64,000 bases of DNA, taken from NCBI RefSeq assembly GCF_000241265.1, contig NZ_BAEE01000043.1, forward strand, positions 1 through 64,000. The letters are read 5' to 3'. The translations under genes and the position numbers were made by a program. This DNA comes from Gordonia araii NBRC 100433. Its GTDB lineage: Bacteria > Actinomycetota > Actinomycetes > Mycobacteriales > Mycobacteriaceae. This document shows positions 1 to 64,000 of the stretch, piece by piece. The first letter of the stretch is position 1. Every line of letters begins with the position of its first letter. The notes under the pieces were generated by a model. The model was not told the DNA's origin, did not search any database, and saw only the letters and a program-made list of their open reading frames with translations.

Positions 1-2
1 AC

Positions 3-431
3 GATCCGCGTGCCAGCGGGCGACAGATCATGGACATGAACCGCACGGTGTACGACATGGCCAAGCTCGCCCCGCGACTTTCGACGGCCCAGAACCTGAT
101 GTCGTGCGCGTACAGCTACACCATGGGTGACCCGGGATCGGAGATGCCCAAGGAGCACGGTGACCAGCGTCCGATGGAGAGGTTCGCCGTCGAGGGCGAG
201 AGTGCGATGTACACCCGCGGCGAGTTCGCGGGATTCTCCGCAGACGGCCGGCCGAGCAGGGTCGTCCAGATCCGCAGTCGTGCGATGCCGGAAGCGGCGG
301 TCCGCCAATACGGGTTCACGCTGATGTCGGGGACGAGGCCGGCCAATAAGATCTGGGTGATCACCGCCGAGGAGTATCCGGACATGGCGACCTGGGTGCC
401 CGACTTGAGGAAGTGGAATCCGGCCGGATGA
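3..431 (+). CDS. Hypothetical protein, 5' partial
   Basis: The frame is open to the left window edge and ends in TGA, so the gene is probably cut by the window; an internal ATG lies at 30. At least 133 residues are visible. I recognise no family. Residues such as TYR-SER-TYR-THR-MET and the closing WVPDLRKWNPAG give no motif. It lies on the same strand as, and just before, a hydrolase/lipoprotein module and could be a member of that module (for instance another small secreted or lipoprotein partner), but its N-terminus is not visible, so no signal peptide can be checked. Coding on this strand is supported by the strong third-position GC; function unknown. Confidence 0.55.
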   Translation, partial: DPRASGRQIMDMNRTVYDMAKLAPRLSTAQNLMSCAYSYTMGDPGSEMPKEHGDQRPMERFAVEGESAMYTRGEFAGFSADGRPSRVVQIRSRAMPEAAVRQYGFTLMSGTRPANKIWVITAEEYPDMATWVPDLRKWNPAG

Positions 432-634
432 CGAGGACGACGGGCTCGCGAGGCGCGTCTCGGCGACAGGCGGCCGTGCCTGCCCATTCGTTTGGCGGAG
501 AAGTCCTTGACAGCGGTGGTGGGCCTTGGTTGGCTACGTGGAAATCGCGTTACGTCGCGCATGCACAGAGCACGTTTGGGGGATCCGTTGTTGAGTGATG
601 TTCAGAACCGCCGGTTTGATCTGGGGCCGAAGAA

Positions 635-1045
635 GTGACGCCGACGACGCCGCGCGTGCCCGAGCCGCCCAATCCGACCACGACGACACCGCGTGCCCCG
701 ATGCCTGCCGAGCCGTTGCCGGTCCCGGCTCCACCCGGCGAGCCGGTGCAGCGCTCGGCGCAGTTCGGGATCCTTCCGAGCCAGGTCAGCGCCATCGAGC
801 AGGGATGGCGGACCGAGAGTGGAAACGTCAGCGGTCTGGACTTCTCCTCGGCGGGTTCGCTGACGGGAGACGGCAGCGCGACCTTTGCCGCGATCCGGTC
901 GGTTCCCTCGCCAGCGAAAGAGGCGACGGATTCCATCGGTAAACGACTGAGCGACATGGCCGACAAATTGAAGGCGTTCAATTCGCGCGCGGTCGAGACC
1001 GACGACACCGCGGCCGCCGGATTCCGCGACCTCACCGAGCGCTGA
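635..1045 (+). CDS. EspC/WXG100-like small secreted-substrate protein
   Basis: A 136-residue protein starting at GTG 635, the furthest upstream start possible because an in-frame TGA lies at 617-619. The first ~40 residues are rich in Pro and Thr; the rest (about 41-136) is predicted helical, with SVSAIEQGW-like hydrophobic spacing and a Gly-Leu-Asp-Phe turn, resembling the EspC/DUF2580 and WXG100 helical hairpins exported by type VII secretion. Its stop overlaps the ATG of the next gene by one base (TGATG), so the two are translationally coupled. Likely role, by inference only: a co-exported helical partner of the downstream hydrolase. I see no cleavable signal peptide. Confidence 0.6.
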   Translation: MTPTTPRVPEPPNPTTTTPRAPMPAEPLPVPAPPGEPVQRSAQFGILPSQVSAIEQGWRTESGNVSGLDFSSAGSLTGDGSATFAAIRSVPSPAKEATDSIGKRLSDMADKLKAFNSRAVETDDTAAAGFRDLTER

Positions 1046-2712
1046 TGCGCCCGACGATCAGCCAGCTTCGGGCATGGGATACGCCCGGGCTGGGGACCGC
1101 GTCGACCACGGTCGAGGGAAACGCCGGAAAGCTGGACACGGCGGTCGATACGGCGATGCGCGGAATCGACGACGCCGGCTCTTGGTACGGGAAAACCCGG
1201 GATGCGGCGTACAACCGGATGAGTCAGGAGCAGGACCACGCACGAGAGGTCCGCAACGTCCTCAATCAGATCGCCGACGAAGCGGGCGACGCCGCGACGG
1301 ATCTGGGTTTCGCCAAGGACCACGTGATACGCGAAGTCGACGGTGCGATCATGGCCGGCTATGACGTGGGCGAAGACGGCACCGTATCGCACCCCGACCA
1401 GGACGAGGACACTGAGATAAAGGCGGAGGTGGACCGGCTTCAGGCTGTGATCACCGCTGGGCTGAACACGGTGAACGATCTCGACGACAAGTATGGCGGA
1501 CGACTGCGGAGCCTGGTCGCGGACCTGAGTTCGATGGTGAACGGCCAGCCGGATCTCGTGATTCCGGGGATCGGGCCGATTGATCCGGACGCACTGGTTT
1601 CTCGCCTGAAAGGCATGACGCCTGACCAGCGCGCCGCGCTTCTCGGCGGACTGACACCCGAGCAACTGCGTCGGCTGGCGCAAGCCGATCCGGACGAGAT
1701 CGGCAACATGGACGGGGTTCCGTTCCAGACCAGGATCGACGCGAACGAAGTGAACATCCGCAACGCCCTGGACGACGAGCGGAAGAAACAGCCGCCGAAC
1801 AACGATCGGATCAGCCAGCTCGAGAAGATGCTGAAACCGATCGACGACCCGCTGGCCGGCCCCAAGGGCGCCGACGACGGAAAGACTGAACGCACCTTCC
1901 TGGCCTTCAAGAACAACGCGAACGGGCACATGATCGAGATCGTCGGAGCGATCGGCCCGAACACCGGGAACGTTGCGGTCTACGTGCCGGGAACCAACAC
2001 GAATCTGAACGGCAGCCAGAGCAACCACAACGCCGCATGGAATCTGGCCAATCGCTCGGGCGGACCGGTCATCCTGTACATGAACGGCGATTTGCCCCAG
2101 AACATGTGGCCGAATACTTCCGACGACGACGCGTTCGACACGACGCCGGCCAACCGAATGGCGCCGGGTTTGGTGAGCTTCGGCCACGAACTCGATCGCA
2201 CCCTCGACGGCGCGGCACCCAACGCGAAGACGACCTATATCGGCCATTCCTACGGTGGCTCGGTTGTCGGAACGGCCGAGCAACTCGGTCTCAATGCCGA
2301 TCGCGTCGTCTACGCGTCGTCGGCCGGGACCGGTGTCATCGACGATCAGCCGTGGAGCAACCCGAATCCGGATGTCCAGCGCTATTCCCTCACGCCTCCG
2401 GGCGATCCCATCCACTGGTCCCAGATGGCGCCGATGCAGCACGGCGGCGACCCCGATACCGCCCCGGGTGTGCAGAGGATCGACAGCGGCTATTACGGGA
2501 ACGGCGATCTCGTGGAGGGGCAGAGCGCGCACGGCAAGTACTGGGACGACCCGGAATCGGATGCGTTCCAGAACATGGTCAAGATCATCAAGGGCGAGGA
2601 GCCAGAGCCGTATGTGTGGCGGGCCCCCGACCATCCGCTGGACTTCCGCAGCCCGCCGCCGGTGATCTTGGCGCCGGGACCGCCCGAGCCGGTTCAGATT
2701 CCGCCGCGATGA
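1045..2712 (+). CDS. Alpha/beta hydrolase (DUF1023 type) with helical N-terminal domain
   Basis: 555 residues. Residues 1-130 or so form a helical, WXG-like region (GSWYGKTRDAAY carries a W near residue 41); a middle helical stretch follows; residues ~285-510 are a DUF1023-type alpha/beta hydrolase with the nucleophile elbow GHSYGGS, Ser at about residue 402, and downstream Asp and His candidates. The C-terminus is Pro-rich. DUF1023 hydrolases in mycolic-acid bacteria often sit beside small EspC/WXG100 proteins. Here the gene overlaps the preceding helical gene (TGATG) and the following lipoprotein gene (ATGA), so the three form one operon. A lipase or esterase acting on envelope lipids is plausible; substrate unknown. 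Confidence 0.8.
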   Translation: MRPTISQLRAWDTPGLGTASTTVEGNAGKLDTAVDTAMRGIDDAGSWYGKTRDAAYNRMSQEQDHAREVRNVLNQIADEAGDAATDLGFAKDHVIREVDGAIMAGYDVGEDGTVSHPDQDEDTEIKAEVDRLQAVITAGLNTVNDLDDKYGGRLRSLVADLSSMVNGQPDLVIPGIGPIDPDALVSRLKGMTPDQRAALLGGLTPEQLRRLAQADPDEIGNMDGVPFQTRIDANEVNIRNALDDERKKQPPNNDRISQLEKMLKPIDDPLAGPKGADDGKTERTFLAFKNNANGHMIEIVGAIGPNTGNVAVYVPGTNTNLNGSQSNHNAAWNLANRSGGPVILYMNGDLPQNMWPNTSDDDAFDTTPANRMAPGLVSFGHELDRTLDGAAPNAKTTYIGHSYGGSVVGTAEQLGLNADRVVYASSAGTGVIDDQPWSNPNPDVQRYSLTPPGDPIHWSQMAPMQHGGDPDTAPGVQRIDSGYYGNGDLVEGQSAHGKYWDDPESDAFQNMVKIIKGEEPEPYVWRAPDHPLDFRSPPPVILAPGPPEPVQIPPR

Positions 2713-3242
2713 GTGTTCGGCCGGCACGTGCGCGGTGGCGTTCGACGCGGATCGCGGTAGGCGTCATGATTCTCACGACGCTGCTCGGCGCATGCGTCAA
2801 GTCACCTGAGGAGGTTCCGGCGATGGACATTTCGCGTGCTGAGCTGTGGCGGACGATCAACCAGAATCTGCACGCCGTGGATCCCGACTGGGTGGTGACA
2901 CCGTGGCCGGACACGCTGGTGCGCAGGTATGGCTGTGCGACGAATCCGGAGAGCCACATGCCGATGGGGCCACCGTGGCGATACGAGGTATCCCAGTGGA
3001 AGTCGGATCCGTCGCCGGAATATCTCGCTCGGGTGAGAGAAGGCCTCGATGCGCTCGCGCGCCGAGGTTTCGAGGTCGGTCCTCCGCCCAAAGTCGATGA
3101 CCCGCGTGATCTCGCCGCCACGGACTCGCGAGGGTTCTCCGTCAGCGTGCGTTTCACGCAGTGGACCGGCGAGCCGCTGCGGGTCGACATCAAATCGTGG
3201 TCGCCGTGCGTCCGTCATCCCGGCGAAGTCGACGATTGGTAG
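2709..3242 (+). CDS. Putative lipoprotein paired with the hydrolase
   Basis: 177 residues from ATG 2709, which overlaps the hydrolase stop (ATGA). Residues 1-28 form a signal peptide with an Arg-rich n-region and hydrophobic core ending in lipobox LLGAC, so the mature protein is predicted to be anchored outside the membrane. The mature part has no recognised domain but ends in a beta-rich FSVSVRFTQWTG segment. A longer frame extends upstream to 2037, but it lies inside the hydrolase gene in another frame and is rejected. Tight coupling to an exported hydrolase suggests a cognate partner: immunity factor, chaperone or substrate adaptor. That is inference. Confidence 0.72.
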   Translation: MSVRPARARWRSTRIAVGVMILTTLLGACVKSPEEVPAMDISRAELWRTINQNLHAVDPDWVVTPWPDTLVRRYGCATNPESHMPMGPPWRYEVSQWKSDPSPEYLARVREGLDALARRGFEVGPPPKVDDPRDLAATDSRGFSVSVRFTQWTGEPLRVDIKSWSPCVRHPGEVDDW

Positions 3243-3249
3243 CCGCGGG

Positions 3250-4098
3250 CTAGCTGGCGGCGAGCCACGCGCGCGGCGACCGGCCGAGTCGCTGGCTGAA
3301 GACCCGCGAGAACGCCGACGGAGTCGAATAGCCCAGCTCACCGGCGACCACCGATACGGCGGCCCCGCGTCGGAGCCTTTCCTGGGCTACGGTGAGCCGC
3401 CAGTCGGTGAGGTAGTCGGCAGGGGGCTGCCCGACCTTCTCCTTGAAGCGCGCGGCGAACGCGCTGCGGGACATATTCGCCCTCGCCGCCATCGAACTCA
3501 GCGTCCAGTCCTCACCGGGTGCCTCGTGCACGGCGATGAGCGCGGGCGCCAGCCGGTCGTCGGAGAGCCCGACGACGAGCCCGACGTCGAGGCGCAGTCG
3601 ATCCGGGTTGGCGACGATCCAGCGGAACAGCTGAATGAGCACGACCTCGAACAACCGGTCGACGAGTAGACGTTGCCCGCACGAGATGCGGTCGACCTCG
3701 GCGAAGAGCAGGTCGAGCGTTGGACCCAAAGTATCGACTTCGTGGAGGGGGAGCACCGTGACCGACGGCAGAGCGCGCACCAGCGGATGAGTGGGGCCGC
3801 CGTCGAAATCCAAGGTGGCGCAGGCGAAGTCTGCCCCATCGACCGGGGCGTTGTGGAACGCGTGCTCGGTCGGGCGCGGATAGAAGAGCAGGCTCGGCTC
3901 GCCGACGCGGATGCGCTCGAGGGACCGGTCGGCGCCGGGATGCGTCACCTCCATATCGCCGTCGCGCAGCACGTGGAGGAATCCGCGTCCGGGTTGAGCG
4001 GGAAACGCGGTGACGCCGCACAACGGCCCGGTGTGGAACAGGCGCGTTCGAACGCGAAAACGTTCCAGCAGCGGGGACAGCCGATCCAGCGACGTCAT
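3250..4098 (-). CDS. AraC-family transcriptional regulator
   Basis: 282 residues. The N-terminal ~165 residues look like the cupin-type ligand domain of the AraC_binding/cupin_6 group (FHTGPLCG, LLFYPRP, PTHPLVRALP motifs common in regulators of oxidoreductase or AhpD-like genes). Residues ~175-282 hold two helix-turn-helix motifs: WTLSSMAARANMSRSAFAARF and the C-terminal ELGYSTPSAFSRVFSQRLG signature typical of AraC. It is divergent from the AhpD-like gene at 4223, sharing a 124-bp intergenic region with tandem GATCAGAC repeats, the usual layout when the regulator controls its neighbour. Its 3' end comes within 8 bp of the lipoprotein gene (convergent). Confidence 0.9.
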   Translation of the reverse strand: MTSLDRLSPLLERFRVRTRLFHTGPLCGVTAFPAQPGRGFLHVLRDGDMEVTHPGADRSLERIRVGEPSLLFYPRPTEHAFHNAPVDGADFACATLDFDGGPTHPLVRALPSVTVLPLHEVDTLGPTLDLLFAEVDRISCGQRLLVDRLFEVVLIQLFRWIVANPDRLRLDVGLVVGLSDDRLAPALIAVHEAPGEDWTLSSMAARANMSRSAFAARFKEKVGQPPADYLTDWRLTVAQERLRRGAAVSVVAGELGYSTPSAFSRVFSQRLGRSPRAWLAAS

Positions 4099-4109
4099 GC
4101 CCGCTAGTA

Positions 4110-4125
4110 GATCAGACGATCAGAC
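4110..4125. promoter_or_regulatory. Tandem GATCAGAC repeat, candidate AraC operator
   Basis: GATCAGAC occurs twice back to back, followed after five bases by a diverged copy (ATCAAGAC). The repeats lie in the divergent region between the AraC-family gene and the AhpD-like gene, 12 bp upstream of the regulator start. AraC proteins commonly bind direct repeats, so this is a reasonable operator, unproven. Confidence 0.4.
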
Positions 4126-4222
4126 AAGTAATCAAGACTCTAAGCATCAATTCGTCTCCGATCATTCGTCATTCTTGAGCTACGGACACATCGTCCGGCT
4201 CGAAGAAATTGAAGGAGACGCC

Positions 4223-4759
4223 ATGCCCAACGTTCCGCTGATCGACGCTTCCGCCGCTACCGGCGAGGTCAAGAACCAGCTCGACCAGATCAACGGCGCT
4301 TTCGGCGCTGTTCCGGCCATGTTCCAAGCCGTCGCCAATTCTCCCGCCGCGCTCACCAGCATGTGGGGAGCGTTCGGCGCTTTCGGCGGTGGCGCACTCG
4401 GTCCCGCGCTCAGCGAGCAGATCGCCGTCGCGGTGGCCAACCGCAACTCCTGCGAGTACTGCCTGGCGGCGCATACGGCGCTGGGAGGCAAAGCGGGCCT
4501 CACCCGCGAGCAACTGGCCGAGGCTCAGGTCGGCACCGCCGATGATCCGAAGACCACGGCGTTGCTCGGATTCGCGCTCAAACTGGTCGAAGAGCGCGGG
4601 CAGGTATCGCCCGCCGAGGTGGAGGGGCTGCGGCAGTTGGGCTGGTCTGACGAGGAGATCGTCGAGACGATCGGTCAGGTCGCCCTCAACCTGTACACCA
4701 ACTACGTGAACATCGCGCTCGGCGTACCGGTCGACTTCCCCGCGGTCGCGCTGCGCTGA
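4223..4759 (+). CDS. Carboxymuconolactone decarboxylase / AhpD-like protein
   Basis: 178 residues from ATG 4223, chosen because GAAGGAGA lies 7-12 bp upstream; the frame remains open further upstream but that part overlaps the divergent regulator. CMD/AhpD fold: the redox motif CEYCLAAH gives Cys77-x-x-Cys80 and His84, the pattern of AhpD-like alkylhydroperoxidase proteins. These act as small thiol reductants or detoxify peroxides and electrophiles. It is divergently transcribed from an AraC-type regulator with candidate direct-repeat operators between them and is followed by a strong hairpin terminator. The precise substrate cannot be told. Confidence 0.88.
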   Translation: MPNVPLIDASAATGEVKNQLDQINGAFGAVPAMFQAVANSPAALTSMWGAFGAFGGGALGPALSEQIAVAVANRNSCEYCLAAHTALGGKAGLTREQLAEAQVGTADDPKTTALLGFALKLVEERGQVSPAEVEGLRQLGWSDEEIVETIGQVALNLYTNYVNIALGVPVDFPAVALR

Positions 4760-4772
4760 CACGCGAAACGAA

Positions 4773-4810
4773 CAAGCGCCGGGCCACTCGTCGGAGTGGC
4801 CCGGCGCTTG
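4773..4810. terminator. Strong 17-bp hairpin between convergent genes
   Basis: Positions 4773-4789 (starting CAAGCGCC) are perfectly complementary to 4794-4810 with a 4-base GTCG loop. It sits between the AhpD-like gene and the convergent protease gene, so it probably ends transcripts from both sides. There is no long T tract, as is common in actinobacteria. Confidence 0.85.
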
Positions 4811-4823
4811 TCGCAGGAATCGG

Positions 4824-5540
4824 TCAGCGCAGGTGGCCCGGCACGAGCGCGACGGGCGCGTAGAAGGAGCGCTGCTTGGCCTTGGGATCGGCGGGGATGG
4901 AGGAGACGATGCCCACGACCTGGCCGCTACCGTTGCGGACGCCGCTGCCGCTGTCGCCCGGCCTGGAGCGGAAGTTCGTCGCGACCACGTAGGTGGACTG
5001 GTTTACCAGGAGCGCGGGCGGGAGCACTCGACATGCCTCGCTGGGGGTGAGGGGAGGGCATTCGACGGCGCGTGCGAGTTTCGGCCTGGGGTCGAGCACG
5101 ACGCCCCGCGTGAGGCCCGTGGTGATGCCGGATTTGCTGACCGGCGAACCGGCGGCGACCCGGGAGCCCCAGTCGATGCTGTCGACTCGCACCCGGAGCC
5201 CGGGGACGAGGGCGATGACGCCGATATCGGCGCGGCGGCCGATGAGGTTCGCGGTGATGGTGCCGATCTTGCGCCGCTGCGCGTTGTAGACCTTGGTTCC
5301 GCGCTTTCCGCAGTGGCCGGCGGTGAGTGCTCGCGACGGGCTGATCACCGCGCCGAGGGTGCACTTGCTCGGTGTGACGAGTTGTCCGGCACCGAAGTCG
5401 ACGAGGACCTTCTCTGTCCTGATCTCCATTCCGGAGGTGACGGGTGCGGTGGGCGCGGCCATCGCCGGGGTGGCCATGCCAAGGGTCAGCACTACGGCGG
5501 CGGGCGCCAGCGCGGCGGTCAACAGGGTGGAAGTGCGCAT
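4824..5540 (-). CDS. Secreted chymotrypsin-like serine protease (copy 1)
   Basis: 238 residues. A signal peptide occupies ~1-28 (Ala-rich, cleavage near AMA-AP). The S1-type triad reads as His76 in TAGHCG, Asp105 in RRADIGVIAL and Ser197 in GDSGSG. Cys60/Cys77 and Cys161/Cys170 could form disulfides. It is therefore an exported, presumably active, trypsin-fold protease. A close paralogue on the same strand starts at 6391, 131 bp upstream, with nearly the same signal peptide and motif spacing, so the pair arose by tandem duplication. Between the triad residues the copies differ mainly near the mature N-terminus and in the Cys loop. Confidence 0.85.
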   Translation of the reverse strand: MRTSTLLTAALAPAAVVLTLGMATPAMAAPTAPVTSGMEIRTEKVLVDFGAGQLVTPSKCTLGAVISPSRALTAGHCGKRGTKVYNAQRRKIGTITANLIGRRADIGVIALVPGLRVRVDSIDWGSRVAAGSPVSKSGITTGLTRGVVLDPRPKLARAVECPPLTPSEACRVLPPALLVNQSTYVVATNFRSRPGDSGSGVRNGSGQVVGIVSSIPADPKAKQRSFYAPVALVPGHLR

Positions 5541-5671
5541 AGGTGATCTGCCTCAATCTTCGAGCAAACGAACAGTTTACTGAATGCTACATTCTTGATG
5601 TTGAAGCAGCAACACGAGCGGTCCGGCGCGAGTTCAGACCCGGCACGATCGGCACCGGTGCGACGAGTGGA

Positions 5672-6391
5672 TCAGCGCAGGTTGCCCGGTACGAGTGACA
5701 CCGGCGTGTAGTAGCTGCGCTGCAGCGGCCGCTGCTTGGAGTCGGTAGCGCCGATCGCCTTGGACGAGACGATGCCGACGATGGCACCGTCACCGCGGCG
5801 GACACCGGCACCGCTGTCGCCGGACTCGGAGCGGAAGGTCGTCTCCACCACGTAGGTCGACTGGTTGACCAGCAGGCTGGGCGGTGCGAACGCGCACGCG
5901 ATGGCGAAGGGGCCGGGCACCGGGCATTCGACGGCCTTGATCAGCTTCGGCTTCGCGTTGACGACGACGCCTCGGCTCAGTCCCGTGGTGGCTCCGGACT
6001 TGCTCACCGCGGCGCCCTGGGCGACACGAGCGCCCCAGTCGATGTTGTCTCGCTTGACCCGTGCGCCCGGGACCAGTGAGATCACCGCGATGTCGGCGTG
6101 GCGGCCGATCAGGTTCGACGTGATCGTGCCGATCTGGTCGCCCTTGACGGTGTAGATCTTCTCGCCCCGCTTGCCGCAGTGACCGGCGGTGAGCGCCCGC
6201 GTGTTGCTGACAACGGCGCCGAGGGTGCACTTGGACTCGGTGATGATCGTGGTCGGGCGGCGGATCTCCATCCCCGACGTGATCGTCGCGCCGCCCGCAG
6301 CGGGGGCGGCGGCGGCCGGGGCGGCCATACCCACGGCCAACGCGACGGCGGCAGGCGCCAGGGCAGCGGTCAACAGGGCGGATGAGCGCAT
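5672..6391 (-). CDS. Secreted chymotrypsin-like serine protease (copy 2)
   Basis: 239 residues; Ala-rich signal peptide to about residue 29. Triad: His71 (TAGHCG), Asp100 (GRHADIAVISL), Ser193 (GDSGAG). Four Cys at positions equivalent to copy 1. The shared segments TSGMEIR, VNQSTYVV and VSLVPGNLR/VALVPGHLR place it as the tandem paralogue of the downstream gene. The two genes are separated by 131 bp without a clear terminator, so they may be co-transcribed or have separate promoters. The natural substrate is unknown; secreted proteases of this group in related genera are uncharacterised or act on envelope or host proteins. Confidence 0.85.
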   Translation of the reverse strand: MRSSALLTAALAPAAVALAVGMAAPAAAAPAAGGATITSGMEIRRPTTIITESKCTLGAVVSNTRALTAGHCGKRGEKIYTVKGDQIGTITSNLIGRHADIAVISLVPGARVKRDNIDWGARVAQGAAVSKSGATTGLSRGVVVNAKPKLIKAVECPVPGPFAIACAFAPPSLLVNQSTYVVETTFRSESGDSGAGVRRGDGAIVGIVSSKAIGATDSKQRPLQRSYYTPVSLVPGNLR

Positions 6392-6512
6392 TATTTGTGT
6401 ACCTCGATCTAGTGGTGATCTGACGATCTTTGCGACGCTGACAACTCAATTGAAATTAACGGCCGGACACGACGGGCGCAATTGGTAGACGAAGTTGTCA
6501 CCTAGTTGACGC

Positions 6513-6518
6513 ATAATT
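6513..6518 (+). promoter_or_regulatory. -10 box placing a leaderless start at GTG 6524
   Basis: TAATTT fits the TANNNT -10 pattern and ends six bases before GTG 6524. With no Shine-Dalgarno sequence nearby, transcription probably begins at the GTG itself (leaderless mRNA). No good -35 box is seen. Confidence 0.4.
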
Positions 6519-6523
6519 TGGAT

Positions 6524-7264
6524 GTGATTCTCAGGTTGCGGGTAGTGGCGGCAGTTCTCACCGGACTGCTCGCCGCCGTGCTCTCGGGCTGTGGTCTGCA
6601 GGAATACCTGCTCGAGCAGATCGACTCGGTATCGGACGGCTCCGGACTGCCCTCGACCGTGGCGGTCGGAGAGACCAGCACCTATATCGACACTGCCGCG
6701 CTGGCGAAGATGCTGAAATTGCCGGTGCGCCACCGTGTCTCGATGCAGGGGTACTCGCGTGCCGCCTACGGTCCGCTATGGGACGACAACGTCAACGTCG
6801 AGTTCGGTCACAACGGCTGCAACACGCGTGATGACATCCTGCGCCGCGACCTCACCAATATCGTCATGCGGCCGGGCAATTGTTTCGTCTCGTCGGGAAC
6901 CCTTTTCGACCAGTACACGGCCAGGACGATGCGTTTCTTGCGCGGGCCGACGACGTCGGGGGAGGTCGAGATCGATCATCTGGTCTCGCTGGCCAACGCG
7001 TGGACGACGGGCGCCCGCTTTCTCGACGATGACACGCGACGTAATCTCGCCAATGATCCGCGCAATCTGCAGGCCGTTTCGCGAGCCGTCAACCAGGACA
7101 AGGGTCCGATGGACGCCGCGGTGTTCTTGCCGCCCAACCGCGCGTACCGGTGCGTTTACGTCAATAGACAGATCGATGTGAAACTGGCCTACCGCCTGTG
7201 GATCACCCAGAAGGAGGCCAGCGCGATGCGCTCGGTGCTGATGACCTGCCAGAAGCCCGCATGA
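6524..7264 (+). CDS. HNH-nuclease-family lipoprotein (DUF1524/GmrSD C-terminal type)
   Basis: 246 residues from GTG 6524; TTG starts at 6506 and 6518 are also in frame, but the -10 box favours 6524. An N-terminal hydrophobic segment ends in lipobox LSGC, so export and lipid anchoring are predicted. The family marker is VEIDHLVSLANAW (the DH of the His-metal finger) followed by NDPRNLQAV and NQDKG, the layout of secreted DUF1524 HNH proteins. Expected activity: extracytoplasmic nuclease, perhaps for DNA scavenging. The stop overlaps the ATG of the methyltransferase gene (ATGA), implying coupling of an envelope nuclease and a cytosolic enzyme, which is unusual. Confidence 0.78.
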   Translation: MILRLRVVAAVLTGLLAAVLSGCGLQEYLLEQIDSVSDGSGLPSTVAVGETSTYIDTAALAKMLKLPVRHRVSMQGYSRAAYGPLWDDNVNVEFGHNGCNTRDDILRRDLTNIVMRPGNCFVSSGTLFDQYTARTMRFLRGPTTSGEVEIDHLVSLANAWTTGARFLDDDTRRNLANDPRNLQAVSRAVNQDKGPMDAAVFLPPNRAYRCVYVNRQIDVKLAYRLWITQKEASAMRSVLMTCQKPA

Positions 7265-8757
7265 CCCAACTGCCGTGCGCCGACCTCGATGTCGTCGGCC
7301 GCTTCGCCGAGTCGCTGCGCGCCGCCGTGTTCACCACCGCCGGGATCGACGATCATCTCGGCGCCGACGTCTCGGCGTCGCTGACGGGTGGTGTCAGCTG
7401 GCCGGCGGTCGCCGCAGTCGACGACGGCCGCCCGCTGTCGACGCTGATCGCACTGTTCCTGCTCGGGCTGTCTCGTCCGGCCGAAGAGGTGGCGGCCGCA
7501 CTGCCCGGCGTCGGCGTCGACGAACTCGTCGCACAGGGGATCGTCGGCCTCGACGGTGGGGCGGTCGTGCCGATCCTCGACGTGCGGCCCTACGCCGACG
7601 ACGCGGGTGAATACACGGTCTTCGCCGACCAGGATTCGGGTCGGCGATCCGGCACCCTCGCCGTCGATCACGTCCTCGGGATCGGCGGAGCGTCAATCTC
7701 CTTGGCGCGAGCAGTGATTCGTCGCCCCGTCGGGCGCGCTCTCGACCTCGGAACGGGCTGCGGTGTCCAGGCGCTGCATCTCGGCGCGCATTGCGAAGAG
7801 ATCGTCGCGACGGACACCAACGAGCGCGCGCTCGCGCTGGCGGCGGCCACGGCACGAGCGAGTGGTCAACGCTGGGATCTGAGGCGGGGCGGTCTCTTCG
7901 AACCGGTCGAGGGCGAACGTTTCGATCTGATCGTCTCGAATCCGCCGTTCGTCATCGGAAGCGGCAGCCAGGATTACATCTACCGTGACTCCGGGGTCGC
8001 GGCCGACGGACTGTGCGCGCGGTTGATCGCGGAGTTGCCGGACCACTTGAATCCGGGCGGAACCGCGACGGTGCTGGCGAATTGGGCCGTCGCCGATCCC
8101 GATGACTGGGCCGCGCGCCCGCGAGAATGGCTGGCCCGCACCGGGTTGGACGCATGGGTGGTGCAGCGCGAGCTGGCCGATCCGATCAGTTACGTCTCGC
8201 TTTGGCTGGCCGACGCGGGGGAGTCGCCGGCACGGTCGGCGCACCGCGGCCGCGAATGGCTCGACTATTTCGCCGACGCCGGCATCGTCGCCGTCGGCAT
8301 GGGAGTGCTGACGCTGCGCCGGCCGTCGGGAGCCGGCGCAGGTGGAAGGTTCCAGATCGTCGAAGAGATCACGGGTGCGGGCGAGGAGGTGACCGGCGAC
8401 GAGGCGCGGGCCTTCTTCGACCGACAGGATTTTCTGGCCGCGCATTCCGACGACGAGCTGATGGGGATGCGGCTGTCGGCGATGCCGGTAGTCCTCGAAG
8501 AGCAGTCGCTACTCGGCGAATCCGGTTGGCAGACTGTCGGTTCTGCGCTGCGACGGCCCGGCGGACCCGGTGCCGTACTAGCGCTCGACGAGGTGTCCCG
8601 CGCCCTGGTGGCGGGTTGTCGGGGCCAGGTCGAACTGACCGACCTCGTCGCGCTGCTCGCGGCGCACCAAGGTGTCGATGCCGACGCACTCGCGCGGGCG
8701 GCCCTGCCGGTCGTGCGGGAAGCGATCGCCAGAGGGATCCTCTATCGCGCGGTGTGA
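7261..8757 (+). CDS. SAM-dependent methyltransferase (HemK-like NPPF motif)
   Basis: 498 residues from ATG 7261, overlapping the preceding stop. Residues ~1-130 are an N-terminal helical/winged domain (DUF7059-like), then the Rossmann methyltransferase core with the SAM motif LDLGTGCGVQALHL near residue 160 and the catalytic loop VSNPPFVIG near residue 225. NPPF/NPPY methyltransferases methylate amide or amino nitrogens (Gln in release factors and ribosomal proteins, adenine, guanine in rRNA). A C-terminal region of ~150 residues follows. This domain order is common in mycolic-acid actinobacteria, where the target is unknown to me. Confidence 0.82.
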   Translation: MTQLPCADLDVVGRFAESLRAAVFTTAGIDDHLGADVSASLTGGVSWPAVAAVDDGRPLSTLIALFLLGLSRPAEEVAAALPGVGVDELVAQGIVGLDGGAVVPILDVRPYADDAGEYTVFADQDSGRRSGTLAVDHVLGIGGASISLARAVIRRPVGRALDLGTGCGVQALHLGAHCEEIVATDTNERALALAAATARASGQRWDLRRGGLFEPVEGERFDLIVSNPPFVIGSGSQDYIYRDSGVAADGLCARLIAELPDHLNPGGTATVLANWAVADPDDWAARPREWLARTGLDAWVVQRELADPISYVSLWLADAGESPARSAHRGREWLDYFADAGIVAVGMGVLTLRRPSGAGAGGRFQIVEEITGAGEEVTGDEARAFFDRQDFLAAHSDDELMGMRLSAMPVVLEEQSLLGESGWQTVGSALRRPGGPGAVLALDEVSRALVAGCRGQVELTDLVALLAAHQGVDADALARAALPVVREAIARGILYRAV

Positions 8758-8774
8758 CCCCGGTCCGTCGCACC

Positions 8775-10034
8775 TCAGCGGTTCATCCGGCTGCGCCGGT
8801 GTACCACGGTCGACCGGAGGCGGTCGGCCACGATCACCGGAAGCCGGTGCAGCTTGTCGACGAGCAGGGCGCGACGGAACTCCGCCCACAGCCAGCACAG
8901 GCCGAAGACCCCGACCGTGATCAGCCCGGTCATCCACCACGACCACGGGCGTGCGACGAGGAAGATCGGTATCGCGACCAGCAGCACGGCCTGGAGAACG
9001 TAGGAGTCCAGGCTGCGAGCACCGGTCATGATGAGCGGCCGAAGCCAGTTGCGTCGACGTAGATGTGCGAGCAACCACGCGAAAGTTCCGTAGATCGCGG
9101 CGACCGCCAGCCAGGAGGCGAAGACGCGGGCGATGCGGAAGTCGACCTTGTCGGCGACCTTGTATTCGATGTGATGCCACGGGCCGGCTTTGAAGCTGAA
9201 GTAGAGGACGAACCAGCCGACGGTCGCGGCCAGCAGCAGCCAGGGCAGTCGGCGCACCAACCACTCGTCGACCTTCCATCGGCGCCAGTACCACCCCAGC
9301 ACCAGCGCGGGAAAGAACATGATCTGCCAGGCGGCCCAGTTCTGGATGTCCAGTCCGCCGAACGCGATCGTCCACCAGTCCGACCAGTCGGGGGACCCGA
9401 TCCATCGCCGGCCGGGTGAACTGGTGATGAAGAACCAGGCGGGGCTGTTGATCTGCGAGTAGGCGTAGAGCGCCACCGAACCGAGCAGGACCAGCCAGCC
9501 CAGGCCCCGCTTGAGCAGCGGCAGCATCAACCCCGCTGCCGCGAGGAAGACCAGGTACATCAGCAGGATGTCGCCCCCCGACGGCAGGTACCGGAGAAGT
9601 AGCGACAGGCCGATCCCGGTCTCGGCGTCGTTGACCGGGCGGAGCTTCACCAGGTCGTAGTAGCCGGCCAAACCGGCCGCGACGGCGACCAGGCAGATGA
9701 GCAACTGGCACAGGTAGAGCACGACCAGCCGTTTGCCGAGTCGGCGGTAGGTGAAGCCCCATCCTCGCCTGGCGATCCATCCGCCGTAGACGATGCCCAG
9801 GACCAGACCCGACAGCAGCACGAAGGCTGCCATCCCGTCGACATAGGGATAGGAGTGGGTGGGCCGGCCCAGCCAGGATTTCGCTCCGGCGAAATGGGCG
9901 GCGACCATGCTCCAAATGGCCAACCCGCGGGTCGCGTCTATCGCCCAGTCGCGGCCCGCGGGTGCCTTGCGCTCGATGCTCTGACCGCCGTCAGGTCGGT
10001 CGGCGCGCCTATTCCTATGTGTAAAGGTCGGCAA
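8775..10034 (-). CDS. OpgC-family multispanning membrane protein
   Basis: 419 residues, start TTG 10034 overlapping the end of the fadD15-like gene by 20 bp; no better start occurs before the first membrane helix. About ten transmembrane segments begin at RDWAIDATRGLAIWSMVAAHF, the signature opening of OpgC and acyltransferase-3-like proteins (conserved Asp-x-x-Arg-Gly and the following His). OpgC succinylates periplasmic glucans in proteobacteria; actinobacterial homologues are thought to acylate envelope glycans or lipids. Translational overlap with a fatty-acyl-CoA ligase gene supports an acyl-transfer role in the envelope, by inference. Confidence 0.8.
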   Translation of the reverse strand: MPTFTHRNRRADRPDGGQSIERKAPAGRDWAIDATRGLAIWSMVAAHFAGAKSWLGRPTHSYPYVDGMAAFVLLSGLVLGIVYGGWIARRGWGFTYRRLGKRLVVLYLCQLLICLVAVAAGLAGYYDLVKLRPVNDAETGIGLSLLLRYLPSGGDILLMYLVFLAAAGLMLPLLKRGLGWLVLLGSVALYAYSQINSPAWFFITSSPGRRWIGSPDWSDWWTIAFGGLDIQNWAAWQIMFFPALVLGWYWRRWKVDEWLVRRLPWLLLAATVGWFVLYFSFKAGPWHHIEYKVADKVDFRIARVFASWLAVAAIYGTFAWLLAHLRRRNWLRPLIMTGARSLDSYVLQAVLLVAIPIFLVARPWSWWMTGLITVGVFGLCWLWAEFRRALLVDKLHRLPVIVADRLRSTVVHRRSRMNR

Positions 10035-11799
10035 TTGCCTGCTTGTGCGCCTCGTGGATGACGTTGCGCTTCAGCTTGAGCGTCGGGGTGAGTCCGCCGT
10101 TCTCCACCGTGAAATCGGTATCGAGGATGGTGAATTTCTTGATCGCCTCGGCCTTCGACACGGTCGCATTGGCGGCGTCGACCGCCGCCTGGATCTCCTG
10201 GCGCAGAGCGGCGTTGTTCGCGACGTCGCCGATCGGGGTGTCGGCGGGCAGGCTGTTGCGCTCCAGCCAGCCGGGCACGGCCTCCGGATCGAGGGTGATC
10301 AGCGCGCCGATGAAGGGCTTGCCGTCGCCGACGACCAGGCACTGGCTGACCAGGGCGTTGGCGCGGATGGTGTCCTCCAGCTGAGCAGGCGAGACGTTCT
10401 TGCCGCCGGCCGTGACGAGGATCTCCTTCTTGCGGCCGGTGATGGAGAGGAAGCCGTCGTTGAGGCTGCCGAGGTCGCCGGTGTGGAACCAGCCGTCGAC
10501 GATGGCCTCGGCCGTTGCCTTCTCGTTCTTCCAGTAGCCGCCGAACACGACCGGTCCCTTGAGCAGGACTTCGCCGTCCTCGGCGATGGCGACGCTCATA
10601 CCCGCGACCGGGCGTCCGACGCTTCCGACCTGCTGCGCATCCGGGCGGTTCACGGTGACGGCGGCCGTCGTCTCGGTCAGGCCGTAGCCCTCGAAGATCG
10701 GCACGCCGGCGCCGCGGAAGAAGTGGCCGAGGCGCGCGCCGAGCGGTCCGCCGCCGGAGACGGCCGCTTCGCAGCGACCGCCGAGGGCCGCGCGCAGCTT
10801 GCTGTAGACCAGCTTGTCGAAGACGGCGTGCTTGAGCTTGAGGCCCAGCCCGGCGCCGCCGGTGTCCTGGGCCTTGCTCCATTCGATGGCGGTCTCGGCC
10901 GCCTTGCCGAAGATCTTGCCCTTACCGCCGTCGATGGCCTTCTGCTCGGCTGAGTTGTAGACCTTCTCGAAGACGCGCGGCACCGACAGGACGAAGTCGG
11001 GGGAGAAGGCGGCGAGCAGGTCGACGAGGCTGGTGAGGTCGCTGGTGTGTCCGACGATCACGCGGTTCTCCAGCGCCGTGACCGCGATGACGCGGGCGAA
11101 GACGTGGGCCAGCGGGAGGAACAGCAGCGTGGACTTGCCCTCGCGCATCATCGTCCCGAGCGAGTCGGTGACCGCGGCGGCTTCGGCCATGAAGTTCGCG
11201 TGGGTCAGCACGACGCCCTTCGGGCGGCCGGTGGTTCCCGAGGTGTAGATGAGGGTCGCGGCGTCGGCGGCACTGGCTTTGGCGTTGCGCGCATCGAGGT
11301 CCGCGTCGGACACGTCCTTGCCGCGTTTGGTGAGCTCGGCGATGGCGCCGTCGTCGATGACGAGCGTCTCGCGGACGTCTTTGCAACCCTTGATGACGTC
11401 GGCATGCGCGGAGGCATGGGCCTGCGACTCGAGGATCACCAGCGAGGTGCCCGAGTCGGAGAGGATCCAGTCGACCTGGTCGGGGGAGGAGGTGTCGAAG
11501 ATGGCCACGGTGGTCGCACCGGCGCGCCAGATCGCGTAGTCGATGACAGTCCACTCGAAGCGGGTCGATGAGAGCAGCGCGACGCGGTCGCCCGGCTGGA
11601 CTCCCGAGGCGATCAGGCCCTTGGCGACGGCGTCGACCTCGTCGGCGAACTGGCCGGCGGTGACGTTGACCCACGCTCCGTTGGCGTAACGGCGGAACAG
11701 CGGCATGGTGGGGCGTTCGGCCCGGTAGCGCAACACGGTGTCGACGCAGGTCTTGGACTCGTCGATCGTGAAGTTGGCGGGCGTGCTGGATTCAATCAT
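10015..11799 (-). CDS. fadD15: Long-chain fatty-acid-CoA ligase (FadD15-like)
   Basis: 594 residues from ATG 11799, chosen for GGGAG eleven bases upstream; a longer frame to 11880 lacks such a site. AMP-forming adenylate-enzyme family: P-loop IYTSGTTGRPKG, the GYGLTE motif, GWFHTGDLG and the C-terminal lysine region TPTLKLKR. It activates long fatty acids to acyl-CoA. It resembles mycobacterial FadD15 by overall length and motifs. The downstream OpgC-like gene overlaps it. The gene is divergent from deaD with a 150-bp shared upstream region. Confidence 0.88.
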   Translation of the reverse strand: MIESSTPANFTIDESKTCVDTVLRYRAERPTMPLFRRYANGAWVNVTAGQFADEVDAVAKGLIASGVQPGDRVALLSSTRFEWTVIDYAIWRAGATTVAIFDTSSPDQVDWILSDSGTSLVILESQAHASAHADVIKGCKDVRETLVIDDGAIAELTKRGKDVSDADLDARNAKASAADAATLIYTSGTTGRPKGVVLTHANFMAEAAAVTDSLGTMMREGKSTLLFLPLAHVFARVIAVTALENRVIVGHTSDLTSLVDLLAAFSPDFVLSVPRVFEKVYNSAEQKAIDGGKGKIFGKAAETAIEWSKAQDTGGAGLGLKLKHAVFDKLVYSKLRAALGGRCEAAVSGGGPLGARLGHFFRGAGVPIFEGYGLTETTAAVTVNRPDAQQVGSVGRPVAGMSVAIAEDGEVLLKGPVVFGGYWKNEKATAEAIVDGWFHTGDLGSLNDGFLSITGRKKEILVTAGGKNVSPAQLEDTIRANALVSQCLVVGDGKPFIGALITLDPEAVPGWLERNSLPADTPIGDVANNAALRQEIQAAVDAANATVSKAEAIKKFTILDTDFTVENGGLTPTLKLKRNVIHEAHKQAIADLYT

Positions 11800-11949
11800 G
11801 TTGCTGCTCCCAAGCGGTATTGAACGCGGAATGTCTGATTTGATCGACTGCCACGGTAGCAAGTCCGTGTTGGCGGTCACAGCCGGTCTCCGCTGTTGGT
11901 TCGCGGATGAGGGTTCTGGGACCGGTCAGAGATAGAGTGAACAGTCATA

Positions 11950-13659
11950 ATGACCGAGAATCACACTGAGTCCTTTGACGACTTGGGCATCGACGACCGC
12001 GTTCGCCGAGCCCTCGACGATGTGGGCTACGAAACCCCGTCGCCCATCCAGGCCGCAACCATCCCACCGCTGATGGCGGGTCGAGACGTCGTCGGTCTCG
12101 CGCAGACCGGTACGGGCAAGACCGCCGCGTTCGCCATTCCCATCCTGTCGCGTCTCGACACCTCGGCCCGCAAACCGCAGGCGCTGGTGCTCGCGCCGAC
12201 CCGCGAGCTGGCGTTGCAGGTGGCCGAGGCTTTCGGCCGCTACGCCGCGCACATCCCCGAGCTTCGGGTGCTGCCGATCTACGGCGGCCAGAGCTACGGC
12301 GTGCAGTTGTCCGGGCTCCGTCGCGGCGCTCAGGTGATCGTGGGCACCCCGGGTCGCGTCATCGACCATCTCGACAAGGGCACGCTCGACATCTCCGAGC
12401 TGGAGTTCCTCGTGCTCGACGAGGCGGACGAGATGTTGACGATGGGCTTCGCCGAGGATGTCGAGCGGATCCTCGCCGACACTCCCGACAGCAAGCAGGT
12501 GGCGTTGTTCTCCGCGACGATGCCCAAGGCGATCGGGCGTCTGGCGCAGAAGTATCTGCACGATCCTGCCGAAGTGACCGTCAAGTCGAAGACCTCGACG
12601 GCGCAGAACATCACCCAGAAGTATCTCCAGGTCTCTCACCAGCGCAAACTCGACGCGCTCACGCGGGTGCTGGAAGTCGAACAGTTCGACGGGATGATCG
12701 TGTTCGTCCGCACCAAATCGGCGACGGAAGAACTCGCCGAGAAACTGCGGGCCCGCGGCCTGTCGGCGATGGCGATCAACGGCGACATGGTTCAGGCGCA
12801 GCGCGAACGCACGATCAATCAGCTCAAAGAGGGGTCCCTGGACATCCTCGTGGCGACCGACGTCGCCGCCCGCGGACTCGACGTCGACCGCATCAGCCAT
12901 GTCGTCAACTACGACATCCCGCATGACACCGAGTCCTACGTGCACCGCATCGGACGCACCGGGCGTGCAGGCCGCTCGGGGACCGCGCTGCTGTTCGTCT
13001 CGCCGCGCGAGCGACACCTGTTGCGGGCGATCGAGAAGGCCACCCGACAGTCGCTGACCGAGATCGACCTGCCGACCGCCGAAGACGTGAACGCCCAGCG
13101 TGTGGCCCGGTTCGCCGACTCGATCACCGAGAATCTCGGATCCGACCACCTCGATCTGTTCCGCGGTCTGGTGGAGAACTACGCGCGCGATCATGACGTC
13201 GCCATGGCGGACATCGCCGCGGCATTGGCGCTGGAGACGCGTGACGGCGGCTTCCTGATGGCGCCTGACCCGCCGCCCGGCGAGCGTCCGCAGCGCGACC
13301 GGTCCGAGCGCGCACCGCGTCGCAGTGGAGGGTCGTTCGCGACGTACCGGCTGGCGGTCGGGCGCAAGCACAAGGTGACGCCGGGCGCCATCGTCGGTGC
13401 CATCGCGAACGAGGGCGGGCTCTCCCGCGGAGACTTCGGCAACATCAGCATCCGCGACGACTTCTCGCTGGTGGAGCTCCCGGCGAATCTCGACGCCGAG
13501 ACGATGGCGGCGCTCAAGCACACGCGGATCGGGCGCAATCCGATCGACCTGCGGCCCGATATGGGGCCGCCGCGTGCACGCGGTGGCCGCAAAGGCGGTC
13601 ATCGGGACGGCTACCGCAAGGCAAACCCCAAGGTCGCTGGGCGGCGCAACCGATACTGA
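11950..13659 (+). CDS. deaD: ATP-dependent DEAD-box RNA helicase
   Basis: 569 residues. Q motif near residues 26-33 (YETPSPIQ); Walker A AQTGTGKT at 51-58; PTRELA; DEAD box at 157-160 in VLDEADEM; SAT; HRIGRTGRAGRSG. Residues ~450-530 form a DbpA-type RNA-binding domain (FATYRLAVGRKHKVTPG...IVGAIANEGG, NISIRDDFSLVELP), and the tail is basic and Gly/Arg-rich. This is the DeaD/CsdA arrangement, used in ribosome assembly and mRNA unwinding, especially in the cold. Family length (about 560-630) fits. Confidence 0.95.
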   Translation: MTENHTESFDDLGIDDRVRRALDDVGYETPSPIQAATIPPLMAGRDVVGLAQTGTGKTAAFAIPILSRLDTSARKPQALVLAPTRELALQVAEAFGRYAAHIPELRVLPIYGGQSYGVQLSGLRRGAQVIVGTPGRVIDHLDKGTLDISELEFLVLDEADEMLTMGFAEDVERILADTPDSKQVALFSATMPKAIGRLAQKYLHDPAEVTVKSKTSTAQNITQKYLQVSHQRKLDALTRVLEVEQFDGMIVFVRTKSATEELAEKLRARGLSAMAINGDMVQAQRERTINQLKEGSLDILVATDVAARGLDVDRISHVVNYDIPHDTESYVHRIGRTGRAGRSGTALLFVSPRERHLLRAIEKATRQSLTEIDLPTAEDVNAQRVARFADSITENLGSDHLDLFRGLVENYARDHDVAMADIAAALALETRDGGFLMAPDPPPGERPQRDRSERAPRRSGGSFATYRLAVGRKHKVTPGAIVGAIANEGGLSRGDFGNISIRDDFSLVELPANLDAETMAALKHTRIGRNPIDLRPDMGPPRARGGRKGGHRDGYRKANPKVAGRRNRY

Positions 13660-13785
13660 GATCCCATCCTTGCCAGAACGTTATCTTTCCGTAATCTAGT
13701 GGGCGTGGAACTCGACGCGGCTTCGGCTCGTTGACCACGCGGACGACGGTATTCCGGAACGATTCGTGGAAGGCAGGGCAATTCG

Positions 13786-14082
13786 ATGCGGGAGATCTCG
13801 GCGGCGCAGGCGATGGAGCAGGCGCAACGTGGAGATGCGGTCATTCTGGATGTTCGGCCACAGGTGGTCCGGCATCAGGGGAGTGTCCCGGGGGCGGTCG
13901 TCGTCGAGCCCGGTGAGCTGACCGGAAAGCTGCGCGCGAACCCGAGTGTCCGACCCGACGCGGAGGTCGCCGTGGTGGCCTTGAACGCCCAGGCCGACGA
14001 GATCGAGTCGCGGCTGTCCCGTCTCGGATTCACGAAGCTGGCCAGGGTTGCCGGCGGCTTCCGCGCCCTCCGCGACCGCTAG
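13786..14082 (+). CDS. Rhodanese-like domain protein lacking the catalytic Cys
   Basis: 98 residues from ATG 13786 with AAGG upstream. It shows the rhodanese hallmarks VILDVRP (residues ~19-25), HQGSVPGAVVVEPGEL (~29-44) and a final RVAGGFRALRDR. The loop that should carry the sulfur-accepting cysteine reads VAVVALNAQADE, with no Cys anywhere in the protein. It therefore cannot act as a classical sulfurtransferase; such inactive rhodaneses are presumed to bind or sense. The last 4 bp overlap the convergent HIT gene. Confidence 0.75.
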   Translation: MREISAAQAMEQAQRGDAVILDVRPQVVRHQGSVPGAVVVEPGELTGKLRANPSVRPDAEVAVVALNAQADEIESRLSRLGFTKLARVAGGFRALRDR

Positions 14083-14492
14083 GCCAGTGCCCGCCTGATC
14101 AGATCGGCGGTTTCGTCGGGATTCGGATCCCTGCGCACGACGAGCCCCTTGGCGAAGGAGAGTTTGTCGCCCTTGTGGCGCGGTACGACGTGTAGATGAG
14201 TGTGGAACACCGTCTGCATGGCCGCGCGGCCGTCGTTGACGAGAAGGTTGACGCCGTCGGCGCCCAGCGCCTCGCGCATCGCGACGCCGACCCGTTGTCC
14301 GGTGGAGAACACCTTCTCGCCGATGCCGGTATCGAGATCGGCCAAGCCGCTCGAATGTGTTCTCGGCACGATCAGCGTGTGCCCCCGCATGACGGGTCTG
14401 ATGTCCAGGAATCCGACGACGTGATCGTCGGCGTAAACCTGTCGGGAAGGTGCGGCGCCGGTGATGATGTCGCAAAAGATGCAGTCGGGCAT
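14079..14492 (-). CDS. HIT-family nucleotide-binding hydrolase
   Basis: 137 residues from ATG 14492; upstream in-frame codons to 14633 lie in the fas promoter region and are left out. The histidine triad is His97-x-His99-x-His101 in HTHLHVVPRH. The opening CIFCDII and GHTLIVPRTH are typical of HIT proteins of the HINT/Rv1262c-like type, which hydrolyse AMP-lysine, AMP conjugates or dinucleoside polyphosphates. It is divergent from fas and converges on the rhodanese-like gene. Confidence 0.9.
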   Translation of the reverse strand: MPDCIFCDIITGAAPSRQVYADDHVVGFLDIRPVMRGHTLIVPRTHSSGLADLDTGIGEKVFSTGQRVGVAMREALGADGVNLLVNDGRAAMQTVFHTHLHVVPRHKGDKLSFAKGLVVRRDPNPDETADLIRRALA

Positions 14493-14618
14493 GTGGCGGA
14501 CCCTACCGGAATCAGCGCGCGCGCCGATGATAACGATTTGATAACGAATCACGATCGCCGCAGGTGAGAGGGTTGAGCCACCGGCGGTGCGTCGTGAACA
14601 GGAACTTTGACCAGGCGG

Positions 14619-14634
14619 TGTGAAGCAGGTCACG
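14619..14634. promoter_or_regulatory. CRP/GlxR-like palindrome upstream of fas
   Basis: TGTGA-AGCAGG-TCACG matches the CRP consensus TGTGA-N6-TCACA at nine of ten positions. It lies 13 bp upstream of the proposed fas -35 box, so a cAMP-receptor-type regulator could act on fas or on the divergent HIT gene. Confidence 0.55.
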
Positions 14635-14646
14635 CGGCGGAAAATG

Positions 14647-14675
14647 TTACTCGCGAGGCTACTGGTGGGTATACC
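14647..14675 (+). promoter_or_regulatory. Candidate fas promoter
   Basis: TTACTC (14647-14652) and TATACC (14670-14675) are separated by exactly 17 bp, giving a transcription start near 14682 and a leader of about 97 bases before GTG 14779. The CRP-like palindrome lies just upstream and another palindrome (14694-14709) just downstream. Confidence 0.5.
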
Positions 14676-14693
14676 GACGGGTCACCCCAAAAC

Positions 14694-14709
14694 ATGAGGC
14701 TGACCTCAT
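14694..14709. promoter_or_regulatory. ATGAGG-CTGA-CCTCAT palindrome in fas leader
   Basis: A perfect 6-bp inverted repeat with a 4-bp spacer, about 12-27 bases after the predicted start of transcription and 70 bp before the fas start codon. The position suits a repressor or activator operator such as one for a FasR-type TetR regulator, though I cannot confirm that its known site matches. Confidence 0.5.
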
Positions 14710-14778
14710 TTTCGCATGCGAGGATGGTTCTTCGAATCCCCGAGGAATCCCCCTGAAGCATGTGCAAGGAGCCCACCT

Positions 14779-17700
14779 GTGACCATCGACCAGCACCGAA
14801 TCTCGACCTCCCGCACGGGTGCCCCCAGCACTGGGGAAGCGCTCATCGACCGGATCGCTGACGGAGAGGCGTACGCGCTGGCGTTCGGTGGCCAGGGAAC
14901 GCCGTGGTTGCCGACGTTGGCCGAATTGGTGGTCGACGCCGAGTTGCAGCGGCACCTCGATCAGATTGTCGTCGCCGCGCAGCGACTCCTCGAACCGGTC
15001 CGTGCGGAACTCGCGATGGCCGCGCCGGATGGATTCGATCCGCTGCACTGGGTGGACCTGTTCGACGCCGCCGACCTCCTCGGGGATGAGGACGACGCCG
15101 CGGGGCATCTCCCCGACGAGGGGGCGCTGCGCGCCGCCGCCGCGTCGGTCCCGGGGATCCTGCTGGCCCAGCTCGCCGCACTGGCCTCGCTGCGGAAGCA
15201 AGGGCTCGACACCGACGAGTTCCCGCCGACCAGCGTGGTCGGACACTCGCAGGGATGCCTGGCCGTCGACGCCGTCCGCATCGGGGAGAATCTCGCGGAC
15301 CACCCGGGCGAAGGGGCGATGCTCGCACTCGCACGGCTGATCGGCGCCGCCGCCACGGTGACCGCGGCGCGGCGCGGGCTCAGCGCCGCGGCCGACGGCT
15401 CGCCGATGCTGTCGATCGCGAACGCTTCGCCGGCCCGGATCGACCAGGTGATCGAGCAGTACCGCGCGGACACGGCCGAGGGGGAGGCCGGACTGCCCGT
15501 CGTCGCCCTGCGCAACGGTCGCCGCGGCGTCGTCGTCGCCGGCACGGCACACCACCTCGCCGCGTTGCAGGCCCGCTGCGAGCAGATCGCCGCCGCTGAA
15601 GCCGACGATCGCAAGCGCAAGGTGACCGGCGGCGCGCCGTTCGCCCCGACCTTCGACCCGCTGGGTGTTTCGGTCGCCTTCCACCACCCCGAGATGACCG
15701 ACGCCGTCGACCTGGTGGCGGAATGGGCCCAGCGCTGCGGCCTGGATACCGCGTGGGCGCGCAGGCAGGCGAGTGCCGTACTAGTCGAGCCGGTCGACTG
15801 GGTCGCCATCATCGACGAGGTGACGGCCGACGGTGCCAAATGGGTCCTCGACCTCGGACCCTCCGATGTCGCGACGCGATTGACCTCGTCACTGATCCGC
15901 GGTGCGGGCGTCGGCGTCGTCCCCGCTTCGTTGCGCGGCGGCCAGCGCAATCTGTTCGCCCCCGGCGGCATTCCCGAGGTCGCCCGTCGCTGGGACCGCT
16001 ACGCCCCCAAGCTCGCCGTCCTGCCCGATGGGCGTCGGGTGATCGACACGGCGTTCACCCGGTTGACCGGCCGGTCCCCGATGCTGCTCGCGGGTATGAC
16101 GCCGACGACGGTGGATCCGGCGATCGTCGCCGCCGCCGCCAACGCGGGTCACTGGGCGGAGCTCGCCGGCGGTGGCCAGGTGACCGAGGAGATCTTCGCC
16201 GAGAACGTAGCACGGCTGACCGAACTGCTCGAACCCGGCCGACAGGCCCAGTTCAACGCCCTCTACCTCGATCCGTACCTCTGGAAGCTGCAGCTCGGCG
16301 GCAAGCGGCTCGTGCAGAAGGCACGTGCGCAGGGTGCCCCGATCGACGGTGTCATCGTCTCGGCCGGTATTCCGGAACTCGACGACGCGGTGGCCCTCGT
16401 TGATGAACTTGTCGAAGCCGGCCTGCACTACGTCGCGTTCAAGCCGGGCACGGTCGCACAGATCCGCGATGTCGTGCGGATCGCCGCCGAGGTTCCCCAC
16501 CACCCGGTGATCGTCCAGATCGAGGGCGGCCGCGCCGGTGGCCACCATTCGTGGGAGGACCTCGACGACCTGCTGCTCGCGACCTACGCGGAGCTGCGGG
16601 ATCGGGCCAACATCGTCATCTGCGTCGGTGGCGGAATCGGCACCCCCGAACGCGCCGCGGAGTACCTGTCCGGCCGCTGGTCGCTGGCGCATGACTACCC
16701 GCTGATGCCGCTCGACGGCATCCTGATCGGCACGGCGGCGATGGCGACGGCTGAGGCCACCACCAGCCCCGAGGTCAAGCAGCTGCTGGTGCAGACCGCC
16801 GGCTGCGACGACTGGATCGGCGCGGGTCACGCCGCGGCGGGCATGGCTTCGGGTCGTAGCCAGCTCGGCGCCGACATCCACGAGGTCGACAACAGCGCCT
16901 CGCGGGCCGGTCGCCTTCTCGACGAGGTCGCCGGCGACGCCGAGGCGGTCGCCGCGCGGCGCGAGGAGATCATCGCCGCGCTCGAGGGCACCGCCAAGCC
17001 CTACTTCGGCGATGTGACGACGATGACCTACGAGCAGTGGCTGCGCCGTTACGCCACCCTCGCCGTCGGTGAGCCCGGCGCGGACCTGCCGTGGGCCGAC
17101 ATCACTTGGCAGCAGCGTTTCACCGAGATGCTCCAGCGCGCGGAAGCGCGGCTGCATCCGCAGGATCGCGGCACCTTCGAGTCCCTGTTCGACGACGCGG
17201 TCGACGCCCACGCGAGTGTCGACAGGCTGGTCGCCGCCTATCCCGCGGCCACCAGCGACATCCTGCACCCCGCCGACGTCGCGTTCTTCCTCGGTCTGTG
17301 CCGTTCGCCGGGCAAGCCGGTGAACTTCGTACCCGTCATCGACGGCGACGTGCGCCGCTGGTGGCGCAGCGACTCGCTATGGCAGGCCCACGACCCGCGC
17401 TACGGCGCCGACGAGGTGTGCGTCATCCCCGGTCCGGTCGCGGTCGCGGGCATCACCGAGGCCGATGAGCCGGTCGGCGACCTGCTCGACCGTTTCGAGC
17501 GCGAGCTCGTCGACGAACTGACCACAGCCGGCGATCCGGCCGTCGAGGTCGACGCACGTCGCCGCCACCTCGCCGGTGCCGCCGGCCCCATCGCCGCCGC
17601 GCTGTCCGCCGCCGACGTGCGGTGGGCGCAGCGCATCGTGCCCAACCCCGTGCTGCGGCTGGGCGCCCCCGACCGCTGGGAGATCGTCGGCGAGGACCTG

Positions 17701-20700
17701 GCCGAGCACGCACCGTCGGGCGCCACGCTGCGCGCTCACGACGGCGGCTCGGACTCGTCGGTGCGACTGGACCTGGTCGTGCCGATCGGCTCGACCTCGA
17801 CGACCATCCCGCTGACCGTCACCCCGGCCGTGCTCGACGGGGGTGCGCCGCTCGTCGGCATCGACGACGCGGGGACGGCGATGGGCGAGATCGTGCGCGT
17901 CGCCGCCGGCGGCGACCTGACGAGCACCGACGTTTCCTCCGACGGCGAGGTGACCGCGCGAGCGAGCGTCTCGTGGGACCCGAACCTGGTCGCCGACCAC
18001 CGCGGCGTCACGACGGCCTCTCTGCCGTCGACGCTCGCCCCAGAACCCGGGCTCACCGTTCCGGACGTGTTCGTCGGTCTGAGCTGGCCCTCGGTGTTCG
18101 CCCTGGTCGGCGCCGCCCGGACCGATGCTGGGACCCCCGTCGTCGAGGGCCTCCTCGACCTCGTCCACCTCGACCACGCCATCGCTGTCCACGCTCCGGC
18201 GCCGGGCGAGCGCGCCGAGCTCTCGGTGACCGCGACGCTGCGCGGCGTCACCGACACCACCGTCGGCCGCGTGCTGGCCGTCGATGTCGAGCTGACCGAC
18301 GGGGCGACGCGCCTGGCATCGATGCGGGAGCGCTTCGCCATCCGCGGCCGTCTCGGCGACGGCGACCTGGCCGACCCGGTGCGCGCCGGCGGACTGCCCG
18401 ACGACGAGCGCGACGCCACGCGGAAGTTCCTGCGCGCGGCGACTATCGTCGCACCCCGCGCGATGGACGGCTTCGCGCTGGTCTCCGGTGATCACAACCC
18501 CATTCACACCGACGTCAACGCCGCCGCCCTGGCCGGTCTCGGCGAGCCGATCGTCCACGGAATGTGGCTCTCGGCCGCGGCCCAACAGGTCGTCACCGCC
18601 CGCGACGGCCGGCGCGCCGGCGCGCCGCGCGCCATCGAGGGCTGGACCATCCGCTTCCTCGGAATGGTTCGCCTTGGTGATCAGGTCGACGTCCGCGTCG
18701 ACCGGGTGGGTATCGATCGCGGCCGCGAGGTCGTCGAGGTGTCGATGAAGGTCGGCGGTGAACTGGTCGCCGCCGCCACCGCGTTGCTGGCCGCGCCGCT
18801 CACCGTCTACGCCTTCCCGGGCCAGGGCATCCAGAGCAAGGGGATGGGCCTGGAAGCTCGCTCGCGCTCGGCTGCCGCCCGCGACGTGTGGGACCGTGCC
18901 GACGCGCACACCCGTGCGGCACTCGGCTTCTCCATCCTCGCGGTCGTCCGCGACAACCCGACGACCCTCGTCGCCAACGGCACGACCTACCACCACCCCG
19001 ACGGCGTTCTGTTCCTGACACAGTTCACGCAGGTCGCCATGGCCACCCTCGGGGTCGCGCAGGTCGCCGAGTTGCGCGAGGCCGGTGGCTTCGTGGAGAG
19101 CGCGATCACCGCCGGGCACTCCGTCGGTGAGTACAACGCCCTCGCCGCCTGCGCCGGGGTTCTCCCGCTCGAGGCAGTCCTGGAGGTCGTATTCCAGCGC
19201 GGCGAGGCGATGCACCATCTGGTTCCGCGCGACGCCAAGGGCAACAGCGACTACCGGATGGCGGCGATCCGCCCGAGCCAGTTCGGCCTGGCCGATGACG
19301 ACGTCGACGGCTTCGTCGCCGGTGTCGCGGCCGAGTCGGGGGAGTTCCTCGAGGTGGTGAACCTCAACCTGCGCGGTTCGCAGTACGCGATCGCCGGAAC
19401 CGTCGCCGGTCTCGCGGCCCTGGAGAAGGAGATCGAGCGCCGCGTCGCCGAGTTCGGCGGCAAGCGGGCCTTCATCCTCGTGCCGGGCATCGATGTGCCG
19501 TTCCATTCGACGGTGCTGCGCGAGGGCGTGCCCGCGTTCCGGGAACGCCTCGACGACCTCCTGCCCGAGCACGTCGACCCGGAGATTCTCGTCGGGCGCT
19601 ACATCCCGAATCTGGTGCCGCGCCTGTTCAACCTGAGCCGCGAATTCATCACCGAGATCGCCGAATTGGTGCCGTCCGACCCGCTGAACGACGTACTCGC
19701 AGACTTCGCGTCCTGGTCGGTGCGCCCGGCCGAGCTGACCCGCGTCGTCCTCATCGAACTCCTCGCCTGGCAGTTCGCCAGCCCGGTGCGCTGGATCGAG
19801 ACGCAGGACCTGTTGTTCGGCCCGACGAGCCAGGGCGGACTCAACGTCGGCCGGTTCGTGGAAGTCGGCGTGAAATCGGCGCCCACCCTGTCCGGGCTGG
19901 CCAACAACACGCTCAAGCTGGACCGGTTCGCCGCGGCCGATGCCGACGTTCTCAACGTCGAGCGCGACAGCGCGGTCTTGCTCGGCGCCGACGAGGGCGC
20001 CGAGCCCGAAGAGGATGTCGCGCCGGAGCCGTCATCGCAGGAGCAGGCACCCGCTCAGGAGGCTTCGGCTCCCGCGGCCCCGGCGGCTGCACCCGCCCCC
20101 GCCGCGTCTACCGGACCCCGTCCCGACGACCTGGCATTCGAGCCGGCCGACGCGGTGCGCGCGGTGATCGCCCAGTGGACCAAGATCCGCGTCGAGCAGA
20201 TCGGGGCCGCCGACACGATCGAAGCGCTCTGCGACGGCGTCTCGTCGCGACGCAACCAGTTGCTCCTCGACATCGGCGCCGAGCTCGGTCTCGGCGCGAT
20301 CGACGGCGCGGCCGAAGCTCCGCTCACGGCCCTGGGCGAGTCGGTGAACACGCTCGCCCGCGGCTACCGGCCGCTGGGCCCGGTCCTCACCGACGCGGTG
20401 GGCGACCAGCTGCGTCGCATCGCCGGTCCGCTCGGGAAGCGCGCGAACTACCTCACCGAGCGCGTCACCGACGTGTGGCAGCTCGGATCGGGCTGGGCGA
20501 CCCACGCCGCCGTCGCGGTGGCGTTGGGCACCCGTGAGGGCGACAGCGTGCGCGGCGGTAGCCTCGGCGACCTCGCCGACGGCCCGATCGGCAATCTGGC
20601 AGCGCTCGACTCCGTCATCGACCGGGCGATCCAGTCCGTCGGCACGGCTCACGGCGTCGCGGTGGCCCTGCCCGCGAGCGGGGGAGAAGCGGGCGGAACG

Positions 20701-23700
20701 GTCGATGCCGCCGCGCTCGGCGAGTTCACCGAGCAGATCACCGGTCAGTCGGGCGTCCTCGCCGTCGCGGCGCGCACCGTCCTGCGCCAGCTCGGCCTCG
20801 ACGAGACCGCCGAGTACGATCTCGCGGTCGACGACGAGTCGGGTGTCCTCGCCGATCGTGTCGCGGCCGAACTCGGCTCGGACTGGGCACGCACCGTCGC
20901 GCCGGTCTTCGACGATCGCCGGACGGTGTTGCTCGACGACCGCTGGGCCAGCGCCCGCGCCGACCTGGCGCAGTTGTGGCTGGCCGACGCCGACGATCTC
21001 GACGCCGAGTTCGCCGATCGCACCGAAGCCTTCCGGGGCGCGGGCGAGACCGTGGCCGACCACGCGACGTGGTGGCAGGGCAAAGCCCTGGCCCGCGGCC
21101 GCGACGTGCATGCGCGGCTGTTCGCCCAGATCGCGCAGGTGGCACAGGATCCCGAGCCGGGCGTCTACGCCGACGACATCGCCGTGGTGACCGGAGCCGC
21201 CGACGGCTCGATCGCCGGAGCGGTCGTCGCCGGGCTGCTGCGCGGTGGAGCCACCGTCATCGCCACCACGTCGCGGCTGAACACCGATCGGCTGGACTTC
21301 TTCAAGAAGTGCTACCGGGAGAACGCGCGCTACGGCGCGGCGCTGTGGGTGGCGCCGGCCAACCTGGCCAGCTACACCGACGTCGACGCGCTCGCCGAGT
21401 GGATCGGCGAGGAGCAGTCGCAAACGCTCGGCGGCGCGACCGAGCTGATCAAGCCCGCCATGCGCCCGACACTGCTGTTCCCGTTCGCCGCCCCGCGCGT
21501 CGCCGGTGATCTCACCGATGCCGGTGCCCGTACCGAGGCGGAGATGAAAGTGCTGTTGTGGTCGGTCGAGCGCATGATCGGCGGCCTGTCCGGTCTGCAC
21601 GCGGACCACAACATCGACGCCCGCCTCCACGTCGTGCTGCCGGGTTCGCCCAACCGCGGCATGTTCGGCGGCGACGGAGCCTACGGCGAGGCGAAGGCGG
21701 CGCTCGACGCCGTCGTCACCCGCTGGTCGGCTGAGTCGTCGTGGGGCTCGCGCACCACGCTGGCCCACGCCCTCATCGGGTGGGTGCGAGGCACCGGCCT
21801 GATGGGCGGCAACGATCCGATGGTCGCTGCCGTCGAGGCGGCAGGCGTGCGGACGTGGAGCACCGACGAGATGGCCGCCGAGCTGCTGGCGCTCTGCACG
21901 GCCGAGCAGCGCGAGTCCGCGCGGACCGCACCGCTGCAGGCCGACCTGACCGCCGGTCTCGACCCCTCGATCGACTTGAAGGCGCTTGCCGAGGCCGCAC
22001 AAGCCGACGAGAACGGCGCGACCGACGCGTCGGCCGTCGCCGCCACCGGGTCCGCGGATGTCGCCGCCCTTCCGCACCCGGCACGCGCTCCGCACGAGGC
22101 ACCGGTCGCCTGGCCGGAGATCGACGTCGCACCGGAGGACCTCGTGGTCATCGTCGGGGCGGGCGAGGTCGGCCCGTACGGTTCCGCGCGCACCCGGTTC
22201 GACATCGAGGTGTCGGGCGAGTTGTCGGCGGCCGGCGTCGTCGAACTCGCCTGGAGCACCGGGCTGATCACATGGGAGGAGAACCCGAATCCCGGCTGGT
22301 ACGACGCGCAGACCGGCGATGCCGTGCCCGAGGCGGAGATCGCCGAGCGCTACCACGACGAGGTCGTCGCGCGCTGCGGCATCCGCCGCTACGGCGACGA
22401 CGGCGCGATGGTCGACAACTCCTCGCCGCTGCTGGAGTCGGTGTTCCTCGACGAGGACCTGACATTCACGGTCACCTCCGAGGAGGCCGCGCGCGCCTTC
22501 GTCGCCGCTGACCCCGAGCACACCCGGATCGCCGCGGTGCCCGACACCGGCGAGTTCACCGTCACCCGCCTGGCCGGCACGGAGATCCGCGTGCCGCGCC
22601 GCTTCGAACTGAGCCGCACCGTCGGCGGGCAGATCCCGACCGGGTTCGACCCGGTCCGCTGGGGCGTCAGCCCCGACATGGCGAGTTCGATCGACCGGGT
22701 CGCGCTGTGGAACCTGGTCGCCACCGTCGACGCGTTCCTCTCCAGCGGGTTCACACCCGAGGAGTTGATGCGCTGGGTACATCCGACGCTCGTCGCCAAC
22801 ACCCAGGGCACCGGCATGGGCGGCATGACCTCGATGCGGTCGCTGTACGTCGACACCCTGTTGGGCGAGTCGAAGGCCAACGACATCTTGCAGGAGGCGC
22901 TGCCCAACGTTGTCGCGGCTCACGTCGTCCAGTCCTACATCGGCAGCTACGGATCGATGATCCACCCGGTGGCGGCGTGCGCCACCGCCGCGGTCTCGGT
23001 GGAGGAAGGCGCAGACAAGATTCGCCTGGGCAAGGCGCTGTTCGCCGTCGCCGGCGGGTTCGACGACCTCGGCATCGAGGGCATCGTCGGATTCGGGGAC
23101 ATGTCGGCCACGGCCGACTCGGCGGCGATGGCCGCGCGCGGAATCGACGAGCGCCGCTACTCGCGGGCCAACGACCGCCGACGCGGCGGATTCGTCGAAT
23201 CGCAGGGCGGCGGCACGGTGTTGCTGGCCCGCGGCGATGTGGCGGCACAACTCGGTCTGCCGGTGCTCGGTGTGGTCGCGTTCGCGCAGAGCTTCGGCGA
23301 CGGCGTGCACACCTCGATCCCGGCACCCGGCATCGGCGCGCTCGGTGCCGCCCGCGGCGAACTCGACTCGCCACTGGCGCGGTCGCTGCGCGAATTGGGT
23401 TGCAGCCCCGACGATGTCGCCGTCGTGTCCAAGCACGACACGTCGACCAAGGCCAACGACCCGAACGAGTCGAAGCTGCACGAGCACCTCGCGGCGGCGA
23501 TCGGCCGCGGCGACGGTGCACCGCTGTTCGTCGTGTCGCAAAAGGCGTTGACCGGACACGCCAAGGGTGGTGCTGCGGCCTTCCAGCTGATCGGGCTGTG
23601 CCAGGTGCTGAGTGCGGGCATCATCCCGCCGAACCGGAGCCTGGACTGTGTCGACGACGACTTGGCCGTCTACGAGCACCTGGTATGGCCGACGAGCCCG

Positions 23701-24087
23701 CTGCACATGGACGGACAGTTCGAACTGAAGGCCGGCTTGCTGACCTCGCTCGGCTTCGGTCACGTGTCGGGTTTGATCGCCGTCGTGCATCCGGAGGCGT
23801 TCATCGCGTCTCTGCCGGCCGATGAGCGGGAGGCCTACCGCGCCCGCCGTGCCGAGCGGCTGCGCGACGGGCAGCAGCGCCTGCTGGAGGCGATGTGCGG
23901 CGGCGACCCGGCGTACAGCCGACCGTCCGGCCGTCGTTTCGACGACACCGCCGCTCAGGCCGAGAGCGCGCAGGAAGCCGCGCTGCTGCTCGACGGCGAC
24001 GCGCGCCTCGACGCCGAGGGAGCGTATCGCCGGGGCGCCGGAATCGGCCCGCTCGCCGGCGCGTCCGGCGCCGGATGCCACCGGTGA
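14779..24087 (+). CDS. fas: Type I fatty acid synthase, single-chain multidomain
   Basis: 3,102 residues from GTG 14779, preceded by AAGGAG. Domain order read from motifs: acetyltransferase with GHSQGC (Ser ~157); enoyl reductase ~420-750 (GGGIGTPERAAEYLSGRWS, EGGRAGGHHSWED ~584); dehydratase/hotdog with GDHNPIHTD (~1237); malonyl/palmitoyl transferase GHSVGEYN (Ser ~1448); Ala/Pro linker then ACP with DGVSSRRNQ (Ser ~1822); ketoreductase Rossmann VVTGAADGSIAG (~2135); ketosynthase with ACATAAVS (Cys ~2734) and TGHAKGGAAA. This is the mycobacterial fused alpha-beta FAS I that makes acyl-CoA primers for mycolate and membrane lipid. Length and order match the family, with no break seen. acpS overlaps its end. 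Confidence 0.97.
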   Translation: MTIDQHRISTSRTGAPSTGEALIDRIADGEAYALAFGGQGTPWLPTLAELVVDAELQRHLDQIVVAAQRLLEPVRAELAMAAPDGFDPLHWVDLFDAADLLGDEDDAAGHLPDEGALRAAAASVPGILLAQLAALASLRKQGLDTDEFPPTSVVGHSQGCLAVDAVRIGENLADHPGEGAMLALARLIGAAATVTAARRGLSAAADGSPMLSIANASPARIDQVIEQYRADTAEGEAGLPVVALRNGRRGVVVAGTAHHLAALQARCEQIAAAEADDRKRKVTGGAPFAPTFDPLGVSVAFHHPEMTDAVDLVAEWAQRCGLDTAWARRQASAVLVEPVDWVAIIDEVTADGAKWVLDLGPSDVATRLTSSLIRGAGVGVVPASLRGGQRNLFAPGGIPEVARRWDRYAPKLAVLPDGRRVIDTAFTRLTGRSPMLLAGMTPTTVDPAIVAAAANAGHWAELAGGGQVTEEIFAENVARLTELLEPGRQAQFNALYLDPYLWKLQLGGKRLVQKARAQGAPIDGVIVSAGIPELDDAVALVDELVEAGLHYVAFKPGTVAQIRDVVRIAAEVPHHPVIVQIEGGRAGGHHSWEDLDDLLLATYAELRDRANIVICVGGGIGTPERAAEYLSGRWSLAHDYPLMPLDGILIGTAAMATAEATTSPEVKQLLVQTAGCDDWIGAGHAAAGMASGRSQLGADIHEVDNSASRAGRLLDEVAGDAEAVAARREEIIAALEGTAKPYFGDVTTMTYEQWLRRYATLAVGEPGADLPWADITWQQRFTEMLQRAEARLHPQDRGTFESLFDDAVDAHASVDRLVAAYPAATSDILHPADVAFFLGLCRSPGKPVNFVPVIDGDVRRWWRSDSLWQAHDPRYGADEVCVIPGPVAVAGITEADEPVGDLLDRFERELVDELTTAGDPAVEVDARRRHLAGAAGPIAAALSAADVRWAQRIVPNPVLRLGAPDRWEIVGEDLAEHAPSGATLRAHDGGSDSSVRLDLVVPIGSTSTTIPLTVTPAVLDGGAPLVGIDDAGTAMGEIVRVAAGGDLTSTDVSSDGEVTARASVSWDPNLVADHRGVTTASLPSTLAPEPGLTVPDVFVGLSWPSVFALVGAARTDAGTPVVEGLLDLVHLDHAIAVHAPAPGERAELSVTATLRGVTDTTVGRVLAVDVELTDGATRLASMRERFAIRGRLGDGDLADPVRAGGLPDDERDATRKFLRAATIVAPRAMDGFALVSGDHNPIHTDVNAAALAGLGEPIVHGMWLSAAAQQVVTARDGRRAGAPRAIEGWTIRFLGMVRLGDQVDVRVDRVGIDRGREVVEVSMKVGGELVAAATALLAAPLTVYAFPGQGIQSKGMGLEARSRSAAARDVWDRADAHTRAALGFSILAVVRDNPTTLVANGTTYHHPDGVLFLTQFTQVAMATLGVAQVAELREAGGFVESAITAGHSVGEYNALAACAGVLPLEAVLEVVFQRGEAMHHLVPRDAKGNSDYRMAAIRPSQFGLADDDVDGFVAGVAAESGEFLEVVNLNLRGSQYAIAGTVAGLAALEKEIERRVAEFGGKRAFILVPGIDVPFHSTVLREGVPAFRERLDDLLPEHVDPEILVGRYIPNLVPRLFNLSREFITEIAELVPSDPLNDVLADFASWSVRPAELTRVVLIELLAWQFASPVRWIETQDLLFGPTSQGGLNVGRFVEVGVKSAPTLSGLANNTLKLDRFAAADADVLNVERDSAVLLGADEGAEPEEDVAPEPSSQEQAPAQEASAPAAPAAAPAPAASTGPRPDDLAFEPADAVRAVIAQWTKIRVEQIGAADTIEALCDGVSSRRNQLLLDIGAELGLGAIDGAAEAPLTALGESVNTLARGYRPLGPVLTDAVGDQLRRIAGPLGKRANYLTERVTDVWQLGSGWATHAAVAVALGTREGDSVRGGSLGDLADGPIGNLAALDSVIDRAIQSVGTAHGVAVALPASGGEAGGTVDAAALGEFTEQITGQSGVLAVAARTVLRQLGLDETAEYDLAVDDESGVLADRVAAELGSDWARTVAPVFDDRRTVLLDDRWASARADLAQLWLADADDLDAEFADRTEAFRGAGETVADHATWWQGKALARGRDVHARLFAQIAQVAQDPEPGVYADDIAVVTGAADGSIAGAVVAGLLRGGATVIATTSRLNTDRLDFFKKCYRENARYGAALWVAPANLASYTDVDALAEWIGEEQSQTLGGATELIKPAMRPTLLFPFAAPRVAGDLTDAGARTEAEMKVLLWSVERMIGGLSGLHADHNIDARLHVVLPGSPNRGMFGGDGAYGEAKAALDAVVTRWSAESSWGSRTTLAHALIGWVRGTGLMGGNDPMVAAVEAAGVRTWSTDEMAAELLALCTAEQRESARTAPLQADLTAGLDPSIDLKALAEAAQADENGATDASAVAATGSADVAALPHPARAPHEAPVAWPEIDVAPEDLVVIVGAGEVGPYGSARTRFDIEVSGELSAAGVVELAWSTGLITWEENPNPGWYDAQTGDAVPEAEIAERYHDEVVARCGIRRYGDDGAMVDNSSPLLESVFLDEDLTFTVTSEEAARAFVAADPEHTRIAAVPDTGEFTVTRLAGTEIRVPRRFELSRTVGGQIPTGFDPVRWGVSPDMASSIDRVALWNLVATVDAFLSSGFTPEELMRWVHPTLVANTQGTGMGGMTSMRSLYVDTLLGESKANDILQEALPNVVAAHVVQSYIGSYGSMIHPVAACATAAVSVEEGADKIRLGKALFAVAGGFDDLGIEGIVGFGDMSATADSAAMAARGIDERRYSRANDRRRGGFVESQGGGTVLLARGDVAAQLGLPVLGVVAFAQSFGDGVHTSIPAPGIGALGAARGELDSPLARSLRELGCSPDDVAVVSKHDTSTKANDPNESKLHEHLAAAIGRGDGAPLFVVSQKALTGHAKGGAAAFQLIGLCQVLSAGIIPPNRSLDCVDDDLAVYEHLVWPTSPLHMDGQFELKAGLLTSLGFGHVSGLIAVVHPEAFIASLPADEREAYRARRAERLRDGQQRLLEAMCGGDPAYSRPSGRRFDDTAAQAESAQEAALLLDGDARLDAEGAYRRGAGIGPLAGASGAGCHR

Positions 24088-24491
24088 CCGTGGTGGGTGT
24101 GGGGCTCGACCTCGTGTCGATCCCCGAGTTCGCCGAGCAGTTGGCACAGCCGGGCACTCGGTTCACGGATGCCTTCACCGCCGGCGAGCGGCGGGACGCG
24201 CGGGCCGGGACCGGCGGTCCCGAACGCCATCTCGCCGCCCGGTGGGCGGCGAAGGAGGCCGTCATCAAGGCGTGGTCGGTGAGCCGTTTCGCGCGGCGAC
24301 CGGCGCTGCCGATGATCGTGCACTCCGATATCGAGGTGGTGACCGACAACTGGGGGCGGCCGGCGATCCGGCTGTCCGGGGCGATCGCGGAGTTCCTCGC
24401 CGAGGCGCGGGTCCACGTCTCGCTCACCCACGACGGCGACACCGCCGCCGCGGTTGCGATCCTGGAGGAGGGTGCGCCCGAGTCGGACTAG
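24075..24491 (+). CDS. acpS: Holo-[acyl-carrier-protein] synthase
   Basis: 138 residues from ATG 24075; GTG 24084 (GTGA overlap with the fas stop) is an alternative start. AcpS signature: VGVGLDLVSIPEF at the start (Mg-binding Asp) and RHLAARWAAKEAVIKAWS (the Glu and Lys of the WxxKEAxxK motif). It transfers 4'-phosphopantetheine from CoA to the ACP serine; fused after fas as in mycobacteria, it is the expected activator of the FAS I ACP domain. Its end overlaps the convergent glycolipid-binding gene by four bases. Confidence 0.95.
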   Translation: MPPVTVVGVGLDLVSIPEFAEQLAQPGTRFTDAFTAGERRDARAGTGGPERHLAARWAAKEAVIKAWSVSRFARRPALPMIVHSDIEVVTDNWGRPAIRLSGAIAEFLAEARVHVSLTHDGDTAAAVAILEEGAPESD

Positions 24492-25024
24492 CGCTGCGGC
24501 GCGCGCGTGAAGAGGCCCGGGTAGTCGACGACGAGACCGGCATCGTCGACGGTGATCGTTCTGCGGAAGTCGGAGTCGCGCGCTTCGTAGCGATACCGGT
24601 GGGTGTCCAACCGCGTGTACCGCTGCGGGTCGGGTGCCACCGTGAGTTCGTGGACGTCGACATACGCGGTGATGATGTCGGCTCGCCGTCCGATGTCGAG
24701 CGACAGGCGCCGGATCGGCAGGGTGTTGGTCAGAGGCGATGCGGAGATATCGACTTCGCGGGCTTCGGCGAGGTCCGGTCGCCGCAGCCCGTCGACTAGC
24801 CACGTACGGCCGACTCGGCTTACCGACAGGGTTCGCCGGTCGGTGACCAGCACGAGCGAGGTGAACTCCCAGGCGGAGGTGGCATGCAGCGTGTAGCTGC
24901 AGGCCACCGCGCCACCCGCCAGCACACTCGTGACGCGGGTGTCTCGTACATTCTCAACGACATGACACCGTTCCACGCTGGCGCCGTCGGCGCTGTGCCA
25001 CTCCGCCATCGTCGTCGTGGTCAC
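24488..25024 (-). CDS. Putative glycolipid-binding family protein
   Basis: 178 residues from GTG 25024 (AAAGGG upstream); ATG 25009 is another option. It looks like the Glycolipid_bind (PF06475) family: VLVTDRRTLSVSR, RTWLVDGLRRPDL, DISASPLTNTLPIRRL and the closing YRYEARDSDFRRTITVDDAGLVVDYPGLF. The family name comes from a structural prediction; biochemical function is poorly known. It is next to the fatty-acid synthase pair but on the opposite strand, convergent with acpS. Confidence 0.8.
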   Translation of the reverse strand: MTTTTMAEWHSADGASVERCHVVENVRDTRVTSVLAGGAVACSYTLHATSAWEFTSLVLVTDRRTLSVSRVGRTWLVDGLRRPDLAEAREVDISASPLTNTLPIRRLSLDIGRRADIITAYVDVHELTVAPDPQRYTRLDTHRYRYEARDSDFRRTITVDDAGLVVDYPGLFTRAPQR

Positions 25025-25067
25025 CGTCGTCGCCCTTTCGTGCGTGGGTACTCTCAACCCGCGCGAT

Positions 25068-25703
25068 TCAGCGCGTGAGCTTGTCTTCCTCGCGCAACAG
25101 ATAGCCGCCGAGCAGGCGCTTGAGTTCGGCTACGACGGCCTCGTGATCCTCACCGACCTGCACCGAGAAACTCAACGCGGAATAGGCGGTGTGCACGAGC
25201 AGGCGCGCCATCGTGGCACGTCGTTCGCGCTGGTGCGGCGTCAGCGGGGCCAGGATGTGCTCGACCTGCTCGGCCAGGGCCTGCTCGTTGAGGGCCGCGG
25301 TGGCGCGTGTGGCGGGCGTCGACTGGACCGCCAGCCAGACGGCTCGTCGCGACGGATCGTGCTGCCAAAGCGCGGCGAGGTGGTCGAGGAAGCGGTCCAG
25401 CAGGTTCACCCAGTCCAGCGACGGGATGGCCGATCCGAGTTCGGCCAGCTCGGCCTGCACGGCCACGGTGTCCTGCCGGTCGAGTTCGCAGACGATCACA
25501 TACTTGTTGGCGAAGAACTGGTAGAGCGTGCCGATCGGTACGTCGGAGCGAGCAGCGATCTCCTCGCAGGTCATCGACTCGAAACCGACATCGATGAGTA
25601 GTTCGCGAGCGACGGCGAGCATCGTCTCGAATTTGCGCCGGCTGCGCTCCTGCGTGGGCCGGCGCCGGGGAACCAGCGGGCGCGTCGTCGACGGGTCGCC
25701 CAT
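25068..25703 (-). CDS. TetR-family transcriptional regulator
   Basis: 211 residues from ATG 25703. N-terminal HTH ~residues 20-65: RRKFETMLAVARELLIDVGFESMTCEEIAAR...VPIGTLYQFFANKY, the classic TetR signature. The C-terminal helical domain has an LDWVNLLDRFLDHLA segment. Only 13 bp separate it from the stop of bcp, and it is on the same strand, so they are probably one operon. Close to fas it could be a lipid-gene regulator, but nothing in the sequence proves that. Confidence 0.9.
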   Translation of the reverse strand: MGDPSTTRPLVPRRRPTQERSRRKFETMLAVARELLIDVGFESMTCEEIAARSDVPIGTLYQFFANKYVIVCELDRQDTVAVQAELAELGSAIPSLDWVNLLDRFLDHLAALWQHDPSRRAVWLAVQSTPATRATAALNEQALAEQVEHILAPLTPHQRERRATMARLLVHTAYSALSFSVQVGEDHEAVVAELKRLLGGYLLREEDKLTR

Positions 25704-25716
25704 CGGGTAGGCCGTC

Positions 25717-26196
25717 CTAGACCTTGAGGTCGCGGCGCAGCTTGGCCACGTGCCCCGTGGCCCGAACGTTGTACTGCGCCAATGAAATTCGCCCATCGGG
25801 GTCGACGACGAAGGTCGAGCGGATGACGCCGGTCACCGTCTTGCCGTAGAGCTTCTTCTCGCCGAAGGCACCCCACTCGGCGAGCACCTTCTTGTCGGGG
25901 TCGGACAGCAGCGGGAAGGTCAGTCCGTCTGCCTCGGCGAACTTCGCGAGCTTCTCGGGCTTGTCGGGCGAGATGCCGACGACGTCGAGGCCCGCGTCCT
26001 GCAGCTCGGACAGGTTGTCCCGGAAATCACATGCCTGCTTCGTGCAACCCGGGGTCATCGCCGCCGGGTAGAAGTACACCACCACCCGACGTCCGGCGTA
26101 GTCGGAGAGGGACACCGGCTTTCCGGTCGAGTCAGGGAGCGTGAACGCCGGCGCGGTGTCGCCGACGGAGAGTCGCTGATTGTCAGGCATGGCCAT
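25717..26196 (-). CDS. bcp: Thioredoxin-dependent peroxiredoxin, BCP/PrxQ type
   Basis: 159 residues from ATG 26196 (MAMPDN...); a second ATG at 26190 is equally possible. PrxQ motif YPAAMTPGCTKQACDF gives a peroxidatic Cys (TPGCT) and a resolving Cys five residues later in the same helix, the E. coli BCP pattern. It reduces hydroperoxides with thioredoxin. It is divergent from the DUF3618 gene as in the fas neighbourhood of mycobacteria (fas, acpS, bcp, DUF3618). Confidence 0.94.
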   Translation of the reverse strand: MAMPDNQRLSVGDTAPAFTLPDSTGKPVSLSDYAGRRVVVYFYPAAMTPGCTKQACDFRDNLSELQDAGLDVVGISPDKPEKLAKFAEADGLTFPLLSDPDKKVLAEWGAFGEKKLYGKTVTGVIRSTFVVDPDGRISLAQYNVRATGHVAKLRRDLKV

Positions 26197-26232
26197 CAGG
26201 CTAGTCCATTCGCGAGAGTGACCAGAGTAGGC

Positions 26233-26244
26233 TCGAAGCTTCGA
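26233..26244. promoter_or_regulatory. TCGAAGCTTCGA palindrome between bcp and the DUF3618 gene
   Basis: A perfect 12-bp palindrome in the 74-bp divergent region, 27-38 bp upstream of the DUF3618 GTG. It may be an operator for either direction or chance; no regulator is assigned. Confidence 0.25.
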
Positions 26245-26270
26245 ACACGACCTTGAAAAGGAGTTCACCA

Positions 26271-26498
26271 GTGGCGAACGACACCGAGCGCATCGAGCAG
26301 GAGATCGCGCAGGCGCGGGAGAACCTCGCGGCCACTCTCGACCAGCTCGCCGACCGGGCCAACCCGCAGCGGATCGCCGAGGACGCCAAGGAGCGAGCCG
26401 TCGCCGTGGTCAGCACGCCAGCCGTCCAGATCTCGTTGACCGGTGTCGCGGTGCTGGCCGTGTTGATCGTGTTGCGCAAGCTGCGCCGCCGTCGCTGA
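26271..26498 (+). CDS. DUF3618 small membrane protein
   Basis: 75 residues from GTG 26271 with AAAAGGAG 8-15 bp upstream. Residues 1-45 are a charged amphipathic helix (IEQEIAQARENLAATLDQLADR), then one transmembrane helix (~48-67, VQISLTGVAVLAVLIVL) and a basic tail KLRRRR. This is the DUF3618 layout. A comparable protein lies next to bcp in mycobacteria. Role unknown; possibly a membrane-associated coiled-coil partner. Confidence 0.88.
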   Translation: MANDTERIEQEIAQARENLAATLDQLADRANPQRIAEDAKERAVAVVSTPAVQISLTGVAVLAVLIVLRKLRRRR

Positions 26499-26588
26499 CC
26501 CGCGTCCCCGACCGGCCAGAACCTGTAGCCACCAGCGGATTTCGTGCGCGCCGCCGACGGTGATAATGTCTTGGGGTCGCATTCGCGA

Positions 26589-26661
<73 letters not shown>

Positions 26662-26666
26662 CAAGA

Positions 26667-26704
26667 AAGGCCCCTGATCTGCGGTAACGCAAATCAGGGG
26701 CCTT
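26667..26704 (+). terminator. Hairpin terminator after tRNA-Lys
   Basis: AAGGCCCCTGAT (26667-26678) is complementary to ATCAGGGGCCTT (26693-26704) with a 14-base loop that itself contains GCG/CGC. It begins six bases after the tRNA end. Confidence 0.85.
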
Positions 26705-26823
26705 CGCCGTTTCCCGGAGACCTCTTTGTCGACCTTCCAACGTCCGGCTTTGGACGCGTCCAGAGGCTAGCGGGACTTCTCGGCAACTACCGTTGTCATC
26801 AGCTGACATCAGGGAGGTCGCCA

Positions 26824-27378
26824 ATGCGATGGCGAGGAGTCAATCATGTCGAGTTCGCGGTTCTTGATTACGAGGACTCACTGGATTTCTACGACGCCAT
26901 GTTCGGATGGCTCGGGTACAGCAGCTTCTCCTCGCTCAACATGGAGTACGAGTCGACTTACTACATGACCAGGAACCACGTCAGCCCACACAGCTACATC
27001 GGGATCCAGCCGGCAGCGTCCGGCGAGCGGCTCAAACACAGTGATCAGGCGGTCGGGATCAACCACATCGCGCTGTGGGCGCGCAATAGGCGCGAGGTGG
27101 ATCGGTTCTATCGAGACTTCCTGCTCGCCCGTGGAACGACAGTCACCGACGAGCCGAAGGCATACCCGCAGTACTGGCCCGGCTACTACGCCGTGTTCTT
27201 CGACGATCCGATCAATGGAATCCACTGGGAGCTGGCATGGATCCCCCGGGTTCCGTCACCTCGCCAAGCGTGGGCGTCCTACCGCGCGCTCGAAGGCTAC
27301 GCGGACTCTCGGGATGACCTGGCGGACTCCGTGCCCGCCCTCGGGATGCAGGCGCGCCGCAAACTTCCTCGGCGGTAG
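26824..27378 (+). CDS. Glyoxalase/VOC-family protein
   Basis: 184 residues from ATG 26824 with GGGAGG 6-11 bp upstream. Two beta-alpha-beta-beta-beta VOC modules: VNHVEFAVLDYEDSLDFYDAMFGWLG (residues ~6-31) and INHIALWARNRREVDRFYRDFLLARG (~79-104), with the pattern HxE/.../E typical of metal-binding members (His8, His81, Glu139 in IHWELAW). These are lyases or dioxygenase-like proteins; the substrate is not evident. It stands alone between tRNA-Lys and ldt. Confidence 0.85.
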   Translation: MRWRGVNHVEFAVLDYEDSLDFYDAMFGWLGYSSFSSLNMEYESTYYMTRNHVSPHSYIGIQPAASGERLKHSDQAVGINHIALWARNRREVDRFYRDFLLARGTTVTDEPKAYPQYWPGYYAVFFDDPINGIHWELAWIPRVPSPRQAWASYRALEGYADSRDDLADSVPALGMQARRKLPRR

Positions 27379-27490
27379 CGACTGGTCGTGGCGCGAGATC
27401 AGCGTGCCTGCGTATAGCCCTGCGTACATCTCTGACGCACGCCCTCGACGCGCGCGCCCAGCCGAATGTGGCGCGACGCCGATGCTCGCC

Positions 27491-27496
27491 TACAAT
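27491..27496 (+). promoter_or_regulatory. -10 box upstream of the L,D-transpeptidase gene
   Basis: TACAAT, one mismatch from consensus TATAAT, 90 bp before ATG 27586. No clear -35. An imperfectly placed repeat GGACAC/GTGTCC (27497-27502 and 27522-27527) follows in the leader. Confidence 0.35.
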
Positions 27497-27585
27497 GGAC
27501 ACGAATTCGCTCGCGTCGCCGGTGTCCGTGCCTGGTTCGATCCGCGAGCGCTTCGGATCGTTCGCTCTTGATGGTTGGAGAACCA

Positions 27586-28797
27586 ATGGGTAACCCCCGT
27601 GGCCACGCCCGGAATCGTCGTTTGCCGCTCGTCGTCTTGGCGGCGCTGATCGCGCTCGTCGGCCTGTTGAGTTCGTGCACCAAGGCGCCGACCTACCCGG
27701 ACGCGATCAGCGACTCGTCGCGCTTCTCGGACATGGCTGCCCCCGAGCTGACCATTACCGACGGCGGCGCCGCGCTGAAGGAGAACGCCATTGGCGTGCA
27801 GCCCGGTTCACCGGTCAAGGTGACCGTCGAGCAGGGCTCGCTGACCAACGTCAAGGTCGCCAGCGGCGGAAAGATCATCCCGGGCGAGATCTCGTCCGAC
27901 GGGGCGAGCTGGACCAACAGTGCCCCGATGGACTTCGCCAGCCGCTACACGCTGACGGCTCAGGCGAAGGGCGTTGGCGGCACCTCGGACATCCAGCGGT
28001 CGTTCACGACCAGTTCTCCCGCGAACTTCACCATGCCCTACCTGGTTCCGCGCAACGGCGAGGTCGTCGGCGTCGGACAGCCGATCTCGGTGAAGTTCGA
28101 CGAGCCGATCAAGAACCGCAAAGCGGTCCAGGACGCGATCACGATCAAGACCGATCCGCCGGTCGAAGGCGCCTTCTACTGGATCAGCCCGCAGGATCTG
28201 CGGTGGCGTCCGGCCGAGTTCTGGAAGTCGGGCACGAAGGTGTCCGTCGAGGTCAACGTGTTCGGCCTCGACCTCGGCGACGGTGTGTACGGCCAGAAGA
28301 ACGTGAAGTCGAACTTCCGCATCGGGCGGCAGATGATCATCACCGCCGACGACCGGACGAAGACGGTCGTCTTCGAGCGCGACGGCAAGGTCGTCCGCAA
28401 GATGCCGGTGGCGTTCGGCAAGGACGCGACGCCGACCAACCCGGGCGTCTACCTCATCGGCGACAAGCACGCCCACCTGGTCATGGACTCCTCGACCTAC
28501 GGTGTGCCGATCAACTCTGCCGACGGCTACCGCACCCCGGTGGACTACGCCACGCAGATGTCCTACAGCGGCATCTACTTCCACGCCGCACCGTGGTCGC
28601 TGTGGGCTCAGGGCAACACCAACGTGAGTCACGGCTGCCTCAACCTGAGCCACGAGAACGCGCAGTGGGTTATGAACAACACCCTGCGCGGCGACCCGGT
28701 CACAGTGAAGAACACCCTGGGCCCGCGCCTGCCCGGAACCGACGGTCTCGGCGACTGGAACATCCCGTGGGAGCGGTGGAAGAAGGGCAACGCCTAA
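27586..28797 (+). CDS. L,D-transpeptidase lipoprotein (Ldt, LppS/LdtMt2-like)
   Basis: 403 residues from ATG 27586, with GGAG nine bases upstream. The signal peptide ends in lipobox LLSSC (Cys31). Residues ~45-265 form two immunoglobulin-like domains, then the YkuD catalytic domain with HAAPW and SHGCLNLS (Cys351). The enzyme makes 3-3 meso-diaminopimelate cross-links in peptidoglycan and attaches outside the membrane, as mycobacterial LdtMt2 does. Length fits the family. Confidence 0.93.
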   Translation: MGNPRGHARNRRLPLVVLAALIALVGLLSSCTKAPTYPDAISDSSRFSDMAAPELTITDGGAALKENAIGVQPGSPVKVTVEQGSLTNVKVASGGKIIPGEISSDGASWTNSAPMDFASRYTLTAQAKGVGGTSDIQRSFTTSSPANFTMPYLVPRNGEVVGVGQPISVKFDEPIKNRKAVQDAITIKTDPPVEGAFYWISPQDLRWRPAEFWKSGTKVSVEVNVFGLDLGDGVYGQKNVKSNFRIGRQMIITADDRTKTVVFERDGKVVRKMPVAFGKDATPTNPGVYLIGDKHAHLVMDSSTYGVPINSADGYRTPVDYATQMSYSGIYFHAAPWSLWAQGNTNVSHGCLNLSHENAQWVMNNTLRGDPVTVKNTLGPRLPGTDGLGDWNIPWERWKKGNA

Positions 28798-28815
28798 CGT
28801 GCCATCGGGCGATGT

Positions 28816-28821
28816 TACGAT
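28816..28821 (+). promoter_or_regulatory. -10 box for leaderless acyl-CoA dehydrogenase mRNA
   Basis: TACGAT ends seven bases before ATG 28829. The short spacing and lack of a Shine-Dalgarno sequence support a leaderless transcript that starts at the ATG. Confidence 0.45.
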
Positions 28822-28828
28822 CGCCCGC

Positions 28829-29971
28829 ATGACTGATTCCTCACCCTGGTCCAACGACGAACTGCGCGCCCTGCGCGAGATGGCACGAGCCTTCTGCGAG
28901 AAGGAGATCGCGCCCAACGGCGACAAGTTCCGCGAGCAGCACCACGTTGACCGCGACCTCTGGAACAAGGCAGGCGAGGTCGGCCTGCTGTGCATGTCGA
29001 TCCCGGAGGAATACGGCGGCGGCGGTGGCACTTTCGCTCACGAGGCCGTGCTCATGGAGGAGCAGGCCCGCATTGCCGACTCGTCGTGGGGCGTCAGCCT
29101 GCACAACGGCATCGTCGCGCACTACCTGCTCGCCTACGGTTCTGAAGAGCAGAAGACGAAGTGGTTGCCGAAGATGGCGACCGGCGAGGTCGTCGGCGCC
29201 ATCGCGATGACCGAGCCGGGCACCGGCTCGGATCTGCAGAGCGTCAAGTCGAAGGCGATCAAGGACGGCGACGATTACGTCATCGACGGCTCGAAGACCT
29301 TCATCACCAATGGTCAGCAGGCCGACCTGATCATCGTGGTCGCGAAGACCGACCCGAACGAAGGCGCCAAAGGCATCTCGCTGATCCTCGTCGAGGCCGA
29401 TCGGGAAGGCTTCCGCCGCGGCCGCGTCCTGGACAAGATCGGCCAGCGCGGCCAGGACACGTCGGAACTGTTCTTCGACGGCGTCCGCGTGCCGCAGTCG
29501 AACCTGCTCGGCACCGAAGAGGGCCAGGGCTTCATCCAGCTGATGCAGCAGCTGCCGCAGGAGCGTCTGATCATCGCGGTGACCTCGGTGGCCGGCATGG
29601 AGGCGGCGGTCGAGCAGACGATCGCCTACACCAAGGAGCGCGAAGCGTTCGGCCGCCCGGTGTTCGGGTTCCAGAACACGAAGTTCAAGCTCGCCGAGTG
29701 CGCCACCGAGACGCGGATCAGCCGCGTCTTCGTCGACGACTGCGTCGTCAAGCACATCAAGGGTGAACTGGATATCCCGACGGTCGCCATGGCGAAGTGG
29801 TGGACCAGCGATCGCGCGATGGTGGTCGCGGACGAGTGCCTGCAGTTGTTCGGCGGCTACGGCTACATGAACGAATACCCGATCGCCCGCATGTGGGCCG
29901 ACAACCGCGTGCAGAAGATCTATGCGGGCACCAACGAGATCATGAAAGAGATCATCGCGCGCTCGCTGTAG
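28829..29971 (+). CDS. Acyl-CoA dehydrogenase
   Basis: 380 residues from ATG 28829; an in-frame GTG at 28799 is less likely because of the -10 box at 28816. The three-domain acyl-CoA dehydrogenase fold is visible: IAMTEPGTGSDLQ and FITNG (FAD/substrate domain), the loop VVAKTDPNEGAKGI, then RFVDDC-like helices and CLQLFGGYGYMNEYPIARMWADNRVQKIYAGTNEIMKEIIARSL, which carries the catalytic Glu of the GTNEI motif. It oxidises an acyl-CoA in beta-oxidation. A short- or medium-chain substrate is likely; specificity unknown. Confidence 0.93.
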   Translation: MTDSSPWSNDELRALREMARAFCEKEIAPNGDKFREQHHVDRDLWNKAGEVGLLCMSIPEEYGGGGGTFAHEAVLMEEQARIADSSWGVSLHNGIVAHYLLAYGSEEQKTKWLPKMATGEVVGAIAMTEPGTGSDLQSVKSKAIKDGDDYVIDGSKTFITNGQQADLIIVVAKTDPNEGAKGISLILVEADREGFRRGRVLDKIGQRGQDTSELFFDGVRVPQSNLLGTEEGQGFIQLMQQLPQERLIIAVTSVAGMEAAVEQTIAYTKEREAFGRPVFGFQNTKFKLAECATETRISRVFVDDCVVKHIKGELDIPTVAMAKWWTSDRAMVVADECLQLFGGYGYMNEYPIARMWADNRVQKIYAGTNEIMKEIIARSL

Positions 29972-29978
29972 CGCACTG

Positions 29979-29984
29979 TATTCT
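29979..29984 (+). promoter_or_regulatory. -10 box for the DUF4185 gene
   Basis: TATTCT (two mismatches from TATAAT) ends eight bases before ATG 29993, consistent with a leaderless transcript, since no Shine-Dalgarno sequence precedes the ATG. Confidence 0.4.
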
Positions 29985-29992
29985 CTTACCCC

Positions 29993-31504
29993 ATGGGTAA
30001 CAGCCGTCACCGCGCGCTCCTGCTCGCGGTGGCGGCTGCCGTGTCTGCGGCCGGTGCCGGACCCGTGGCCGAGGCGCAGGCCGCCCGAGCGCTGCCGAGT
30101 TCCGGCTGTGTCAACGATCTGCCGCCCAAGCCCAAGCCGCGCCCGGTCGGACCCGAGGATCTGCTGCCGAAGCTGCCCGAGGAGATCAGGTTCGACCTGC
30201 CGTATCCACGATTGCTTCCGGTTCCCGAGCCGGCTCCGCGCAAGAAACCGGTCCGGATCCCGTCGCAGCAGCCGCCGGAGAAGAAGAAGCGCTGCGTCGA
30301 TCCGTGCCCGGACATCACCGATCCCCGTAAACCCAAGCCGTCGGGCGGCACCGGTTCGCTGGGCAGTCTGAGCCTGGCGTTCCCGAAGATCACCTTCCGG
30401 CCGAAGCCGATCAACATTCCCTACGCGGTGCCGAATCCCAACCCGCCCAAGATTCCGCCGCCGCCCGCCAAGGTGAATCCCGGCTGGGACGTCGCTCCGC
30501 TCGCGGCGGCGCCACGACCGCCGCGGGTCAGGTCGGTGCGATGGGTGTCGACGCTGACCGGTAAGGGCTCGACGAGCCGGACGGACAAGCGCTGGCAGGT
30601 CATGGGTACCGACCTCGGCATCATGTGGGAGTCCAAGCCGGGAAAGATCGCGATCGCCTTCGGGGACACCTTCGGCAAGGGCTTCAAGCCGCCGGGGGCC
30701 AACGGCGGTGATTGGCGCAGCAACATCGTCGGGTTCAGCTCGGACAAGAAGCTGTCCGACGGCATGTCGATCGACACGATGGTGCAGGACAGTCGTTGTC
30801 ACGCGGTCCAGGTCGTCGACTCGCGACACATCAACTACTACGAGATGACGACGATCCCGACCTCCGGCTTCGCGCTGGGCGACCGTCAGTACATGACCTA
30901 CATGTCGGTGCGGACGTGGGGGAACATCCCCGGCACCTGGTTGACGAATTACGGCGGCCTCGCCTACTCCGACGACGAGGGCTCGACCTGGACCCGCGAC
31001 CCGCATCTGCGGTGGGACAACGTCTTCGGCGTCTCGCAGTTCCAGGTCTCGTCGATGGTGCCGCAGGGCGACTACGTCTATATGTTCGGCACGCCCAACT
31101 CGCGTCTCGGCTCGGTCGGTCTGGCCCGCGTCCGCAAGGACGACGTGCTCAATCGCACCGCCTACCAGTACTGGCGGGACGGACGGTGGATTCCCTCGCG
31201 CGACCCGAACGCCGCATCTGTCCTCTTCGGCGGTCCGACCGGCGAACTGTCCGTGCGCTACAACGCCGATGCGGAGCGCTGGGAGATGACCTATCTCGAC
31301 ACGGTTGCCGGCGCGATCGTGATGCGCACCGCGCGCAAGCCGCAGGGCGCCTGGTCCGCACCCGTCCAACTGGTCAATTCGGGGCAGCGGACGCAACTTT
31401 ACGGCGGATTCATCCATCCGTGGTCGACGGGCAACGACCTCTACTTCACCCTGAGCCAGTGGTCCACCTACAACGTGAACCTCATGCGGGCCCGCGTGTA
31501 CTGA
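29993..31504 (+). CDS. Secreted DUF4185 protein with Pro-rich linker
   Basis: 503 residues. Signal peptide ~1-31 (Ala-rich, AQAARA). Residues ~40-165 are a low-complexity Pro/Lys-rich stretch (PPKPKPRP, PKITFRPKP) likely to span the wall. Residues ~175-500 match DUF4185 (WQVMGTDLGIMWESKPGKIAIAFGDTFG; MTYMSVRTWG; YSDDEGSTWTRDP; VPQGDYVYMFGTPN), a beta-propeller domain related to glycosidases. A recent described activity for DUF4185 is endo-D-arabinanase of mycobacterial arabinan; here that is inference from the domain. It may modify arabinogalactan or lipoarabinomannan. Confidence 0.85.
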   Translation: MGNSRHRALLLAVAAAVSAAGAGPVAEAQAARALPSSGCVNDLPPKPKPRPVGPEDLLPKLPEEIRFDLPYPRLLPVPEPAPRKKPVRIPSQQPPEKKKRCVDPCPDITDPRKPKPSGGTGSLGSLSLAFPKITFRPKPINIPYAVPNPNPPKIPPPPAKVNPGWDVAPLAAAPRPPRVRSVRWVSTLTGKGSTSRTDKRWQVMGTDLGIMWESKPGKIAIAFGDTFGKGFKPPGANGGDWRSNIVGFSSDKKLSDGMSIDTMVQDSRCHAVQVVDSRHINYYEMTTIPTSGFALGDRQYMTYMSVRTWGNIPGTWLTNYGGLAYSDDEGSTWTRDPHLRWDNVFGVSQFQVSSMVPQGDYVYMFGTPNSRLGSVGLARVRKDDVLNRTAYQYWRDGRWIPSRDPNAASVLFGGPTGELSVRYNADAERWEMTYLDTVAGAIVMRTARKPQGAWSAPVQLVNSGQRTQLYGGFIHPWSTGNDLYFTLSQWSTYNVNLMRARVY

Positions 31505-31555
31505 ACCTCGTGGCGTAGGCGGCGGTGCCCGACCGTGAATGGTTTCGCGAATTAA

Positions 31556-31561
31556 TATAAT
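31556..31561 (+). promoter_or_regulatory. Consensus -10 box TATAAT
   Basis: A perfect TATAAT in an unusually A/T-rich stretch (AATTAATATAAT), about 104 bp before the first of two tiny secreted-protein genes. Its predicted start of transcription falls inside the ATTGACGCGCGTCAAT palindrome at 31560-31575. The sequence TTGACG could instead serve as a -35 for a later -10 (TACACT at 31582), with a 15-bp spacer. Confidence 0.5.
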
Positions 31562-31575
31562 TGACGCGCGTCAAT
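31560..31575. promoter_or_regulatory. ATTGACGCGCGTCAAT palindrome
   Basis: A perfect 16-bp palindrome that overlaps the TATAAT box and the predicted transcription start, 89 bp upstream of the first tiny secreted-protein gene. Its half-site TTGACG recurs in the promoter of the small HTH gene 850 bp away. It is a good operator candidate, with no proof. Confidence 0.6.
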
Positions 31576-31664
31576 ACTACCTACACTGACCGTTGAGACG
31601 ACCCCCCCCAATGCGTCGGGCTCCGTGCCGGGCGCGACGGCTGATCAGGAAAGAGGAGACGACG

Positions 31665-31871
31665 ATGTCGATTACTCGGAAGGCGCTGGTGTGTGCACCG
31701 TTGGCGGCCTTGGCGATCGCGCTGGGCGGCGGTGCCGCATCGGCGGGAGGCTGGCATGACGACGATCCGGGCGGCCATGGGTGCGTCCTCAAGGACGGCA
31801 AGCCCGGTGTCTACAAGTACCAGCACAGCAAGAACGGGCGCCACCACTTCCACTGCGTGCCGAAGCGCTGA
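31665..31871 (+). CDS. Tiny secreted protein, paralogue pair member A
   Basis: 68 residues from ATG 31665 with AAGAGGAG 7-14 bp upstream. Signal peptide ~1-27 (ALAIALGGGAASA). The mature chain of about 41 residues, starting GGWHDDDPGG, is rich in His and has two Cys, the second in HFHCVPKR. Predicted: a small exported, possibly metal-binding or disulfide-bonded peptide. It shares operon position and style with the next gene. Function unknown. Confidence 0.7.
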   Translation: MSITRKALVCAPLAALAIALGGGAASAGGWHDDDPGGHGCVLKDGKPGVYKYQHSKNGRHHFHCVPKR

Positions 31872-31893
31872 GACGACGATCGGAGAACATGAC

Positions 31894-32157
31894 ATGACGA
31901 CGAACATCGGGCGCAAGACGGCGGCGGTTGCCGCGTTGGCCGCGTCGGCAGCAATCGGGATGGGGGCGTTGGGCGCGGGTGTCGCGGCAGCGGAGCCCCG
32001 GGTGGGTGCGCCGTGCACGAATCAGGACGGTGCTCCCGGGTACTACATCTGGGAGAACCCGGACAAGACGGCCTACCACAACAACTTGATCTGCAACATC
32101 ACCGGCGATGCGCCGAGGGCCAGGCCGAGGCCCGATCCCAACCCGTTCGGCAGCTGA
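31894..32157 (+). CDS. Tiny secreted protein, pair member B
   Basis: 87 residues from ATG 31894 with GGAGA upstream; 22 bp after the first tiny gene. Signal peptide ~1-34 (AAIGMGALGAGVAAA). The mature part has two Cys in PRVGAPCTN and LICNITG and contains DGAPGYYIWENPD, close in style to KDGKPGVYKYQHS of the first gene, so they may share a small fold. C-terminal Arg/Pro tail. Same operator region as gene A. Function unknown. Confidence 0.68.
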   Translation: MTTNIGRKTAAVAALAASAAIGMGALGAGVAAAEPRVGAPCTNQDGAPGYYIWENPDKTAYHNNLICNITGDAPRARPRPDPNPFGS

Positions 32158-32175
32158 CCGTCGGGCCGGTTTCGA

Positions 32176-32379
32176 CTAACCGACCTTCCGGTACTTCTTG
32201 TGCATCGCCTGTTTGGACACGCCGAGTAGGGTTCCGATCTCGGACCAGGACAGGCCGGCCAGGCGCGCTCGGCGGACGGCCACCTCTTCGGCCCTGGTCG
32301 CTTCTTGACGCATGGCGGCCACTCTCAGGAGGCCCTCGATCGGGGTCTCGTCGTCGTCGCTGTCCACCGCTGTTCGCAT
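32176..32379 (-). CDS. Small helix-turn-helix DNA-binding protein
   Basis: 67 residues. Acidic first half, then an HTH: RRARLAGLSWSEIGTLLGVSKQAMHKKYRK (sigma-4/AsnC-like recognition helix). It is a likely DNA-binding regulator of a size seen in other actinobacteria. It has its own promoter (-35 TTGACG 17 bp from -10 CATGCT) with the ATG at the predicted start of transcription, and an inverted repeat over the -35 suggests self-control. It converges on tiny gene B (18-bp gap). Confidence 0.8.
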   Translation of the reverse strand: MRTAVDSDDDETPIEGLLRVAAMRQEATRAEEVAVRRARLAGLSWSEIGTLLGVSKQAMHKKYRKVG

Positions 32380-32385
32380 AGTGTC

Positions 32386-32426
32386 AGCATGCCCGCAGTG
32401 TCGATATTCGTCAACCTATGTTGACG
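32386..32426 (-). promoter_or_regulatory. Promoter and inverted repeat of the small HTH gene
   Basis: On the minus strand, TTGACG (32414-32409) and CATGCT (32391-32386) are 17 bp apart, and ATG 32379 begins seven bases after the -10: a leaderless promoter. The -35 is one arm of a perfect repeat CGTCAAC-CTAT-GTTGACG (32409-32426), so a bound regulator would cover it. The same TTGACG half-site forms the palindrome at 31560. Confidence 0.6.
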
Positions 32427-32519
32427 ATCGTTGCGCGGCTCACTCGTACCGGCGGCATCGCCGCTCATTAGTTGAACCTTCAAGAAAACCCTGCTCAGGG
32501 CTCCGCGACTCGGAGGTAA

Positions 32520-32535
32520 TGTGACGCACATCACA
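32520..32535. promoter_or_regulatory. Perfect CRP/GlxR palindrome upstream of ectA
   Basis: TGTGA-CGCACA-TCACA fits the TGTGA-N6-TCACA consensus of CRP (Mycobacterium) and GlxR (Corynebacterium) at every fixed base. It lies 89-104 bp before ectA, so a cAMP-dependent regulator probably affects the ectoine operon or the divergent HTH gene. A weaker TTGAA-CC-TTCAA repeat is at 32472-32483. Confidence 0.7.
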
Positions 32536-32623
32536 ACACCTGGCTGAGCAGTGACAAGCATGGAATTCCGATGACCGATTTCGAGCCCGGGATGACTTTG
32601 GTCCCGGCCCGTGGTTACGGTCG

Positions 32624-33148
32624 ATGCCAGGTATGAGGCTGTCCAAGACAAGCGCGACCACGAATACGACCAACCCGGTTGGCCTGAGGCAACCGCGGGT
32701 AGCCGATGGTTCCCGGATTCACCGCCTGGCCGCGGAGACCGGTGTTCTCGACACCAACTCCGTCTACGCCTACGTGCTCTGGTGCCACGACTTCGCGACG
32801 ACATCGGTCGTTGCGGAGACCGACGACGGCGAACTCGCCGGCTTCGTCACCGGCTACCAGCGGCCCGACGACCCGTCGGTGCTGATGGTGTGGCAGGTCG
32901 GGGTCGACGCGAAGTTCCGCGGGCAGGGGATCGCTGCGCGGATGCTCCACCATCTGTTCGATGTGTTCGCCGACGCCGGCGTGCGTGCGATGCACACGAC
33001 CATCAGCCCCGACAACGAGGCATCGCAGCGATTGTTCGCCTCTGTCGCTCAACAACGCGGACTGAGTCTTTCGCGCCGTCCGCTGTTCGCCGCGGCGGAT
33101 CTCGGCGACGGCCACGAAGACGAGGATCTCTACATCCTCGCTCCCTGA
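32624..33148 (+). CDS. ectA: Diaminobutyrate acetyltransferase (ectoine step 2)
   Basis: 174 residues from ATG 32624; ATG 32633 is a close alternative. GNAT fold: VWQVGVDAKFRGQGIAARMLHHLFD (acetyl-CoA loop RGQGIA) and TTISPDNEASQRLF, the EctA signature. It makes N-gamma-acetyl-L-2,4-diaminobutyrate from acetyl-CoA. First gene of ectABC, 111 bp from ectB. A CRP-type palindrome lies upstream. Length fits EctA (160-200). Confidence 0.93.
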   Translation: MPGMRLSKTSATTNTTNPVGLRQPRVADGSRIHRLAAETGVLDTNSVYAYVLWCHDFATTSVVAETDDGELAGFVTGYQRPDDPSVLMVWQVGVDAKFRGQGIAARMLHHLFDVFADAGVRAMHTTISPDNEASQRLFASVAQQRGLSLSRRPLFAAADLGDGHEDEDLYILAP

Positions 33149-33259
33149 CCGGCGCCTCTCAACGCGCCCGGATCTAGACAGGAATCAGCCCGGTAATCCA
33201 TGAGCACGATCAGCAACCACGAAACCAACAGTGATACGAAACCGAAGTGAGGAAATTCG

Positions 33260-34531
33260 ATGCAACTCCTATCGCAGCCTGTGACCGATGCGGTCTTCAC
33301 CTCCCACGAGTCCGAGGTGCGCAGCTACTGCCGTAACTGGCCGACGGTGTTCAGCCGCGCGAAAGGCGCGTGGCTCACCGACGTCGACGGCAAGCGCTAT
33401 CTCGACTTCTTCGCCGGGGCGGGTGCGCTCAACTACGGCCACAACAACCCTGCTCTCAAGGGGCCGTTGATGGAGTACCTGGCCCAGGACGGAATCACCC
33501 ACAGCCTCGACATGTACACCGAGGCCAAGGGGGAGTTCCTCCGTACCTTCCACGACCTGATCCTGGAGCCGCGCAACCTGGACTACAAGGTGCAGTTCCC
33601 CGGCCCGACCGGCACCAACTCGGTCGAGTCGGCACTCAAGCTGGCCCGCAAGGTGACCGGCCGCGAGTCGATCATCAGCTTCACTAATGCCTTCCACGGC
33701 ATGACGCTGGGTTCGCTTTCGGTGACCGGCAACTCGATGAAGCGCGCCGGTGCCGGCATCCCGCTCGTCCACGCGACGCCCATGCCGTTCGACAACTACT
33801 TCGGCGGCGTCGTCGAGGACTTCCACTGGTTCGAACGCGTGCTCGACGACTCGGGGAGCGGCCTGAATCGTCCCGCAGCCGTGGTCGTCGAGACCGTGCA
33901 GGGCGAAGGCGGCGTCAACGTGGCCCGAGCGGAATGGCTGCGTGCGCTGGCCGAGCTGTGCCGCCGCCGCGAAATCCTGCTGATCGTCGACGACGTCCAG
34001 ATGGGCTGTGGCCGCACCGGCTCCTTCTTCTCGTTCGAGGAGGCCGGCATCGTGCCCGACATCGTGACGCTGTCGAAGTCGATCGGCGGCTACGGCATGC
34101 CGCTCGCGCTGACGCTGATCCGCCCAGACCTCGACGTCTGGGGACCCGGCGAACACAACGGCACCTTCCGCGGCAACAACCCGGCATTCGTCACCGCGAC
34201 GGCCGCACTGCGCGAGTACTGGTCCGACGACCAACTCGAGCGCGACGTCATCGCCAAGGGTGATCGCATCGCCACCGCGTTCACCGAACTCTGCGAGAAG
34301 CACGAGGGCTTGTCGCACCGCGGCCGCGGCATGGTGCGGGGACTCGTATTCGAGAACGCGCCCGACGCCGCCAAGGTCTGCGCCGCCGCCTTCGACGCGG
34401 GTCTGCTGGCGGAGACCTCCGGACCGGCCGACGAGGTCGTCAAGCTGCTGCCGCCGTTGACCATCAAGACCGAGGATCTCGAGGTCGGTCTGGCTATCCT
34501 CGCGCAGGCAGTCGAGGAGGTCGTCGGATGA
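33260..34531 (+). CDS. ectB: Diaminobutyrate-2-oxoglutarate transaminase (ectoine step 1)
   Basis: 423 residues, ATG 33260 with GAGGAAA upstream. Class III PLP aminotransferase of EctB type: pyruvate-like N-terminus [53 protein letters not shown], and [18 protein letters not shown] lysine Lys273 in [10 protein letters not shown]. It forms diaminobutyrate from aspartate semialdehyde using glutamate. Its stop overlaps ectC by 4 bp. Confidence 0.96.
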
Positions 34532-34953
34532 TCGTCCGCTCGACCAAGGAGATCACCGGGACCGAGCGCGACGTCGCCGATCCGAAGGGCAACTGGCGCT
34601 CCAAACGCATCGTTCTCGCCGGCGACGGCGTCGGCTTCTCGTTCCACGAGACGACGATCGAGGCCGGCACGGTCAACGAGTTCCACTACGCCAACCATGT
34701 GGAGGCCGTGTGGCTCGTCGAAGGGGAGGGGCTGCTCACCAACCGGGAGACCGGCGAGGTGCACGTGCTCTCACCGGGGACGATGTATCTGCTCGACGGC
34801 AACGAACGGCATACCGTCGCCGCATCGACGCAGCTGCGCATGCTGTGCGTCTTCAACCCGCCGGTCGTCGGCACCGAGGTGCACGACGAGAACGGGGTCT
34901 ACCCGCTCGTCGAGATCGAGGATTCGCAACCGGCGAGCGCGGCCGCCAAGTAG
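34528..34953 (+). CDS. ectC: L-ectoine synthase
   Basis: 141 residues; ATG 34528 overlaps the ectB stop (ATGA). Cupin enzyme: [43 protein letters not shown] shows the metal-binding Glu and His of EctC. It closes the acetyl-diaminobutyrate ring to ectoine, an osmoprotectant. No ectD (hydroxylase) or ask_ect follows, so ectoine rather than hydroxyectoine is the likely product. Its 3' end overlaps the convergent sigma gene by 55 bp, and the final ~10 residues ([11 protein letters not shown]) are extra to the usual 128-135. Confidence 0.95.
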
Positions 34954-36191
34954 TCGTCTTCGGCCTCGTTCCCCGGCAGTTCGAGCGCCCGACGGTACGC
35001 GGCGGCGGCCGCATCGTCGTCGCCGAGTTCCACCAGGGTGAGCGCGCGGGCGACGTGATAGGGCCTGAACTGTGCGAGCGCGGGGTCGTCGGCCAGGGCG
35101 TCGAGAAGGCGCAATCCTTCGGCCGGCCCCGTGGCCCGGCCGTGCGCGACCGCACGGCCGAGGCTGACGACCGGTCCGGGTTCGCGAGACTCGAGCATTC
35201 CGTAGAGCACCGCGATCTGTTCCCAGTCCGTTTCGTCGGCGCAGGGGGCTTCGGCGTGCACGGCGGCGATCGCGGCTTGGATCGTGTACGTGCCCGCATC
35301 GGGTGATCCGGCGGCTCGCTCGGCCAGCGAGGTTCCCTCGGCGACGAGACCGGAGTCCCACAAGGCGCGGTCCTGCTGCGCCAGCGGAATGGGTGAGCCC
35401 GTGCCGTCGACGCGGGCCGGCCGCCGTGCCTGCGTGAGTATCAGCAAGGCGAGGAGTCCGGTGGTCTCGGCGCCCGGGAGCAGCGCCGCGAGCAGCCGTG
35501 CCAGACGGATCGCCTCGGCGGTGAGGTCGTCGCGGATGTGATCGGTTCCGGCCGAGCGTGCGTACCCCTCGGCGTACAGCAGGTAGACGACGCGCAGCAC
35601 GCCCGGCAAACGCGTGGGCAGGTCGTCGGGCCCGGGGGCGTCGAACGGGACCCCGAGGGTGCGGATGCGCTTCTTGGCGCGCACGATGCGCTGCTGCGCG
35701 GTGGTCACCGGCAGCAGGAGCGCGTGTGCGACCTCTGCCGTGGTCAGGCCGGCAACGAACCGGAGAGTGAGCGCGACCCGGTCCTCGGCTTTCAGCACCG
35801 GGTGGGTGCAGGCGAAGAACAGGCCGAGCCGCTCGTCGGGGATCGTCGGGGGTTCCGCCTGCTCTGCGGGGTCGGTGAAGCCGGCGGGCAACGGCGACCG
35901 GTCGGAATCGACGTGCAGGCGCGCCAGCTTTTGCGCCAGGACGCTCTCGCGACGCAGCACGTCGAGCGCCTTGCGTTTCGCGGTGGTGGTCAACCATGCC
36001 TCCGGCGACGAGGGCACGCCCGTCCTCGGCCAGGTGACCAGCGCCTGGGCGATCGCCTCCTGCAGGGTGTCCTCGGCCAGGTCGAGATCGCCGAACCGGC
36101 GCGCCAAGGTGGCCAGGAGCCGCGACCTGGAGTCGCGGTCCATGTCCGCCACGGCGCGCCGGGCAGCGATTTCCCCGTCGTGCGCGGTCAC
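34899..36191 (-). CDS. ECF sigma factor, ECF42-like with C-terminal TPR extension
   Basis: 430 residues from GTG 36191. Residues ~1-90 hold sigma-2 ([39 protein letters not shown]), ~110-170 sigma-4 ([36 protein letters not shown]), and the rest, ~175-430, is a helical extension ([35 protein letters not shown]-type helices) seen in the ECF42 group. ECF42 sigma factors are partnered with DGPF/YCII proteins, exactly the next gene. Role in relatives: response to stress or antibiotics in some strains. Its end runs 55 bp into ectC. Confidence 0.9.
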
Positions 36192-36194
36192 GGC

Positions 36195-36542
36195 TCAGTA
36201 CGGGGCGAGCGGGCGGATCTCGACGTGGCCGCCGGGAGCCGAGGCAGGACTGCGTCGTGCCCATTCGATCGCCTCGTCGATCGTCGCGACCTCGATGATG
36301 TAGGCGCCGCCGACGAACTCGCGTACTTCGGCGTAAGGGCCCGACGAGACGACGCGTTCGCCCTTCTCGTCACTGGCGACGACGGCCCCCTGGTCGGGGT
36401 CTTCAAGGGCGAACGAGCTGACCACGACACCGGCGTCGGTGATCTCCTTGTCGAAGGCGAAGAACTCTTCGGGGGTGGCCCCGCCGTCCTCGCCGCAGGC
36501 CGGGTCGTTGACGTGTCCCATGAGAAGCAGTGCGTACTTCAT
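36195..36542 (-). CDS. YCII/DGPF-family protein, partner of ECF42
   Basis: 115 residues from ATG 36542 with AGGAGG 4-9 bp upstream (a strong site that decides the start). YCII fold: MKYALLLMG at the start, EEFFAFDKEITDAGVVV, VVSSGPYAEVREFVGGAYIIEVATIDEAIEWARRSP and the C-terminal GHVEIRPL. Three bases separate its stop from the sigma start, so they are co-transcribed with this gene first. It may sense a ligand or modulate the sigma factor; the biochemistry is unknown. Confidence 0.9.
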   Translation of the reverse strand: MKYALLLMGHVNDPACGEDGGATPEEFFAFDKEITDAGVVVSSFALEDPDQGAVVASDEKGERVVSSGPYAEVREFVGGAYIIEVATIDEAIEWARRSPASAPGGHVEIRPLAPY

Positions 36543-36646
36543 GATTCCTCCTGTGTGGCAGTGCTGACGTCGCCGAGCCGATCGGCCCGACACCATGGTG
36601 ACGGATGGCGGCGGCCGATATCGACAGCGAGCCGAGATTCGTCCGA

Positions 36647-37471
36647 CTAGTCGTTGTCGACGGCTCGGCGAGGCCGCCACGACTCCCGGGCGGCGCGAGC
36701 GCGGTCGTCGCCCTGGGATCCGGTGCGCAGCACGGTATCGCCGGTCCGGACATTGCGGGCCAGCCAGCGCAGCAGTCGGCGGCCGACCGTCGGCAGCGCG
36801 AGAGCGGGGTAGTAGATGCGCGGGAACACCACGCGTGTCCGATCGCGTTCCAATGCCTTGGCGATCCGGCGGGCGAGCACCTCAGCGCCACCCATCGGGA
36901 GCCGGTCGAGGACGCGCGCGCTTCCGGGGATCAAGCGGATCTCTGCTTGAACGGGGGTGTCGACCGGCCCGGGGATCACCTCGATCACCAGGGTGTCCGG
37001 CAGCTCCATGCGCAGCGTTTCGGTCGCGACGGACAGTGCGGCTTTGGCCGCCGCGTAGCCACCGGACAGCGGCCACGGGGTTACGGACGCCAGCGAGGTG
37101 ACGTTGACGATCGCCTGGGGCCGCAGTGCCGCGACGAGAGCCAGTGGGCTCCAGTAGTTGAGTTCCAGTGCGGCGCGGGCGTTTTCGTCGTCACCGACCG
37201 TGGCCACCGGAGCTGCGAGTCCGGCGCCGGCATTGTTGACGAGAACGTCGACGGGCCCGACGCGCTCGGCCAGCTCGGCCGCGGCTCCGCGTACGGAAAG
37301 ATCCACGGGGTAGACCTCGGCATGGATCTGCGCGGCCAATTCTTCGAGCTTGTCGGTGCTGCGTGCTGCGACGGCCAGACGCGCTCCCCGGTTCGCGAGT
37401 TCGACGGCCAGTGCGCGGCCGATTCCGCTCGACGCACCGGTGACAAGGATTCGGCGGCCGTCGAGATTCAC
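36647..37471 (-). CDS. Short-chain dehydrogenase/reductase
   Basis: 274 residues, GTG 37471. NAD(P) motif TGASSGIG near residue 12, NNAG near 80, and active-site YAAAK (Tyr ~139) with the upstream Ser in VTSLAS. Ends with a basic stretch. SDRs of this size often act on lipids, polyols or quinones; the substrate is unknown. It follows the 58-residue ORF by 18 bp and precedes the YCII gene on the same strand, with 104 bp between. Confidence 0.9.
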   Translation of the reverse strand: MNLDGRRILVTGASSGIGRALAVELANRGARLAVAARSTDKLEELAAQIHAEVYPVDLSVRGAAAELAERVGPVDVLVNNAGAGLAAPVATVGDDENARAALELNYWSPLALVAALRPQAIVNVTSLASVTPWPLSGGYAAAKAALSVATETLRMELPDTLVIEVIPGPVDTPVQAEIRLIPGSARVLDRLPMGGAEVLARRIAKALERDRTRVVFPRIYYPALALPTVGRRLLRWLARNVRTGDTVLRTGSQGDDRARAARESWRPRRAVDND

Positions 37472-37489
37472 AGGTGGGAGCCTATGCGG

Positions 37490-37666
37490 CTACCACACGT
37501 ACATGTCGTTGGTGTTGTCGTCGGCACGGGACTCGGCGCGGTGCTGCCCGTCGTGGCCGACGGGCAACGCGCAGCGCGGCTTGTGCGGCGTACGGCGCCG
37601 CCCGGGCCACTCGGCAGGGCAGCGGGCGACGGAATCGCGCGGCATCGTGGAGACCGGGTTGTTCAC
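37490..37666 (-). CDS. Small ORF: 58-residue Cys/His protein
   Basis: Not an obvious gene by length. GTG 37666 with TAGGAG seven bases upstream, and a TATACT -10 box 35 bp upstream of the start. Residues ~16-45 show two Cys and His in RCPAEW...RTPHKPRCALPVGHDGQHR, a CxLPxGHxGxHR element I have seen in small actinobacterial proteins and which may bind zinc. The stop precedes the SDR gene by 18 bp. Real if the motif is conserved in relatives; otherwise it may be chance, since long frames are common at this GC content. Confidence 0.55.
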   Translation of the reverse strand: MNNPVSTMPRDSVARCPAEWPGRRRTPHKPRCALPVGHDGQHRAESRADDNTNDMYVW

Positions 37667-37694
37667 GGCGCAACTCCTAGCGGTTGGGTGATTA

Positions 37695-37700
37695 AGTATA
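37695..37700 (-). promoter_or_regulatory. -10 box TATACT for the small ORF
   Basis: On the minus strand TATACT lies within the A/T-rich CATATACTTAATC, 28 bp before GTG 37666. It is the best -10 in the interval between the SDR and Abi genes. The rest of 37701-37818 shows nothing else recognisable. Confidence 0.4.
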
Positions 37701-37818
37701 TGAAATCACGTGCGCGCGGTGGGCGACACCGCGAAAGCGGCGTACGGCCCGGATCCACAACAACTGCACAGGAAACAGGAGCGTCCCAAAGACAGCGAGG
37801 CCCCGTGACGCCTTCTGG

Positions 37819-38523
37819 TTACCTTCGCGGGCGCTGAGTGAGCAGCGTCGGAACGGCGGAGCTGGCCGAGATATGGTCTCCGAGTTGATTGTCGAGCAGG
37901 GCCGCGACGTGGAGAAGGTCGTGGTGCAGACTGCTCGTGTTCAGCGCGAGGAGAGGCTCGTGGTGGGCGACTCGGTTGCGCAGGGCGTGGAGTCGCCCTA
38001 TACGGGTGTCGACTTCGGGACGCGCCGTGCCGGGTGGGAAGGCGTGGTGCAGAGCGGGGCGCCAGAGGGTGGTCTCATGGGCGGCGGACGTGAGGTAGCG
38101 CCAAAAGCCGAAAGTGAGTTGCGCGATGACCTTGCCGGGCAGCGCGTTGGGCCCGCCGGCTTCCCGGATCGCGCGGTCCAGTGCGGCTCGGGGTTTGGCG
38201 TTGATGTCGACGCTGACCTTGCCGTGACGTCCGCGTCTGCGGGTGCGCATCACGGGCGCGAAGACTTGGTTGCCGCAGGCGGTCCAGTGTCTCGGCAAGG
38301 TGAGATGCGTTGCCAGCACGCGGTCATAGGCGTTGCGCAGACCGACTTCCAGGTGGGCAAGGTCGTGCGCGAAACCGGCGCTGAGCCGGGCGTTCCACTC
38401 GTATAGTTCGAGCGCGCAGGCACGGTCGCCCTGTGCAGTGGTCAAGTAGACGGCCAACCTCGGCTCGCTCAGCCAGCGCGTCACCCACTCATCGGTGGGG
38501 CGATCGTCGACTGTGGCTGGCAT
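37819..38523 (-). CDS. Abi-like (Abi_2/AbiD-F) protein with HEPN motif
   Basis: 234 residues from ATG 38523; the open frame runs on through an antisense tRNA-His and is not part of the gene. The Abi_2 pattern is visible: LSEPRLAVYLTTAQGDRACALELYEWNARLSAGF, then LEVGLRNAYDRVLA, and near the C-terminus LHALRNRVAHHEPLL, whose Arg-Asn-Arg-Val-Ala-His is the R-x4-H HEPN RNase motif. Abi_2 proteins act in abortive phage infection or as toxins. It sits directly downstream of tRNA-His on the same strand, a place where mobile genes often land, and next to cell-wall and RNA genes. Confidence 0.75.
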   Translation of the reverse strand: MPATVDDRPTDEWVTRWLSEPRLAVYLTTAQGDRACALELYEWNARLSAGFAHDLAHLEVGLRNAYDRVLATHLTLPRHWTACGNQVFAPVMRTRRRGRHGKVSVDINAKPRAALDRAIREAGGPNALPGKVIAQLTFGFWRYLTSAAHETTLWRPALHHAFPPGTARPEVDTRIGRLHALRNRVAHHEPLLALNTSSLHHDLLHVAALLDNQLGDHISASSAVPTLLTQRPRR

Positions 38524-38680
38524 GGCCTGTCCAGTATCGCTAGACTGACTGACAGAAAGCCCCGGTGGACCTCTGACTTCGGTTACGTCGCCGGGGCTCA
38601 GTCGTTCTGGAGTTCGACGGTGACAGAGTTCGATCGTCGCGAGAGCGGCGTACGAGGCCTGAGGTAGGCGTAGAAATGGT

Positions 38681-38710
38681 TCGGCCCCAGCATTGGGATG
38701 CTGGGGCCGA
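38681..38710 (-). terminator. Hairpin terminator of tRNA-His
   Basis: TCGGCCCCAGCAT (38681-38693) pairs with ATGCTGGGGCCGA (38698-38710), 13 bp with a TGGG loop, just after the tRNA 3' end on the minus strand. Confidence 0.85.
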
Positions 38711-38716
38711 CCTAGG

Positions 38717-38789
38717 GGTGGCTGACGGGGCTCGAACCCGCGACATCCAGGATCACAACCTGGTGCTCTACCAACTGAACTACAGCCAC
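38717..38789 (-). tRNA. tRNA-His (GTG)
   Basis: Minus-strand cloverleaf: GTGGCTG (38789-38783) pairs with CAGCCAC (38724-38718); anticodon loop TTGTGAT with anticodon GTG at 38756-38754; GGTTCGAGCC T-arm. A G at position -1 (38790) pairs with C73 (38717), the tRNA-His identity feature. CCA is not encoded. Confidence 0.97.
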
Positions 38790-38851
38790 CATCGGCGCTG
38801 ACCGACGGGATCGCCATCGTTCAACGCCAGGCACCTACTTTAGCCGGTGAA

Positions 38852-38898
38852 CCTGCACGAAAACCAATCGGTTAGCACCCGGCGTGTTCGTGCAGGTG
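38852..38898 (-). terminator. 11-bp inverted repeat after orn
   Basis: ACCTGCACGAA (38852-38862) and TTCGTGCAGGT (38888-38898) are complementary; the loop contains AACC-AATC-GGTT, a second small stem. It lies between the orn stop and tRNA-His and is a likely transcript 3' end or processing signal. No T-tract follows. Confidence 0.5.
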
Positions 38899-38906
38899 AG
38901 AGCTGT

Positions 38907-39506
38907 TTACGCCGAATCGAGGCCGTCGACGATGGCGGTCAGCTCGTCGGTGTCGGGACCGGGCTGGGGAATGAAGGCGGCGGCGCGGTAGTAGCGCAGC
39001 TCCTGGATGGACTCGCGGATGTCCGACAACGCCCGATGGGAAAGGCCTTTAGCCGGCTGACCGAAGTAGATCTTCGGATACCACCGGCGGCACAGCTCCT
39101 TGATCGAGCTGACGTCGACCATCCGGTAGTGCAGATAGTCGTTCAGCTTCGGCATATCGCGCGCCAGGAAGGCGCGGTCGGTCGCGATCGAATTGCCGGC
39201 CAGCGGCACCTGGCCGGGGGAGGTGACGTGCTTTCGGATGTAGGCGAGGACCTGTTCCTCGGCGTCGGCGAGCGTCACCGTCGATGCGCGGACCTCCTCC
39301 GTGAGCCCCGACGCCGCATGCATCTTGGTGACCACGTCGGGCATGTTCGCCAGCGCCTCGTCGTCGGCGTGGATCACGATGTCGACGCCGTCGCCGAGGA
39401 TGTTGAGGTCGCCGTCGGTCACGAGTGCCGCGATCTCGATCAGCTTGTCGGACGCGGTGTCCAGGCCGGTCATCTCACAGTCGATCCACACCAGTTTGTC
39501 TTGCAC
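38907..39506 (-). CDS. orn: Oligoribonuclease
   Basis: 199 residues. DEDDh 3'-5' exonuclease: [10 protein letters not shown] (Asp and Glu near residues 9-11), [16 protein letters not shown] (Asp), and [11 protein letters not shown] with the catalytic His and Asp near 165-170. It degrades 2-5 nt RNA, including pGpG. Placement beside tRNA-His and next to a cmrA-like gene repeats the Mycobacterium tuberculosis order. Confidence 0.96.
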
Positions 39507-39527
39507 GCGGTCAACCCTAGTCCGTCG

Positions 39528-40331
39528 CTACTCGCCGAGCTTGCGGTAGAAGCTGCCGACGATGGGAGCCGTGATCTTTCGCGGCGAGTAGCCGCCGGCC
39601 ACCGACATCGCCTTCGACAGCACGCCGGGCACGACTCGCATCTTGTTGCGGCCCAACGCGTCCAGGCTCATCTTCGCCACCTTGGTGGTGTCGTGCCACA
39701 GGAACCCGGGCACGTTCGCGTCGATGTTGCTGGCCTCGTCGTCGCTGGGTGTCTCGGCCCTTACCGGCCCCGGCGCGAGCAGCGTGACGTGGACGCCGGC
39801 GTCGGCGACCTCTCCTCGCACCGACTCGCTGAACGTGTTGACGAAGGCCTTGCTCGCCGCGTAGGTGGCGTTGTTGGGAATGGGCATGTTGCCCGCGGCG
39901 GAGCCGACCATCAGGATGCCGCCCGCACCCCGCCGGACCATCTGGGGAAGTACCGCCAGCGTCAGGTCGTGCACCGCGTTCACGTTCAGCCGTACCTGTG
40001 CCCGCTCGTAGTCGGAATCGAGTTCGACCAGCGGGCCGAAGGTCGCCACCCCGGCGTTGTTGGCGAGAATCGAGATCTCGCGCCCGGCGAGTTCGCCGCA
40101 CAGCACGGTCACCGCCGTCGGATCGGACAGATCGATCGCCCGGACCTCGACGGCCACGCGGTGGCGTTCGCGCAACTCGGAGGCCAGCTCCTCGAGGACG
40201 TCGCCGCGGCGGGCGACGACGATCAGGCCGTGCCCGCGTGCCGCCAATTCCCGCGCGAGCGCCATGCCGATGCCCGACGACGCGCCGGTGACGACGGCGC
40301 GGGCTTGCGGCGACGGCTCTGGAATACCCAT
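39528..40331 (-). CDS. cmrA: Mycolate-reductase-like short-chain dehydrogenase
   Basis: 267 residues. SDR with TGASSGIG (residues ~16-23), NNAG (~91-94), VGSAAGNMP and active-site YAASK (Tyr ~161). In mycobacteria the SDR beside orn (Rv2509) reduces the beta-keto mycolate to mature mycolic acid; the same neighbourhood and sequence style here support that call. An ordinary SDR with another substrate cannot be excluded from sequence alone. 21 bp separate it from orn. Confidence 0.82.
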   Translation of the reverse strand: MGIPEPSPQARAVVTGASSGIGMALARELAARGHGLIVVARRGDVLEELASELRERHRVAVEVRAIDLSDPTAVTVLCGELAGREISILANNAGVATFGPLVELDSDYERAQVRLNVNAVHDLTLAVLPQMVRRGAGGILMVGSAAGNMPIPNNATYAASKAFVNTFSESVRGEVADAGVHVTLLAPGPVRAETPSDDEASNIDANVPGFLWHDTTKVAKMSLDALGRNKMRVVPGVLSKAMSVAGGYSPRKITAPIVGSFYRKLGE

Positions 40332-40364
40332 ACCCCGATGGTAGTCAGGGCAGGGACCACCCGA

Positions 40365-42464
40365 TCAGGGCAGGGATGCCGCGACCTCGGTGCCCTGGCG
40401 GATGGCCCGCTTGGCGTCGAGCTCGGAGGCCAGGTCGGCCCCGCCGATGACGTGCGTGGTGATCCCCGCGACGGTGAGCGGATCGACCAGATCGCGCACG
40501 GACTCCTGGCCCGCGCACACGACCACGTTATCGACCTCCAGCACGCGCTTGCCGGTCTCGTTGCCCTCTTTGTCGTGCACGGTGATGTGCAGGCCCTCGT
40601 CGTCGATCAAGTCGTAGGTGGCGCCCGAGATCTGCTCGACGCCCTTCATCTTGACCGCGGCGCGGTGCACCCAGCCGCTCGTCTTACCGAGCGTCTTGCC
40701 CTGACGTCCGGGTTTGCGCTGCACCAGGAAGACCTCCCGCACCGGAGGCAGCGGCCGCGGTTTGGTGACGAAACCGGGAATGGACAGGTCCTCGGACACG
40801 CCCCATTCCTGCTCCCACTCCTTCAGGTTGAGGGTGGGCGACTCGTCGACGGTGAGGAACTCGGTCACGTCGAAGCCGATGCCGCCGGCTCCGATGACGG
40901 CGACGCGCTTGCCGATGTCGCGGCGGCCGAGCACCGCGTCGGCGTACGACATCACCATCGGGTGGTCGATGCCGGGGATGTCGGGGATCCGGGGGACGAC
41001 GCCGGTCGCGATGACGACGTCGTCGAACTTCGCCGCCTCGCCCTTGGCGGCGCTGGCGCTGCCGTCCAGGATCTCCTCGGCGCTCACCCGCTTACCCAGG
41101 TGCACGGTGACATTGTTGATCTCCAGTTGCCTGGTGTAGTAGCGGATCGTCTCGTTGAACTCCTCCTTGCCCGGGATACGGGCCGCGATGGAGAACTGAC
41201 CGCCGATGGATTCGCCCGCTTCGAACAGCTCGACGCGGTGCCCGCGCTGAGCCGCCGAGACCGCGGCGGCGAGCCCGGCGGGGCCGGCGCCGATCACCGC
41301 GACGTGCCGGGCGCGACGGGTGGCGCCGAGAGTGAGGGTCGTCTCGCGGCCGGCGCGCGGGTTGAGCAGGCAGGACACCTTCTTGCCGACGAATGCGTGG
41401 TCGAGGCAGGCCTGATTGCAGCCGATGCAGGTGTTGATCTCGTCGGACCGGCCGTCGCGGGCTTTGTTCGGCAGGTCCGGGTCCGCCAGCATCGGGCGCG
41501 CCATCGAGACCGCGTCGACCCGTCCGCGCTCGAGGATGTCCTCGGCGAATTCGGGAGTGTTGATCCGGTTGGAGGCGATGAGCGGAATCGACACTTCGTC
41601 ACGCAGGCGCTCGGTGAACTTCACGAAGGCCCCGCGCGGGACCGAGGTCACGATGGTCGGTACGCCTGCCTCGTGCCAGCCGATGTCGGTGTTGATGGCG
41701 TCGACGCCGAACTCCTCGGCTTTACGGGCCATCAAGGCGATCTCGTCCCAGGTCTGGCCGTTCTTCACGAAGTCGGCGATCGACTGGCGCAGGATGACCG
41801 GGAAGTCCGCCGAGACCTGCTTGCGCACCTCTTTGATGATCTCCACGAGGAAGCGCTGCCGGTTCTCCGTCGAGCCGCCCCACTTGTCGGTGCGGTCATT
41901 GGTGTGCGGGCACAGGAACTGGTTGATCAGGTAGCCCTCGCCGCCCATGAGTTCGATCGCGTCGTACCCCGCGCGTTCGGCGAGCTTGGCCGACTGGCCG
42001 AACGTCTTGATGGTGTGCCAGATGATCCGGTCGGTCATCTTCAGATGCTTGAACGGGTGGATCGGCGACGGCTCCGAGCCGGCGGCCACTTTGAACGGGT
42101 TGTAGCCGTAGCGCCCGGCGTGGATCAGCTGCATCGCGATCAGGCCGCCCGCCTCGTGGACGGCACGGGTGATCGTGCGGTGGCGGACGACTTCGAGCGT
42201 GTTGGTCATCTTTCCGCCGAGGATGACGAGCTGACCGGCCCGCGATGTCGCGAAGCCGCCGGTGATGATCAGGCCGGCCCCGCCGCGGGCCCGCTCGGCG
42301 TAGTAGGCGGCCAACTTGTCGGTGTCCCACACGCGGTCCTCGAGGCCGGTGTGCATCGAACCCATCACGATCCGGTTGGGCAGCGTGAGGCCGTTGATCT
42401 GCAACGGGGTGAACAGGTGCGGGAAATGCGGGTTCGGGGTGACCGGAGCGGTAGGGGAAGTCAC
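40365..42464 (-). CDS. fadH: 2,4-dienoyl-CoA reductase, FadH-like
   Basis: 699 residues from GTG 42464 with AAGGA upstream. N-terminal old-yellow-enzyme barrel (HFPHLFTPLQINGLTLPNRIVMGSMHTG, FGQSAKLAERAGYDAIELMGGEGYL), the 4Fe-4S cluster CIGCNQACLDH...VSCLLNP, then FAD (AVIGAGPAGLAAAVSAAQRG) and NADPH (RVAVIGAGGIGFDV) domains. This is the FadH architecture, which reduces 2,4-dienoyl-CoA in oxidation of unsaturated acids. Length is close to E. coli FadH (672). Confidence 0.93.
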   Translation of the reverse strand: MTSPTAPVTPNPHFPHLFTPLQINGLTLPNRIVMGSMHTGLEDRVWDTDKLAAYYAERARGGAGLIITGGFATSRAGQLVILGGKMTNTLEVVRHRTITRAVHEAGGLIAMQLIHAGRYGYNPFKVAAGSEPSPIHPFKHLKMTDRIIWHTIKTFGQSAKLAERAGYDAIELMGGEGYLINQFLCPHTNDRTDKWGGSTENRQRFLVEIIKEVRKQVSADFPVILRQSIADFVKNGQTWDEIALMARKAEEFGVDAINTDIGWHEAGVPTIVTSVPRGAFVKFTERLRDEVSIPLIASNRINTPEFAEDILERGRVDAVSMARPMLADPDLPNKARDGRSDEINTCIGCNQACLDHAFVGKKVSCLLNPRAGRETTLTLGATRRARHVAVIGAGPAGLAAAVSAAQRGHRVELFEAGESIGGQFSIAARIPGKEEFNETIRYYTRQLEINNVTVHLGKRVSAEEILDGSASAAKGEAAKFDDVVIATGVVPRIPDIPGIDHPMVMSYADAVLGRRDIGKRVAVIGAGGIGFDVTEFLTVDESPTLNLKEWEQEWGVSEDLSIPGFVTKPRPLPPVREVFLVQRKPGRQGKTLGKTSGWVHRAAVKMKGVEQISGATYDLIDDEGLHITVHDKEGNETGKRVLEVDNVVVCAGQESVRDLVDPLTVAGITTHVIGGADLASELDAKRAIRQGTEVAASLP

Positions 42465-42507
42465 GGTGATCCTTGGGTAGTCGGTGGTCGGGGGGCTGTT
42501 TCGGTAT

Positions 42508-43095
42508 TCAGGGGGCGGGAGTGCCGGGCTGGGCTGCTCCGTCGTCGGAGAGTTGACGTTGTTCGCGGGTGAGGCCGTCGACGACCTCGTCGCACCATTC
42601 GACGGCGCTTTGTGCGGCACGGATGCCGCCCCGCAACACCAGGTACTGGTGCAGTTTGCGGCCGGACAGCGAGTCGGGGTCGGGATAGTCCTGTTCGGCG
42701 AAGCCGCGGTAGAGGTCGAGTAGGAGACGACTCTTCTCCCGGTACTGCTCGACTTCGAGGATGATCGACCCCAGGTCGCCGTGCTCGGCGCCCCGGACTT
42801 TCACCCCGAGTTCGTTGCGAAGCGGGGTGACCGGCGTCGGTGTCGATACCCACTTCGCGAGACTCTCGCGACCGGCATCGGACAGTTGGTAGACCTTCTT
42901 GTCCGGCCGGCCGTCTTGCACGACGGGCTCGAAATCGACGAGTCCGTCGGTGTGCAGGCGCTTCAACGTCCGATAGACCTGCTGGTGCGTCGCCGACCAG
43001 AAGTGGCCGATCGATCGGTCGAATTGCTGGGCGATCTCATAGCCGGTACCCGGCCGTTCGGCCAGGGAAACCATGATCGCGTGCTCCAGCGCCAT
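42508..43095 (-). CDS. PadR-family transcriptional regulator
   Basis: 195 residues from ATG 43095. Winged HTH ~1-85: MALEHAIMVSLAERPGTGYEIAQQFDRSIGHFWSATHQQVYRTLKRLHTDGLV, then VYQLSDAGRESLAKWV; C-terminal helices (EVEQYREKSRLLLDLYRGF) as in PadR_C. It is 43 bp upstream of fadH and on the same strand, so the pair may be one operon under the repeat at 43123-43144. The ligand is unknown; PadR proteins often sense phenolics or fatty acids. Confidence 0.9.
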   Translation of the reverse strand: MALEHAIMVSLAERPGTGYEIAQQFDRSIGHFWSATHQQVYRTLKRLHTDGLVDFEPVVQDGRPDKKVYQLSDAGRESLAKWVSTPTPVTPLRNELGVKVRGAEHGDLGSIILEVEQYREKSRLLLDLYRGFAEQDYPDPDSLSGRKLHQYLVLRGGIRAAQSAVEWCDEVVDGLTREQRQLSDDGAAQPGTPAP

Positions 43096-43122
43096 ATCCG
43101 CACAGTAGCAGTGCGCCTCGTT

Positions 43123-43144
43123 GCTATGCAACAGTGCGCATAGC
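43123..43144. promoter_or_regulatory. GCTATGC-N8-GCATAGC operator candidate
   Basis: A perfect 7-bp inverted repeat with an 8-bp gap, 28 bp upstream of padR. PadR operators are often written ATGT-8N-ACAT, and the gap and ATGC/GCAT cores here agree well. GTTGC-TAT-GCAAC overlaps it. Confidence 0.55.
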
Positions 43145-43192
43145 GATTTGTTATGGTGCTTCGGTCGGTGGCTGCCGGGCGCTCGCCCGCGG

Positions 43193-44065
43193 CTACAGGA
43201 TCTGGGCGACGGCGGGAAGGACGGTCTCGCAGCGCTGGTCGATCTTGAGCGCGGCCAGCGAGTCGCCGCGGGTCGCACCGCGGTTGAGGATGGCCACGGG
43301 TTTGCCGTTCTTGGCGGCATGCCGGACGAATCGCAGTCCCGACATCACCGTCAGCGAACTGCCCGCGACCAGCAGGGCGTCGGCGTCGTCGATCATGGCG
43401 TAGGCGCTCGCCACGATGTCCTTGCGCACCGATTCGCCGAAGTAGACGATGTCCGGCTTGAGGATGCCTCCGCATTGCTCGCAGTCGACCGGGACGAAGG
43501 AGGCGGTGTCCTCCAGGACCACGTCGGCGTCGGGGGCCACTTCGATCGCTCCGCGCCCGGCGACGCGGTCGGCGAAGCCGGGATTCGCCTCCTGCAGACG
43601 GGCATGCAGCGCGTAGCGGGAGACAAGGCGACCGCAACCCAGGCAGACGACGCGACCGTAGGAACCGTGCAGGTCGAGCATTCGGCGGGAACCGGCTTTG
43701 ACGTGCAGCATGTCGACGTTCTGCGTGATGATGCCCGCGATGTGCCCGGACCTTTCCATCGCGGTGAGAGCGTGATGCGCGGCATTCGGCCGTGCGGCGT
43801 CCATGTGGCGCCACCCGAGATGGTTGCGCGCCCAGTAGTGACGCCGATACTCCGGGGAGGAGAGGAACATCTGAATGGTCATCGGCGTGCGCGGCGGTGC
43901 GCCGGGACTTCGGTAGTCGGGGATCCCCGACGGCGTCGACAGCCCGGCCCCGGTCAGCGCGATGGTGCGCCGACCGTCGAGGAATCGGGCCAGCTCGGCG
44001 GCCCGGCCCCGCGGATCAGGGTCGGGGAGCGTTTCGGCCGCCGGCTCCCAGGCTGCTACCCGCAT
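43193..44065 (-). CDS. Sir2-family NAD-dependent protein deacylase
   Basis: 290 residues from ATG 44065; a TTG at 44083 is in frame. Sirtuin motifs: IALTGAGLSTPSGIPDYRS (GAGxS), GIITQNVDMLHVKAG (NVD), HGS, zinc Cys in CLGCG and CEQCGG, and LLVAGSSLTVMSG. It removes acyl groups from lysine with NAD. Class III or U-like by GAGLST and length. It lies 97 bp upstream of padR, same strand. Confidence 0.92.
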   Translation of the reverse strand: MRVAAWEPAAETLPDPDPRGRAAELARFLDGRRTIALTGAGLSTPSGIPDYRSPGAPPRTPMTIQMFLSSPEYRRHYWARNHLGWRHMDAARPNAAHHALTAMERSGHIAGIITQNVDMLHVKAGSRRMLDLHGSYGRVVCLGCGRLVSRYALHARLQEANPGFADRVAGRGAIEVAPDADVVLEDTASFVPVDCEQCGGILKPDIVYFGESVRKDIVASAYAMIDDADALLVAGSSLTVMSGLRFVRHAAKNGKPVAILNRGATRGDSLAALKIDQRCETVLPAVAQIL

Positions 44066-44103
44066 GAGCCGATCGTCCCACAATCGCCGAGGAGCGGCAG
44101 AGA

Positions 44104-44466
44104 CTATTCCTCGCCGTTCTTCTCCTGCTCCTGGGCGCGTTGCTCGCGGGCTCGGCGGCGTTGTTCCTCGGCGCGCGCACGTACCTGTTCCAGGAACTCG
44201 CGGTCCGCTTCGGGGTCGGCCGCGACGTGGCGGCCGGGTCGCTCGTACTCCGGAAAGGCTCCGCGCTGCGGGTCGGGTCGAGGCACATCGTCCGCGGTGG
44301 GGCGGCCGACGGCGATCCAGGCCAGCGCGCCGACGAGCGGCACGATGACGACGAGGATCACCCAGGCGATCTTGGGCAATCCGCGCACGCGGGCGTCGTC
44401 GGTGCGGATCACGTCGATGAGCGTCAAGACCATGACGGCCAGCAGGATCAGACCCATGTAAGGCAT
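44104..44466 (-). CDS. PLDc_N-domain membrane protein
   Basis: 120 residues from ATG 44466. Two short transmembrane helices (MGLILLAVMVLTLIDVI; PKIAWVILVVIVPLVGALAWIAVGRP) form the PLDc_N (phospholipase D nuclease N-terminal) motif common in small actinobacterial membrane proteins; the C-terminus is charged and coiled (EFLEQVRARAEEQRRRAREQRAQEQE). It is not itself a phospholipase. Divergent from the TMEM175-like gene. Confidence 0.8.
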   Translation of the reverse strand: MPYMGLILLAVMVLTLIDVIRTDDARVRGLPKIAWVILVVIVPLVGALAWIAVGRPTADDVPRPDPQRGAFPEYERPGRHVAADPEADREFLEQVRARAEEQRRRAREQRAQEQEKNGEE

Positions 44467-44539
44467 GCGTCGCAATGTATCAGCGTGATCAGTCTCTCGC
44501 GCATCAACGAATTTCCGACACGGGAACTACGCTTCTCGC

Positions 44540-45163
44540 ATGCCGGAAACCGAACAGCGCCGTACCCCCGAAGGGCTCAAGCGGCTGGTCGCCTTCGCCG
44601 ACGCGGTCGTCGCCATCGCGATGACGCTGTTGGTGTTGCCGTTGGCCGACCTCGCCAGCACCCTGCGCCAAGAGCGGAGTCTGATCGACGCGATGAACGC
44701 GCACAGCGATGCGCTGCTCGGCTTCTTCATCAGTTTCGCCGTGATCTGGGTGCTGTGGCGCAACCACCACGAGATCCTGGAGAACTTCCGCGGCTACAAC
44801 GCCACCCTGTTCAACCTCCACTTCGTGTGGCTCTTGTCGATCGTGCTGCTGCCGCTGGCAACGGCCTTGATCTCCAACGAACGGGTGCACTGGGCCGACG
44901 CCTTCTACATCGTCGTGCTCGGCTTGGCGATCTGTTCCCTGATCGGAATCTCCCGGCAGGGTCTGCGGCATCCGGAACTCATCGTCGACAGCGATGCCGT
45001 GCGCCGCAGTCTGGCCGGCTGGTCGGGCATCGGCACGCTCATCGCCTTGGCGGTCGCGCTGATCGTCACGCTGATCCGGCCGTCGCTGGGCAGTCTGCCG
45101 CTTCTCCTGCTGCTGATTCCCGGCCCGGTCACGGCGATCATCACCAGGGCGAAGGGCGGCTGA
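44540..45163 (+). CDS. TMEM175-family (DUF1211) potassium channel-like protein
   Basis: 207 residues. Six transmembrane helices; the first contains LVAFADAVVAIAMTLLVLPL, in which FADAV stands for the FSDG-type selectivity motif of TMEM175. Bacterial members conduct K+ at low selectivity. Here the motif has Ala and Val at conserved Ser/Gly-like positions, so ion selectivity is not assured. Convergent with the following membrane gene (7-bp gap). Confidence 0.82.
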   Translation: MPETEQRRTPEGLKRLVAFADAVVAIAMTLLVLPLADLASTLRQERSLIDAMNAHSDALLGFFISFAVIWVLWRNHHEILENFRGYNATLFNLHFVWLLSIVLLPLATALISNERVHWADAFYIVVLGLAICSLIGISRQGLRHPELIVDSDAVRRSLAGWSGIGTLIALAVALIVTLIRPSLGSLPLLLLLIPGPVTAIITRAKGG

Positions 45164-45169
45164 CGCCGG

Positions 45170-45628
45170 TCAGCCGTGACACAACACGGCGACGGCCGCG
45201 ACGATCAGGCCGATCACCTTGACGAGTTCGAAACCGACGTAGTAGAAGTGCGCGTTGCTGCGCCGGTCTTTGGCGGTCGTACCGTCACCGGCGAGAACCT
45301 CGTTCGACCGCCGCGTCAACGCCGGGCGCACCCCGATCACCTGCGCGAGCAGGCACACCACCGCGATCGCCACGCCGATCCAGACCGCGGACGAGTAGTC
45401 GACGTCGGAGGTGGCCATCAGCACGACGCCCACCGCGGCGACGACTCCCAGCAGTGCCTCGACGCTGTTGAGCGCGCGGAAGACCTTGCGCCCGATGCCC
45501 AGGCCGATCGCCAGCGTCACGCCTGGCGCGGTGAACTTGAGCGGTGCCTCCAGGAAAGAGATCGCCAGGACCATGCCCAGCCAGACCAACACGGCGGCAA
45601 CGGTCAACCCGGCTCCGAATGTGCTCAC
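45170..45628 (-). CDS. Hypothetical four-helix membrane protein
   Basis: 152 residues; AGGAGG lies nine bases before GTG 45628 but only three before an in-frame GTG at 45634, so the former is chosen. Four predicted transmembrane helices and a short cytosolic loop SNAHFYYVGFELVK; DUF4149-like in feel (VAAVLVWLGMVLAISFLEAPLKF). Function unknown. Confidence 0.7.
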   Translation of the reverse strand: MSTFGAGLTVAAVLVWLGMVLAISFLEAPLKFTAPGVTLAIGLGIGRKVFRALNSVEALLGVVAAVGVVLMATSDVDYSSAVWIGVAIAVVCLLAQVIGVRPALTRRSNEVLAGDGTTAKDRRSNAHFYYVGFELVKVIGLIVAAVAVLCHG

Positions 45629-45715
45629 GCGCACCCACCTCCTACGGCTCGTACCTTCAACCTAGTGGCGAAGCGGCGAATCGAGATCCCGGACCAAAGT
45701 CCCCGTTGCTGCCGG

Positions 45716-46147
45716 TCAGCACCCGGGTTCTTGCCAGCCCGCGTCGCCGTCGGCGTAGGTCTCGTACTTCCAGATCGGGACGGACGACTTGACGTCGTCG
45801 ATCACCGCGGCGCACACGGCGAACGCCTCGCGCCGATGAGCCGAGCTGACCGCGACGACGACGGCGACCTCGCCGATCGTCAGCTCCCCGACGCGATGTT
45901 GCGCCGCGACGCGCACCTCGCGAGTTCGGTGGCGCTGGCAGGCCTGTTCGAGGAATTCCGCGGCGCGCGGGTGCGCCTCGTAGCGCAGCGAGGTCACGGT
46001 GCGGCCGCCGTGGTGGTCGCGGACGGTGCCGGTGAATGTGACGACCGCGCCGTCGGAGTCGGTGCGGACCGCTGCCTCGCAATCGCGGGGGTCGAGCCGC
46101 CGGCCGACGATCGGTTCGGGCACGCCCGCCCCCCGGGTGTCAGTCAT
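45716..46147 (-). CDS. moaE: Molybdopterin synthase catalytic subunit
   Basis: 143 residues. MoaE motifs: GAVVTFTGTVRDHHGGR, SLRYEAHPRAA, RVAAQHRVGELTIGEVAVVVAVSSAHRREAF and KSSVPIWKYE (catalytic Lys). With MoaD it converts precursor Z/cPMP to molybdopterin. The ATG overlaps the moaC-mog stop by 8 bp, so the order on the minus strand is moeA, moaC-mog, moaE. Confidence 0.95.
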   Translation of the reverse strand: MTDTRGAGVPEPIVGRRLDPRDCEAAVRTDSDGAVVTFTGTVRDHHGGRTVTSLRYEAHPRAAEFLEQACQRHRTREVRVAAQHRVGELTIGEVAVVVAVSSAHRREAFAVCAAVIDDVKSSVPIWKYETYADGDAGWQEPGC

Positions 46148-47141
46148 GACCGCCGCCGTCGGCGAGGTGGAACAGGTGGGTGATCAGCGGGTCGAGTACC
46201 GATATCCCGTCGCGCACCCCGCCGCGAGAACCGGGCAGATTCACGACGAGGGTGCGGCCGGCGAAGCCGGCGAGACCGCGGCTCAACGACGAATAGGGGG
46301 TCGACGCCCGGCCGGTCTCGCGCAGCGCCTCGGCGATGCCGGGTAATGCCGTCGTCAGCAGCGGCGCGGTCGCCTCCGGCGTGTGATCGTCGGATGTGGG
46401 GCCGGTTCCACCGGTGGTGATCAGCAACGACGGATGATCGGCGAGGGCGTCGGCGAGCGCGCGGCCGATGTCAGCGTCGGCCACGATTTCGGGGTCGGCG
46501 ACCTGAAATCCGCGCTCGGTCAACCATTCCAGCAGAATCGGTCCGGTGGCGTCGGCGCGTTCACCCGATGCCGCCCGCGTCGATGACACGACGATGCGGG
46601 CCCGTTTGCCCGGATAGACGTCGACCGTTCCGGGGGCGGCGGTGCGCGCGGGCTGATCGCGGGTCCACTCACCGCTTTTCCCGCCGGTCTTGCTGTGCAG
46701 CCCGACGTCGGTGACGGTGGCCGCCGGATCGACGGCTTTGACCATGTCGTGCAGTGTCAGCCCGGCGACGCTGACAGCGGTCAGCGCCTCCATCTCGACG
46801 CCCGTCTTGCCGGTTGTGATCGCGGTCGCGGTGATGTTCACGTGGTCATCGCCGAGGGTGAAATCGACGTCGACGGAATCCAGCGGCAGCGGATGGCAGA
46901 GCGGGATCAACTCCGCGGTCCGTTTCGCGCCCATGATCGCGGCGACGCGCGCCACGGCCAGCACGTCGCCCTTGGGGTGGCCGCCGGAACCGATGAGGGC
47001 GACGACCTCCGGTGTCGTACGAAACACGCCGCGCGCCTGCGCGACCCGGCGGGTGACCCGCTTGCCGGAAACATCGACCATCCGGGCGGTTCCGGCGGCA
47101 TCGACATGCGACAGCCGGGGATCTAGGGGGTCAGTGGCCAC
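46140..47141 (-). CDS. moaC: Fused MoaC (cPMP synthase) and MogA/MoaB domain protein
   Basis: 333 residues, GTG 47141. Residues ~5-155 are MoaC (MVDVSGKRVTRRVAQA, IPLCHPLPLDSV, KTGVEMEALTAVSVAGLTLHDMVKA). Residues ~175-325 are MogA/MoaB (VVSSTRAASGERADATGPILLEWL, LITTGGTGPTSDDHTPEAT, RGLAGFAGRTLVVNLPGS). The two act in cPMP formation and in adenylylation of molybdopterin. Such fusions are known in actinobacteria. Overlaps moeA by 19 bp. Confidence 0.93.
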   Translation of the reverse strand: MATDPLDPRLSHVDAAGTARMVDVSGKRVTRRVAQARGVFRTTPEVVALIGSGGHPKGDVLAVARVAAIMGAKRTAELIPLCHPLPLDSVDVDFTLGDDHVNITATAITTGKTGVEMEALTAVSVAGLTLHDMVKAVDPAATVTDVGLHSKTGGKSGEWTRDQPARTAAPGTVDVYPGKRARIVVSSTRAASGERADATGPILLEWLTERGFQVADPEIVADADIGRALADALADHPSLLITTGGTGPTSDDHTPEATAPLLTTALPGIAEALRETGRASTPYSSLSRGLAGFAGRTLVVNLPGSRGGVRDGISVLDPLITHLFHLADGGGHD

Positions 47142-48340
47142 AGCGGCACCTCCATGTCCGGAGTGAGTTCGGTGACGGCGGCGTCGACCTCGACGAGAAC
47201 GTCGGCCCGCGCGGCCGTGGCGATGAGGTGGCTGCCCGGGCCGCCGACGATCTCGACGCGCGGCACGCCGTCGCCGCCGGCGCGACGCCCCCGCAGGAAT
47301 TGAGTCTTGCCCGGCGGTGAGGTCGTGGGGGAGACCACGCGGCAGCGTTCGCCGGCGACGGCGGGCAGACCGGCGACGGCGCGCAGCGCGTCACGCACCA
47401 GAACCTCGAAAGAGACCAGGACGCTGACCGGGTTGCCCGGCAGGCTGATCACCGGCACCCCTTGCCAGCGCGACAGTCCCTGCGGACCGCCCGGCTGCAT
47501 GGCGAGGGCGCCGAACCAGGATTCTGTCGCACCCGCGGAAGAATCGGCCAACAAGTCCCGCACCGGCTCGCGTTCGCCCGCGGACACACCGCCGGAGGTG
47601 AGGACGACATCGGCCGATCTCGTGGCCTCGTCGAGACGTTCCCGGAACTCGCCGGGCCCGTCGCCGACGACCGCGACGCTCACGACCTTCGCGCCGTGCG
47701 AGGCGGCGAGGGCGGCGAGGGCGACCGAGTTGGATTCGTAGATCTGCCCGGGCCGCAGCGAGGCGGACGGGGGAGCCAACTCAGAACCGGTGACGATGAT
47801 CGCGACGTCGGGCCGCCGCCACACCGAGACCGCCGCCACGCCGGCGGCGGCCAGCGCCCCGAGGTGGCGCGGCGCGAGCGTCGTCCCCGATTCCACGATC
47901 ACCTCGCCCGCGGCGATGTCCGAGCCGGCGCGGCGCACGAAGGCGCCCACCGACGGCCGCGCGTCGAACGTGACGGTGGACCCTTCGCCGGCGGCGACCT
48001 CGTGCGATTCCTCCACGGGAATCACCGCGTCCGCGCCCTGTGGGACGGGTGCGCCGGTCATGATCGCACTGGCGGTTCCGCGCGGCAGGGGATCTGCGGC
48101 CGAGCCGGCGAATACCCGCTGCACGACCGGCAGGGCCACCCCCTCGGCGACGTCCGCGGCGCGCACGGCAAAGCCATCCATCTGCGAATTGTCGAACACC
48201 GGCAGCGCGGTCGTGGCCGTCGCGGTCCGGGCCGTGACCAGCCCGTACGCGTCACCGACATCGATCTGGTCGACCGCCGCGATCGGGCGCAGCAGGGCGG
48301 CGATCGCGCTCCGATGCTCGACCACGGGACGACGGGACAT
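47123..48340 (-). CDS. moeA: Molybdopterin molybdotransferase
   Basis: 405 residues. MoeA landmarks: FDNSQMDGFAVRA near residue 50, VTGSELAPPSA, VLTSGGVSAGEREPVRD and LPGNPVSVLVSFEVLVRDALR, then the C-terminal beta-barrel. It inserts molybdate into adenylylated molybdopterin. First of the moeA-moaC-mog-moaE operon, divergent from moaA. A second MoeA-like domain is fused to MobA at 61618. Confidence 0.94.
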   Translation of the reverse strand: MSRRPVVEHRSAIAALLRPIAAVDQIDVGDAYGLVTARTATATTALPVFDNSQMDGFAVRAADVAEGVALPVVQRVFAGSAADPLPRGTASAIMTGAPVPQGADAVIPVEESHEVAAGEGSTVTFDARPSVGAFVRRAGSDIAAGEVIVESGTTLAPRHLGALAAAGVAAVSVWRRPDVAIIVTGSELAPPSASLRPGQIYESNSVALAALAASHGAKVVSVAVVGDGPGEFRERLDEATRSADVVLTSGGVSAGEREPVRDLLADSSAGATESWFGALAMQPGGPQGLSRWQGVPVISLPGNPVSVLVSFEVLVRDALRAVAGLPAVAGERCRVVSPTTSPPGKTQFLRGRRAGGDGVPRVEIVGGPGSHLIATAARADVLVEVDAAVTELTPDMEVPLWPLTP

Positions 48341-48417
48341 GGTCTTAGCTTAGGGATGCGGCGCCAACCGGGGTGAACGGAACATGCGCGTAACAATCTG
48401 GGCGTAGCGTCGTCGGT

Positions 48418-49431
48418 GTGACTGCGCTCGACTCGCCCGCGCAGCCGTCAATGCTGTTTGACGGTCTGGGACGCCGGGCACGCGATCTGCGGATCTCGTT
48501 GTCGCAGGCATGCACGTTGCGCTGCCGCTACTGCATGCCCGCGCAGGGCTTGCCGCTGATCCCGCGCGACGAACTGCTCTCGGCCGGCGAGGTGACCCGA
48601 CTGGTCGACGTCGCGGTCGGACGACTCGGCATCGACGAGGTCCGGCTCACCGGAGGCGAACCACTCGTGCGCGGCGATCTCGAACTCATCGTCGCCGGCA
48701 TCCGGGCCCGCCATCCCCGGTTGCCGATCGCGCTCACCACCAACGGCATCGGCCTGGCGCGGCGGGCAGCCGGCCTCGCCCACGCCGGACTCACGCGCGT
48801 CAACATCTCACTCGACACCGTCGACCGGGAACTCTTCGAGCAGGTCACCCGCCGGGACCGGCTCGACGATGTCATCGCCGGCATCGACGCGGCCGTCGCG
48901 GCGGGACTGGCACCGGTGAAAGTGAACGCGGTGCTGCTGCCGGAGACGCTGAGCAGAGCGCCCGAACTGCTCCGCTGGTGCTGCGAGCGGGGCCTGGAGT
49001 TGCGGTTCATCGAGTCCATGCCCCTCGACGCCGAGCGCGCCTGGTCGCCGGAACGGCTGGTGAGCGCCGACGATCTGCTCGAGGAGTTGGGCACGACGAC
49101 GACGCTCACCCCCGTCGGCCGGGACGACCCGAGCGCGCCGGCGGCACAGTGGCTCGTCGACGGCGGGCCGCATCGAGTCGGGATCATCGCGTCGATGACA
49201 CGGTCCTTCTGCGGCAGCTGCGACCGGACCCGGATCACCGCGGAGGGGCGCGTGCGGCCCTGCCTGTTCTCCGACGACGAGATCGACCTCGCCGCCATCC
49301 TGCGATCCGGCGGCTCCGACGACGACCTCGCCGATGCGTGGCGAGCGGTGACGTGGCGCAAGCGCGCCGGGCACAGCGGAGTCGAGGACGTGGTGGCCCC
49401 CCGGCGCACGATGGGGGCCATCGGTGGCTAG
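48418..49431 (+). CDS. moaA: GTP 3',8-cyclase (MoaA)
   Basis: 337 residues from GTG 48418 (77 bp from the divergent moeA). Radical-SAM Cys32-x3-Cys36-x2-Cys39 in [19 protein letters not shown], and a C-terminal cluster [18 protein letters not shown]. It starts molybdenum-cofactor synthesis from GTP. moaD overlaps its last 8 bp. Confidence 0.95.
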
Positions 49432-49681
49432 CGCTCCGGCAACGGTGACGGTGACCTACTTCGCCGCACTGGCCGACCGAACCGGGTGCCGCCGCGAGGA
49501 ACTCGATCTGGCCGTCGCCACCGTCGGCGGGCTGCGCGCCGCCGTCGGCCAACGACACGGCGCCGACGTGGAGGCCTTGGCCAGACAGTCGTCGGTGTTG
49601 ACCGGAGACGAGCTGGTCCGCGACGACGAGGCCGCGATCGGTCCGGTCGTCGACCTACTTCCCCCCTTCGCAGGAGGCTAA
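49424..49681 (+). CDS. moaD: MoaD-like sulfur-carrier protein
   Basis: 85 residues, GTG 49424 overlapping moaA. Ubiquitin fold of MoaD type ending in PPFAGG, the diglycine that is thiocarboxylated and donates sulfur to MoaE. Followed 2 bp later by modA. Length fits (81-90). Confidence 0.92.
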
Positions 49682-49683
49682 CG

Positions 49684-50409
49684 ATGAGGAAACGACTGGC
49701 GGCGGCCGCCGTCGGCGCGGTGATGGCGGCGTCGCTGGCCGGATGCGGCTCCGACGATTCGCCCACGATTCGGGTGCTGGCGGCGGCGTCCCTGGTGGAT
49801 GTACTCAAGCCGCTGGTGGCGGCGTACGAGCAGGCCAATCCGGGCGCGTCGGTCCAGGTCGACACGGGTGCTTCGTCGGCCCTGGTGCAGAAGCTCGAGT
49901 CGGGCGCCACAGGCGACGTTCTCGTCACCGCCGACGAGGCCACGATGACGAAGGCCGTCGACGCGGGAGTGGCCCGCGATCCGAAGGTGGTCGCGACGAA
50001 CCGGCTGGTCATCGTCGTGCCGAACGGTAACCCCGGCAAGGTCGCCGACGTGCGGTTCTTCGCGGTGCCGGGTAATCGCGCGGTGGTCTGCGCGCGCGAG
50101 GTGCCGTGCGGAGCGGCGGCGGAGAAGGCGATCGCCGCGGTCGGCGGCACGCCGCAGCCGATCAGCCGCGCCACCGACGTCCGCGCCGCGCTCGGCTCGG
50201 TCACCAGCGGTGAAGCCGATGCCGCACTCGTCTACGCCACGGACGCGGCGTCGGCGGGCGACCGGGTGGAGACCATCGCCATCCCGGATGCCCCGGTGAA
50301 CCGGTATCCGGCGTCGGCCTTGACCGACGCGGGTGCCTCTTTCGTCGCGCTGCTCGCCGGACCGGACGGACAGCGCATCTTCCGGGAGGCGGGATTCGGG
50401 CCGGCGTGA
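49684..50409 (+). CDS. modA: Molybdate ABC transporter substrate-binding lipoprotein
   Basis: 241 residues from ATG 49684. Lipobox SLAGC. ModA pattern: IRVLAAASLVDVLKPLVAAYEQANPGASVQVDTGASSALVQKLESGATGDVLVTADEATM (ligand loops AAASL and ASSAL), then RLVIVVPNGNP and GEADAALVYATDA. It captures molybdate or tungstate. The modB GTG overlaps its stop. Confidence 0.94.
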   Translation: MRKRLAAAAVGAVMAASLAGCGSDDSPTIRVLAAASLVDVLKPLVAAYEQANPGASVQVDTGASSALVQKLESGATGDVLVTADEATMTKAVDAGVARDPKVVATNRLVIVVPNGNPGKVADVRFFAVPGNRAVVCAREVPCGAAAEKAIAAVGGTPQPISRATDVRAALGSVTSGEADAALVYATDAASAGDRVETIAIPDAPVNRYPASALTDAGASFVALLAGPDGQRIFREAGFGPA

Positions 50410-51242
50410 ACAGCTCACGTCCGGCCCGCGCCGTGAGCGCGGTCGGTCTCCTCGGTCTCGCCGTGCTTCTCGCGCCGCTGGCGGCCTTGGTGCTGACCGC
50501 ACCGTGGGGTCAAATGTGGGGACTGCTCACGTCGTCGTCGGCGCGCTCGGCCCTGGTGCTGTCGCTGGCTTCGGCATCGCTCGCGACGGTGATCGCGACG
50601 GTCCTTGGCGTCCCCCTGGCGGCGCTCCTCGCCGGGGGCATTCGGTCGGATCGGGTGCGCACCGCCGTGCGCCTGGCGGTCCTGGTGCCGATGGTGCTGC
50701 CGCCGGTGGTGGTCGGCGCCGGGCTGCTGGCCGCCTTCGGCCGGCGGGCGCCGATCGGCTCGCTGCTCGATTCGTGGTTCGGGTGGACGCCGACCTACAC
50801 GTTCGCCGCCGTGGTTCTCGCCCAGCTCGTCGTGGCCATGCCCTTTCTCGTCATCAGCGTCGAGTCGGCGTTGCGGAGCCGCGACATCGAGGCCGAGGAG
50901 GTGGCCCACACCCTCGGCGCCGGGCGATTGGCCACTTTCTGGCATGTGACCTTGCCCATGATCCGTGTCGGGATCGGAGCGGGCGCGCTGTTGTGCTTCG
51001 CCCGCTGCCTCGGCGAATTCGGCGCGACGGTCACCTTCGCCGGCAACGTCGAAGGTGTCACCCAAACCCTTCCGCTGGCCATCTACCTGGCACTTGTCCG
51101 CGATGACCAGTCCGCGGTGGCCATGTCCGTCGGCCTGGTCCTGGTGAGCGTGGCGGTGCTCGTCGGGCTGCGCCGGCGATGGGTCCCCGGACTGTGGCCG
51201 CAGTCGCAGACGGACCGCACACGGTCGAATACCGTCGCGTGA
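50406..51242 (+). CDS. modB: Molybdate ABC transporter permease
   Basis: 278 residues, GTG 50406 (GTGA). About six membrane helices; the inner-membrane EAA-type loop EEVAHTLGAGRLATFWHVTLPMIRVGIGAG contacts the ATPase. The family is ModB/CysW-like. The next gene is narK and not the ATPase modC, which is absent from the window, so the ATPase must come from elsewhere. Confidence 0.9.
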   Translation: MNSSRPARAVSAVGLLGLAVLLAPLAALVLTAPWGQMWGLLTSSSARSALVLSLASASLATVIATVLGVPLAALLAGGIRSDRVRTAVRLAVLVPMVLPPVVVGAGLLAAFGRRAPIGSLLDSWFGWTPTYTFAAVVLAQLVVAMPFLVISVESALRSRDIEAEEVAHTLGAGRLATFWHVTLPMIRVGIGAGALLCFARCLGEFGATVTFAGNVEGVTQTLPLAIYLALVRDDQSAVAMSVGLVLVSVAVLVGLRRRWVPGLWPQSQTDRTRSNTVA

Positions 51243-51249
51243 GGTTCTG

Positions 51250-51265
51250 GTTACGTACCGGTGAC
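51250..51265 (+). promoter_or_regulatory. GlnR-like site upstream of narK
   Basis: GTTAC-N6-GTGAC fits the GlnR half-box pattern gTnAC-n6-GnnAC with AC-n9-AC spacing, 76-91 bp before GTG 51341. GlnR controls nitrogen assimilation genes in actinobacteria, so nitrate uptake may answer to it. Confidence 0.5.
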
Positions 51266-51340
51266 CGCGGGTGCCGAATTCCGCAACACGCGATCCATAG
51301 CGTCGGGCCCACCAAGACAGCCGCAGCGGTGGGAGGCAAC

Positions 51341-52753
51341 GTGAAAGCAACGCGAGATCGGTCGGACCAGCAGATCCTGGCCAAGTGGGATCCGGAGAAC
51401 GTCGAGCAGTGGGACAACGGCGGGGCGAGGATCGCGCGCCGCAACCTGATCTGGTCGGTGGCCGCCGAACACATCGGTTTCTCCGTGTGGTCCCTGTGGT
51501 CGGTCATGGTCCTGTTCATGCCCACCGACGTCTATGGGCTGTCGACCGGCGACAAGTTCTTGATCGGCGCCACGGCGACGCTCGTCGGCTCGCTGCTGCG
51601 GTTCCCGTACACCATGGCGACGACGCGTTTCGGCGGCCGCAACTGGTCGGTGTTCTCCGCGTTCGTCCTCATCATCCCGGTCAGTGCGACGATCTGGATC
51701 CTGGCCAATCCGGGACTCCCGCTGTGGGTCTATCTCGTCTGCGCCGCGCTGACGGGACTGGGCGGCGGAAACTTCGCGTCGTCGATGACCAACATCAACG
51801 CGTTCTACCCGCAGCGCCGCAAGGGCTGGGCGCTGGGACTCAACGCGGGCGGCGGCAACCTCGGCGTGCCCGCCGTGCAGCTCGTCGGCCTGCTGATGGT
51901 CGCCTGGATCGGCGACGCCGCTCCGTACTGGGTGTGCGCGATCTACCTGGTGCTGCTGACCGCTGCCGGCATCGGCGCGGCGCTGAAAATGGACAACCTC
52001 GCCATCCCCGGCGTCGACCTCAAGGCGATGGGCCGTGCCGTCGCCAACCGGAACACGTGGATCATCGCCGTTCTCTACATCGCCACCTTCGGGTCCTTCA
52101 TCGGCTATTCCTTCGCGTTCGGACAGGTGCTCGCCGGATACTTCCGCGACCACGGGGACACCCCGGCGCAGGCCGCGCTGCACGCCGCGCAGATCGCCTT
52201 CATCGGGCCGCTGCTCGGATCGATCAGCCGCGTCTACGGCGGCAAACTCGCCGACCGCATCGGCGGCAGTCGCGTGACGCTGTGGGTGTTCGTCGGAATG
52301 ACGGCCGCGGCGACGGTACTCATCGTCGGTGAAGGATCGCTCGCCTTCTACGTCGTCGGCTTCATCGTCCTGTTCGTGCTGTCGGGCATGGGGAACGGAT
52401 CGGTCTACAAGATGATCCCGTCGGTGTTCGACGCGGCCGCGCAGTCGAAGCGATTCCCGACGGCCGAGCAACGCGCCGACTATTCGCGGGCGCTGACGGG
52501 CGCGGTGATCGGCATCGCGGGAGCGGTCGGCGGCCTCGGGGGAGTCGGAATCAACCTGGTGCTGCGCCAGTCCTACCTGAGTTCCGGTGCGGCCACCTCG
52601 GCGTTCGTCGTATTCGCCGGCTTCTACGTCGTCGCCGCCGTCATCACGTGGGCCGTCTACCTGCGCGTGCCGCGTGCGGCCGCGGGCGACACCGTCGAGG
52701 TGTCCGGTGCCGAGATCGTCGAGACACCCGAGGTTTCTGAGAGACTGGGGTGA
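51341..52753 (+). CDS. narK: Nitrate/nitrite transporter, NarK/NarU family
   Basis: 470 residues from GTG 51341 with GGGAGG ten bases upstream. About 12 transmembrane helices of the MFS nitrate porter type; GGGNFASSMTNINAFYPQRRKGWALGLNAGGGNLGVP carries the two nitrate signature glycine-rich motifs (one in helix 5, GGG.N), and a second comes late (GAVGGLGGVGINLVLRQSYL). It imports nitrate or exports nitrite. The following regulator overlaps it by 4 bp. Confidence 0.92.
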   Translation: MKATRDRSDQQILAKWDPENVEQWDNGGARIARRNLIWSVAAEHIGFSVWSLWSVMVLFMPTDVYGLSTGDKFLIGATATLVGSLLRFPYTMATTRFGGRNWSVFSAFVLIIPVSATIWILANPGLPLWVYLVCAALTGLGGGNFASSMTNINAFYPQRRKGWALGLNAGGGNLGVPAVQLVGLLMVAWIGDAAPYWVCAIYLVLLTAAGIGAALKMDNLAIPGVDLKAMGRAVANRNTWIIAVLYIATFGSFIGYSFAFGQVLAGYFRDHGDTPAQAALHAAQIAFIGPLLGSISRVYGGKLADRIGGSRVTLWVFVGMTAAATVLIVGEGSLAFYVVGFIVLFVLSGMGNGSVYKMIPSVFDAAAQSKRFPTAEQRADYSRALTGAVIGIAGAVGGLGGVGINLVLRQSYLSSGAATSAFVVFAGFYVVAAVITWAVYLRVPRAAAGDTVEVSGAEIVETPEVSERLG

Positions 52754-53880
52754 TGATCGCCGACGTGACGACCCAGAGCGGGCTGCGCGGATTCACCGTG
52801 GCGATCACCGCCGCCCGTCGCGCCGACGAGTTCGCCATGCTGCTCCAGCGCCGTGGGGCCCAGACTCTCAGCGCCCCGGCGATGGCCATCATCCCGCTGG
52901 CCGACGATGTCGCGCTGCGCGCCGCGACCGACGACATCATCGCCACGGCGCCCGATCTGCTGATCGCCACCACGGGCATCGGGTTTCGCGGCTGGGTGGA
53001 GGCGGCGGAGGAGTGGGGGCTGGCCTCCGCGCTGATGTCTCAGCTGGCGACCACCCGGGTACTGTCCCGCGGGCCGAAAGCGACCGGGGCGCTGCGCGCG
53101 GCGGGTCTGCGCGAGGAGTGGTCGCCGGAGTCAGAGTCGACCACCGAGGTCTTGGCTCACCTGCCCGACGACCTGTCCGGGATGCGGATCGCCGTGCAGC
53201 TGCACGGGGCGACCGACGACTGGGATCCCAATCCCGGGTTCCTGGCGGAGCTTCGCCGGCGGGGTGCCGAGGTGATCGGGGTGCCGGTCTACCGCTGGAC
53301 CGCACCGGCGGACCAGGACCGATTCGACGCGCTTCTCGGTGAGATCGCTTCCGCCCGCGTCGATGCCGCCGCGTTCACGTCCGCCCCGGCCGTGGCGGCG
53401 ATGCTCGAACGCGCCAAGGAGCTGGGCCGGTCCGGTGAATTGCATGCGGCGTTGAACGGCCCGGTGGTGGCGTACTGCGTCGGCCCGGTGACCGCGGGTC
53501 CACTGCGGGACGCCGGCATCCCCAGCGTCGCGCCGGAGCGGATGCGGTTGGGTGCGCTCGCCCGCCTCATCGGCGACGATCTGCCGAAGCGGCGTCCCGA
53601 ACTCTCCGTGGCAGGACGCCGGGTCGGCGTGCGCGCCAACGCGGTCGTCGTCGACGGCGAGACGCGCGAGGTCTCGCCGTCGGGATTGGCGCTCATGCAG
53701 GCTTTGGCCGCCAACCCGGGCGAGGTCGTGTCCCGGTCGGAACTCCTCGCCCTGCTTCCGGTCGCCGGCGGCGACGCCCACGCCGTCGAGGTGGCCATCG
53801 GCCGCCTCCGCTCGGCACTGGGGGCGCGGGATCTGATCGCGACCGTCGTCAAGCGCGGCTACCGCCTGGCGGTGGACTGA
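52750..53880 (+). CDS. HemD-like domain fused to winged-helix DNA-binding domain
   Basis: 376 residues. Start GTG 52750 (GTGATG) or ATG 52753. Residues ~10-265 look like uroporphyrinogen-III synthase (FTVAITAARRADEFAMLLQRRGAQ; SAPAVAAMLERAKELG; VAYCVGPVTAGPLRDAG). Residues ~285-376 form an OmpR-type winged helix (GLALMQALAANPGEVVSRSELLALLP... HAVEVAIGRLRSALG.RDLIATVVKRGYRLAVD). The same fusion lies next to nitrate genes in mycobacteria. It likely senses or makes tetrapyrrole and regulates nitrate/siroheme genes, by inference. Confidence 0.9.
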   Translation: MMIADVTTQSGLRGFTVAITAARRADEFAMLLQRRGAQTLSAPAMAIIPLADDVALRAATDDIIATAPDLLIATTGIGFRGWVEAAEEWGLASALMSQLATTRVLSRGPKATGALRAAGLREEWSPESESTTEVLAHLPDDLSGMRIAVQLHGATDDWDPNPGFLAELRRRGAEVIGVPVYRWTAPADQDRFDALLGEIASARVDAAAFTSAPAVAAMLERAKELGRSGELHAALNGPVVAYCVGPVTAGPLRDAGIPSVAPERMRLGALARLIGDDLPKRRPELSVAGRRVGVRANAVVVDGETREVSPSGLALMQALAANPGEVVSRSELLALLPVAGGDAHAVEVAIGRLRSALGARDLIATVVKRGYRLAVD

Positions 53881-53884
53881 GCGG

Positions 53885-56176
53885 TCACCCCGCCGGTTCG
53901 AGCCGGACCACAACCGCTTTCGACACCGGCGTGTTGCTCTCCAGGGCGGTGCTGTCGAGCGGGACGAGAACGTTCGCCTCCGGGAAGTACGCCGCGGCGC
54001 AGCCTCGCGCGGTCGGGAACGCGACGACGCGCAACCCGCGCAACACCCGGTCGGGCTGGTCGGCCCATTCGCTGTAGACATCGACGTGCTGGCCGTCGCG
54101 CAGACCGAGTTCGGCGAGGTCGTCGGGGTGGACGAAGACGACGTGTCGCCCCTTCTTGATGCCCCGGTACCGGTCGTTGAGGCTGTAGATCGTGGTGTTG
54201 AACTGGTCGTGGGAACGCACCGTCTGAAGCAGCAGCCGCCCCGGCGGGCATTCGACGTGTTCGAGCTCGTTGACCGTGATTCGCGCGCGCCCGGTCGCGG
54301 TGTCGAAGCGGCGTTCGTCGCGCGGACCGTTGGGCAAGACGAAGCCGTCCCGCGTCCGCGTCTTCGCGTTGTAGTCCGCACAGCCGGGTACGACTCGCGC
54401 GATGTGATCGCGAATCACGTCGTAGTCGCGGATCATCGCCGGCCAGTCGATGCCGTGGCGATCGCCGAGGGTCGCGTGCGCCATCCCCGCGACGACCGCG
54501 GTCTCCGACCGCACCTGGTCGGAGATCGGCGGGATCTGTCCGTGCGAGGCGTGTACGGCGCACACCGAATCCTCCACCGTGACGTACTGCGGGCCGGACT
54601 CCTGCAGGTCGACCTCGGTGCGTCCGAGTACCGGCAGGATCAGCGCCTCCTCGCCGGTGACGACGTGGGAGCGATTGAGCTTGGTCGACAACTGGACGGA
54701 GAGTCGCGTCTTTCGCATCGCCGACTCGGCGACGCGCGTATCGGAGATCGCGCCGAGCAGATTGCCGCCGAGCCCGACCCACACCTTGACCCGGCCGGCG
54801 TCGAGCGCCCTGATGCCGTGCACGGCGTCGACGCCGTGGTCGCGGGGCGGATCGAAGCCGAACTCCGCGGCGAGAGCGTCGAGAAACGAATCGGGCATCT
54901 GCTCCCACACGCCCATCGTGCGGTCGCCCTGCACGTTGCTGTGGCCGCGGATGGGGGAGGCGCCGGCGCCCGGACGGCCGATATTACCGCGCAGTAGCAG
55001 CAGGTTGACGATCTCTTTGATGGTGTCGACGCCCTTGCGGTGCTGGGTGATGCCCATCGCCCAGCAGACGATCACGCGCTCGGCGCCGATATAGCGCGCG
55101 GCGAGTTCGTCGATCTCCTCCGACGGGACGCCGGTGGCCCGCGCCACCTCGCCGTCGTCGAGCGCGGCCAGGTGCTCGGCGAACGCCTCGAAACCGTCGC
55201 AGTACCGTTCGATGAACTCGTGATCGAGCACGGTGCCGGGCGCCGCCGCTTCGGCCGCCAAGACGCGTCGGGAGACCGCTTGCAGCAATGCCATGTCCCC
55301 GCCGGAGCGGATCTGGATGAACTGGTCGGCGATCTTGAGTGCCTTGCCCAGATAGCCGCGCACCTGCTGCGGGTCCTTGTAGCCGATGAGGCCCGCCTCG
55401 GGGAGCGGATTGATCGCGACGATCGACGCGCCGTTCTTCTTGGCGTGCTGGATGGCGGTGAGCATCCGCGGATGGTTCGTGCCGGGATTCTGGCCCATGA
55501 TCACGATGAGATCGGCCTCGGCGAAGTCCTTGTACGCGACGGTCGACTTGCCGATGCCGAGGGAGTACTACATGGCCGCACCGGTGGACTCGTGACACAT
55601 GTTGGAACAGTCGGGCAGATTGTTGGTGCCGAACGCGCGTGCGAACAGTTGGTAGACGAATGCCGCCTCGTTGGAAGCGCGCCCGCTCGTGTAGAAGGCG
55701 GCCTCATTCGGATCGTCGAGTCCGCGCAGCCGATCCGCGACGATGGCGAAGGCGGTGTCCCACGAGACCGGCTCGTAGTGATCGGAATCCTTCGCCTTGT
55801 ACACCGGCTCGATCAACCGGCCCTGCTGTCCGAGCCAATACTCGCTCTTGTCCCGCAGCGAGCTGATCGGGTTCTCGCGCCAGAAGGCGCGCTCGACCTT
55901 CAGCGGCGTCGCCTCCCAGGTGACCGCCTTGCCGCCGTTCTCGCAGAATTCCGCGAGTTTGCGGTGCTCGGGATCGGGCCACGCGCAACTCATACAGTCG
56001 AAGCCGTCCTTGTGGTTGATCTTCGACATCAACCGCACGGTGCGGGTCAGCCCCATCTGCTTGATAGCGGGTTCCATCGAGTGGAACACCCCGCCGATCC
56101 CCGCCGCGTACGTCTTGGGTTCGCCCACTTCGATATCCGCGTCCGTGTAGTCCTCGCGGGGTGCCTTGGCGCTCAC
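53885..56176 (-). pseudogene. FdhA/YdeP-like molybdopterin oxidoreductase interrupted by in-frame TAG
   Basis: The reading frame begins at GTG 56176 (GTGA overlap with fdhD) and continues to 53885 (763 codons), but codon 203 (55570-55568) is TAG. The residues before it, CSNMCHESTGAAM, and after it, YSLGIGKSTVAYKDF then GQNPGTNHPRM, are in the same frame and match the FdhF/YdeP family motif CSNMCHESxGxxLxxxLGIGKGTV in which the aligned position is a sense codon. No base is lost, so it is a nonsense change, not a frameshift. Bis-MGD-binding motifs continue to the end (SVQLSTKLNRSHVV; SPIRGHSNVQGDRTMG). Likely inactive or truncated; an internal ATG at 55504 could restart the last 539 residues. 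It could also be a sequencing error. Confidence 0.75.
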
Positions 56177-57054
56177 GGCGTGCCTGCTTTCGCCGTCTCG
56201 ACCGCTTCCCGGGCGCTGATGCGGTCGGCGCGGCTGTAGATGACCATCGAATCGTCGCGGAGGAAGCCGACGAGGGTGAGACCGGCGTCGACGGCGAGGT
56301 CGACCGCCAGCGACGACGGTGCCGACACCGCCGCGAGGATCGGTATTCCGGCCATGAGCGCCTTCTGAGTCAGTTCGAAGCTGGCCCGCCCGGACACCAT
56401 GAGTGCGCATCCGCGTGCGGGCAGGCGATCGTTCATCAGTGCCCACCCGACCACCTTGTCGACCGCGTTGTGCCTGCCGACGTCTTCGCGGGACACCAGC
56501 AGTTCGCCGGTGCCGGCGTCGAAGAGCCCCGCCGCATGCAGTCCGCCCGTACGGTCGAACACCGCCTGCTGCGCGCGCAGCGCGTCGGGAAACCCGACGA
56601 GTACCTCGGCATCGAGGCGGGCTTGGTCGTCGGCGACGGTGTGGCGCGACGCGGTGCGCACCGAGTCGATCGTCGCCTTGCCGCACAGCCCGCACGCACT
56701 CGTCGTGGCGAAAGCGCGTGTGAGGCTCGGATCGGGCGGCGCGACGCCGGGTGCCAGTGACACGTCGAGGACGTTGTAGGTGTTGAGTCCGTCGGCGGTC
56801 GCGCCGGCGCAGTAGCGGGCGGAGGCGAAGTCCTCCGAGGCGCCGATTACTCCCTCGGACACCAGAAACCCCGCGGCGAGCTCGACATCGTGGCCCGGCG
56901 TGCGCATGGTCACCGCGAGCGAGCGTCCGGCCACCCGGATCTCGAGGGGTTCTTCGACCGCGAGGAAGTCGGCGCGCTCGGATCGCGACCCCGGGCGGTC
57001 GGCACTGCCGACGGTGAGACGAGAGATTCTGCGGCGAGCCGTGATGCGGGACAC
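56173..57054 (-). CDS. fdhD: Formate dehydrogenase sulfurtransferase FdhD
   Basis: 293 residues. FdhD motifs: [32 protein letters not shown], the persulfide cysteines [11 protein letters not shown] (CxxC), [20 protein letters not shown] and [36 protein letters not shown]. It passes sulfur to the Mo centre of formate dehydrogenase and is needed for its activity. It is coupled to the interrupted fdhA-like gene, so its partner is damaged. Confidence 0.95.
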
Positions 57055-57089
57055 ACTTCCTGGGTAGCACCGACCGACCGCGCGGGCAA

Positions 57090-57095
57090 TAGGAT
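57090..57095 (+). promoter_or_regulatory. -10 box for the YoaK-family gene
   Basis: TAGGAT ends seven bases before ATG 57103, with no ribosome-binding site, so the mRNA is probably leaderless. Confidence 0.45.
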
Positions 57096-57102
57096 CGGCC
57101 GC

Positions 57103-57765
57103 ATGCCTTCGATCCGACCTCGTGAGTGGCTGCTCGCCGGAGTCTTGTCGAGCACGGCCGGGTACCTGGATGCCGTGGGCTTCCTCAACCTGGGGGGCTA
57201 TTTCGTGTCGTTCATGAGCGGCAACACGACCCGGATGTCCGCGGAGGCGACCAACGCCGACCTCGTCGGGGCCGGCAAGGCGCTCGGCCTGATCGGACTG
57301 TTCTTCGTCGGCTCCTTCTTCGGCGCGGTGGTGTCGCGGTACCGCGACGGTCGCGTCAGCGTGCTCGCGGCGACCTCGGTGCTCGTCGCGGCCGCGGTCG
57401 CAGCGTCGTACCTGAGCTGGTTCCCGGTCCCGTCGATCCTCATCGTCGTCGTGGCGATGGGCACGATGAACGCGACGTTCCTGCGCGACGGCGAGGTCGC
57501 GGTCGGGCTCACCTACATGACCGGCGCGGTGGTGAAGGCCGGACAGCGGCTGGCCGACGCCGTATTCGGCGGCCCCCGGTGGATGTGGCTGCGGCCGCTG
57601 GTGCTGTGGGCGTCACTCGCGCTCGGCGCGCTTCTGGGCGGCTGGGCGTACTCGGCGATGGGGCTGGCCGCCCTCTGGCCGGTTCTCATCCTGCTCGTCG
57701 GCACCACCGTTGCCACGTGGTCGGTGCGGCGCGCCGACGCTAAACCGTCACCGGCACGCGGGTGA
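57103..57765 (+). CDS. YoaK-family (DUF1275) membrane protein
   Basis: 220 residues from ATG 57103; six predicted transmembrane helices. The DUF1275 opening is seen in [33 protein letters not shown], with SGNTT, and later [35 protein letters not shown]. Function is unknown in the family. It is divergent from fdhD and converges on the chelatase gene, overlapping its end by 26 bp. Confidence 0.85.
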
Positions 57766-58450
57766 CCGCGGATTCGGCACGGCGGCACGCCAGTTCGACG
57801 ACGGCCGGGTGCAGTCCCAGCGGAGCTGCCACGGCATCGGCCCCCGCCTCGTGGAGACGCCGGGCGAACAGACCGTCGGCCAGCAGGTAGGTCGCGATCG
57901 CGACGCGCGCCCCCGGTCGGCACTGCGACCGGAGTTCGGCGACCACGTCACCGACGGCCGGATAGCCGGAGCCGTCGTCGGCGGGGATGACGAAGCCGAT
58001 GCGCACGGGCGCGCCGACGCGCTGGGCCAGCAACCTGCCCATGGTCGCGACGTCGGCCTGGGCACGCCGATCGCGTGATCCCGCCGCGGCTAACACCACC
58101 GCGTCGCCGGGGTGCCAGCCGGCGATGAGCAACCGGGACAGCAGCGCGTCGGCCAGTGCGGCGTCCGGGCCGAGCGCGGGTGCGAGGAGCGTGGGCCGCT
58201 GCGCTTGGCGCAGATAGACGGGGAGGTCGGATCGGACGTGGTAGCCGCTGGCCAGGAAGGCCGGAACCACCCGCACCGGGTCGGCGCCGCCGATCCCGTC
58301 GAGGGCCTCGGCGGGATCGGGGCCCAAGACGTCGACGAACGCGGACCGGACGTCGTCGTTCAGGCGCTTCGACATCGCTTGGGCGAGATCACCGATCATG
58401 GCGACGCCGTGCGGGTTGCGCGTGCCGTGGGCCACCAGCAGCGTGGTCAT
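57740..58450 (-). CDS. Sirohydrochlorin ferrochelatase-like (CbiX/SirB)
   Basis: 236 residues from ATG 58450, overlapping the nirD stop (ATGA). Two CbiX halves: LLVAHGTRNPHGVAM (active His near residue 8) then VRVVPAFLASGYHVRSDLPV, and AGSRDRRAQADVATMGRLL, VRIGFVIPADD. It would insert iron into sirohydrochlorin to make siroheme for NirB. Gene order nirB-nirD-cbiX fits that job. Confidence 0.86.
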   Translation of the reverse strand: MTTLLVAHGTRNPHGVAMIGDLAQAMSKRLNDDVRSAFVDVLGPDPAEALDGIGGADPVRVVPAFLASGYHVRSDLPVYLRQAQRPTLLAPALGPDAALADALLSRLLIAGWHPGDAVVLAAAGSRDRRAQADVATMGRLLAQRVGAPVRIGFVIPADDGSGYPAVGDVVAELRSQCRPGARVAIATYLLADGLFARRLHEAGADAVAAPLGLHPAVVELACRRAESAVTRVPVTV

Positions 58451-58869
58451 GACGCACTCGGCAGAGGTTTGCGGTAGCCGTCGGGCCGATAGCCGAACCG
58501 GATCTCCGGCGAGTTCGCGACGAAGACGGTGCCGTCGAGTCCGATCCTGGTGTCGTACACCGGAATCCGGACGCCCTCGACGTCGAGGCAGCGACCGTCG
58601 ATGAGGCTGAAGGCCTGCTTCTTCAGTGGCGACTGTACGGTCGGGAAACCGTTGCGATCGCCGACGATCCCGCGCGACATCACGGCGGCGCGGCCGATCG
58701 GATCGATGTTGCCGATGGCGCGGATGCTGTCGTCGGCCAGCCGGAACAGCGCCACCTGGGCGTTGTCGGGCAGCAGCACGGCTACGCCGCGCAGCGGTTC
58801 CAGGCGGGAGAGCGGGCATGCCGCCGTCCAATCGCGGGTCCAGCGATGCAGGTCGAAGTTGAGGCTCAT
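58447..58869 (-). CDS. nirD: Nitrite reductase small subunit
   Basis: 140 residues. Rieske-like NirD fold: CPLSRLEPLRGVAVLLPDNAQVALFRLADDSIRAIGNIDPIGRAAVMSRGIVGDRNGFPTVQSPLKKQAFSLIDGRCLD; the cluster Cys/His of true Rieske proteins are missing, as usual in NirD. It pairs with NirB; the start is 12 bp past the nirB stop. Confidence 0.94.
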   Translation of the reverse strand: MSLNFDLHRWTRDWTAACPLSRLEPLRGVAVLLPDNAQVALFRLADDSIRAIGNIDPIGRAAVMSRGIVGDRNGFPTVQSPLKKQAFSLIDGRCLDVEGVRIPVYDTRIGLDGTVFVANSPEIRFGYRPDGYRKPLPSAS

Positions 58870-58881
58870 CGGATTCTCCGT

Positions 58882-61464
58882 TCAGGCGTTGGGCTCGGCC
58901 GCCGCGACCGGGGCGTTCGGCATGGGCGGTGTGCCGAGAAGCACCGGAACCTTGCGGCCGTTGTTCTCGGCGAAACTCACCGTCGGGTCGGGCGTGCCGG
59001 GGGCGTTGACGAAGGAGACGAAGCGCGACAGCTTGTCCGGGTCGTCGAGCACGCCCTTCCACTCGCATTCGTAACCCTCGACGTGGCGCGCCATATCCGC
59101 CTCGAAGTCGGCCGCCAGGCCCAGGCTGTCGTCCACCACGACGGCTCGCACATGGTCGAGGCCGCCCTCTATGCGCTCCATCCACGGTGCGGTGCGCTCC
59201 AGACGCTCCGCGGTGCGGATGTAGTACATGAGGTAGCGGTCGATGTACCGGATCAGCGTCTCGGTGTCGAGATCGCCGGCCAGCAGTTGCGCGTGGCGCG
59301 GGGTCATGCCGCCGTTGCCGCTGACGTAGAGATTCCAGCCTTTGTCGGTGGCGATGACGCCGACGTCCTTGCCGCGCGCCTCGGCGCATTCGCGGGCGCA
59401 ACCCGAGACGCCCATCTTGATCTTGTGCGGCGAGCGCAAACCGCGGTAGCGCAGTTCGAGATCGATCGCCAGCTGCACGGAATCCTGCTGGCCGTACCTG
59501 CACCAATCCGAGCCGACACAGCTCTTCACCGTGCGCAGCGATTTCCCGTACGCCTGCCCGGACTCCATCCCGCCCTCGACGAGGCGCCGCCAGATCTCCG
59601 GCAGCTGGTCGACCGTCGCGCCGAACATGTCGATGCGCTGGCCGCCGGTGATCTTCGTGTACAGGCCGAAGTCGCGGGCGATCTCGCCGATCAGGATGAG
59701 GTGTTCGGGAGTGATATCGCCGCCGGGCACGCGAGGCACCACCGAATAGGTGCCGTTGCGCTGGATGTTCGCCAGGAAATGGTCGTTGCTGTCCTGCAGC
59801 GAGGCCTGCTCGCCGTCGAGGATGTGGTCGGAACTGGTGGAGGCCAGGATCGACGCGACGGTCGGCTTGCAGATGTCGCAGCCGGTGCCCGACCCGAATC
59901 GCTGGATCAGGCCGGAGAAGGTACGGATCCCGCTGGCTTGTACGAGCTCGAACAGCTCGGCCCGCGAGACGTCGAAGTGCTCGCACAGCGCGGTGCTCTG
60001 TTCGACCCCCGAATCGGCCAGCACCTGCGAGAGCAGCGGCACGCACGAGCCGCACGCCGTGCCGGCGCCGGTGCACTTCTTCAGGTCGGCGACCGTGCAT
60101 GCGCCGTCGGCGATCGCCGAGCACAACGTGCCCTTGCTGACGTCGTTGCAGGAACAGATCTGCGCGTCGTCGCCCAGGGCGCCGACACCGATGGCCGCCG
60201 CACCGTCGGTGGCCGGCGAGATCAGGCTGACCGGGTCGCCGGGCAGCGTCTGGCCGACCAGGGGACGCAGCAGCCCGTATGAGCTGGCGTCACCCACGAG
60301 GACGCCGCCGAGCAGCGTTTGCGCATCGTCGGAGAGGACGAGCTTGGCGTAAGTGCCGTTGATCGGATCGCTGACCACCACGTTGAGTGCGCCATCGGTC
60401 TGACCGTGGGCGTCGCCGAAGCTGGCGACATCGACGCCGAGGAGCTTGAGCTTCGTCGATAGGTCGGCGCCGGGGAACTCCGCGTCGCCGCCCAGAAGCC
60501 GGTCGGCGACCACCTCGGCGGTGGCGTAGCCGGGCCCGACGAGGCCGTAGCAGCGGCCTTGCACGGCCGCGACCTCGCCGATCGCGAAGATCGCCGGGTC
60601 TGAGGTCGCGCAGCCGAGGTCGGTGAGGATTCCACCGCGTTCCGCGACGTCGAGCCCGGCGTCCCGGCCGAGCTCGTCGCGGGGGCGGACACCGGCCGCG
60701 AACACGAGCAGAGCGGCGTCGACGACGGTGTCCTCACCAAGCGTGACCCGGAGGCCACCGCCGTCGACGGTCTCGATGTTCGACGTGGCGACCCCCAGCG
60801 ACACGTCGATCCCGAGCTCGCCCACCATGCGGGCAAGATGTTCGCCGCCGGCCTCGTCGACCTGCTGCGGCATGAGTCGCGGGTTGTACTCGACGACGTG
60901 GGGACGCAGGCCGAGCTGACGCAGCGCGTTGGCGGCCTCCAACCCAAGGAGACCGCCGCCGACGACGATGCCGACGGCATCGGGGTTGTTCGCCAACGCG
61001 CGCTGGGCGTCGTCGCGGATCGCGTCGAGGTCGTCGAGGGTGCGGTACACGTGGCAGGCGTCGGCGTCGTGGCCGGGAACGGGAGGGACGAAGGCGTAGG
61101 AGCCGGTGGCCAGCACCAGCGCGTCGTAGGCGACGGTCTGTCCGTCGGCGAGCGTGACGACGCGGGCATCGCGGTCGAGACCGGTGACCGCGTTGCCGAG
61201 GCGCAGCTCGACCTGCTCGTCGCTGCCGTAGTCGTTGCCGGTGAGGGCGAGCGCCGAGCGCTCCCACTCGCCGACGTAGCTGCTCAACCCGACGCGGTCA
61301 TAGGCGGCGTCGGCCTCCTCGCCGAGGATGACGACGCGCCAGCGGTTGTCCTGGTCGCGGTTGCGGAGTGCTTCGACGAAGCGGTGGCCCACCATGCCGT
61401 GGCCGACGACGACCACGGTCCGTGGCTGCGCGGGGGGCTGGGGCTGTGCGGGCGCGGATGCCAT
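58882..61464 (-). CDS. nirB: NAD(P)H nitrite reductase large subunit
   Basis: 860 residues from ATG 61464 with AAGGAGGAA just upstream. N-terminal FAD/NAD domains (VVVVGHGMVGHRFVEAL; LATGSYAFVPPVPGHD; GVGALGDDAQ...), a [2Fe-2S] bacterioferritin-like region CSCNDVSKGTLC...CTGAGTACGSC, then siroheme/4Fe-4S Cys in CVGSDWC and CARECAEA. It reduces nitrite to ammonium. First gene of nirB-nirD-cbiX. Confidence 0.96.
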   Translation of the reverse strand: MASAPAQPQPPAQPRTVVVVGHGMVGHRFVEALRNRDQDNRWRVVILGEEADAAYDRVGLSSYVGEWERSALALTGNDYGSDEQVELRLGNAVTGLDRDARVVTLADGQTVAYDALVLATGSYAFVPPVPGHDADACHVYRTLDDLDAIRDDAQRALANNPDAVGIVVGGGLLGLEAANALRQLGLRPHVVEYNPRLMPQQVDEAGGEHLARMVGELGIDVSLGVATSNIETVDGGGLRVTLGEDTVVDAALLVFAAGVRPRDELGRDAGLDVAERGGILTDLGCATSDPAIFAIGEVAAVQGRCYGLVGPGYATAEVVADRLLGGDAEFPGADLSTKLKLLGVDVASFGDAHGQTDGALNVVVSDPINGTYAKLVLSDDAQTLLGGVLVGDASSYGLLRPLVGQTLPGDPVSLISPATDGAAAIGVGALGDDAQICSCNDVSKGTLCSAIADGACTVADLKKCTGAGTACGSCVPLLSQVLADSGVEQSTALCEHFDVSRAELFELVQASGIRTFSGLIQRFGSGTGCDICKPTVASILASTSSDHILDGEQASLQDSNDHFLANIQRNGTYSVVPRVPGGDITPEHLILIGEIARDFGLYTKITGGQRIDMFGATVDQLPEIWRRLVEGGMESGQAYGKSLRTVKSCVGSDWCRYGQQDSVQLAIDLELRYRGLRSPHKIKMGVSGCARECAEARGKDVGVIATDKGWNLYVSGNGGMTPRHAQLLAGDLDTETLIRYIDRYLMYYIRTAERLERTAPWMERIEGGLDHVRAVVVDDSLGLAADFEADMARHVEGYECEWKGVLDDPDKLSRFVSFVNAPGTPDPTVSFAENNGRKVPVLLGTPPMPNAPVAAAEPNA

Positions 61465-61506
61465 GACGTTCCTCCTTGGGGCGTTGGGACCAAGGTAGGA
61501 ATCGGG

Positions 61507-61535
61507 TGTTGCGCGAGTGTTGCCAAGACTGTTGC
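61507..61535 (-). promoter_or_regulatory. Three phased TGTTGC (GCAACA) repeats upstream of nirB
   Basis: TGTTGC starts at 61507, 61518 and 61530, spaced 11 and 12 bp, close to one helical turn. On the nirB strand two of them read AC-n9-AC, the GlnR half-site spacing. They lie 43-71 bp from the nirB start. Confidence 0.5.
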
Positions 61536-61561
61536 GCAGACATGACAAATATGGCTGCCGT

Positions 61562-61577
61562 GTTTCGGCCCCGTTCG
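61562..61577 (-). promoter_or_regulatory. GlnR-like AC-n9-AC motif upstream of nirB
   Basis: On the minus strand CGAAC-GGGGCC-GAAAC has the AC-n9-AC spacing and a perfect GAAAC right half. It is 98-113 bp upstream of nirB, adjacent to the phased repeats. Left half matches weakly. Confidence 0.4.
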
Positions 61578-61617
61578 CAATAGCGCACAGCCCGCCGACG
61601 GGTGCTGTGAGATGACG

Positions 61618-63345
61618 TCAGACGAGTCGGCGGACGGCGCCCTCGCCACCGGGCGGCAGCAGGGCGAGGGCGCGGGCCCCGACGAGAGATCGCAGCTCAG
61701 CGGTACTGGTGACGGTGTTCGCCGACCAGTGTCCGGCCCCGTCGGGATGTACCGGCACGATGCGCCACAACTCGTGATGAGCCACCGCGACCGCGTTGGT
61801 GACGGTGATTCGCTCGGCCGGGGCCGCGGTCGCGGCGAGCAGCGCATCCCGCAGCGCCGGAACGGTCAGCGCGGTGCCGGCGACCGCGGCGACCGGGTTG
61901 CCGCCGAGGCCCAGCAGAAGGCCGCCGTCGGGCAGCCGGGCGAGCAGCAACGAGCCGCCTGGCCGCACGGGCAGGCCGTCGAGCAACGTGGTCGCCCCGG
62001 CCTCGTCGAGCGCGGTACGCAGATGATCGGCGCTGCCGCGGCCGGTCGCGCCGATGATGACGACGAGTTCGCCCGGGCGCCGCCGGGAACCGAGCGCGTC
62101 AGCTATCGAAGAAGGAGAATCCGGGAGGTGCTCGCCTCGGCCGACCCGCACGCCGAGCCTGGCCAGGAGTGCGTGCACCGGCAGGGAGGCGGTGTCGGTG
62201 ATCGCCGCCGATCCGGCGGCACCCACTTCGTCGCCCGACGTGTGCAGGGACGCCCGAAGGGGCCCGCGGACGTCGAGTCGAGTGATTCCGGCCGCGCGGG
62301 CGGTCCCGAGCAGCGCGGCATCGACGACGGCGCCCGTTGCGACCAAGCGGTCCCCGGTCTGCCATGAACTGCCCCGGCGTCGGGTGTCGTCGCGGCCGTC
62401 GGTCGTTTCGGTCACGCGGCCGTCGTCGAGCGTGGACGTTTCCTCGACGCGGATCGTGCGGTCGGCGCCGGGCGGCAGACGCGCGCCGGTGGCGATCGGC
62501 ACCGCGGTACCGGGCTCGGCGAGCGGGTCGCCGTCGTGGCCGGCGCGTACCGCCGGTCCGACGACGCGCCACGGGCCCGGGCCGCGAACGGCGTAGCCGT
62601 CCATCGCCGCGGTGTCGAAAGCGGGAAACTCCGCGGCGGCGGCCAAGGGCCGCGCCAGCACGGAGTCGAGGCAACGATCGAGATCGTCGGCGGGGAGATC
62701 GCCGAGGTCGACGCTGTGCGGGTCGACGGGGGATATCGAGTGCAGTGATGCCGCGACGATGCCGACCGGTCCGGCGCGCTCCCGCGCGGCGGCCAGGTCC
62801 GCGGCGGTGTCGACATCGGCGATCCCGGCGATCGGCACGCCGAGCGCGCCGCCGGGGATCATCGACTTCATGGAGGCATCCGCGGTCCGTAGCGCCTGTC
62901 GCAGGGCATCGGCGCGCCACACGCCCACGAGATACTGAAGGCGTTCCGACTCGTCGAGGGCAAAGGCGGCCGGGGCGTTCGCGGACGTGCGGCGCTCGGC
63001 GAGTTCGGCGACGGCGGCGGCGGTCAGGAACGGCAGGTCGGCGGCGAGCACCGCGACGTTGCGGTCGTCGTCGAGGGGGCCGAGCGCGGCAAATCCGGCG
63101 GCGACGGCGGCCGCCGGCCCGGCGAACGGCGGCTCCTCCTGTACCTGGATCACACCGTCGCCGAGGTCGCGTTCCGGGCCGACGACGACGATCCGCCCGG
63201 CGCGCGATGCCGCGTGCAGCGCGATGTCGATCAAGCGCCTGCCGCCGACGCGGCTGGCCGGTTTATCGGCGCCCGCGAGCCGCCGGGCTCGGCCGCCGGC
63301 CAGGATCACGGCGTCGAAATCGATCGCTGCGCTCGACCCGTCCAC
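61618..63345 (-). CDS. Fused MobA-like and MoeA-like molybdenum-cofactor protein
   Basis: 575 residues, GTG 63345, 12 bp after the reductase stop. Residues ~12-190 are MobA-type nucleotidyltransferase (AVILAGGRARRLAGADKP, VLAADLPFLT), which attaches GMP to molybdopterin. Residues ~200-575 are MoeA-like (FPAFDTAAMDGYAVRG, ATGARLPPGADRTIRV, HTSGDEVG, LLLGLGGNPVAAVAGTALTV). It may make the bis-MGD cofactor for the adjacent reductase. A separate moeA exists at 47123. Confidence 0.88.
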   Translation of the reverse strand: MDGSSAAIDFDAVILAGGRARRLAGADKPASRVGGRRLIDIALHAASRAGRIVVVGPERDLGDGVIQVQEEPPFAGPAAAVAAGFAALGPLDDDRNVAVLAADLPFLTAAAVAELAERRTSANAPAAFALDESERLQYLVGVWRADALRQALRTADASMKSMIPGGALGVPIAGIADVDTAADLAAARERAGPVGIVAASLHSISPVDPHSVDLGDLPADDLDRCLDSVLARPLAAAAEFPAFDTAAMDGYAVRGPGPWRVVGPAVRAGHDGDPLAEPGTAVPIATGARLPPGADRTIRVEETSTLDDGRVTETTDGRDDTRRRGSSWQTGDRLVATGAVVDAALLGTARAAGITRLDVRGPLRASLHTSGDEVGAAGSAAITDTASLPVHALLARLGVRVGRGEHLPDSPSSIADALGSRRRPGELVVIIGATGRGSADHLRTALDEAGATTLLDGLPVRPGGSLLLARLPDGGLLLGLGGNPVAAVAGTALTVPALRDALLAATAAPAERITVTNAVAVAHHELWRIVPVHPDGAGHWSANTVTSTAELRSLVGARALALLPPGGEGAVRRLV

Positions 63346-63357
63346 CGCTCTACCGTA

Positions 63358-64000
63358 CTAATACACATCCCGCACATATCGGTGTTCGGCGGCGAGGGCG
63401 GCGACGTAGGAGTCGGCCATGTGAGGGGACATGCGTCCCTGTTCGGCGACGATTTCGCGCAAGGCGTCGTCGACGTCGCGGGCCATCTGATCGGCGTCGC
63501 CGCACACGTAGACGTGCGCGCCGCGGTGGATCCAGCTCCACAGTTCTTCTGCGTTGGCCCGCATCCGGTCCTGGACGTAGACCTTCTCCTCCTGGTCGCG
63601 GGAGAACGCCAGATCGAGCTTGGTGAGCACGCCGGTCGAACGCATCTTCGCGAGCTCGTCGCGGTACAGGTAGTCCGTCGCCTCGTGGCGCTCGCCGAAG
63701 AACAACCAGTTCTGCCCGGTGGCCCCGGTGCGTTCGCGGTCGTGCAGGAAGCCGCGGAACGGGGCGACGCCGGTGCCCGGACCCACCATGATCATCGGCG
63801 CGCCACCGTCGTCGGGCGGGCCGAATTTGGCGTTGGGTGCCACGAAGATCCGCATCGGCGAGCCCGGTTCGGCATCGGCGAGGTAGGTCGAGCACACGCC
63901 GTGGCGTTGAGTGGCCGCCGGTCCGTCGGGCGTCGTGGGTGTGAAGCGAACGGCGGAGACCGTGATCTCCACGCGCGTGGGGTCGGCCAGCGGCGACGAC
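63358..64000 (-). CDS. C-terminal NADPH-flavoprotein part of a probable assimilatory nitrate reductase, partial
   Basis: The coding frame runs off the right window edge; 214 residues are visible. SSPLADPTRVEITVSAVRF is the FAD-binding beta-strand region of CysJ-like reductases, MVGPGTGVAPFRGFL and WLFFGERHEATDYLY bind NADPH/FAD, and YVCGDADQMARDVDDAL is the NADP helix; the C-terminal Tyr closes the family. In related actinobacteria this module is fused to a molybdopterin nitrate reductase or to a sulfite reductase-like partner. With nirB and mobA beside it, nitrate reductase is the likelier identity, but the catalytic part is outside the window. Confidence 0.82.
   Translation of the reverse strand, partial: SSPLADPTRVEITVSAVRFTPTTPDGPAATQRHGVCSTYLADAEPGSPMRIFVAPNAKFGPPDDGGAPMIMVGPGTGVAPFRGFLHDRERTGATGQNWLFFGERHEATDYLYRDELAKMRSTGVLTKLDLAFSRDQEEKVYVQDRMRANAEELWSWIHRGAHVYVCGDADQMARDVDDALREIVAEQGRMSPHMADSYVAALAAEHRYVRDVY

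Follow-up and report, generated by a model that had tools for sequence, protein, structure and literature searches.

In Gordonia araii NBRC 100433, an fdhF-like gene for a molybdopterin oxidoreductase of the FdhF/YdeP family is interrupted by a single in-frame TAG at codon 203. The gene occupies 53885..56176 on the minus strand of the window, the 64,000-nucleotide stretch of DNA analyzed here. We attribute the interruption, with good though not complete confidence, to a recent nonsense mutation in an otherwise intact gene that was functional until lately. Under this scheme, one nonsense mutation at codon 203 would inactivate the oxidoreductase gene downstream of fdhD: translation would halt after 202 residues, leaving a product that is missing the bulk of the molybdopterin-binding enzyme, and activity would be expected to be lost. 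A base-call error is the main competing explanation, while recoding, splitting and leaky decoding of the stop fare far worse.

The interrupted gene and its neighbourhood

Translation of 53885-56176 on the minus strand gives 763 codons and a terminal stop, with one internal stop, at codon 203 (55568..55570), where bases 55570-55568 read TAG. The first-pass annotation had described a 763-residue frame broken at this codon, and both the translation and the bases bear it out. The upstream piece (55571..56176, minus strand) comprises 202 codons and ends eight residues past a cysteine codon at position 194. The downstream piece (53885..55567, minus strand) comprises 560 codons, stays in frame, is conserved, and keeps its natural stop. 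The residues flanking codon 203 are CSNMCHESTGAAM before it and YSLGIGKSTV...GQNPGTNH after it.

The family assignment rests on TIGR01701 (FdhF/YdeP family), a profile of 744 positions with a curated cut-off of 582 bits. The upstream piece matches positions 2-179 (E 4.2e-66, 224 bits), and the downstream ORF, taken from 55504, matches positions 204-743 (E 1.4e-193, 645 bits) and exceeds the cut-off alone. The two halves match where they should along the profile and in the expected order, as the earlier reading of both sides of the TAG as FdhF/YdeP sequence implied. Both pieces also match the Pfam molybdopterin domain, and the downstream piece matches the dinucleotide-binding domain too. The difference from the family is the one TAG, which deprives the gene of an uninterrupted reading frame; judged by its profile matches, fdhF appears to be a broken member of TIGR01701. 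The 560 conserved in-frame codons after the TAG, together with the continuous frame at this site in every relative fetched (see below), argue that the interruption of this frame is not due to chance.

The upstream neighbour is fdhD (56173..57054, minus strand), as in the FdhF/YdeP family. It is intact, encodes 293 aa, scores above the cut-off of NF001943, and overlaps the start of fdhF by 4 bases (GTGA), which agrees with the coupling of the two genes proposed earlier. An NCBIfam scan named further neighbours: a MoaC/MoaB fusion (46140-47141), a MoeA-like protein below the MoeA cut-offs (47123-48340), ModA (49486-50409), ModB (50406-51242), a NarK-type transporter below its cut-off (51179-52753), uroporphyrinogen-III synthase (52750-53880), and NirB (58882-61548). 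A fusion of assimilatory nitrate reductase-like and CysJ-like flavoprotein parts, below curated cut-offs, begins within the window (63358-64000) and runs past its end; it is 1407 aa long (L171:359-4582), and its stop codon is TAG. Three of the ten neighbouring ORFs gave no family match in the scan. By these family names, fdhF sits among nitrate-assimilation and molybdenum genes. Fifteen plasmid records match the region, none of them across most of its length. Elsewhere in the window, the plus strand carries a 3123-aa ORF (14716-24087) that we take, from its size, to be perhaps a type I fatty acid synthase.

The cluster is collinear with contig C35 of a same-genus genome, G015, over ~26 kb in four blocks of 76-87% DNA identity. 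In this comparison, the fdhF TAG is the only stop within any family-named gene: no in-frame stop was found in ModA, ModB, the NarK-type transporter, uroporphyrinogen-III synthase, FdhD, NirB, or the nitrate reductase-like fusion. The G015 frames for ModB and for the ORF at 58869-58447 align across stops at 50211 and 58884, which lie upstream of the starts at 50406 and 58869, respectively. A third stop, at 71708, is in a frame that overlaps another G015 ORF, which aligns better and without a stop.

Codon 203 in relatives

We searched 60 related genomes, and the G. araii genome itself, with the downstream fdhF ORF. Long matches (E < 1e-130), stop-free in the part searched, are present in 23 of the 36 same-genus genomes. 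Another ten have distant matches only, G013 has none, and G019 and G027 carry broken copies. In G034 (L025), one of the 23, the upstream piece matches only residues 173-202, its last 30, and the N-terminus of this copy may be lacking or diverged.

For codon 203, 109 relatives were fetched (L004-L112, with L008 and L040 the same in sequence). The frame is continuous across the site in all 109, with a sense codon in each; the only stop anywhere in these relatives is in L012 (G019), at another site. Position 203 is variable, with 12 residue types: Ala (26), Gly (19), Thr (15), Ser (12), Gln (11), His (7), Ile (5), Val (4), Asn (4), Arg (3), Leu (2), and Met (1). CAG and GAG had both been proposed as the parent codon; glutamine, present in 11 of the 109, keeps the former plausible, and glutamate occurs in none.

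The intact syntenic orthologue is L004, in the collinear region of G015, and thus a relative carries an intact gene at the same place, as expected for a recent pseudogene. In its one stop, otherwise conserved sequence, and intact orthologue in a relative, fdhF resembles bacterial genes recently inactivated by a single nonsense change, with no notable difference. G015 is exceptional among same-genus genomes: its long match is 90% identical to fdhF, and all others are at most 58%. Among the named relatives, which are the best 80 of at least 587 confirmed matches, six Leucobacter genomes come closest (83-87% identity). Since this likeness exceeds that to every same-genus genome except G015, despite a 16S identity to Leucobacter massiliensis of only 89%, fdhF has probably moved between lineages by horizontal transfer. 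The loci tied to the Leucobacter likeness are L004, L033-L037, and L041. By 16S, the G. araii genome is 95% identical to two Williamsia genomes and 94% to three Mycobacterium/Mycolicibacterium genomes and one Rhodococcoides, with no match in one Rhodococcus among the 10 genomes compared; identity to Tsukamurella is 94.4% over 1101 bases, and the comparison with G015 gave no match. These values would fit a Gordonia-like genus.

Recent mutation, base-call error or decoding of the stop

Selection was gauged by the Nei-Gojobori method, comparing fdhF, its stop codon skipped, with L004. The dN/dS ratio is 0.099 overall, 0.079 before the TAG, and 0.105 after it. At columns where all six Leucobacter orthologues carry the same residue, the G. 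araii gene and L004 each have 11 amino-acid changes of their own, and both differ at a further 15. Across 163 near-invariant columns (at least 98% conserved in 108 loci, L004 itself among them and the divergent L032 left out), fdhF deviates at one and L004 at none. The low ratios on both sides and the single deviating column uphold the first-pass view that the rest of the gene is intact. In a crude dating model, in which neutral change was taken as ten times faster, drift of the downstream part without constraint over 10% of its own branch has a Poisson P of 0.016; a conditional test, which is more cautious, puts P at 0.105 for 10% and 0.049 for 15%. On these estimates, neutrality over a share of the branch larger than roughly 10-15% would be unlikely. 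Progressive decay was rejected, given the low dN/dS and no excess of own-specific changes. The low dN/dS, the balanced changes, and the dating model together imply that the stop is either recent or not real. As best we can read these data, fdhF would have been under purifying selection until just before the TAG arose.

A stop that is not real would be a wrong base call in a gene that is intact in the organism. This explanation is a minority one, though it deserves to be taken seriously: the gene is otherwise undamaged, with low dN/dS on both sides and its conserved columns kept; a single stop without further decay is just what such an error would leave; and the assembly is a draft in 98 contigs. 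Two observations count against it. First, the seven family-named neighbours compared with G015 are free of in-frame stops over the ~26 kb, giving no visible sign of a high local error rate, although substitutions that make no stop would escape notice. Second, the damage to other copies in the genus seems to go beyond a single base: G031 (L119) has a second FdhF-family copy broken by stops and frameshifts, G006 (L151) a second copy broken by an apparent frameshift, and G027 (L153) a remnant with deletions. A long FdhF-family match in G019 (L118) carries one TAG elsewhere, roughly 128 codons further on; a TAG common to both genes was rejected, and the two are regarded as independent. As far as their sequences tell, these FdhF-family copies are each broken in a different way, which makes gene loss an expected event in the genus. 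We infer that the TAG is genuinely present in the organism and that a recent nonsense mutation accounts for it. The earlier ranking of nonsense mutation, strain polymorphism, and sequencing error above read-through likewise finds support in the G015 orthologue, the low dN/dS, and the variable position.

Recoding or read-through of the TAG into a full-length enzyme is very improbable, even though the 560 downstream codons remain in frame with low dN/dS, which speaks in its favour. None of the 109 relatives has a stop at codon 203, and the 12 residue types found there imply that no special residue is called for. The cluster's nitrate reductase-like gene also terminates in TAG, as does its G015 orthologue at the same place. 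Selenocysteine is encoded by TGA, and the fdhF stop is TAG. L004 aligns with E. coli FDH-H (PDB 1aa6) over residues 120-431 (E 6.2e-45), with Cys194 opposite the selenocysteine (X, position 140). FDH-H thus has selenocysteine where fdhF and L004 have cysteine, specified by an ordinary Cys codon, and residue 203, the site of the fdhF stop, lies nine residues later. A selenocysteine formate dehydrogenase was rejected on these two grounds, the identity of the stop and the intact Cys codon 194. Of 46 tRNA matches in the genome, none has a CTA anticodon (anticodons by ARAGORN; an unusual tRNA could escape RF00005), and the PylS C-terminal domain had no match in the genome; in control searches, only one of 14 genomes passed the PylS cut-off, in keeping with the rarity of this family. 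With the stop itself not conserved at any of the 109 loci, pyrrolysine and amber suppression were rejected, and read-through keeps its earlier place as the least likely option.

Equally remote is the prospect that low-level decoding of the TAG by near-cognate tRNAs keeps the downstream part under selection; nothing found points to such phenotypic read-through, which, if true, would be a case in a metabolic gene of an actinobacterium. That the halves are separate functional proteins, the second restarting internally, for example at the GTG at 55504 (a possible start, the 22nd codon after the TAG), is hardly credible, as the cysteine aligned with the FDH-H selenocysteine is on the upstream piece, most of the cofactor-binding domains are on the downstream piece, and none of the 109 relatives is split at codon 203. 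The TAG is most likely the mark of ordinary recent gene loss or of a base-call error and not of a hidden coding trick.

Formate metabolism and probable FdhF-family loss

No second FdhF-family copy was found in the G. araii genome, either by the downstream-ORF search or by a TIGR01591 profile search. The TIGR01591 matches are fdhF itself and three proteins named by family scan, the nitrate reductase-like fusion, NuoG, and NarG, and a second intact fdhF copy was accordingly rejected. With fdhF inactivated, the genome would hold an intact fdhD but no other FdhF-type client for it among the matches found.

The fdhF product is probably a formate dehydrogenase, by its family and by analogy with Pseudomonas putida. 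PMC10308882 reports that formate processing in P. putida draws on the FdhF/YdeP proteins PP_0256, which is cotranscribed with fdhD, and PP_4596; work cited there has P. putida formate oxidation almost unchanged after loss of fdhD alone. Our literature search found nothing on fdhF and fdhD, or on formate dehydrogenase pseudogenes, in Gordonia. By this analogy, the strain is predicted to be without FdhF-type formate-processing function, and its fdhD would have lost its usual client. A metabolic reconstruction of the strain should include FdhF-type formate oxidation only if the TAG proves to be erroneous. The gene would be a further case in a genus where FdhF-family copies appear broken in several genomes.
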